From IMG/VR virus record IMGVR_UViG_3300017752_000120, positions 1-27,148 of that record: a stretch of 27,148 nucleotides of DNA. One strand, given 5' to 3'. The DNA comes from a virus. The translations under genes and the position numbers were made by a program. Positions 1 to 27,148 of the stretch are shown here, one piece after another. Within the stretch, counting starts at the first letter, position 1. Every line of letters starts with the position of its first letter. The notes under the pieces are model-generated. The model ran no database searches, was not told where the DNA came from, and worked only from the letters and a program-made list of their open reading frames with translations.

Positions 1-135
1 CATGTAAGGATCATGAAAGTAACCTACAAAACTGTAGACTGCAATAAGTCCAGTGGTAGCACCTGCTACTGGTATAAGTCCTACAAAGAATCCATAGAAG
101 ACTCCTAGCAGTAATACAATGATGTATGTTTCCAT
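1..135 (-). CDS. tctA: TctA-like permease, N-terminal fragment (runs off left edge)
   Basis: This is a 45-codon open frame that starts at an ATG at 133-135 and is still open at base 1. It encodes one hydrophobic helix containing GLIPVAGA, then YFHDPYM. TctA permeases of the tripartite tricarboxylate transporter family have a G-x-LPG-x-GG-type loop after the first helix and a DPY-like motif shortly after it, so the fragment matches a TctA N-terminus. No clear Shine-Dalgarno sequence is seen; a hairpin at 144-168 lies 8 bases upstream of the start. The C-terminal half of a TctA-like gene enters at the opposite edge of the window on the same strand (see 26450-27148). The assignment rests on a short stretch plus that context. 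Confidence 0.55.
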   Translation of the reverse strand, partial: METYIIVLLLGVFYGFFVGLIPVAGATTGLIAVYSFVGYFHDPYM

Positions 136-143
136 AGAGAAAT

Positions 144-168
144 CACAGAGGTGCTAACACCTACTGTG
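144..168. promoter_or_regulatory. Hairpin in the leader of the left tctA-like gene
   Basis: CACAGAGGTG pairs with CACCTACTGTG across a CTAA loop, giving ten base pairs with one bulged A at 163. On the plus strand it is followed by CC and TTTTT, like an intrinsic terminator, but no rightward gene precedes it. On the minus strand it lies just before the permease start and contains the only AGG-like ribosome site. It may therefore control translation or act as a weak terminator for the methyltransferase gene. Its function is inferred only. Confidence 0.45.
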
Positions 169-191
169 CCTTTTTAATTTATTGGGGGATA

Positions 192-235
192 TACAACTGA
201 ACTTCACTGCATTCCGCAAAAGAGCGTTAGTTGTA
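192..235. other. Inverted repeat / possible structured RNA element
   Basis: TACAACT (192-198) pairs with AGTTGTA (229-235). After one bulged base, AAC (200-202) pairs with GTT (226-228). The 23-base interior could form a further small hairpin around TGC-GGAAT-GCA on the minus strand. It lies in a 108-base non-coding gap downstream of the methyltransferase gene and lacks a T run, so it is not a standard terminator. It does not fold as a tRNA. Confidence 0.3.
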
Positions 236-243
236 CTATGTGT

Positions 244-921
244 TTATTTAGTCCGCCACACGAAGTATAACCGATTTTTGTGGCTGTCGGTTCTAATGTC
301 TAGTATTTCTACGCCAAGTTGTTCTGCACAGTTAACAATAAAGTTGCTGTCCCATGGGTAAAAGTAAATCCAGTTTGACTCGCTTTTGTCATGTGGTAGT
401 CCAGGATTTGCTCTAAAGAACATTACTGCACCTGGATTACACAAACTTACAGCATGTTCCAGTTCTGCATAAATTTTATCTGTGCTGCCAAAGTTGATAC
501 TGCCAAGTGCTATTGTAGCATCATACTTTTCATCTGGATGATGATCTAGTAGTTTTACATGCAAATCTGCTGCATCATTATAAGGATCAATGCCAACTAG
601 ATTATCTATCTTGCCTTTAAACTCATGATATCCGCAACCAATGTCTAGTACCTTGCGTGGCTTTAAACTGTTGATCTCGTCAATGAGTGCAAGTCCACTG
701 TACTTGTACTTTTTCATTTCGCCTTGCCATACATTGCGAAAGTAGTTGTCTAACACTTTATCGTCAATGCGATCAACAAGTTCGCCAATGTGTGTATATT
801 CAACATCAATTTCAACGTCGAATGTACCTTGAATAGCCTGTTGCAATGTGCGTGAGTTACGCAACAACTGCGGGCTAGTATGGATCATTTGTTCAAGTTT
901 GTGTAGGATTTTATGGTTCAC
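244..921 (-). CDS. Class I SAM-dependent methyltransferase
   Basis: This 225-residue protein has the class I methyltransferase motif I VLDIGCG (residues 91-97), followed by an acidic end-of-strand GID at about 110-112 and a later Rossmann strand with a PG turn (NPGAVMFF). About 85 residues of helical N-terminal region precede the Rossmann fold. The start is GTG at 919-921, and its bases overlap the TGA of the upstream gene (GTGA), which indicates translational coupling. The substrate cannot be read from the sequence. Its coupling to a sulfotransferase-like gene suggests both modify a small molecule or surface group. The methyltransferase fold is sure; the role is unknown. Confidence 0.8.
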   Translation of the reverse strand: MNHKILHKLEQMIHTSPQLLRNSRTLQQAIQGTFDVEIDVEYTHIGELVDRIDDKVLDNYFRNVWQGEMKKYKYSGLALIDEINSLKPRKVLDIGCGYHEFKGKIDNLVGIDPYNDAADLHVKLLDHHPDEKYDATIALGSINFGSTDKIYAELEHAVSLCNPGAVMFFRANPGLPHDKSESNWIYFYPWDSNFIVNCAEQLGVEILDIRTDSHKNRLYFVWRTK

Positions 922-1472
922 GGTTTATAAGTTCCTATAAAAATGTCACTGTGTTTGTGATGTTGTATCCATTGTACACTATGTTTTTGACCAAAGTCAA
1001 GTATTAATTTATTCTGTTCTTCAATACGTTTGGTCATCAAGTAGTCTGTTTCATACCAGTCATAGTTTGGATAGGTAATGTCAAATCCACCTGCCTTCTT
1101 CCACCATAGAAAACTTGCCCAGTCTGGTCTGTAAACTAGTTGTATCCATGCAAGTGGATAGCGTTCTTGTATTTCATTAAAGTAGTAGGGCCACTCGTGA
1201 CTCATTAGTAGTTTGCTTCCAGAACTAAGGTCCCACTGTGTATAGGGTGCATTGAGGTTGTGCTTATCCAACCCGCCTTCAGCAGGGTTTGCAGGAAACT
1301 CCATACCAGTGCCATAATAAGCATCACAGTGTCCACTGAAGTCGCCATGTTTGTATATGCGATGTTCTGCACGATCTGTGCAGTTGTATTGACCCGAGGA
1401 TTTTATTTCCTGTGCAATGCCACTCCAGCGACTGCCAGGCACACCTGTGTAAAATATATATTGGGGGAGCAT
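918..1472 (-). CDS. P-loop sulfotransferase-like protein
   Basis: This protein of about 184 residues opens with IFYTGVPGSRWSGIAQ. That resembles the 5'-phosphosulfate-binding P-loop of sulfotransferases (strand, then G-x-P-x-S-x-S/T). A later strand with a charged end, WIQLVYRPDWASFLWW, is placed like the 3'-phosphate-binding segment of that family. The start is uncertain. ATG at 1470-1472 gives MLPQYIF and puts the P-loop at the very N-terminus as usual; an upstream ATG at 1485-1487 would add five residues. Neither has a good Shine-Dalgarno sequence. The gene overlaps the methyltransferase start by 4 bases. A general P-loop kinase or nucleotide-binding protein is the main alternative. Confidence 0.45.
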   Translation of the reverse strand: MLPQYIFYTGVPGSRWSGIAQEIKSSGQYNCTDRAEHRIYKHGDFSGHCDAYYGTGMEFPANPAEGGLDKHNLNAPYTQWDLSSGSKLLMSHEWPYYFNEIQERYPLAWIQLVYRPDWASFLWWKKAGGFDITYPNYDWYETDYLMTKRIEEQNKLILDFGQKHSVQWIQHHKHSDIFIGTYKP

Positions 1473-1525
1473 AAAAATATTTATCATTATATGCGCACTT
1501 AATCAAATATATGGATACTTAACTA

Positions 1526-1537
1526 TCGCTCTAGCGA
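1526..1537. promoter_or_regulatory. Palindrome upstream of the phoH promoter (possible operator)
   Basis: TCGCT-CT-AGCGA is a perfect 5-bp inverted repeat. It lies 11 bases upstream of the -35 box at 1549, inside the 153-base divergent region between a leftward and a rightward transcription unit. The position fits a regulator-binding site, but a single short palindrome can occur by chance. Confidence 0.25.
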
Positions 1538-1548
1538 CGTAAGTAATA

Positions 1549-1578
1549 TTAACAAGGGAGGCATATTTGCTCTATAAT
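1549..1578 (+). promoter_or_regulatory. Sigma70-type promoter for phoH
   Basis: TTAACA (1549-1554, five of six consensus bases) and TATAAT (1573-1578, perfect) are separated by 18 bp. The -10 box lies about 47 bases upstream of the chosen phoH start, with an AGGAG ribosome site between them. This would be read by unmodified host polymerase, so phoH is likely expressed early. Confidence 0.65.
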
Positions 1579-1625
1579 ATAACACCTTGTATGCTTCTCT
1601 ATGCAATCAGGAGAATGCATATATA

Positions 1626-2375
1626 ATGGCTAGAAAACAACGCAAAGCTAAACCTCAGCGTCAACACCTTACACATGCTGAGTATATGGAATCAAACGTA
1701 CACTACCTACCACAAGCAACCAAACAAAAAGAAGTTCATTTACATGGACGCAATCCTAACCAAAAATCTTACATTTTTAAACTACTAGATCCTACGCAAA
1801 CTATTGTTTTTGCAACAGGACCAGCAGGCACGGGAAAAACAATGTTGGCTGTACTAGCAGCTGTTAAAGCGTTAAAAGAAGGAGATGCAGAACGTATTAT
1901 CATTACACGACCGGCAGTAGGTGTAGATGATGAACAACACGGTTTCCTACCAGGCACTATAGAAGATAAGATGGCGCCTTGGACAAAGCCAATATTTGAT
2001 GTAATGAGAGATTACTACAATGCCAAGCAAATACAAACCATGATCCAGGAAGGTGTTATTGAGATTTCGCCACTGGCATTCATGCGGGGTCGAACTTTTA
2101 AAAACGCTTGGGTTATTGCAGATGAAATGCAGAACGCAACACCTAATCAAATGAAGATGTTACTTACACGCATTGGAGACAACAGTCGTATGGTAGTAAC
2201 CGGTGATATTGCACAAACAGATCGTAAAGAATATGAAAACGGATTGATTGATTTCAAACGACTATATGCGAGATTTAACGACAGTGAGTACATTAGCATT
2301 GCTGAGTTTGAACATCAAGACATTGAAAGACATCCAGCAGTCATCGAAGTCTTAGATATATATGGCGATAAATAA
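1626..2375 (+). CDS. phoH: PhoH-like ATPase
   Basis: This 249-residue PhoH-family P-loop ATPase has Walker A GPAGTGKT (residues 65-72), the family block ITRPAVGVDDEQHGFLPG (93-110), Walker B WVIADE (162-167) and a sensor-like VVTGDIAQTD (190-199). PhoH proteins are common in marine myophages and their role is debated (phosphate stress, RNA metabolism). The ATG at 1626 was chosen over an in-frame ATG at 1587. It is preceded by AGGAG and yields the basic N-terminus MARKQRK usual for phage PhoH. The gene is rightward, opposite to nearly all of the window. Its last codons include a GATAAATA box for the next gene. Confidence 0.92.
   Translation: MARKQRKAKPQRQHLTHAEYMESNVHYLPQATKQKEVHLHGRNPNQKSYIFKLLDPTQTIVFATGPAGTGKTMLAVLAAVKALKEGDAERIIITRPAVGVDDEQHGFLPGTIEDKMAPWTKPIFDVMRDYYNAKQIQTMIQEGVIEISPLAFMRGRTFKNAWVIADEMQNATPNQMKMLLTRIGDNSRMVVTGDIAQTDRKEYENGLIDFKRLYARFNDSEYISIAEFEHQDIERHPAVIEVLDIYGDK
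2367..2374 (+). promoter_or_regulatory. Late promoter box GATAAATA
   Basis: The plus strand reads GATAAATA across the last codons of phoH, 43 bases before the start of the structural gene at 2418. T4 late promoters have TATAAATA as their only element, and T4-like marine phages use NATAAATA. The same box recurs before three tail-fibre genes in this window. Confidence 0.55.
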
Positions 2376-2417
2376 ACATGTTATAACAAACAGATTTATC
2401 TTCGGAGAACAAGACAC

Positions 2418-2942
2418 ATGGCAACAGATTATAGATTTGCTATTCAATGCTGGCAAGACAGTGCAGGCAGTGAAGACGCAAGAATGGACGTATTCATTGA
2501 TGGTACAAAAGTTGTAGACAATACAACAATCACTGCTACTAGCGCAGATAGCCCACAGTTAGTAACGTGGGAAACTACAGGACTTGCAGATCCTGCTGGC
2601 GACGGTAGTGTGGACATTGATATTAAGGTAGTGCTCAAGAACGAGTACTATGTAGACACTGACACAGATAGAAATATTTGGATTGACATGATTGGGTACA
2701 ATCCTAAAGCCAATAATGTAAGTGGACAAAGCGGCGCAGTATATACAACACCAAGTAGTAATCCAGCAACAGTTGTATCAGACTGGACAACAGCAGACAG
2801 TTATATGCAGGAACTTCCTACAGCAGTAGCAGGTGACCAGATTCCAAGTGATTTTTGGAGCGGTGTTACAGTTTTCAATCATATCCCTGTTTGGGGAAGT
2901 GATGGTATAGACGGTACAACTGTTACCCTTCCACTAAAATAG
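2418..2942 (+). CDS. Virion-associated protein with possible CBM60-like carbohydrate-binding fold
   Basis: This 174-residue protein is rich in Asp, Thr and Val, with no signal peptide or membrane segment. Two regions, MDVFIDGTKVVDN (about residues 23-35) and YYVDTDTDRNIWIDMIGYN (about 75-93), resemble Ca2+-dependent xylan-binding modules (CBM60), which carry a DRN-x-x-x-D signature after a jelly-roll strand. The composition also fits a phage structural or decoration protein. GGAG lies 10 bases before ATG, and a GATAAATA box lies upstream. A role in binding host polysaccharide is inferred. The only other nearby rightward gene is phoH. Confidence 0.5.
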   Translation: MATDYRFAIQCWQDSAGSEDARMDVFIDGTKVVDNTTITATSADSPQLVTWETTGLADPAGDGSVDIDIKVVLKNEYYVDTDTDRNIWIDMIGYNPKANNVSGQSGAVYTTPSSNPATVVSDWTTADSYMQELPTAVAGDQIPSDFWSGVTVFNHIPVWGSDGIDGTTVTLPLK

Positions 2943-2963
2943 ATCGCATAATAAAAATAAAAG

Positions 2964-2988
2964 AAAAGCGCCATATGGCGCTTTTTTT
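2964..2988. terminator. Bidirectional rho-independent terminator
   Basis: AGCGCC (2967-2972), ATAT loop and GGCGCT (2977-2982) form a stem followed by six more T. A run of A flanks the left side, so it also works leftward. It closes the rightward phoH/structural unit and the leftward tRNA unit, which converge here. Confidence 0.88.
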
Positions 2989-2994
2989 GTGACT

Positions 2995-3071
2995 TGGCGC
3001 GGCTGAAGAGATTCGAACTCCTAGCCTTCGGTTTCGTAGACCGATGCTCTATCCAGTTGAGCTACAGCCGC
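2995..3071 (-). tRNA. tRNA-Arg (anticodon ACG)
   Basis: The cloverleaf is complete on the minus strand. Acceptor GCGGCTG pairs with CAGCCGC, the anticodon loop is CTACGAA within a TCGGT/ACCGA stem, and the T-loop is TTCGAAT. The 3' CCA is encoded (TGG at 2995-2997). ACG would need inosine at position 34 to read all CGN codons except CGG, and this depends on host TadA. Confidence 0.93.
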
Positions 3072-3076
3072 TGATT

Positions 3077-3151
3077 TGGTATCCCTACCCGGATTCGAAC
3101 CGAGATTGCCGCCGTGAAAGGGCGGTGTCCTAACCATTAGACGATAGGGAC
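3077..3151 (-). tRNA. tRNA-Glu (anticodon TTC)
   Basis: The 75-base cloverleaf has acceptor GTCCCTA with TAGGGAT (first pair G-T) and anticodon loop CTTTCAC within CCGCC/GGCGG. CCA is encoded. It lies 5 bases from tRNA-Arg and 5 bases from tRNA-Trp, so the three are surely one transcript. Confidence 0.93.
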
Positions 3152-3156
3152 TTATT

Positions 3157-3242
3157 TGGCATAGGTGGAGGGATTCGAACCCCCTAGCATCTCTGCTCTA
3201 GTTTTGGAGACTAGTGTGACACTCCAACTTCACCGCACCTAC
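3157..3242 (-). tRNA. tRNA-Trp (anticodon CCA) with an extended variable arm
   Basis: Acceptor GTAGGTG pairs with CACCTAT, the D-stem is GTGA/TCAC, the anticodon stem is CTAGT/ACTAG around CTCCAAA, and the T-stem is GGGGG/CCCTC. CCA is encoded with G at position 73, the tryptophan discriminator base. Between the anticodon and T stems lie 13 bases, AGCAGAGATGCTA, able to form a 4-bp AGCA/TGCT arm. The total of 86 nt is class II size, whereas normal tRNA-Trp has a variable loop of about 5 nt. Anticodon and discriminator indicate Trp; the arm is odd. Confidence 0.85.
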
Positions 3243-3243
3243 A

Positions 3244-3378
3244 TTATTTGTTGCGTTTACGCCTAAACTTTCTAAGCCTTGCATACTTTCTCAGCATACA
3301 CTCAATAACAATATTTTTAAGTTTGCGACGTTTTGATCTTGCCGCTTGACTTCGATCTAGTCTAGTACCTCTGTCCAT
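3244..3378 (-). CDS. Very small basic protein (44 aa)
   Basis: The ATG at 3376-3378 is preceded by AAGAGG at good ribosome-site spacing. The frame runs to a TAA that ends one base from the tRNA-Trp gene. The 44 residues are extremely rich in Arg and Lys (about 20), for example RSKRRKLKN and ARLRKFRRKRNK, suggesting contact with nucleic acid or the ribosome. It follows the nucleotidase gene by 10 bases, so it is in the same unit. No family is recognised. Length and charge recall ribosomal proteins S21/L34, but the conserved residues of those are absent. Confidence 0.6.
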   Translation of the reverse strand: MDRGTRLDRSQAARSKRRKLKNIVIECMLRKYARLRKFRRKRNK

Positions 3379-3388
3379 ATCTGCCTCT

Positions 3389-3961
3389 TTATGCAGTTAC
3401 GATCTCGTAAACCTCTTTCCAACTCTTAGCAAGTGGAAAATCCTTGCAATCCATGTTAAAGCCATGCTCGATTACAATAGGCTTCAGACCGACTTTTTCA
3501 CCAGCGAGTGCGTTTTCTACTTTGTCCTCGACCCAGTAACAACCGCTGTCTTTGTATTTAAGTAAAGCCTCATCTTTGTCGGCGCCAGTAGCCAAGCAAA
3601 CAACACTTTCAAAAGTGCCTTTGCCAAACAGTTTTGCTAGGTTCCGTTCCCGCAACTTTTGTGCATACTTGTTAGTTGACAAACTAGTAACACAAATAAA
3701 TGTCCATCCTTCGTCAGCCATCTTAGTTATAACTTCGACTGCATCACGCAGTGGAGGAAGGTAACCAATAGCAGCACTTTCGTTGAAGATGCGTATCATC
3801 TTCTTGCCTTGTTCTTTGCTAATACCGTACTGTTCGCCTACGTTGTAGATCGTCTCAGCACCTTCTATCTTTTGGAATCCGTATTCTTCCATAAAAATAT
3901 GGAAGGCATACTCCCAATTACATAGGACGCCATCACAATCTACAATAATAGTCTTTTTCAT
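3389..3961 (-). CDS. HAD-superfamily 5'(3')-deoxyribonucleotidase-like phosphatase
   Basis: This 190-residue protein begins MKKTIIVDCDGVLCNW. The HAD nucleophile motif DxDG is at D8/D10, and motif III/IV-like segments include WVEDKVENAL near residues 143-152. Length and the CDGVLCNW start match small phage/bacterial 5' nucleotidases of the NT5C type, which dephosphorylate (deoxy)nucleoside monophosphates. A role in balancing nucleotide pools during phage replication is likely, alongside the MazG-like enzyme at 10401. A TTGACA/TATACT promoter lies 31 bases upstream. Confidence 0.75.
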   Translation of the reverse strand: MKKTIIVDCDGVLCNWEYAFHIFMEEYGFQKIEGAETIYNVGEQYGISKEQGKKMIRIFNESAAIGYLPPLRDAVEVITKMADEGWTFICVTSLSTNKYAQKLRERNLAKLFGKGTFESVVCLATGADKDEALLKYKDSGCYWVEDKVENALAGEKVGLKPIVIEHGFNMDCKDFPLAKSWKEVYEIVTA

Positions 3962-3991
3962 ATTTTCTCTTTCTCTTTAACTTACTTTACT

Positions 3992-4019
3992 AGTATAGCA
4001 AACTTTTAAGTTTTGTCAA
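3992..4019 (-). promoter_or_regulatory. Sigma70-type early promoter for the nucleotidase unit
   Basis: On the minus strand TTGACA (4019-4014), a 16-bp spacer and TATACT (3997-3992) precede the nucleotidase start by 31 bases. The -35 box sits inside the last codons of the upstream gene, whose protein ends VDKT. Confidence 0.75.
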
Positions 4020-4674
4020 CCACTTTTACATAGTTAAGCACAGTTTCTTTGCCACCGTGGAACTTACTGGTCTGGTGACGTTTGACTTTGCCTTCTACTG
4101 TACAAGCATCGCCCCAATGTTCTGCAGAATGTTTAGTAAAGAAGCAAACAATATCTGTGCCGATTTTAGCATTTACAATGTAGCAAGCCAGTCTCTGTAT
4201 AAAACTACAGTTAATGATTTCTACTTCGCCGCTGATCTTCTCGCCTAGATTGCCAATGTATTCACTAACAGTACTAAGTTTGCGCATTTCGATGTCTTTA
4301 GCATCACGTTTGACTGCACGGTTGTATGCTTTAGGCAAACTTGCTATTACGCCAATATCTCTGCGATCAACTACACCTGTTTGGATAAGGTTGAGAACTT
4401 TTTGCTCAAAATCATTGATCTTGGCACCCATGGCTTTAAATGTCAAGCCTCTGTAGTATTTGATGATATCTTCTGCAGTAGTTTCGCAGTCTTGCGTAAC
4501 TGTGTCTATAAACGCAGTTTGCTGTTCACTAAGAACACCTAAATGTGAAAGGATAAGTGTTTTGTTGGTCACGGTGTCTGGACCAGGATAGTTTATGTAT
4601 TCTTCTTGATTTTGGTTATATGCTGCAACAGCGTAGGTCATTACTAGTTTGAGGTCGAAAGTAGTATCTTTCAT
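4006..4674 (-). CDS. Conserved phage protein, possible OB-fold C-terminus, unknown function
   Basis: This 222-residue soluble protein has a mostly helical N-terminal 130 residues. The C-terminal part, from about residue 150, contains strands and the block CTVEGKVKRHQTS followed by KETVLNYVKV. Similar VEGKVK-RH and GGKET-x-LN-x-VK segments occur in phage proteins of unknown function with an OB-like, nucleic-acid-binding appearance. I do not recognise a specific family. The gene has its own TTGACA/TATTAT promoter upstream and hosts the next promoter in its final codons, placing it in the early region. Confidence 0.6.
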   Translation of the reverse strand: MKDTTFDLKLVMTYAVAAYNQNQEEYINYPGPDTVTNKTLILSHLGVLSEQQTAFIDTVTQDCETTAEDIIKYYRGLTFKAMGAKINDFEQKVLNLIQTGVVDRRDIGVIASLPKAYNRAVKRDAKDIEMRKLSTVSEYIGNLGEKISGEVEIINCSFIQRLACYIVNAKIGTDIVCFFTKHSAEHWGDACTVEGKVKRHQTSKFHGGKETVLNYVKVVDKT

Positions 4675-4709
4675 TGCTTTGGTCCTTGGTAATGTTTAAC
4701 AATATGTAT

Positions 4710-4737
4710 ATAATAGCACCTTTATATTATTTGTCAA
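4710..4737 (-). promoter_or_regulatory. Sigma70-type early promoter for the 4006-4674 gene
   Basis: Minus-strand TTGACA (4737-4732), 16-bp spacer and TATTAT (4715-4710), 36 bases before the start codon at 4674. The -35 box is formed by the last codons (Val-Asp-Lys) of the radical SAM gene. Confidence 0.75.
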
Positions 4738-5695
4738 CCAGATCCTTGTAAATCATCCTCAAACTATTTTGTGCTTGTATATTTTTCGTTACACACGTTC
4801 TTTGCCAAAGATCTTCTTCCCACGCAACCTTTCCTGTGTAATGGCTGTAATGAAACTGCTCAGGATTAGTGCAGATATGTGTGTGCCAAACACTGATGTT
4901 CTGTTGGTCAATCCAAGTTGCAAGTTCTGGTATATTGTCTATGTTGTCATGTTGTACAACTGTGTTAACCATAAACTTGGGATCTAGTGCTTGTCTTAGT
5001 GCTTGTATATTTTTTTGTATTATATCCCAACTACACAGCGTCCTAATGCGTTCTATTGTTTCTCCTGTGCCATCTATACTCAGTACAAAACATAAGTTAG
5101 TAAAACGTTTAAGTGCAGACATCATATGGTCTGTCAAGATAGTTGCATTTGTATTGATTATTATTTCGCAGTCAACGTTTTCTAAACTATCGAGCACAGT
5201 GCTAAAACTCTTTATCATAAAAGGTTCACCGCCTGCAAGATAAATGCGTTTAGCATTAGGGTTGATATCAAGATCGGGCTCTACAGTTTTGTAAATATCT
5301 TCATGACCTAAGTATCTAGCCCATTCGCTGCTACTGCCTGCATTGCAAGTTTGACATCTTAGGTTACAAAGATTACTGTATCGCAAGTCATAACTTAGTT
5401 CTTCTGGATTATGGAAATCTAAATCTGGAAAGGATTTAAGCCATTCTTTGTTGTAAAGTTGCCGTTCACTAAAAGTCTTTATTTGTTCTTGCGCTACACA
5501 TTTTCTGCATTCACCAACAGATTTATTGTCTAGCATTGCTGTGCGCACTGCTTGTAGTCGATCATCGTCGATGATGTCGCTGCTATGACAACAAAGTTTT
5601 TGCTTATTGTTGAGGTCTATGTGCTTGTGTATGAAAGGAAGGACGCAGAAACTATGCCCATATGTTAGTACATCCTTTAGTTGGATATCTGACAT
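4727..5695 (-). CDS. Radical SAM protein with N-terminal twitch/SPASM-type cluster region
   Basis: The 322-residue protein has a radical SAM CxxxCxxC motif at C110-C114-C117 (LCNLRCQTC) and the SAM-binding GGEP at 155-158. Ahead of the barrel, C17, C35/C36, C63 and C66 form an auxiliary Fe-S cluster pattern of the kind usually found C-terminally as SPASM/twitch. This order matches the N-terminal twitch radical SAM family. Its substrate is unknown; relatives modify peptides or small molecules. The start overlaps the clamp loader gene end by 19 bases, an odd position because T4-like phages usually have gp62 and regA there. A second family member is at 18974. Confidence 0.85.
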   Translation of the reverse strand: MSDIQLKDVLTYGHSFCVLPFIHKHIDLNNKQKLCCHSSDIIDDDRLQAVRTAMLDNKSVGECRKCVAQEQIKTFSERQLYNKEWLKSFPDLDFHNPEELSYDLRYSNLCNLRCQTCNAGSSSEWARYLGHEDIYKTVEPDLDINPNAKRIYLAGGEPFMIKSFSTVLDSLENVDCEIIINTNATILTDHMMSALKRFTNLCFVLSIDGTGETIERIRTLCSWDIIQKNIQALRQALDPKFMVNTVVQHDNIDNIPELATWIDQQNISVWHTHICTNPEQFHYSHYTGKVAWEEDLWQRTCVTKNIQAQNSLRMIYKDLVDK

Positions 5696-6600
5696 AGTTC
5701 TACTAGTGTTGCCGCCAAGTTAATCTCTTGGTCTGCTACCATTGGAATGTTGCGCAGTCCTTTTGCAATGATGAGAATAGCTGCATCCTTTTGTTCCTGT
5801 GTTTCTCCCCACAGTTCCAAGTTGTCATACATCCAGCGGAACAGATCATCCATTTCCTCAGGACGCACTTGACTGCACAGCATCTTACGAGCCTCTAGTA
5901 TCTTACCTTGCTTGAACAAGTCTACCACTGCTAGTTTGTAGTCTGCTGTTGCACTATCACCTTCGTTTGGCTTTACTAGTGTGCCATCCACTGTGTTCAT
6001 CTGACACAAGTTCAAGCATTTACGCAAGTCAGGATATGTTGCTTTTACATAACTGTCCAGTGTATCAATATCAATCTCTACACCTTCTTCAACACACACT
6101 GTTGCAATACGAGCAGTAAACTCTGTGTGATCAATCTTTTCAATGTGAAAGCCTTGACAACGGCTGTGCAGTGCAGGGATAATCTTGTTTGGATAGTTAC
6201 AAGTGAGAATAAAGCGACTACTGCTTGCATATGTTTCCATTACACCACGCAGTGCCGCTTGACCATTTGGACTGATATAATCAGCCTCATCTAGCAGTAC
6301 AACTTTAAAATCACCAAAAGGCATAGTTTGTACAAAGTTAGTGATCTTATCACGCACGTTTTCAACACTGTTTTCACGACTAGCATTGATCTCTAGTACA
6401 TCATACTCATCAATATCAAGCATGTTAATAAGCACTTTTGCCAGTGTAGTTTTACCTGTGCCTGGAGCACCACTAAACAGCAAGTGTGGAATAGTTTTTG
6501 CATCTACCCAACCCTGCACTTGTTTACGTTGTGCATCATCTCTAAACACATAGTCTGAGATTGTGCTAGGTCTGTATTTTTCTGTCCAAAGTTCTTTCAT
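5677..6600 (-). CDS. 44: Sliding clamp loader large subunit, gp44-type AAA+ ATPase
   Basis: The 307-residue protein has Walker A GAPGTGKT (residues 44-51), Walker B VLLDEAD (101-107), sensor 1 ILTCN (131-135) and the clamp-loader SRC arginine-finger motif (146-148). The N-terminus LWTEKYRPSTISDYVF is typical of RFC/gp44 subunits. It loads the gp45-type clamp for phage DNA replication. The small subunit (gp62) is not next to it. The start codon overlaps the stop of the 45-aa gene upstream (ATGA). Confidence 0.95.
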   Translation of the reverse strand: MKELWTEKYRPSTISDYVFRDDAQRKQVQGWVDAKTIPHLLFSGAPGTGKTTLAKVLINMLDIDEYDVLEINASRENSVENVRDKITNFVQTMPFGDFKVVLLDEADYISPNGQAALRGVMETYASSSRFILTCNYPNKIIPALHSRCQGFHIEKIDHTEFTARIATVCVEEGVEIDIDTLDSYVKATYPDLRKCLNLCQMNTVDGTLVKPNEGDSATADYKLAVVDLFKQGKILEARKMLCSQVRPEEMDDLFRWMYDNLELWGETQEQKDAAILIIAKGLRNIPMVADQEINLAATLVELCQISN

Positions 6601-6734
6601 CGAACAAGATCCTCAATAGCAAGATATACGCCGTATAGAAAGAAACTCCAGATAACAACGAATCCAACGATGCTCGTATCGCAGTATCCGTACTCATCAG
6701 CAAGTCCTAGTTTCTTAAAAAATTTGTGTATCAT
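6597..6734 (-). CDS. Small single-span membrane protein (45 aa)
   Basis: The frame starts at ATG 6732-6734 and ends in a TGA that overlaps the clamp loader ATG by 4 bases. The protein begins MIHKFFKKLGLADEYGYCDT and continues into a hydrophobic helix IVGFVVIWSFFLYGVYLAI (about residues 22-40). It is probably an inner-membrane protein with a cytoplasmic basic N-terminus. Translational coupling on both sides makes it very likely real despite its size. Function is unknown. Confidence 0.7.
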   Translation of the reverse strand: MIHKFFKKLGLADEYGYCDTSIVGFVVIWSFFLYGVYLAIEDLVR

Positions 6735-6856
6735 TTGTAGGTTCCATCTAAGTTATAGTGTTTAGCATTGTACATGAAACAGAGCAGAGCTGTCAATATT
6801 CCATATTGATTTTTAAGTTGTATAAACCAACTGCGATAGTGTTTAAGGGTTGACAT
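6731..6856 (-). CDS. Very small protein (41 aa)
   Basis: ATG at 6854-6856 lies inside the 3' end of the 6843-7265 gene, and the TGA overlaps the ATG of the 45-aa gene (ATGA). The product begins MSTLKHYRSWFIQLKNQYG and then has a short hydrophobic stretch ILTALLCFMYNA. The double overlap argues for translation. No family is recognised. Confidence 0.5.
   Translation of the reverse strand: MSTLKHYRSWFIQLKNQYGILTALLCFMYNAKHYNLDGTYK
6767..6796 (-). promoter_or_regulatory. Possible promoter before the clamp loader
   Basis: Minus-strand TTGACA (6796-6791), 18-bp spacer and TACAAT (6772-6767). It lies within the 41-aa gene, 33 bases before the 45-aa gene. The spacer is longer than the 16-17 bp of the other promoters here. 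Confidence 0.35.
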
Positions 6857-7265
6857 ATTCAAAGTTTACAGTATCTTCGTTAACACGCAGCTTGATTGCA
6901 CCATTCTTCAAATGAAATCGTTCTGCCATTTCTGTAGGAGGGCTTAGTGTAACAAATCTGTCTACGTCTGGCATGTTGCTTTTGATCCATTCTACTGCAT
7001 CAAATACAACGTCTGCACCTGCGCCGCGTTCATAACTCCATACTGTGTAAAACACAGCCGTAGTGCCTGGATTGTCCAGCACTTCCTCAGTGCTAGGCAC
7101 ATCCTCGCAGAATGCAGCGCAAATGATTGCAGCAGGTGCTTCGTCCTTGTACCACAGTGCAAATGCTTTGCGGTTTTCTGTGATGCGAAAGTTTGCATCA
7201 ATGTGTGGTCTTACAGGATCGTGATCGAAATATGAGAGTTGTGTTTCATCAATAACAGTTAACAT
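6843..7265 (-). CDS. GNAT-like acyltransferase fold protein (tentative)
   Basis: This 140-residue soluble protein has a strand AFALWYKDEAPAAIICAAF, a second strand TAVFYTVWSYERGAGADVVFDAVEWIKSN and then VDRFVTLSPPTEMAERFHLKNGAIKL. That order of strands, helix and an F-HLKNGA-like tail is reminiscent of small GNAT acetyltransferases, where the Y-ERGAGA segment would be the acetyl-CoA loop. The similarity is weak. The gene sits 1 base after the 7266-7805 gene and overlaps the 41-aa gene. An uncharacterised T4-like phage protein is the safe reading. Confidence 0.4.
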   Translation of the reverse strand: MLTVIDETQLSYFDHDPVRPHIDANFRITENRKAFALWYKDEAPAAIICAAFCEDVPSTEEVLDNPGTTAVFYTVWSYERGAGADVVFDAVEWIKSNMPDVDRFVTLSPPTEMAERFHLKNGAIKLRVNEDTVNFEYVNP

Positions 7266-7805
7266 TTAAATCCTATTGTAAAGTTCAAAGTCGTCAGCGT
7301 AAAGTTCTTCTACTCCTGACTCTTCAATGAAAAAGTTAATCATTGCGATAAGATTGGGGTCTGCATTTTCTGCAAACAGTTCGAAAGGTTGGTACCCATT
7401 TTCTACAGCCCATGTATTAAAGTCATCTAGTTTAATAAACTTCCAAGAGATATTCTTATAGCGTTCACTAGCATTGATTTGCTTCTGCAAATGTACAGGA
7501 TCAATGTTGTACCAATCTTTAGGATCTTCTTCCAATGTCTCTTTAAACAAACTTTCAGTGTTGTCCCATTGATCCATCGGTTCTTTGGCAACCGCTGTTG
7601 CTAGACGTTTTGTCACAGTTTGTATTTGCTTGGGCAATCTACCATTTGGGTTTCGTACCAAGTAAATGGCTGTAGCATCTTGAATATTTTTTACATCTGC
7701 ATCACCTAGTTGTACAAAGCCATTTGCTTCGCCCCAAGCAATGATACTGCGTCTAGCACACTTAGGGCTAGTGCCGATCAGATGTTTTCCGTTCCATATC
7801 ACCAT
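7266..7805 (-). CDS. Phage protein of unknown function, possible P-loop/sulfotransferase-like
   Basis: This 179-residue protein begins MVIWNGKHLIGTSPKCARRS, then has AIYLVRNPNGRLPKQIQTV at about residues 47-65. The first segment looks like a degenerate phosphate-binding loop. YLVRNPNGR resembles the arginine/3'-phosphate segment of sulfotransferases (VRxP-x-R). The C-terminal half is helical (DDFNTWAVENGYQPFELF). Its start overlaps the coiled-coil gene by 38 bases. Assignment to the sulfotransferase superfamily is tentative. It may share a fold with the 918-1472 product. Confidence 0.4.
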   Translation of the reverse strand: MVIWNGKHLIGTSPKCARRSIIAWGEANGFVQLGDADVKNIQDATAIYLVRNPNGRLPKQIQTVTKRLATAVAKEPMDQWDNTESLFKETLEEDPKDWYNIDPVHLQKQINASERYKNISWKFIKLDDFNTWAVENGYQPFELFAENADPNLIAMINFFIEESGVEELYADDFELYNRI

Positions 7806-7956
7806 CGATTAATTCTGCAATACGTTTGTAACTATTTTGCAGTTGCTCCTGTAGTTCTCTTACGTTATGTCGTAAGATTTGATTTTCATCTTCTTTTGCA
7901 AGAAACATACTCCTGTATCTTTCTGCTTCTGACTGTGTGTGGTCTTCCCAAGCCAT
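7768..7956 (-). CDS. Small coiled-coil protein (62 aa)
   Basis: The 62 residues are charged and helical, with heptad-like spacing over EDENQILRHNVRELQEQLQN and IAELI, so a coiled coil is likely. The start ATG follows the co-chaperonin TAA directly (TAAATG) and is preceded by AGAGGTG. It overlaps the next gene by 38 bases in another frame. Function is unknown. It could be a chaperone-like or adaptor peptide co-expressed with the co-chaperonin. Confidence 0.6.
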   Translation of the reverse strand: MAWEDHTQSEAERYRSMFLAKEDENQILRHNVRELQEQLQNSYKRIAELIDGDMERKTSDRH

Positions 7957-8355
7957 TTACACCTCTAGTTTACCTACACCAACTTTCCCTTGATATTCAT
8001 ATGTCTGGTGCCCCATACTAATATCGAAAAACTCCTGCCCTGGATCTTCGTCTGTTACTGCAAGTGTGTCTTTAGGATCTACTGTGCGTACAATCTCACC
8101 ATTAAGTTCAAATCCACGGCTCCAGCGACCATGTGCTACTAACACCCACTCGCCAACTTTAACATCTTCTTGCTCAGGACCAATAGCAATCACTTTGCCC
8201 CATCTTGGATGAATGCCTCGTGTCTCACCGTCATCGCTGGTAATAATAATACCAGCTTTGGTTGTAATCTCACCAAACTCCATTTCCTTTACAAGAATAC
8301 CATCTCGCAAAGGTTTGAAAGTTCCTGTGGTCCTTGTCGCTACATGTTTTGCCAT
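7957..8355 (-). CDS. groES: GroES/gp31-type co-chaperonin
   Basis: The 132-residue protein has the Cpn10 layout: FKPLRDGILVKEM (residues 13-25), a mobile-loop region GEITTKAGIIITSDD (28-42), a GKVIAIGP turn (53-60) and VKVGEWVLVAH (65-75). In T4 the gp31 co-chaperonin works with host GroEL to fold the major capsid protein, and this copy probably does the same. It has an extra C-terminal extension of about 30 residues. The start overlaps the upstream stop (TAATG), with a GGAGG ribosome site. Confidence 0.88.
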   Translation of the reverse strand: MAKHVATRTTGTFKPLRDGILVKEMEFGEITTKAGIIITSDDGETRGIHPRWGKVIAIGPEQEDVKVGEWVLVAHGRWSRGFELNGEIVRTVDPKDTLAVTDEDPGQEFFDISMGHQTYEYQGKVGVGKLEV

Positions 8356-8837
8356 TAAATCCTCCGTACACCTGGGTTCTCACGTTCTTCTGTGCCTTTT
8401 GCAGGTTGAACGTTTTGTTCTACTTTCTTAGCTGCCGCTACAGCCGCTGCTAGCCCACCAGTTGGAGTTGGTTTAGTTTCTTCATCTGGTTGGCTTTGTA
8501 CAACTTCGTGTACATCGCTGTGACCGTCAACAACATCAGTTGTTTGTGGTTGTGCTTGCACAGCAGGTTCCCAGTCTTGCCAGTCATCTTCATCTGCTTG
8601 CGCAATATTTGTGCCTTCTGGGATAACATCGTCTACTGGAACCATTGTGTTCATTTCATTGTATTCTCGCATGATTTGTTCGCGACTTTTTGTAATAGTA
8701 CCATCAGGCGAAATCTCATCACCTCTAGCGTTTACTTTCATATTGCCCAGTGCAGGCGCAGTTTCATTTGCTAACATCATAGCACCAAAATCAACGTTTT
8801 GTCCATTGGCTGTTCTATAAGTTTTTCCTCGAGCCAT
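8355..8837 (-). CDS. Conserved T4-like phage protein, acidic linker, unknown function
   Basis: This 160-residue protein has an ordered N-terminal part (GKTYRTANGQNVDFGAM, then NMKVNARGDEISPDGTI, residues 4-49). A long acidic low-complexity region and an Ala-rich segment GGLAAAVAAAKKVEQ (about 127-141) follow. The N-terminal block resembles a protein family found widely in marine T4-like phages without known function. It is co-transcribed with the co-chaperonin, so a structural or assembly role is possible. AGGAG lies 8 bases before the ATG. Confidence 0.6.
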   Translation of the reverse strand: MARGKTYRTANGQNVDFGAMMLANETAPALGNMKVNARGDEISPDGTITKSREQIMREYNEMNTMVPVDDVIPEGTNIAQADEDDWQDWEPAVQAQPQTTDVVDGHSDVHEVVQSQPDEETKPTPTGGLAAAVAAAKKVEQNVQPAKGTEERENPGVRRI

Positions 8838-8872
8838 TATATTCTCCTAATAATAATATGCGTATATTATAC

Positions 8873-9388
8873 TTATCTTAAAAACTCTGCTACGTCTAAA
8901 TCATAGTATAGACTGTCAATCTTATGCACACCTATCAAATATAGCACATAACTTGCAACACTACTACCACGACCAACACCCCAAACAATGTCTTGATCTC
9001 GCATAGTATCTACAATATAACACAAAAAACGCAACAAGTCAAACATATCTCGTTCTTGGTAAAGCAGTAGCTCTTGTCCTACTCTCTGTAGTTGTGCATC
9101 TGTTTTACATAAATCTAACAAGTATTTTGCAATGTCTAAGTGTTTATACTTTTCTGGCATATGCCAGTTGCTTTGATTTATATTATGATACTGTTGTATA
9201 TCCATATTTACATCGTTCAACTGTGTTAACATTGTGTCCAAATGAAGTGCATTGCTTGCCGCATTAAACTTTGTTACATTTTCTAAACATAGATTAGTAA
9301 TATCGAGACTTGGGTTTGCATACAGCATTTCACATGCTTGCTGTTCACTGAGAACCTGTCTCGAATATTCATCAAGTTGTATTGTCAT
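8873..9388 (-). CDS. DnaE-like (DNA polymerase III alpha) partial-domain protein
   Basis: This 171-residue protein ends with WGVGRGSSVASYVLYLIG, then DSLYYDLDVAEFLR. Bacterial DnaE has PGRGS-x-x-S-L-x-Y-x-L-G-I, then DPL-x-Y-x-L-x-FERFLNPER, just before its first catalytic aspartates. This protein stops exactly before that DIDxDF position, so it has no polymerase active site. The N-terminal 130 residues are helical and contain DLLRFLCYIVDTMRDQDI. It may be a regulatory or structural remnant of a C-family polymerase. Domain similarity is clear; function is unknown. Confidence 0.65.
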   Translation of the reverse strand: MTIQLDEYSRQVLSEQQACEMLYANPSLDITNLCLENVTKFNAASNALHLDTMLTQLNDVNMDIQQYHNINQSNWHMPEKYKHLDIAKYLLDLCKTDAQLQRVGQELLLYQERDMFDLLRFLCYIVDTMRDQDIVWGVGRGSSVASYVLYLIGVHKIDSLYYDLDVAEFLR

Positions 9389-9983
9389 TGTTAGGTGGTT
9401 TCTTTTTGAAATCTTTTAGTTCTACTACTGTACCTGATTTTTCGTCAAACGTCAAGTCTTCTTCTGACCAATCAACAGTTACTATTTTTAGTCCTTCGTG
9501 TAAGAAAAACATCTGCGCACTAGGCTTGTACCAGTATTTTACATACTGCTCTAAATCAGGTTCATCATCAAACAACTGTAACAAGTTTTCATTGCCGCCT
9601 TCGTCTGATGTAAATGTATGACTTACGTTTCGTGCCTGTTGGCTGCTAATAGTAATACTGTCTACAAAAAACACTTCTTCACAGATTGCACTGATCTTTG
9701 TATACAAACACATGGCGACTAAATGATCCCAAGGATCGTCTGGAAACACATGCACTTGTGCTTTGAATGGTAAGTTAGCAATCTTTGACAGATTGTGTGC
9801 TCCAATAAACACACTGTTGTCTATAACTTCTGCAATGTAATATTGAATACGATCCATTGCTTTAGTGTAGAGTTTGTTCTTGCCCATGTTAGGTACTAAA
9901 CTAATAGTTACATGCCAAGTATTTGGTACAATAATATCTTCCAGCACCATCGTAGTAGAGAAAGTTTCTTTTACTTCTATCAT
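9372..9983 (-). CDS. Conserved phage protein, unknown function (203 aa)
   Basis: ATG at 9981-9983 (MIEVKETFSTTMVLEDI) was chosen because it lies two bases after the upstream stop; a longer start would overlap that gene by 25 bases. The protein has many beta strands, a PDDPWDHL segment near residue 80 and an acidic C-terminus with a KKPPNNDNTT tail. It overlaps the DnaE-like gene by 17 bases. No catalytic motif is recognised. Coupling to the DnaE-like gene suggests they work together. Confidence 0.55.
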   Translation of the reverse strand: MIEVKETFSTTMVLEDIIVPNTWHVTISLVPNMGKNKLYTKAMDRIQYYIAEVIDNSVFIGAHNLSKIANLPFKAQVHVFPDDPWDHLVAMCLYTKISAICEEVFFVDSITISSQQARNVSHTFTSDEGGNENLLQLFDDEPDLEQYVKYWYKPSAQMFFLHEGLKIVTVDWSEEDLTFDEKSGTVVELKDFKKKPPNNDNTT

Positions 9984-9985
9984 TT

Positions 9986-10234
9986 TTATATGTCGATTAA
10001 ATCGTCCCAATCTTTGCCTTTGTCTTTTTGTTGTTCTTGCATTTTATCCCAACGCTCTCTGTCTCTTTTTCTATTTTCTTCTTTATAGTCTTCGAGCATC
10101 ATTTCAATCTGGCTCATTACATGTGCATTGCCCGATTGATAGGCAAAGTTCATACGCTTTTGCAGTTCACTTATTTTTTTGAGAACTTCTGCGTCAGACA
10201 TGCTGGATAAGTTAGGTGTTAAAGGATGATTCAT
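9986..10234 (-). CDS. Small helical phage protein (82 aa)
   Basis: MNHPLTPNLSSMSDAEVLKK is followed by a long charged helix (ISELQKRMNFAYQSGNAHVM, then EEN-KRDRERWDKMQEQQKDK), ending in acidic WDDLIDI. The pattern is characteristic of a short helical protein shared by T4-like marine phages. I do not know its function. The start overlaps the TGA of the membrane-protein gene upstream (ATGA). Confidence 0.65.
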   Translation of the reverse strand: MNHPLTPNLSSMSDAEVLKKISELQKRMNFAYQSGNAHVMSQIEMMLEDYKEENRKRDRERWDKMQEQQKDKGKDWDDLIDI

Positions 10235-10404
10235 CTTAGTCCATCCCTGCGTTGTTCACAATATGCATTAAATGTTATCCAGTTTCTCCACACAAGCCAA
10301 GCACCAACAATGCTCCAAAGCATGTTGGGAATCATCATTAGTGTTATACTAAAGTAGATTAGCACAGAAAATACTGCACATACTAAGTGGTCTTTTGTTG
10401 TCAT
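10231..10404 (-). CDS. Small membrane protein (57 aa)
   Basis: ATG at 10402-10404 overlaps the MazG stop and the TGA overlaps the next start, both as ATGA. The product begins MTTKDHLVCAVFSVLIYFSI and has two hydrophobic stretches (about residues 8-26 and 28-40) separated by PN, then a polar tail ending EQRRDGLR. It is probably a hairpin inner-membrane protein. No signal for lysis function (no SAR or holin-like tail) is clear. Function is unknown. Confidence 0.7.
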   Translation of the reverse strand: MTTKDHLVCAVFSVLIYFSITLMMIPNMLWSIVGAWLVWRNWITFNAYCEQRRDGLR

Positions 10405-10757
10405 TCAATAAACTGTTTAAGTTGTGGTGCCTGCCATCCTTCAGGTTTGAGAACTTTGCCGTCCTCACGTTTGCGAACTTTACCTGTTTCTGGATCAATC
10501 TTTGCAAAGTTAGTTTTCATAACTTCTTCCCATGCACCTTCGCTGTCCCAGCCAGCTGCACGGATAGCACCAATAGTTACAACCAGAATATCAATAAGTG
10601 CATCTAGTTGTTCTACTTTGTCGTTGGCGTCTACTGCTTCTGTTAGTTCTGTATATTCTTCTTCGATTAAATCAAGATACATAGCGTAGTTACTTGCGCT
10701 AGGCTCTTGGTCACACGCTGTTTGAAACGTGTCAATATCTTTAAAAGGATTAGTCAT
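10401..10757 (-). CDS. mazG: MazG-like nucleotide pyrophosphohydrolase
   Basis: The 118-residue all-alpha protein has the MazG/PRA-PH metal-binding pattern: IEEEYTELTEA (31-41) followed by E49-x-x-D52 and DALIDILVVTIGAI (52-65). The tail FAKIDPETGKVRKREDGKV is typical of phage members of this superfamily. It would hydrolyse (d)NTPs or a related nucleotide to the monophosphate and pyrophosphate. It is the first gene behind a near-perfect sigma70 promoter, so it is expressed immediately early and heads the long leftward unit. Confidence 0.85.
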   Translation of the reverse strand: MTNPFKDIDTFQTACDQEPSASNYAMYLDLIEEEYTELTEAVDANDKVEQLDALIDILVVTIGAIRAAGWDSEGAWEEVMKTNFAKIDPETGKVRKREDGKVLKPEGWQAPQLKQFIE

Positions 10758-10788
10758 TGATACCTCTGGTTATGCATGTATTATATAT

Positions 10789-10816
10789 ATTATACAGGTT
10801 TTAGAGGCAGTGTCAA
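10789..10816 (-). promoter_or_regulatory. Consensus sigma70 promoter heading the leftward early operon
   Basis: Minus-strand TTGACA (10816-10811), 16-bp spacer and TATAAT (10794-10789), both boxes perfect. It lies 32 bases before the mazG start, with AGAGG as ribosome site. It is the only clear promoter before mazG and the overlapping genes that follow. Confidence 0.88.
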
Positions 10817-10819
10817 GTA

Positions 10820-11548
10820 TTAAATGGCTTGTAGTACTAGTTTTTTCCAAATAGCAGTTGAGCCATCATATGTTGCTGTACACACATATAGGTTAGTAGC
10901 ATCAGCACAAATATCGCCTGCCTTGTCACCTGTCTGACCTGTGCCAGTTGCAGTGCGAACTTCAATAGAACGATTGTTGCGCAACTGGTCAAGTACAGCA
11001 ATACTTGCACCTGCATCATCTGTAATGAACTCAAACAAGTGTACACCTGTTCTGTCAAATGTGATTACATTACTGCCGTTGCTGCCGATAAGTTGATCTT
11101 CACCAATGTCCACTGCTCCTGGTAGTGTCATTGTATGTGCTACGTTTGCTACATTGATTTCAACACGGATTGTGCCTACTTTGCCTGCGGCTGGAAAGTT
11201 ACTAAACGCAAATGTGCAACTGCCGCTAGTTGTTAATGTTTGATATGGACCATCTTCATAGTCAAAGGTTACTGTTCCACTAGTTGTACCTTTTGCAACA
11301 CGAGTTTCACTGATATCTTTAAGTTCAAAATCTTCAAGTACTGCGCCAGCGCCATCATTGTTTAGACTGTCGCCGTCCAATGCGCCTTTGAGGATTGCCT
11401 TGCTTTCAATGTCACTAATCTCTGTCTTAGCAGTGTCTAGTGCTGTTTTAATATTGGTAAAGTTATCGCGAAATCCTTGGCTGTCATTGTCCTGCCCTGC
11501 TACTGGATACGCTGTGTCAATACCTGTTGTGATAATACCGCTTGCCAT
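10820..11548 (-). CDS. Tail-fibre-like protein
   Basis: The 242-residue protein begins MASGIITTGIDTAYPVAGQD and continues SQGFRDNFTNIKTALDTAKT, a helical N-terminal module shared with the proteins at 14070 and 14838 (there DPLRTAFDKINDNFDELY). The middle is beta-rich. The C-terminal DKAGDICADATNLYVCTATY-x-GSTAIWKKL matches the C-terminus of the 14070 product. Such N-terminal modules attach fibres to the T4-like tail, and the C-terminus may trimerise or bind receptors. A GATAAATA late box lies 34 bases upstream. Confidence 0.7.
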   Translation of the reverse strand: MASGIITTGIDTAYPVAGQDNDSQGFRDNFTNIKTALDTAKTEISDIESKAILKGALDGDSLNNDGAGAVLEDFELKDISETRVAKGTTSGTVTFDYEDGPYQTLTTSGSCTFAFSNFPAAGKVGTIRVEINVANVAHTMTLPGAVDIGEDQLIGSNGSNVITFDRTGVHLFEFITDDAGASIAVLDQLRNNRSIEVRTATGTGQTGDKAGDICADATNLYVCTATYDGSTAIWKKLVLQAI

Positions 11549-11581
11549 TATTTAAAACTCCAACTGTGGAAACTGTCTATA

Positions 11582-11589
11582 TATTTATC
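11582..11589 (-). promoter_or_regulatory. Late promoter box GATAAATA
   Basis: Minus-strand GATAAATA overlaps the stop codon of the 11585-14032 gene and precedes the next start (11548) by 34 bases. Confidence 0.6.
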
Positions 11590-14032
11590 TTTCAGTGTAA
11601 GGTAGTCTGTCAAAAGGTCCTACCTGTGGGAACTTAATATATTTGTCCCCTTGATCTTTGTTTGCAAATGTGTCTACATTGGCAAAGAATCTTGTACCGT
11701 CACCATCAAACTCTGTTACGTCACTAACATCAAATGTTGTTTCTTGTGTGATTGTAAACTTGTTTGTTGTTTTGTCAAACCAGCGGCTCAAGTTATTGTC
11801 TAGTATAAACCTATCAATCTCAAAACTAATCTTTTTAATATCCAGTGTACTGTTTTTTACACGTTCTTCAAGTCTATACTTGATCTTTTTCGCCGTGCCT
11901 GGATTACAGTAAACAATAGGTGCTGCTAGTATCCACCCAAGCACTGTGTTATCTTCTTGTTTGTCTTGCATCCAGTCTGGTAATACTTTACGTTCTAGTA
12001 TTTGATAACCAATGTCTGTGGTAAGTCTACTGCGCATATTTTCAATACTGTTTGGATACACATAATAATCGTTTGCTTGTGAAACCAAATAATGCTGATG
12101 ACTTACATCTATAGCAGGTTCACTTACACGCAATGGATTACTCCATGTAGTGACATCACTGCGTACATCTTGTTTTAGTACAGGACTACCACTCATCCCT
12201 GTGCTAGGATTTATTCCTTGTTTATTATCTAAAAGTTCTAAGTAGACAACTTCATACTTCACAGTGCCATCTTCATTAAGGGCTCTTGCTGTTTTAAAAT
12301 CACCAAATCTTAATATGTTATTATAGAAGTTTTTACTCATTGCTTCTATGTAATCTGTTTCAGGCTTTGGTGCTAGACCAGCTGCAATCACAGCACGAAT
12401 ATCTGTTTGAATACCAAATGCATAATCACCCGGACGATACACATCTGCTTGTGGTATGTCATCGTTGTTTTGAATAAACGCTTCATAGATATCACGTTGT
12501 GCTTGTGTAGGCAACGCTCTAGCAAAAATACTTTCATATGGCTTTTTGCTATCTAGTACTAGTCTTATACTAAATGTCTTGTAAGTGTCTACAACACCAT
12601 CTGCACTGAATACCCTTACTGTAAATGTATAGATATTTTCAAATGTTGTTTCATTGGTGTACAAATCTTCAATATCAAACGTTGTACGTCCTGTGTCAAA
12701 CATTAATGTTTCAAAACTTACTCTGCCTACAATAAGTCCACTGCTGTTAAGTGTTAACCCTTGTGGCAAGTTTTGTGTAAATCCTAGATTACCTTGTAGT
12801 TCATACTGTACAGGTCTGCCGTCGCTAATACTAGCTGAAATACTAAGTTGACTTTGTGTACCTGTGCTTATAGTACCAAGGTCAGCATTGGGCCACCCAA
12901 CAACACTGTCTATATCGCCTTCTACTGTGACACTGAAACTAATAGTGTCTTGACTTACATACTCAGTGTTATCACGTTTGCGACAGAAAATACCAAAGGT
13001 ATAGTTTTTAGTAGTACTGGCTTGCTGTGGAATGTATCCGCTAATCCAACCGCTGGTAGGATCTAATACCAGACCGTCTGGTAAGTTAGCAGATTCTTGA
13101 TCAAAGTTTACATCATCAAAGCCATCTACTGCACTGTCAAAACCGCCAACTAGTTGAAACTCTAATGTATCTCCATCAAAGTCCCTTCCAAGTACTTGGT
13201 AACTAAAATAGTTGTCGTGTTTAATAGTGCCTATTTCTGTTGCTTGTGTTAGCATGGCAGGTCTACGCAGATTTGTTTCACTTGCGTCTAAAAGTTGACC
13301 TAATCCTGTATTAGTTTCTTGATCGTGATAGTTGTCTACTGTGAGTATGTCCATGTCTGCTGTAACAACATTACGACTTGCAGCAAACAGTGTATATGAT
13401 TTTAAGTCAACGTCTTTGCCATCTGTGACTGCTACAATAAAGTCATATGTTTTGTTTACACTTTTAGTTCTAAAGTCCCATTCTCCGATGTCAAAGTTAT
13501 TGACATCAAATCCAGGAGTACCTGTTACATCTTCAAAAGGAGTAATGTATCCAATAATCTTACCATCGGTTGTAACTTCTAATCCACTAGGCAAGTTGCC
13601 ACTTTGCAGTTTCCAAGTTAGTGTATCTTGCGGATCAGGGTCTGTAGCAGTAAGTTGTACATCAACTTTATCGCCATCGAAAAACGCACCTAAATCACTT
13701 GCAGGTTCCGAAGTAATCACAGGAGCATCTTGTCCTGTGACAGTCATTTCAAACACACGGTCTGCTACACTGCCATCATCACTTACAGCTCTTACAATAA
13801 ACTTACTGGTAACATCTTGTGCTACTTCTTTAGGAACACCTTGGATATAATCATAGTTCTTAGGATTGCCTTCTACAACACCATTGCGTGTCACTCTAAT
13901 GCCAACAGGCAATACGCCACTCAAGTATTTGTAACTTGTGGCATTGGCTGCGTTTAGTTGAACTTGGTAAAACTCGCCTTCTACGACTGTACCTAGATCA
14001 CCAGGTGGTGTAACCCATACTGGAGGCAACAT
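11585..14032 (-). CDS. Large Ig-like (He_PIG) repeat virion adhesin/fibre protein
   Basis: The 815-residue protein has at least four repeats of the putative-Ig (He_PIG) type, at about residues 3-57, 103-167, 265-340 and 383-445. Each contains a DLGT-like strand followed by LP-x-G-L-x-(x)-G-x-I-x-G, for example NLPSGLEVTTDGKIIGYITP. The last 350 residues lack the repeat and may be the virion-attachment part. Such proteins in T4-like marine phages are tail or baseplate adhesins. No signal peptide is present. ACGAGGAG precedes the ATG and a GATAAATA box lies 26 bases upstream. Confidence 0.75.
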   Translation of the reverse strand: MLPPVWVTPPGDLGTVVEGEFYQVQLNAANATSYKYLSGVLPVGIRVTRNGVVEGNPKNYDYIQGVPKEVAQDVTSKFIVRAVSDDGSVADRVFEMTVTGQDAPVITSEPASDLGAFFDGDKVDVQLTATDPDPQDTLTWKLQSGNLPSGLEVTTDGKIIGYITPFEDVTGTPGFDVNNFDIGEWDFRTKSVNKTYDFIVAVTDGKDVDLKSYTLFAASRNVVTADMDILTVDNYHDQETNTGLGQLLDASETNLRRPAMLTQATEIGTIKHDNYFSYQVLGRDFDGDTLEFQLVGGFDSAVDGFDDVNFDQESANLPDGLVLDPTSGWISGYIPQQASTTKNYTFGIFCRKRDNTEYVSQDTISFSVTVEGDIDSVVGWPNADLGTISTGTQSQLSISASISDGRPVQYELQGNLGFTQNLPQGLTLNSSGLIVGRVSFETLMFDTGRTTFDIEDLYTNETTFENIYTFTVRVFSADGVVDTYKTFSIRLVLDSKKPYESIFARALPTQAQRDIYEAFIQNNDDIPQADVYRPGDYAFGIQTDIRAVIAAGLAPKPETDYIEAMSKNFYNNILRFGDFKTARALNEDGTVKYEVVYLELLDNKQGINPSTGMSGSPVLKQDVRSDVTTWSNPLRVSEPAIDVSHQHYLVSQANDYYVYPNSIENMRSRLTTDIGYQILERKVLPDWMQDKQEDNTVLGWILAAPIVYCNPGTAKKIKYRLEERVKNSTLDIKKISFEIDRFILDNNLSRWFDKTTNKFTITQETTFDVSDVTEFDGDGTRFFANVDTFANKDQGDKYIKFPQVGPFDRLPYTER

Positions 14033-14057
14033 ACTATATACTCCTCGTTATATGTAG

Positions 14058-14065
14058 TATTTATC
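14058..14065 (-). promoter_or_regulatory. Late promoter box GATAAATA
   Basis: Minus-strand GATAAATA lies 26 bases upstream of the start of the large adhesin gene (14032), in the short gap after the upstream fibre gene. Confidence 0.62.
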
Positions 14066-14069
14066 AACC

Positions 14070-14828
14070 CTACCAGGTGTCACCGCTCCATGCAACACGC
14101 TTCCAAATGTTTGCTGAACCGTCGTAATCTGCTGTTGCATAGTAGATATAGTTGCCGTCAAAGGCAAAATCGCCTGCAGTATCGCCGCTAACGCCTATAC
14201 TGCTTGCAGGTGTGTGGCTTTGTACAATACGCATGCGGTCACCACCGGCAGTGATGTCTGCACCTGCATCAACATCTTGTACAAAAATATCTTTAAAACG
14301 CAGACTAGTACCGCCAATATCATATGTTTGATCAGTGTCGGGAACAATACTGCTGTCTAATCTGCCTGTAATAGTTACTGTGTCAGCACTGCTGTCACCT
14401 AGGTCAACGTTTCCATTAAAGGTTGCTGTGCCACTTGCTATGAGTGTTGCTGTAGTAATACTTGTAGTGTTTGCTACTGCATTTACATTAAGTGTGCCAT
14501 CTATTACGGCACTACCATCAATGTTTGCAGCACCATCTACTTGCAGTGTAGCACCACGAGTTTCGCCAGTAGCTCTAAGATCACCAGTTACACTAGCATC
14601 GCTTTGAATGTTTACAATGCCTGTGCCATTGGGATCAATAACAACGTTTTCGTTGCTTACATCTCCAATAATCTTGTTATCAACAAATCTAAGTCTACTT
14701 AGACTAGTACCACCAAGTTCGTCGTAAACTTCTGTAAAGTTGTCGTTTACCTTTACAAATGCGGCACGAAGTGAATCGCCTGTGCCGTCGTCTGCATTAG
14801 TACCTACATTAATGGTTGCCTTTGCCAT
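14070..14828 (-). CDS. Tail-fibre protein, paralogue A
   Basis: The 252-residue protein begins MAKATINVGTNADDGTGDSL, followed by RAAFVKVNDNFTEVYDELGG, the conserved fibre-attachment module. The middle consists of repetitive beta strands with a VVIDPNGTGIVNI turn and alternating V-DGSAVIDGT-type repeats, as in beta-helical fibres. The C-terminus (GDTAGDFAFDGNYIYYATAD, then ANIWKRVAW) matches that of the 10820 product. It follows the 14838 gene after 9 bases and probably shares its late promoter. Confidence 0.75.
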   Translation of the reverse strand: MAKATINVGTNADDGTGDSLRAAFVKVNDNFTEVYDELGGTSLSRLRFVDNKIIGDVSNENVVIDPNGTGIVNIQSDASVTGDLRATGETRGATLQVDGAANIDGSAVIDGTLNVNAVANTTSITTATLIASGTATFNGNVDLGDSSADTVTITGRLDSSIVPDTDQTYDIGGTSLRFKDIFVQDVDAGADITAGGDRMRIVQSHTPASSIGVSGDTAGDFAFDGNYIYYATADYDGSANIWKRVAWSGDTW

Positions 14829-14837
14829 TGTCTATCC

Positions 14838-15407
14838 TTAACTTACAGCGTAGTATGGTACAACGTATGCTGTGCCGTTAACTTTTAGTTGGAAGTATCC
14901 AGTTGGAGTTGCTGGTAGCGCAGTTGCTCCACCTGCCGCGCCTACTGTTGTTTGTGCAGTTGTGTTGTAGTCAATAAGACCAGTACCGCTAGGATCAATA
15001 ACTAGGTCTTGGTTACTGCGCTCTGTACCGATTCTTGTACCACCAACAAATACATCTCCAACTTGTAGTCTGCCTGTTGATTCAGTAAATGTAAACTCGC
15101 CGTTGAAACTTACATCACCGTCACTGTCAACAAATGCCACTGCATTGTCTGTATGGTCTGTAAAACGAAGTTCGCTTGCTGTTGCTAATACGACACGACC
15201 AGTGCCGTTTGGATCTAGGATAATGTTGCCGTTGGTGTTATCACTAGCAACGGTGTTGCCTGTGATAGTTACATTGTTACCACTTGATGCAGTACTGTAC
15301 AAATACAGCTCATCAAAGTTATCGTTGATTTTGTCAAAGGCAGTGCGTAACGGATCGCCTGTTCCGTCATTGGCGCTACTACCAATATTAATACTTTGTT
15401 TCGGCAT
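14838..15407 (-). CDS. Tail-fibre protein, paralogue B
   Basis: The 189-residue protein begins MPKQSINIGSSANDGTGDPL, then RTAFDKINDNFDELYLYSTA, clearly paralogous to the 14070 product over the first 45 residues. Two IDP-(N/S)-GTG turns (NIILDPNGTGRVVL and LVIDPSGTGLIDY) repeat in the middle. The C-terminus ends in YFQLKVNGTAYVVPYYAVS rather than the IWK motif. A GATAAATA box lies 25 bases upstream. Confidence 0.72.
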   Translation of the reverse strand: MPKQSINIGSSANDGTGDPLRTAFDKINDNFDELYLYSTASSGNNVTITGNTVASDNTNGNIILDPNGTGRVVLATASELRFTDHTDNAVAFVDSDGDVSFNGEFTFTESTGRLQVGDVFVGGTRIGTERSNQDLVIDPSGTGLIDYNTTAQTTVGAAGGATALPATPTGYFQLKVNGTAYVVPYYAVS

Positions 15408-15431
15408 TATTAGAACTCCTAACTTACTGTA

Positions 15432-15439
15432 TATTTATC
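15432..15439 (-). promoter_or_regulatory. Late promoter box GATAAATA
   Basis: Minus-strand GATAAATA lies 25 bases before the start of the 14838-15407 fibre gene, in the gap after the Rieske-like gene. Confidence 0.62.
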
Positions 15440-15457
15440 CAGTAGTAGGAAAAAGAT

Positions 15458-16528
15458 TTACAAAGTTAAGTTCTCTAGTGGTCTTGTTGGATTTACACCT
15501 AAGAAATCGCCCCATTTGCCATAGTAGTGTCGCATACCAACTTCATCATGTATAGTAGAGTTCTCATGTCTTCCGTGCAGAATGTTTCTTGATTCTGTAC
15601 CTTCACGCATTGTAGTGCCTTGCCCTGCAACGCCAATAAGGTCTTCGTGCAGATTGCGTCCAAATGGACCCCAGATACTGTTGTGGTGTTTAATGCGTGT
15701 GTGTCTCTCAGCAGGTGTGTCAATGCGCAGCCCATAACCTCTGAACTCGATTAAGACTCGATTAGGACCTAGTGGAGTTACTGTGTCACTACGATAGGCA
15801 CTGCCCCGTAAGTTGAAGTTATAGCCTGGGAAGAGGTCGACCATGTACCACTGGTTGGGCGGCAGATTGGGAAAAGATAACTCCCCTCTATCCTCAAAGC
15901 CGTCATACTCAGTATAGTTAACAGTAAAGCTACTGACGTTAACATGACCATTATCAAAAGGAACATTTTTTCTAGCGAAATATTCATCGTTAAAACCGCT
16001 CACTCTGTTAAAGTAGTGCATGAAATCGTGATAAAACTCGCTATTAGTATCATGCCACAACTTGTAGTTGGTGTCAATGATTGCTTTGTGATAGTGAAAC
16101 ACTTCTAGTTCTTCAGTATCAATAGCATCTGCTATGCAATCAAATGCACCTGCTGTCCACTGTTCTACATCCTGAGTAGGATTTGGATCCAGTGTTACCC
16201 AAACCATTTGTCCGTGCTTTACTTCGCAATGCAGTTGTGTTCCATCTATAGGCCCACTTAGTGTACCTGCTGGCTGTGTAATGCCTGTGTCTCGAAGAGC
16301 ACGAACACCGTCCGTTGTATTTACTGCTATTACAGGAACGCCTGCTATTGTAGTTGTGCGGAAATCGCCTAGTTCATACATTTCGCTCAAGTGGCATATA
16401 GGCACCCAAACTTTACCGAAGATCAACTCTTGTTCTGCTAGGTAAACTTCGTGATTATTGTAGCATTCACTGCTGATGTATTCTATGTTTGGTTGCTTTA
16501 ACCAGTTGGTATGATTGCGTGGTGGCAT
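15458..16528 (-). CDS. Rieske-type ring-hydroxylating oxygenase alpha subunit lacking the Rieske ligands
   Basis: The 356-residue protein has the alpha-subunit layout. The N-terminal FGKVWVPICHLSEMYELGDF and TTTIAGVPVIAVNTTDG (residues 38-74) match the start of the Rieske domain. The CxH and CxxH cluster ligands and about 40 residues between them are absent; the text goes from VRALRDTGI straight to HCEVKHGQMVWVTLDP (100-115). The catalytic-domain block NYKLWHDTNSEFYHDFMHYF (154-173) is kept, with H167 and H171 as likely iron ligands, and so is the C-terminal HYYGKWGDFLG. Start ATG 16526-16528 has AAGGAG. Substrate and activity are unknown. Confidence 0.75.
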   Translation of the reverse strand: MPPRNHTNWLKQPNIEYISSECYNNHEVYLAEQELIFGKVWVPICHLSEMYELGDFRTTTIAGVPVIAVNTTDGVRALRDTGITQPAGTLSGPIDGTQLHCEVKHGQMVWVTLDPNPTQDVEQWTAGAFDCIADAIDTEELEVFHYHKAIIDTNYKLWHDTNSEFYHDFMHYFNRVSGFNDEYFARKNVPFDNGHVNVSSFTVNYTEYDGFEDRGELSFPNLPPNQWYMVDLFPGYNFNLRGSAYRSDTVTPLGPNRVLIEFRGYGLRIDTPAERHTRIKHHNSIWGPFGRNLHEDLIGVAGQGTTMREGTESRNILHGRHENSTIHDEVGMRHYYGKWGDFLGVNPTRPLENLTL

Positions 16529-16613
16529 AGTAAACTCCTTACTATACAATATTTACATATAGCATGGAGTAATGTCAAAGATTATCTGTCTATTAGGGAA
16601 TAGGTATAAACTA

Positions 16614-16895
16614 TTATACAGCAAAACTTTCGCCGCAGCCGCAACTTGCTACAGCATTGGGATTGACGACTTGTAGATAACTGCCGCCTAGTTCTGTAAT
16701 ATAATCAACGGTACAGCCCATTACAAACATTTCTGCAATAGGGTCTACATGTAGATTGCCTACGGTAGGTTCTTTGTCTGTAACATCCCAAATATAAGTA
16801 AAACCGCTGCATCCTCCGCCTTTTACACTTAGGTAAACATTGGGATCTCCAACGGTTTTAAGATATTGTTCTGCTTTTTCAGTTAGTGTGATCAT
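16614..16895 (-). CDS. A-type iron-sulfur cluster carrier (IscA/ErpA/HesB family)
   Basis: The 93-residue protein has the three conserved cysteines of the family, C29 in KGGGCSGF and C85/C87 in SCGCGESFAV at the C-terminus. A-type carriers pass Fe-S clusters to apo-enzymes. Phage copies are known in marine myophages. Here it stands between an SGNH hydrolase and the Rieske-type gene, and the window encodes two radical SAM enzymes that need Fe-S clusters, so these are its most plausible clients. Confidence 0.93.
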   Translation of the reverse strand: MITLTEKAEQYLKTVGDPNVYLSVKGGGCSGFTYIWDVTDKEPTVGNLHVDPIAEMFVMGCTVDYITELGGSYLQVVNPNAVASCGCGESFAV

Positions 16896-16899
16896 ACTA

Positions 16900-17628
16900 T
16901 TATTTATTGGCGATGTGTGCTACAAGTTTATCAAACAGTAACTTGTTAGATCTAGGGCCAGGATGTACATTGTCATCTGCTCTGTCTAATCTGTTGTCAT
17001 AAAAACTATAGTCAAGCCATTCTATTGTGTTATCAAAATCTATGCTTGTCAGTATATTTCTAAGATCGTTGAGTTTTTCTGATATGTATTCGTCAGGTCT
17101 ATTTTCAAAATCTAACATGTCTTTTATGTCACTAGTAAGATTGTAATCAAAAACTTCTCGACAAAGTGTGTTTGTTCCTTGTACAAAAACATATTTTCTA
17201 TTCAAGTTTTTAAGTGCAAGTTCCAAACTTTTGACTTGAAGTAGAAATCTTTTAAGATTCATGTAACTATTATCAAAATGCTTGTAGTGCAACCGTGCAT
17301 AGTCTTTTACACCGTTGATATCTGCATTTTTGCCTTCTGCAGGCGGGCCTAATATAGTATAGTCATCTACATTATTATGACTGCTATACATCCATCGTCT
17401 ATGTGGGTATGACCATACTACAACCGCATAGTCATAACTAGTGTCAATGACTTGCTCTAATGTTCTGTAGAATATTTCTTCACAAGTTCCAGCGTTGATT
17501 CCTATGTTTGTAACGTCTGACTCGTAGTAATCTGCTAACAAATAGGGCCAGTGATACAGAGGTTGGTTTTGTTTTGTAAAACCACACTGCTCTGTAAAAC
17601 TACAACCTGCTACTAGAATATTCTGCAT
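16900..17628 (-). CDS. SGNH/GDSL-type hydrolase-like protein
   Basis: The 242-residue protein begins MQNILVAGCSFTEQ, with the nucleophile serine of block I at S10. It has a block II-like GINAGTCEEI at about residues 50-60 and the block V Asp-x-x-His at D219/H222 (DDNVHPGPRS). The fold suits an esterase or acyl hydrolase, for example on surface polysaccharide. The block III Asn is not obvious. ATG at 17626-17628 was chosen because AGGAG precedes it. It lies 4 bases upstream of the A-type carrier gene. Confidence 0.7.
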   Translation of the reverse strand: MQNILVAGCSFTEQCGFTKQNQPLYHWPYLLADYYESDVTNIGINAGTCEEIFYRTLEQVIDTSYDYAVVVWSYPHRRWMYSSHNNVDDYTILGPPAEGKNADINGVKDYARLHYKHFDNSYMNLKRFLLQVKSLELALKNLNRKYVFVQGTNTLCREVFDYNLTSDIKDMLDFENRPDEYISEKLNDLRNILTSIDFDNTIEWLDYSFYDNRLDRADDNVHPGPRSNKLLFDKLVAHIANK

Positions 17629-17662
17629 GTTTCTCCTGGGCACCATCCATTCAGTTATTTAA

Positions 17663-17682
17663 CCTGTCGAATGGAAGACAGG
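17663..17682. other. Short hairpin between genes
   Basis: CCTGTC and GACAGG form a 6-bp stem around an 8-base loop in the gap between the 72-aa gene and the SGNH gene. No T run follows on either strand, so it is at most a weak terminator or an RNA processing site. Confidence 0.3.
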
Positions 17683-17692
17683 ACTTTGTTAG

Positions 17693-17911
17693 TTATGGAC
17701 GGTCTTTGGTAAATGGACCATCATCTAATTCATTAAGTGCTTCGCTCTTATGATCTGCTTCAAACATTAGATTAAGACTTTCAAACTGTTTAGATTCCCA
17801 ATCCTCGTTTGAACGCAACTGCACATCAGTTGCTCCGCTTTCCAGTGCTTTTCTAAATGCTGCTATTCCTGCATCAACATCAGTTGTATATACGTCTACG
17901 TTAACTTTCAT
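17693..17911 (-). CDS. Small acidic protein, unknown function (72 aa)
   Basis: MKVNVDVYTTDVDAGIAAFR begins with a beta strand followed by an amphipathic helix, and the C-terminus is acidic (NELDDGPFTKDRP). There is no motif I recognise. The gene follows the membrane-protein gene at 17932 by 20 bases and is probably co-transcribed. GGAAAATCGAAA precedes the ATG. It is a plausible small phage gene, supported mainly by context. Confidence 0.5.
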   Translation of the reverse strand: MKVNVDVYTTDVDAGIAAFRKALESGATDVQLRSNEDWESKQFESLNLMFEADHKSEALNELDDGPFTKDRP

Positions 17912-17931
17912 TTTCGATTTTCCTTACGTTT

Positions 17932-18432
17932 TTATTCATGTTCTCCACCTGGATCGTTTGGATCAAGTTTAACCTTTTCACCGTTAATCCACATGTATTG
18001 TCGTGTGCGGCTTACACTGTGATATCCAGGGCGCAAACTAAAAAGTTTTGGATTGCGTTTTGCAGTTTCAAATGTGCCTACTGTTACAACAATACCAGCA
18101 ATAAACAATACATGTGCAACTGCACTTACACCAAACACAGTGATACTACCTACACTCATGCTAAAGATAATACACCACATCCATGCTAGTATTTGCATTA
18201 CTACATGTCGAGTCTGTAGGTCTGGAATATTACGCAATGGATTCATGTTATGATCCATAATAGCGTTCCAACCGTTTACAATAAATGTTCTCACAGGATA
18301 AACTCCTTTTTCCAGTGTTGTTTTAATAGGATAGTGTGCGTCTACAGTGTCTTTAAAATCAATAGCATCATACACATTAATAAAACTCTGTACTACTTTA
18401 TGGTTTCGGAAGTAACCAGTTACCCTATACAT
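17932..18432 (-). CDS. Phage membrane protein, unknown function (166 aa)
   Basis: A soluble N-terminal part (MYRVTGYFRNHKVVQSFINV) is followed by two transmembrane segments at about residues 78-98 (VMQILAWMWCIIFSMSVGSI) and 103-120 (AHVLFIAGIVVTVGTF). A C-terminal tail contains SRTRQYMWINGEKVKLDPND. It is likely a two-span inner-membrane protein. The start overlaps the upstream stop by 1 base. No known family is recognised. Confidence 0.6.
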   Translation of the reverse strand: MYRVTGYFRNHKVVQSFINVYDAIDFKDTVDAHYPIKTTLEKGVYPVRTFIVNGWNAIMDHNMNPLRNIPDLQTRHVVMQILAWMWCIIFSMSVGSITVFGVSAVAHVLFIAGIVVTVGTFETAKRNPKLFSLRPGYHSVSRTRQYMWINGEKVKLDPNDPGGEHE

Positions 18433-18632
18433 TAGTCTCTTAGCATCTTAAAGTAAATGCTTTCTTTCCCAGTCGCTTCATTGCGCACTGTTAGTGCTGG
18501 CTGTCCATCAGGATCTGATTTACCAACATAGTTCCAAGACATGCCGTCTTCGATATTTTGCTCTACTGTTTCAAAAAACTCTGTGTTGTCGATTGCAAAC
18601 AGTGTTGTAAAAAGCATTACTGCGATAGTCAT
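18432..18632 (-). CDS. Small exported protein (66 aa)
   Basis: A short hydrophobic N-terminus MTIAVMLFTTLFAI looks like a signal peptide or anchor. A soluble region of about 50 residues with DGMSWNYVGKSDPDGQPALT follows. The product is probably periplasmic or membrane-anchored and is translated just ahead of the two-span membrane protein, so they may interact. GGAAG precedes the ATG. Function is unknown. Confidence 0.55.
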   Translation of the reverse strand: MTIAVMLFTTLFAIDNTEFFETVEQNIEDGMSWNYVGKSDPDGQPALTVRNEATGKESIYFKMLRD

Positions 18633-18672
18633 TTTTCGTTCTTCCTTAGTCTATACTTGCGTTTTTATGTAC

Positions 18673-18762
18673 TGGCAGAGAGGGAGGGATTCGAACCCCC
18701 GGAGCCCGCAAAGGCTCAATGGATTAGTAATCCACCGCTTTAAGCCACTCAGCCACCTCTCC
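18673..18762 (-). tRNA. tRNA-Ser (anticodon ACT)
   Basis: The 90-base class II cloverleaf has acceptor GGAGAGG/CCTCTCT, D-arm with GTGG, anticodon loop TTACTAA within GTGGA/TCCAT, a long variable arm GAGCC-TTTGCG-GGCTC, T-loop TTCGAAT, and encoded CCA with G73 (a serine discriminator). The anticodon ACT is unusual. AGY-reading serine tRNAs normally have GCT, and A34 could become inosine and misread AGA. Confidence 0.88.
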
Positions 18763-18768
18763 AATACT

Positions 18769-18924
18769 TTAATGAGCCATTATGACCTTACGTTCATAAA
18801 CTTTAATAGCCGCTTTGGCTTGCTCTCTGTTAACTTTAGCCATGTTCATAACAAACTTTATACTTTGTTCTGTACTAAGTTGCATTTGGTATGCTTCAAT
18901 AACTGCGTAATCAATATCTGCCAT
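18769..18924 (-). CDS. Small helical protein (51 aa)
   Basis: ATG at 18922-18924 has AGGAG at ideal spacing and a consensus promoter 25 bases upstream. MADIDYAVIEAYQMQLSTEQ is followed by a long helix (KFVMNMAKVNREQAKAAIKV) with heptad-like hydrophobics. It is well expressed by appearance and probably an early protein. No family is recognised. The tRNA-Ser gene lies 6 bases downstream and would be on the same transcript. Confidence 0.7.
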   Translation of the reverse strand: MADIDYAVIEAYQMQLSTEQSIKFVMNMAKVNREQAKAAIKVYERKVIMAH

Positions 18925-18948
18925 TTCATGTCTCCTATTATTATTAAC

Positions 18949-18977
18949 ATTATATGCTAACTTTACTAGGATGTCAA
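18949..18977 (-). promoter_or_regulatory. Consensus sigma70 promoter for the 51-aa gene and tRNA-Ser
   Basis: Minus-strand TTGACA (18977-18972), 17-bp spacer and TATAAT (18954-18949), both perfect. The -35 box contains the TGA stop of the radical SAM gene upstream. Confidence 0.88.
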
Positions 18978-20263
18978 GTCTTTTTTGGCGATAAAAAATC
19001 CTCAGTGTTTACACCATAAGTTTCGGCCCAGTCGAGCTCTGCGTCTTGATCTTCGGCTTCTTTCTTTTGTTGCTTGTTGTTGAACATATCAACAGGCATG
19101 ATAGTTTCTTCTTTTTCCATGTTCGACTCCCATATATGAGGGAAAAGTTCTTTACTATTAAGTTTTCTTCTTTGATCTAATAATAGCAGATTAGTTCGAG
19201 TATCGTCAATATCTTTTTTGTATTTACTGTCAATGAAGTTAATGCAACCTTCTATGGCATTATACAAACTGTATTTAGGATCCAATGTCTTTTGTAGTTG
19301 TGTACATCTGAGTACAAAATAGTCTAGCTGCCAGTCTGGCAGATTATTAATATTACTCCAAGTTGGACTTGTTGCATGATGTATTACAAAACCATTCTCA
19401 TGTACGCCTCGTTCCATAAGGTAATCTATACAATCGAATAGTGCTACAGGATTTAATACATTCAAAACCATGTTAAAGTTATAACTAGGAACTTCATTTA
19501 TAACTATGTCAATATTTTTTGCAAAACTACTCCAGGTCTGTGGATATCTAATGTATTGATAATGTTCACCTGTGCTTTCTGCACTTATTGTATATCTTAA
19601 CTTTTTAAACTTTTTGCTAAGTTCAAATACAGGTGTATGTATGTTTTTTATATTACTGTTTATTCTTAACTTACAATCAGGATTGACCTCGTATAGTGTT
19701 TCCAGTAACTGAGCAAAATCCTTGTTTATAAGTGGCTCACCGCCTGCAAGATAAACTTCTTTTGCATTCGCTAGGTTATCCAGTACAAACTGCTTAACAT
19801 CCTCTACACCATCTGCCCTGTTGACCGTCACTCCTAGTTCTTTTGCCCATCTACTGCTTAGGGCTGGAAAACAATAAACACATGCATTTTGACAGGTGTT
19901 ATCATAACGTAAATCAAATCCGGTAGGTATTAGGTCACCATCGTTTGTATCATAACTTTCTAATCTGTCAGTTCTTGTAAGTGTGCGTTTATAGTGTTTT
20001 CTTAAACTATAAGCATCTTGCTCTGTTTCAAGTTTATAACACTCTGCGCAGTTACTATGGTATTTGCCATTTATCATAGCACCCTGTATTTCTTTAAGCA
20101 CAGGATTGCTCGTGATACAACTAGCAAACGTATCTGTGTTAAGATTACCTAAAGGGCTTGCTCCGATACTACAAGTTTTAACATCACCATCTGGTGCTAC
20201 ATAAAGATTGTTCCAAGGCGCAGGGCAAAATGTTTTGCTTTCAAATAACTGTTTTGGTTTCAT
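18974..20263 (-). CDS. Radical SAM protein with N-terminal twitch/SPASM-type cluster region (second copy)
   Basis: The 429-residue protein opens with FCPAPWNNLYVAPDGDVKTC (C13, C31), then C72-x-x-C75, an auxiliary-cluster pattern placed before the radical SAM barrel. The barrel has C124-QNA-C128-VY-C131 and GGEP at 174-177. This is the same architecture as the 4727-5695 product but about 100 residues longer at the C-terminus. It belongs to the N-terminal twitch radical SAM family of unknown substrate. Its start overlaps the upstream SDR-like stop (ATGA), so the two are coupled. Confidence 0.85.
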   Translation of the reverse strand: MKPKQLFESKTFCPAPWNNLYVAPDGDVKTCSIGASPLGNLNTDTFASCITSNPVLKEIQGAMINGKYHSNCAECYKLETEQDAYSLRKHYKRTLTRTDRLESYDTNDGDLIPTGFDLRYDNTCQNACVYCFPALSSRWAKELGVTVNRADGVEDVKQFVLDNLANAKEVYLAGGEPLINKDFAQLLETLYEVNPDCKLRINSNIKNIHTPVFELSKKFKKLRYTISAESTGEHYQYIRYPQTWSSFAKNIDIVINEVPSYNFNMVLNVLNPVALFDCIDYLMERGVHENGFVIHHATSPTWSNINNLPDWQLDYFVLRCTQLQKTLDPKYSLYNAIEGCINFIDSKYKKDIDDTRTNLLLLDQRRKLNSKELFPHIWESNMEKEETIMPVDMFNNKQQKKEAEDQDAELDWAETYGVNTEDFLSPKKT

Positions 20264-20709
20264 ATAACAATATTATTCCTGCACCATTGTTCCAGTTTAG
20301 CATAGTCATATTCTCCAGGATCATACAAATGCGCTGGATTAACGATTGCAATGTTCGGATGATTTATCTGTGCAACTGCATGTGCAAGACTCTGTTTCTG
20401 TGTATGATAGCGCATCATATGAACATCGTCGCCCCAATGTTTTTCATATACCACTGCACTGCCTATGTTTATAACACGTTTTTTTGTTCCATGTATTTCG
20501 AAGCATTCATACACGAGTTGTGTTTGTGCAAAATCTGGCTTTGCTACGCTGATTAGAACATCAAAGTCTGCGGTTAAGATCGTTTGTCTAACAGAATAAT
20601 CTCTGAGATCATGCTGTTTTCCAAATCTTAAAACAGTGTGTGCGTGTTCTAAATAATCAGCAATGCTTTTTCCAAGCCCTGCATCTGTTCCTGTGACTGA
20701 TACTATCAT
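20260..20709 (-). CDS. Short SDR/NAD(P)-binding protein
   Basis: The 149-residue protein begins MIVSVTGTDAGLGKSIADYL, the TGxxxGxG nucleotide-binding turn of short-chain dehydrogenases. It continues with a VLISVAKP strand and KRVINIGSAVVY, where the Ser fits the SDR catalytic-strand position. The usual YxxxK is replaced by a MMRYHTQKQSLA segment that may supply Tyr and Lys. At 149 residues it lacks the C-terminal third of most SDRs. ATG at 20707-20709 was chosen because longer starts would run into tRNA-Arg. It is coupled to the radical SAM gene. Confidence 0.7.
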   Translation of the reverse strand: MIVSVTGTDAGLGKSIADYLEHAHTVLRFGKQHDLRDYSVRQTILTADFDVLISVAKPDFAQTQLVYECFEIHGTKKRVINIGSAVVYEKHWGDDVHMMRYHTQKQSLAHAVAQINHPNIAIVNPAHLYDPGEYDYAKLEQWCRNNIVI

Positions 20710-20719
20710 AATATGAATA

Positions 20720-20796
20720 TGGCGTTCCCGGCAGGATTCGAACCTGCGACCCACAGCTTAGAAGGCTGTTGCTCTATCCAGCTGAGCTACGGAAAC
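20720..20796 (-). tRNA. tRNA-Arg (anticodon TCT)
   Basis: The 77-base cloverleaf has acceptor GTTTCCG/CGGGAAC, anticodon loop CTTCTAA within ACAGC/GCTGT, T-loop TTCGAAT and encoded CCA. It reads AGA/AGG, frequent in AT-rich phages. Confidence 0.94.
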
Positions 20797-20803
20797 ATAA
20801 AGT

Positions 20804-20888
20804 TGGTGCGCCTAGAGGGAGTCGAACCCCCACGCCTTGCGGCACAGGTACCTAAAACCTGCGTGTCTACCAGTTCCACCATAGGCGC
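20804..20888 (-). tRNA. tRNA-Leu (anticodon TAG)
   Basis: The 85-base class II cloverleaf has acceptor GCGCCTA/TAGGCGC, anticodon loop TTTAGGT within CAGGT/ACCTG, a long variable arm TGCCGCAAGGCG, T-loop TTCGACT and encoded CCA. It reads CUA/CUG and related CUN codons. It is directly behind a strong promoter. Confidence 0.94.
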
Positions 20889-20900
20889 TTTATGTTTATT

Positions 20901-20929
20901 ACTATACTAGAATCCTATGCTTGTGTCAA
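20901..20929 (-). promoter_or_regulatory. Sigma70-type promoter for the tRNA-Leu/tRNA-Arg/SDR/radical SAM unit
   Basis: Minus-strand TTGACA (20929-20924), 17-bp spacer and TATAGT (20906-20901), 12 bases before the mature tRNA-Leu 5' end. The -35 box is made of codons near the end of the PP-loop gene. A T4-consensus TATAAATA also occurs at 20932-20939 on the same strand. Confidence 0.78.
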
Positions 20930-22018
20930 CCTATTTATATCAGTGTGCGGTAGCATTTCTAAGTTTGTGGGTGTTATCTTAAAAATAGCAGTTATGCGAG
21001 CTACTGTTGTTGTACTCTTTACACCGTCTAATATTGTTCTTGTTTCCAATCCATAAGGAGCAGGACTTAGTTGCTCTACTAGATGCGCACTTGTCTCACG
21101 CCAAGCATCAACTATATCCTGCCTGCCCATGCCTAATACCTGTTGCATGCTGCGATAATGCTTGTTGTTAAAGTATCCAGTTGCATGGAAATCTTTGCGT
21201 GTTTTTTCTTCATTGTATTTTACATCTATACCGTCGTGCAATCCTAAATGTCTGCAAAAATGTTTTTGAGGAAGGTCTTTATAAACAACAAAGCCTTGTT
21301 TGTCTCGTTGTTTTATAAACTCATATCCTTGATAAACTTGCTTTACAGTTAGCTCTGGGTGAACGCTGCCTAGAAAAAAGTCTTCGTGTGTACGTCCAAT
21401 ACAATAATCTGTCGCATCATTGAGTATCCAATAGTAGTCATCGCCATTGACATAGTACCATGGTTTGTCTACACCTAACAGTTCAAGATCATAGTCGTCA
21501 TATTTGTCTAACATCAAATCGCTATATACCGGAGCAAATCCATGATAGAAGTCATGGTATTTTGTAAAGCACCATGGATCAGTCCAAACACGTTCAAAAT
21601 CCTCTATGCCGAGCCTGTGTACAACATTAGGCATATGAACGCTATTGGCAAACTCAATACCAGGTGTAAACTCTTGCTCTGTATATAGATCTTCAACTAT
21701 GCTGTTTGTATGAGTAAAAACACAATCAAAGTCAATACCCATGTCTAATGCCGCAAGCAATATAGTATGACTATCTCTACCGCCGGTGTAATGCAATCTT
21801 ATTTTGTTGTGTGACTGTCTTAGTACACTGAGTTTTTGTCTAATAAGATCCGCAGTGGTATACTGTTGCAATCTTGCAACATCCACTGCACTGTATGCAT
21901 CTAGATGATATTGTGGTGCAATGCCTTGGCTAAACTGTTCAGTTTGCGCACTTTCATACAGTGCAGCATATGCATTGACGAATGTCTTTTCGCCTACTCG
22001 ATAATGTTGTTGATTCAT
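20915..22018 (-). CDS. PP-loop (asparagine-synthase/N-type ATP pyrophosphatase-like) protein
   Basis: The 367-residue protein contains IRLHYTGGRDSHTILLAALD (73-92), the SGGxDS pyrophosphate-binding loop of ATP pyrophosphatases with Thr for the first Ser. A second strand, FDCVFTHTN, follows as in asparagine synthase C-terminal and related ligase domains. An N-terminal glutaminase Cys is absent. It would adenylate a carbonyl or carboxylate and exchange it for an amine or similar group. It lies after the terminator at 22030-22062, so it is expressed separately from the oxygenase cassette. A role in modifying a small molecule or peptide is inferred. Confidence 0.6.
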   Translation of the reverse strand: MNQQHYRVGEKTFVNAYAALYESAQTEQFSQGIAPQYHLDAYSAVDVARLQQYTTADLIRQKLSVLRQSHNKIRLHYTGGRDSHTILLAALDMGIDFDCVFTHTNSIVEDLYTEQEFTPGIEFANSVHMPNVVHRLGIEDFERVWTDPWCFTKYHDFYHGFAPVYSDLMLDKYDDYDLELLGVDKPWYYVNGDDYYWILNDATDYCIGRTHEDFFLGSVHPELTVKQVYQGYEFIKQRDKQGFVVYKDLPQKHFCRHLGLHDGIDVKYNEEKTRKDFHATGYFNNKHYRSMQQVLGMGRQDIVDAWRETSAHLVEQLSPAPYGLETRTILDGVKSTTTVARITAIFKITPTNLEMLPHTDINRLTQA

Positions 22019-22029
22019 ATTTTCTATGT

Positions 22030-22062
22030 AAAAAAATAGTGTGCGCCTAAACGCACACTATT
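22030..22062 (-). terminator. Rho-independent terminator of the oxygenase/aminotransferase cassette
   Basis: On the minus strand AATAGTGTGCG and CGCACACTATT form an 11-bp stem around TTTAGG, followed by a run of T (A at 22030-22036 on the plus strand). It lies 9 bases after the stop of the 22071-22784 gene. Confidence 0.93.
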
Positions 22063-22070
22063 ACGGGGGA

Positions 22071-22784
22071 TTAAGCTGCAGCTTTTGCTGCTACTAGCTC
22101 GTCTACGTTGATGAGCTGCATGTTGCTTTCACCAACTAAGTTGTCTAACCATTCGTTACGCTTCACAACCATCATGAATGTGTTGCGTGGGATGTCTGTT
22201 ACGTTCTCTGTACCATGACCTGTGTGATCTGGATTAAAGATTAGGAACTGACCTTTTTGTAGGTTGATTGACATTTCACTGTCTTCGGTCTTAAAGCGGA
22301 ACCAAGCACCGCCTGGCATGTCGTTAAGTTGTACGAAAATGCGCAGTGTTTCGCCGTGCTCTTGACCACGCTGATTATCAAAGTCAGTGTGGATAGCCAT
22401 TGTATGACCTGGCTTCTGCTGGAAGATACGGATGCGTGTCTTCTCACACTTAAACCAATCAATCATAGCTCTTAGTTTTGGACTGTTGTAGTAACTGTCT
22501 GTGTATGAGAAGTTTTCTGGTGCTTCTTCTGCCCAAAAGTCTTGGATTTCTGTTGTTGTGCTTTTACCATCTTCACTACGGAAAGCATTGTAAAGATAGT
22601 TGCTAACAATACCTTTATCTTCGTCGAATGCAACGATATTGTTATCACTCACTGCACGTTCGCGAGCAGTGTAATCGAGTGCTGCTAGTTCATTGTCCCA
22701 GTCGCCCTGGAAAATCTGTGAACTGCAATAGATGCCTGTATTAGGGTTGTAACCTTTTGCATCATACTGTTTAAGTTCTGACAT
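22071..22784 (-). CDS. 2-oxoglutarate/Fe(II)-dependent oxygenase (237 aa)
   Basis: The double-stranded beta-helix signature is visible: H132-x-D134 in GHTMAIHTDFDN, a distal His at H187 or H190 in FNPDHTGHGTEN, and R200 as candidate 2OG ligand. The GGAWFRFKTEDSEMSINLQK and GQFLIFNPDH strands fit this family, which hydroxylates proteins or small molecules using 2OG and O2. TAGGAG precedes the ATG. It is the last gene of the cassette and sits before a strong terminator. Sequence and Ala-rich tail (AAKAAA) differ from the other two oxygenases here, so it is a separate lineage. Confidence 0.75.
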   Translation of the reverse strand: MSELKQYDAKGYNPNTGIYCSSQIFQGDWDNELAALDYTARERAVSDNNIVAFDEDKGIVSNYLYNAFRSEDGKSTTTEIQDFWAEEAPENFSYTDSYYNSPKLRAMIDWFKCEKTRIRIFQQKPGHTMAIHTDFDNQRGQEHGETLRIFVQLNDMPGGAWFRFKTEDSEMSINLQKGQFLIFNPDHTGHGTENVTDIPRNTFMMVVKRNEWLDNLVGESNMQLINVDELVAAKAAA

Positions 22785-22846
22785 TTTATTATCTCCTATA
22801 GGATATCAGTATTGTTGAACTTTATATTAGGACCCGTCGATCCGCG

Positions 22847-23731
22847 TCATAGGCGCTGTTCTAACACTGTATTTATACTCTGTTTAAGTTGATCACTTAA
22901 ACAAAGTCTATTGAAAGGACCTCCTCTGTTAAGGTAGTCCCAATGTTCACCAACACCTGTAGCAAGATTTACCACAGGGCTAGCACTTACACCAAGTTCA
23001 TCGCACAGTGCAAGTTGTGTAGTTCTATACTTTTCAAACAAATAGTCTGAACTAAAGTTTTCCATTAAGCCCATTGCTATTTGCATGTTAAAAAAGTTTA
23101 GATAACTATCACGTTGGTATGCGCCCAGTCCATCTTTATTTGACCCAGATCTCTGTAGACGCATACCTATACGCAATCTTCCAACAGGAAATGCTTTGCT
23201 CATGCTAAACACAACCTGTTCAATGCACGGATAAGTTAGGTCGAAGTCCATTTCACCTACCGTGCCAAACCAACAACAATCCACAAGTACAGGTACTTTT
23301 AATAGTGTACATTGTTCCATTAGTTCTTTGTAGTTATAGTTTGTACCACTGTCAGCGAAAGGTATGCTAATGATCAAAGTGTCATTTGGCCCAATATCAT
23401 TTTTATCTTTTAGTACATTAATATCAGTAGCATACCCATGATAACTGTATTCACCTGCTAGTACACGCAGATTTCTATGACGATGTTTTAAGTAAAACTT
23501 GTCAAATGCTTCTGTTGTACCATGACTGTATACACTATCGCTGAACTCGTTCAAACCTTGTATGGTGTTGTTGCTTGTACTGAGAATCCAATCTCGATAC
23601 ATATCGCAGTATTCCTCACTGCAATCCGTGTCCTGTGTGCCTACTTTAGCATGCATTAACATGCCTAGTGTTGTAGTTGTTTCACTATCAGGAATACATT
23701 TACCTTGACTATAAGGCTTTCTAGTCCTCAT
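22847..23731 (-). CDS. PLP-dependent aminotransferase-like enzyme
   Basis: The 294-residue protein has the fold-type I core: VPVLVDCCWFG with D151 placed to pair with the PLP pyridine nitrogen, and VVFSMSKAFPVGRLRIGMRL with K179 as the Schiff-base lysine and a following Arg. It is about 100 residues shorter than typical class I/II aminotransferases, lacking most of the N-terminal arm and C-terminal domain. ATG at 23729-23731 overlaps the preceding stop by 11 bases. It probably aminates a keto group made by the neighbouring oxygenase or dehydrogenase; the substrate is unknown. Confidence 0.7.
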   Translation of the reverse strand: MRTRKPYSQGKCIPDSETTTTLGMLMHAKVGTQDTDCSEEYCDMYRDWILSTSNNTIQGLNEFSDSVYSHGTTEAFDKFYLKHRHRNLRVLAGEYSYHGYATDINVLKDKNDIGPNDTLIISIPFADSGTNYNYKELMEQCTLLKVPVLVDCCWFGTVGEMDFDLTYPCIEQVVFSMSKAFPVGRLRIGMRLQRSGSNKDGLGAYQRDSYLNFFNMQIAMGLMENFSSDYLFEKYRTTQLALCDELGVSASPVVNLATGVGEHWDYLNRGGPFNRLCLSDQLKQSINTVLEQRL

Positions 23732-24362
23732 TCACAAATCCGGTTACCGTTAATGTATACTTTGGATTGATGCCAAAGTTTGCACTTAGATGAAATACAT
23801 CATTTGGAATCTCCACAGTGTATCCAGGTTTCCAATGATGTAACATATTATCATGCACTTGCAAAAAATGTCCCCAATCCCATGGGCTAATAGCAACAAA
23901 ATATCTTTTTACATTGCCTTCGCCGAAACGTGTTTTAAAACCGTTGTAACTATCAGTGTGAATAGGAATGCCTGTGCCTGGATCATATCTTAACAATCTA
24001 ACCAAACAGGTTTCTTTTTTGAGATTAACAGCATCAAAGAAATCATCACCGCACATGTCTTTCAGTGCCTGATCATCTTCTGGTTCGATTCCCCAGTTGA
24101 TTTCTAAAGTGTTATGTTCGTTGTATCCTAGATACTGTGTCATTACGCTTTGTCGCAAACTGTCTGCAGGTACAAACGGTCTAGGTTTGTAATCTTTAAT
24201 CGTAGCTCGGGAAATATTATCTTGTGCCCACGATATAATCTGTTGATGATCAATATCAACATGCATTTCTAAATCACTAATGTCTAGATGATCATCTAAA
24301 CTTACTTGTTTGTCGTCCAAGTATTCTTGGAACCAATCATTTTTTTCGTAAAGATTTGGCAT
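23721..24362 (-). CDS. 2-oxoglutarate/Fe(II)-dependent oxygenase (213 aa)
   Basis: H135-x-D137 (GIPIHTDSYNG) and H191 (NDVFHLSANFGINPKYTLTV) form the iron triad. The block WDWGHFLQVHDNMLHHWKPG (161-180) is shared with the 24870 product (RDWDWGHFFHWGN and INQWRAGD), so the two are paralogues. The pattern is closest to aspartyl/asparaginyl hydroxylase-like members. ATG 24360-24362 overlaps the upstream TAA (TAATG); an ATG five codons earlier is the alternative start. Substrate unknown. Confidence 0.8.
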   Translation of the reverse strand: MPNLYEKNDWFQEYLDDKQVSLDDHLDISDLEMHVDIDHQQIISWAQDNISRATIKDYKPRPFVPADSLRQSVMTQYLGYNEHNTLEINWGIEPEDDQALKDMCGDDFFDAVNLKKETCLVRLLRYDPGTGIPIHTDSYNGFKTRFGEGNVKRYFVAISPWDWGHFLQVHDNMLHHWKPGYTVEIPNDVFHLSANFGINPKYTLTVTGFVNED

Positions 24363-24877
24363 TACTTTATATCCCATATTCTATAAATCGAATGACTACG
24401 CACTGTGCGTCTTACAATATCTTCCCCTGCAAGTTTAGTTTCAGCATATATACGATGCTCTTCTCCCAAAGGTGATAGGTCTATTGTGTGTTTTTGATTG
24501 TTAATATCAGGTAAATTTCTAGTACCAAGAAATCCACTGCAAAATACACGACCAACATGCTCTCTATGAGTATGCCTTATGTCATTGTCTGTAAGTCCAT
24601 ACACACATTTTGTACTTGTATACACAACGTGGCAATCACTAAAAACATCACATATACGTTGTATGCCTTCTAGTTCAATGCGTCTTGTTTCTGCATCTCG
24701 TCTTGGACTTGTTTTGCGACACGCTCTCGCAACAAGCCAAACTGTGTCTATGTTTTCATATTGTTGCCACTCATCAATAGGATCTTCGAATCGTGTAGTG
24801 GCAATGGTTGGCTTATAGGAGTCAGCAAGATACTGTCCTAAATGTCCTGTAGCACCTATAAGCAACACATTATTCAA
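24362..24877 (-). CDS. NAD-dependent epimerase/dehydratase-like protein
   Basis: This 171-residue extended SDR has the Rossmann turn LIGATGHLGQY (GxxGxxG, residues 8-14), VVYTSTKCVYG with the catalytic-strand Ser/Thr (84-94) and Y144-x-x-x-K148. Such enzymes act on nucleotide sugars, but at about half normal length the substrate domain is largely missing. TTG at 24875-24877 is chosen as start because GGAG lies 8 bases upstream and an ATG in frame would be 53 codons earlier, deep in the previous gene. It overlaps the stop of the 24870 gene by 8 bases. Confidence 0.65.
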   Translation of the reverse strand: MNNVLLIGATGHLGQYLADSYKPTIATTRFEDPIDEWQQYENIDTVWLVARACRKTSPRRDAETRRIELEGIQRICDVFSDCHVVYTSTKCVYGLTDNDIRHTHREHVGRVFCSGFLGTRNLPDINNQKHTIDLSPLGEEHRIYAETKLAGEDIVRRTVRSHSIYRIWDIK

Positions 24878-25592
24878 GTTCACCACTCCAATGAATAGTG
24901 ATCTTAGGATTGATGCCTGCGTTTGCACTTCCGTGATACACGCCAGGCTGAAGATCCCAAAAGTCTCCTGCTCGCCATTGGTTAATACAAGTGTTGCCCC
25001 AATGAAAGAAGTGACCCCAATCCCAGTCACGCACAAAAATCATATACCTGCGCAGTTTAGTATAGTCAGGCTTTTCGTCACCTGTGCGTCTAATAAAACT
25101 ACTATAGGTATCCACATGACTCCAAATATTATGCCCTGGAGGCTGAATAAACAGACTAATGCCCATTTTATCTTTGCCAAATCCTGGGAATAAGTTTGCT
25201 AGTGGTTCAAACCAATGTTCAAACTCCTCGTTAGCAATCTTGAAGTACTGTGTGTTGTACGCAGTATGGGTATTATTTTTTAGTGCAAGCAATGCTTGTT
25301 CCCTAATAGGAGCATCGCTTACATCATCATTGGCATGCATGATACGTTCATTCTCGTAGTCATACCACCAAAACTTTTCTGGTGTCATATGCTGGTTTGC
25401 TTTATTGATTGCAAACTCTGCTAGACCTTCCCAATCAAACTCGACGTTGCCCTCATAGTTGAGAGCATCGCCGTGATCCTGTTTCATAGGATCCCAATGC
25501 CAAGGATACTGTTCTCGGATTACCGGAAGAACACTTTCCTCAGGACTGATAGGTTTCAGTGGGATCTTAAAATCATATGGATCTAGTTTCAT
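24870..25592 (-). CDS. 2-oxoglutarate/Fe(II)-dependent oxygenase (240 aa)
   Basis: H159-x-D161 (NIWSHVDTYSSF) and H220 (PGVYHGSANAGINPKITIHW) give the metal triad, and DWDWGHF (189-195) and GSANAGINPK are shared with the 23721 product. The two oxygenases look like ancient duplicates separated by the epimerase gene. ATG 25590-25592 overlaps the TGA of the tctC-like gene (ATGA), so its translation is coupled to the transporter's binding protein; a longer frame would overlap that gene by about 60 bases. It may be a hydroxylase of the imported compound or of a biosynthetic intermediate. Confidence 0.8.
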   Translation of the reverse strand: MKLDPYDFKIPLKPISPEESVLPVIREQYPWHWDPMKQDHGDALNYEGNVEFDWEGLAEFAINKANQHMTPEKFWWYDYENERIMHANDDVSDAPIREQALLALKNNTHTAYNTQYFKIANEEFEHWFEPLANLFPGFGKDKMGISLFIQPPGHNIWSHVDTYSSFIRRTGDEKPDYTKLRRYMIFVRDWDWGHFFHWGNTCINQWRAGDFWDLQPGVYHGSANAGINPKITIHWSGELE

Positions 25593-26440
25593 CGCTGGCT
25601 TTCTACCATTGGTTCCCAACGACTGTTGATTTCGTCTTCGGTGAGATCCCAACGAGTTGTGTATACGCTGTTACACTTTGTCCATGTACCAATAGCACTG
25701 TCACAGTTCAAATGGTTTTCCATCATACGCAACTTCAACCCATCTGCTTGTTCCTGTGTCATATTAAGTGCCATCCAAGTCATATCCCAACCAAATGCTA
25801 GTTTAGGATTACCTGTCATTTGTGGCAAACTGTTTTCGCCAACACTAGCAAGGCTTTGCTCGCAAGTAATAGCAGGATCAGTTTCAGTAACAACCAATAC
25901 ATGCTTTTTACTAAGCAGTGCATAGTCTACTTCGCCGTTGATAAGAGCAAGACGTGCATCGCCTGATCCATCATAGACAACAGGCTTGTGTGTAGTTCCC
26001 CATTGGTTGTTGAACTCTTGTACAATACGAGCCAATGGACCGTCTGCAGGTACTGTGTGTGCTACACGACCTGAGTCTTTGCTAATAAAGCCACCCCTGG
26101 TACACACAAACAAAGGTGCTGAATCATAGCGCAGTGTGATTGCATCGTTGATGTCAAACTTAACACAGCCGCCGTCACGCCCTACTGCTTCATAATCACT
26201 AGCCCATGGCATAAGCACAGGACCATCAATCTTTGGAAGCAAACTTCCTAGTGCAACACAACGGTCACCTGGGTTTACCAAGTTTACGTCATAACTGCTG
26301 GCTAGGTCAGTACTGTATGCTTGGCTTTGCATGCTAAAGCCGCCTGTTTTACTACCACTGTTAAGGATAGTTAGTTTTTCTGCCGCAAAAGCAGTAGTCG
26401 TAAATAGTGCAATCGAAAATGCAACTAGTAGGTTCTTCAT
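25589..26440 (-). CDS. tctC: TctC-like periplasmic substrate-binding protein
   Basis: The 283-residue protein has a classical signal peptide (MKNLLVAFSIALFTTTAFA, cleavage near residue 19/20), followed by a beta-strand start (EKLTILNSGSKTGGFSMQSQ) as in type 2 periplasmic binding proteins. VVYDGSGDARLALINGEVDY (about 154-173) corresponds to the second ligand-loop region of TctC/BUG proteins (G-x-x-x-A-L-x-G-x-V-D). Several cysteines suggest disulfides. The gene follows the TctA-like permease by 9 bases, the strongest evidence for its role as the extracytoplasmic partner. Substrate (tri- or dicarboxylate) not defined. Confidence 0.72.
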   Translation of the reverse strand: MKNLLVAFSIALFTTTAFAAEKLTILNSGSKTGGFSMQSQAYSTDLASSYDVNLVNPGDRCVALGSLLPKIDGPVLMPWASDYEAVGRDGGCVKFDINDAITLRYDSAPLFVCTRGGFISKDSGRVAHTVPADGPLARIVQEFNNQWGTTHKPVVYDGSGDARLALINGEVDYALLSKKHVLVVTETDPAITCEQSLASVGENSLPQMTGNPKLAFGWDMTWMALNMTQEQADGLKLRMMENHLNCDSAIGTWTKCNSVYTTRWDLTEDEINSRWEPMVESQR

Positions 26441-26449
26441 CTATATCTC

Positions 26450-27148
26450 CTAGAATAAAAGTTGATTGAGTCTAAATACTCCATCTATTAGTTTGTTATG
26501 AATGATAAATGCAAACACTAAAGGAAGTGTGTCTGTGTTTCTCAATAGCATTCCTATGGGTGCTAGTACAGCGAAACATATTAAATAATATAGCATGCTG
26601 TAGTTCATTAAACCTGTATACAGTGTAACACCAAACAATGCAATAATCAATAAACTTATTAAGATTTTTAAGTTGAAGTTATAAAAAACTGGCACCATTT
26701 TGCTCAAGGGCCAAGCAATCATAAATCCAATAAAGTTTACTAACACAAGTCCAAGGGCAAGTTCAGGAAGAAAATCGCTGAACTCAAACTGTACAAGGTT
26801 AAAACCTTTTTGTTCCATGAGGAACAACAGTATTGCTTCACTGCCAATAAGTGGTACTCCAAATATAAGCAGTGGCAACAACATACTGAAAGCACCTGCA
26901 TTGTTTGCAGTTTCACTAACCACAATACGTTTTACAGGATCTTTGGTCACCAACATACTAGCATTGTATGCGGCTGTACTACTAAACACTGTAGTAAGTC
27001 CAGGAATAAGCCCTCCGAAGAAACCTATCGCTGTGCTTGCTAATAGTGCCAAAGGATTGAGAATGTACACACGACCTAGTTCATAAGCCTTTGCTTTTGT
27101 CTTGGCTATGTCAGCATCCCAATGATGCAACATCTGCGGAATAGCAAA
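26450..27148 (-). CDS. tctA: TctA-like permease, C-terminal half (runs off right edge)
   Basis: The frame is open from the right edge to a TAA at 26450-26452 (232 residues visible). It has the second TctA half-repeat motif FFGGLIPGLTTVFSSTAAYN, then ETANNAGAFSMLLPLLIFGV with the ESANNA-like signature of TctA. Five or six hydrophobic helices follow. TctA is the large permease of the tripartite tricarboxylate transporter, driven by an ion gradient. The ATG at 27131-27133 is internal, as five upstream codons are open. No TctB-like gene is seen in the window. Phage origin is inferred from neighbours. Confidence 0.8.
   Translation of the reverse strand, partial: FAIPQMLHHWDADIAKTKAKAYELGRVYILNPLALLASTAIGFFGGLIPGLTTVFSSTAAYNASMLVTKDPVKRIVVSETANNAGAFSMLLPLLIFGVPLIGSEAILLFLMEQKGFNLVQFEFSDFLPELALGLVLVNFIGFMIAWPLSKMVPVFYNFNLKILISLLIIALFGVTLYTGLMNYSMLYYLICFAVLAPIGMLLRNTDTLPLVFAFIIHNKLIDGVFRLNQLLF

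Follow-up and report, generated by a model that had tools for sequence, protein, structure and literature searches.

TctA-TctC-type transporter gene pairs in a probable large T4-like marine phage

The stretch of DNA analysed here, referred to as the window, comprises 27,148 nucleotides (positions 1 to 27,148 of IMG/VR virus record IMGVR_UViG_3300017752_000120). At its right-hand end lies the 3' part of a permease gene, TctA1, followed on the same strand by a gene encoding a putative solute-binding protein, TctC1, and by several genes with enzyme-like products (Table 1). The remainder includes phage genes, and the other end of the window holds the start of a second permease gene, TctA2, which is absent from the initial annotation.

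Table 1. Features of the window and of the contigs that complete its transporter genes
Feature	Position	Strand	Basis or remark
TctA2, first 45 codons	1..135	(-)	Window 1-27148 corresponds to G002 16056-43203 at 99.9%
PhoH-like protein	1587..2375	(+)	phrog_170, 6.4e-78
Phage clamp loader	5677..6600	(-)	phrog_168, 1.4e-79
2OG-Fe(II) oxygenase-like protein	22071..22784	(-)	PF13640, 5.5e-4, below cut-off
Second HxD...H...K protein, family of the 24870 protein	23721..24377	(-)	Alignment A6
NAD-dependent epimerase/dehydratase family protein, start uncertain	24362..24889	(-)	PF01370, 4.4e-8
HxD...H...K protein, 2OG-oxygenase-like	24870..25592	(-)	ATG overlaps TctC1 stop (ATGA)
TctC1, putative divergent TctC-like solute-binding protein, 283 aa	25589..26440	(-)	Bacterial TctC HMM, 2.9e-4; adjoins TctA1
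TctA1 permease, C-terminal 232 aa	26450..27148	(-)	PF01970, 1.2e-16; open at contig end
Complete TctA1, 431 aa, TTG start	G001/L001 5230-6525		PF01970, 1.9e-44
Complete TctA2, 507 aa	G002/L011 14667-16190		PF01970, 4.4e-80
TctC2, after TctA2	G002/L011 13587-14654		

The permease named in the initial annotation is well supported. In a Pfam search, the part of TctA1 within the window matched PF01970 (TctA) with 60.8 bits against a cut-off of 28.9, over profile positions 195-415 of 423. A near-identical IMG/VR contig, G001 (3300017786_000107), extends this part to a full gene, whose product reached 152.4 bits over positions 5-415. Judged by its sequence, TctA1 is a member of the TctA family, above the curated Pfam cut-off. 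The complete protein carries a duplicated glycine/proline motif (GLISGLIPG at residue 16 and GFFGGLIPG at residue 241); such a duplication, with one copy per half, is given as a TctA trait in the available portion of a review (PMC5812351). By the simplified pattern used for scoring, TctA2 of G002 has only one copy, and 48 of 98 cellular TctAs have at least one. A crude hydropathy scan detected 10 hydrophobic segments in TctA1 and eight in TctA2, the expectation for TctA being approximately 9-12 transmembrane helices. PDB searches with the partial TctA1 sequence and a TctA2 profile gave no useful match and no match, respectively. Among INPHARED phages, partial TctA1 had no match, and complete TctA1 and TctA2 matched five and seven records, respectively, at approximately 26-33% identity. 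These are faecal 'Bacteriophage sp.' and enterobacterial records.

The neighbouring gene had been described as encoding a secreted TctC-like protein, which remains probable. Of the two families proposed for checking the pair, PF01970 matched TctA and PF03401 (TctC) matched nothing. TctC1 hit no Pfam family at E-values up to 10, had no meaningful match in PHROG or NCBIfam, no useful match in a PDB sequence search and no match among INPHARED phages. The N-terminus, MKNLLVAFSIALFTTTAFA-AEK, reads by eye as a Sec signal peptide, one left unflagged by a simple 19-residue hydropathy scan. When an HMM built from 56 bacterial TctC proteins was applied to 518 phage ORFs of at least 150 aa, TctC1 ranked right after 29 clear TctC2 proteins; its relatives of the type found in contig G034 scored 0.061 and 0.075, inseparable from unrelated ORFs (0.091). 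With a combined bacterial and TctC2 HMM, the values were 6.9e-5 for TctC1, 0.015-0.016 for the relatives and 0.11 for the best other ORF. Profile comparison of TctC1 with bacterial TctC gave 52% probability over 215 columns, as against 46% over 14 columns for an unrelated control, and its profile alignment with TctC2 was not significant (probability 3.3). Structure prediction, built on four aligned sequences, produced a failed model (pLDDT 33).

Gene order provides further evidence. In G034, L125 and L127 (a near-copy of G034), TctA1 is likewise followed by an exported-looking protein of 320-321 aa, 26-27% identical to TctC1. In the window, nine nucleotides, with a Shine-Dalgarno-like GGAGA, separate the TctA1 stop from the TctC1 start. 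The overlap of the TctC1 stop with the next start, noted initially, was confirmed by direct reading of the sequence, and the genes downstream may share its transcript. Positions 25589-26440 probably encode an exported, very divergent TctC, and the profile searches suggest that the silence of PF03401 reflects a limit of its sensitivity.

The second pair, TctA2-TctC2, is found on G002, a 43-kb contig that spans the whole window. TctC2 lies directly after TctA2 in all 33 loci having both, and TctC2 is present in 34 loci. None of 14 TctC2-type members was matched by PF03401 at E-values up to 1. Profile comparison of TctC2 with the 56 bacterial TctCs yielded a probability of 99.9 (E 1.9e-34), and the bacterial TctC HMM gave 4e-32. 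An attempt to collect bacterial TctCs by regular expression found a single protein, and clustering was used instead. The predicted structure of TctC2 is of moderate model confidence (pLDDT 72.9). In a fold search with this model, ranks 1-11 were TctC/Bug-type structures (Z 13.4-15.7, rmsd 3.9-4.5), including at rank 2 one titled only 'periplasmic transporter', which we take to be of the TctC type; the next row had Z 10.4. As modelled, TctC2 has the two-domain TctC fold. Searched against PDB sequences, the TctC2 profile ranked BugD (0.027) and a TctC subunit (0.049) at the top, with unrelated proteins close behind (0.051). No INPHARED phage matched TctC2.

The genes after TctC1 had been termed a biosynthetic cassette, a label that the searches do not support: an HxD...H protein comes first, and then only the epimerase exceeds a Pfam cut-off among six downstream proteins scanned. 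The 2-oxoglutarate/Fe(II) oxygenases possess an HxD...H metal triad and a downstream arginine or lysine. In the alignment of the 24870-25592 protein family (A6), the first histidine, the aspartate and the second histidine are invariant, and an arginine or lysine about ten residues later could be read in all 11 rows. This protein thereby resembles 2-oxoglutarate oxygenases, an assignment that is putative. Its homologues include the product of the gene that follows TctC2 on G002 (26% over 217 aa, 3.5e-12) and the 23721-24377 protein (33.7% over 98 aa, 5e-15). The best Pfam matches in A6, Cupin_2 (0.0023) and Asp_Arg_Hydrox (0.052), each occurred in one of 11 members, the 24870-25592 protein itself matched only Phage_TAC_6 (0.19), and the family had no meaningful PHROG or PDB match. 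The 22071-22784 protein matched phrog_61, a 2OG-Fe(II) oxygenase family, at 0.0029, and two 'DNA endonuclease' PHROGs better, at 0.0017. Members of the HxD family often come next after a viral TctC; because the A6 model was built from transporter-neighbouring genes, G034 and a G005 locus among their sources, counts of this association are biased in its favour and no significance is claimed.

The phage-type neighbourhood described initially was borne out. Seven of the ten window proteins searched matched PHROGs, including, besides the clamp loader and PhoH, DNA polymerase, head-morphogenesis/GroES and tail/baseplate families, and G002 contributes endolysin, spanin and virion proteins. Linkage of TctA-TctC to phage genes, also part of the initial annotation, recurs beyond the window contig in two more IMG/VR contigs, which carry two other metagenome numbers, and the second pair was found again in dozens of IMG/VR contigs. 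PF01970 is present on 36 of 39 viral records, with two copies in two of them, the 39 having been collected through TctA or TctC matches in the first place. T4-type gp23 (capsid) occurs on four of the 39 and gp20 (portal) on four of 17 searched, these being the same four contigs. One of the records, G034 (328 kb, its two ends identical over 105 bases), carries both pair types together with T4-type capsid and portal genes. The TctA-TctC pair is truly viral, and the window probably derives from a large T4-like marine phage with two separate TctA-TctC pairs.

The initial label 'tripartite' finds no support in these loci. TctB (PF07331) was found in none of 31 viral records, as against three of 14 controls, a search in which a divergent TctB could be missed because TctB is poorly conserved. 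A crude hydrophobic-segment scan, in which TctA helices are also undercounted, revealed no TctB-sized protein with four such segments in G034, G005 or G002; ORFs with three encode 155 aa (G034) and 142 aa (G005). DUF6552, a small membrane protein of 72-79 aa in G002 and G034, was considered as a stand-in. It is present in 14 of 31 records, in ten of these 14 at 1.9-2.6 kb from TctA2, and matched in three of 11 bacterial genomes. The bacterial flanks (approximately 1.5 kb or less) contained no TctA or TctC by eye, and DUF6552 was set aside as a weak lead. According to the part of the review available, a TTT (tripartite tricarboxylate transporter) system that had been tested could spare neither of its membrane subunits, and the function of TctB is unknown (PMC5812351).

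The viral TctA and TctC genes look to be under purifying selection, with dN/dS of 0.03-0.10 in 15 of 16 pairs (one was not computable), ratios that are rough because dS exceeded 1 in 11 of the 15. In three tree builds, the viral TctAs fell with L068 and L069 on one side of a branch, apart from the sampled bacterial TctAs, which were mostly alphaproteobacterial (98 different rows collected, from which the L068 copy was taken out before the others were thinned to 29). Support for this branch was 99 in the first build, 98 after four rows of the Pelagibacter MAG's order were added under a mixture model, and 100 without the TctA1 rows. The 'cell' label needs two changes in the latter two builds, presumably an effect of the added rows grouping with cellular ones, and the deep placement of the window TctA1 is unsafe because of its long branch. 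Among records not labelled as viral, the closest TctAs were those of L068 and L069. L068, labelled as a Pelagibacter MAG, has a TctA, a TctC and neighbours of the families that flank the viral genes, and is therefore treated as a phage contig. L069, labelled as an Omnitrophota MAG, appears non-phage by eye; its TctA (42%) nests within viral TctA2 with support 86 and adjoins a TctC relative (2.9e-64).

The evidence for a candidate SAR11 host, suggested initially, is one phage-like contig, L068, binned into a Pelagibacter MAG. The accompanying statement that SAR11-type hosts are rich in TTT systems is too strong, with TctA in 56 of the 147 genomes sampled from the order to which that MAG belongs (completeness unstated) and a TctA relative in 99 of 289 sampled genomes of its class. 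Phage TctAs are approximately 23-34% identical to four compared TctAs from the order.

The favoured reading, which we hold to be more likely than not, is that an acid imported through these pairs would serve, in the infected cell, both the metabolism of the host and enzymes encoded by the phage, and that host uptake may be altered. For this, the pairs would have to be expressed, exported, assembled in the membrane without TctB, active in transport of such a substrate and of benefit. A further-reaching reading, which is rather doubtful, is of a TctB-free two-component transporter line in large T4-like marine phages, duplicated to serve different substrates. Through it, 2-oxoglutarate or a similar acid would be taken up as co-substrate of the oxygenase-like HxD...H proteins encoded immediately downstream, and the resulting unit of uptake and enzymes would have been kept by phages, not recently derived from hosts. 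A slightly better chance, still well short of likely, is given to phage TctA and TctC borrowing a host TctB, whereby the substrate range of a host TTT would be retuned and no free-standing transporter formed. The lack of TctB from the 31 viral records agrees with this, and the class genomes with a TctA relative imply that partners exist in some possible hosts; however, the low TctA identity makes the fit with a host TctB uncertain, and 91 of the 147 genomes of the order have no TctA match. A main role other than nutrient import is improbable; in it, TctC would sense or act as a decoy, or TctA would alter the envelope, for example against superinfection. That role would be compatible with the absence of TctB, and TctC homologues in signalling and chemotaxis are discussed in the accessible part of the review (PMC5812351), but the constant company of TctA2 and TctC2 and the low dN/dS of both fit a working transporter better.

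Two further alternatives concern the genes themselves. If 25589-26440 encoded an unrelated secreted protein, TctA would stand alone in that part of the genome. The missing Pfam hit, failed fold and weak profile match of TctC1, its non-significant alignment with TctC2 and the noise-level scores of its relatives with the bacterial HMM would all be expected, yet TctC1 was the best ORF after the TctC2 proteins for two TctC HMMs, and the order of TctA1 and an exported-looking protein is kept in G034, L125 and L127; we consider this a little less probable again than a non-transport role. A chimeric assembly, or a false join between bacterial and phage sequence, could be suspected because the window and G002 stop at the same base within TctA1, which marks an assembly branch point. 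However, G001 crosses this point with its reading frame intact and a near full-length family match, and homologous pairs lie on gp23 and gp20 contigs, one of them with identical ends, so that an artefact is scarcely credible.

The pairs share with bacterial TTT systems (TctABC, including citrate TctC, malate MatC, adipate AdpC and terephthalate TphC) the TctA family, a predicted TctC fold in the second pair and a permease adjoining its binding protein. They differ in being phage-borne and without a recognised TctB, in the order TctA-TctC, often followed by an HxD protein, in a separate branch of TctAs within the sample used, and in that two phage records each carry two pairs. In the excerpt available, cyanophage PstS is likewise a phage-encoded periplasmic binding protein thought to aid uptake in infection, working with host PstABC and traced to known host genera (PMC10976474). 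Here, in contrast, the receptor is carried alongside the permease, and the genomes searched yielded no close donor. A TctA domain is also reported on SUP05 viral contigs in the portion of that study available (PMC4164917). An OMZ norB/nirK scaffold judged to be myoviral has tricarboxylate-transport genes nearby, known from one sentence of the accessible text (PMC8115048).

Phages are known to carry single uptake parts such as PstS; here a permease and its probable receptor come as a pair with low dN/dS, and two versions share one genome. If functional, the pairs would allow infected marine bacteria to take up organic acids that an uninfected cell may not. They may also serve as a small model for asking if TTT transport depends on TctB.

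At each edge of the window lies one TctA-TctC pair, so that the phage has two in all. The first, TctA1-TctC1, is cut by the contig end within its permease gene, and the same locus was also found in two IMG/VR contigs of 99.8-99.9% identity, G001 (26.8 kb) and G002 (43.2 kb). G001 runs past the break and supplies the complete TctA1 of 431 aa (PF01970, 1.9e-44, profile positions 5-415 of 423), which confirms the TctA-like permease proposed in the initial annotation. G002 spans the entire window and extends past its other end into the second pair, TctA2 (507 aa; PF01970, 4.4e-80) and TctC2 (355 aa). The two permeases share just 21% identity over 353 aligned positions and are therefore not the products of a recent duplication. 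Both ends of the window contig (1 and 27148) lie inside TctA genes. G002 (43203) stops at the window's exact end base, inside TctA1, an assembly branch point that perhaps reflects strain variation upstream of the break.

Features at the two transporter gene pairs and in their surroundings
Feature	Location	Strand	Basis or remark
TctA1, C-terminal half	window 26450-27148	-	PF01970, 1.2e-16; gene truncated by contig end
TctA2, first 45 codons	window 1-135	-	comparison with G002
Six tRNA genes (Arg, Glu, Trp, Ser, Arg, Leu)	window 2995-3242, 18673-18762, 20720-20888		
ATP-pyrophosphatase-like proteins	window 20915-22018; L065 5749-7092		SGGYDS / TGGRDS motif by eye
Rieske-type oxygenase-like protein and adjoining small IscA-like iron-sulphur protein	window 15458-16549 and 16614-16895		by eye
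UV-damage endonuclease UvdE	L001 (in G001) 501-1559, upstream of TctA1		PF03851, 7.2e-37

The TctA-TctC pair is truly viral. Seven of the 10 window proteins submitted to PHROGs found matches, including clamp loader, PhoH, polymerase, GroES/head-morphogenesis and tail-type families, and G002 contributes endolysin, spanin and virion proteins. T4-type major capsid gp23 was present on 4/39 records and portal gp20 on 4/17 searched, the carriers being the same four pair-bearing contigs, G005 (300 kb), G034 (328 kb), G015 (151 kb) and G020 (192 kb). The phage-type neighbourhood described initially is thus borne out. IMG/VR scans returned 26 loci with TctA2 and 24 with TctC2 (identity 61-100%, G002 counted in), and PF01970 was found on 36 of 39 viral records, all of which had been selected through TctA or TctC; G002 and G034 hold two copies each. 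In G034, the last 105 bases of which are identical to its start, as expected for a circular assembly, both pair types occur. TctA2-TctC2 lies at locus L067; in the other pair a TctC1-like gene (27% identity to TctC1) stands directly behind a TctA1-like one (33% to TctA1). A scan with a two-sequence TctA1 alignment gave six loci, G001 and G034 among them. The order TctA1-TctC1 recurs in loci L125 and L127, and L124 and L128 end before TctC; L127 and L128 appear to be near-copies of G034.

The binding proteins differ in how readily they are recognized. Profile comparison of TctC2 with 56 bacterial TctCs gave a probability of 99.9, and the top eleven structural matches to its predicted fold (pLDDT 72.9) were all of TctC/Bug type (Z 13.4-15.7; next Z 10.4); as judged from profile and predicted fold, TctC2 is a TctC. 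Pfam's TctC model finds neither TctC2 nor its relatives. TctC1 is much more divergent. It has no fitting family in Pfam or NCBIfam, no significant alignment with TctC2 and no usable fold in its structure model; its N-terminus is signal-peptide-like by eye and was not flagged by a crude hydropathy scan. Among 518 phage ORFs ranked with a bacterial TctC HMM, TctC1 (2.9e-4) stood directly behind 29 TctC2 proteins, and with a combined HMM it reached 6.9e-5, its G034-type relatives 0.015 and 0.016, and the top other ORF 0.11. Weighing against this are the missing alignment with TctC2, the failed structure model and a profile comparison with bacterial TctCs that gave a probability of only 52% over 215 columns, compared with 46% over 14 columns for an unrelated control. 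On balance there is fair, not final, support for TctC1, the binding protein of the initial annotation, being TctC-like. That the window gene is not a TctC at all seems quite improbable; this alternative gained slightly, and the preferred reading lost slightly, because under the bacterial HMM the G034-type relatives (0.061 and 0.075) were at noise level, unrelated ORFs at 0.091 being not worse.

The label 'tripartite' is unsupported, as the TctB family (PF07331) was matched in 0/31 viral records (control genomes, 3/14). A crude hydropathy scan, which undercounts helices, found no TctB-sized protein with four hydrophobic segments in G034, G005 or G002, and detected three-segment ORFs of 155 aa in G034 and 142 aa in G005; a divergent TctB may thus have escaped recognition. 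The TTT review PMC5812351 describes TctB as poorly conserved and unseen in archaeal sequences, and both membrane subunits as essential in one tested system.

Gene order was compared across 35 loci, including L125 as one expected to lack the second pair and leaving out further loci on the same contigs, G002 itself, L036, L048, L054, L057 and L062; some loci are near-copies, and the counts are not independent. TctC2 was present in 34 loci and TctA2 in 33 of these, with TctC2 the next gene in 33/33; in L033 an antisense ORF is called between them. A methyltransferase-like gene frequently lies before TctA2. A small membrane protein, DUF6552 (PF20189; locus L011 in G002, 12010-12228), occurs in 14/31 viral records, often near TctA2-TctC2. 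Each of the two TctA1-type pairs has an ATP-pyrophosphatase-like protein nearby, and these two proteins resemble each other weakly (E 0.003).

The gene directly after TctC2 is a member of a single HxD...H family in 19/34 loci, as does the window gene after TctC1 (26% over 217 aa, 3.5e-12), whose start overlaps the TctC1 stop as ATGA. Family members fall inside transporter neighbourhoods in 4/6 cases in G034 (two neighbourhoods) and 1/2 in G005, counts biased by a model built from such neighbours. HxD, H and then R/K are kept in 11/11 alignment rows, a motif that we take to resemble that of 2-oxoglutarate oxygenases; the family has no convincing library match.

With regard to origin, the best TctA2 match was a phage-like contig, L068 (2.4e-151), and beyond it 4.0e-74 among 289 genomes of the Pelagibacter MAG's class; for TctA1 the top matches were L068 (5.8e-35) and a cellular gene of that class (2.2e-34). 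L068 (CAJQJC010000036.1), from a species-representative Pelagibacter MAG, carries a viral-type TctA-TctC together with phage neighbour families and appears to be either a phage contig binned in error or an infecting phage. L069 is a contig in an Omnitrophota MAG; a branch present in all three trees (support 99, 98 and 100) separates its TctA, the L068 TctA and the viral TctAs from the remaining rows. The L069 TctA nests within the viral rows and a TctC relative adjoins it; either a cellular carrier of the viral-type pair exists or the contig is misassigned. The L069 pair occupies 3168-4604 and the following frame, on a contig that shows no phage genes by eye. Four TctAs of the Pelagibacter MAG's order were 23-34% identical to four phage TctAs. 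TctA was found in 56/147 genomes of that order, so that the original description of SAR11-type hosts as 'rich in TTT systems' overstates the case.

Ratios of dN/dS were 0.03-0.10 in 15/16 pairs (TctA2, TctC2 and G034-type TctA1/TctC1; one not computable), with dS > 1 in 11 of these 15. The window's own pair differs from G001/G002 by three SNPs, two of them amino-acid changing, too few to judge selection.

A tctA domain match on SUP05 viral contigs is reported in part of PMC4164917 and repeated in a passage of the review PMC6359870, and one sentence of PMC8115048 mentions an oxygen-minimum-zone myovirus scaffold with tricarboxylate transport genes. No study of phage TctA-TctC pairs was found in mostly open-access literature, chiefly at title and abstract level. 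The closest studied analogue encountered is cyanophage PstS, discussed in a portion of PMC10976474 as a partner of the host's own PstABC.

We infer transport, substrate and benefit, and consider it fairly probable that the pair works as an organic-acid importer during infection. In the periplasm, TctC would bind the acid, which TctA would then import, with or without a host TctB. On a bold reading, the recurrence of the HxD...H neighbour beside the pairs suggests that 2-oxoglutarate or a similar acid may be wanted for phage enzymes.
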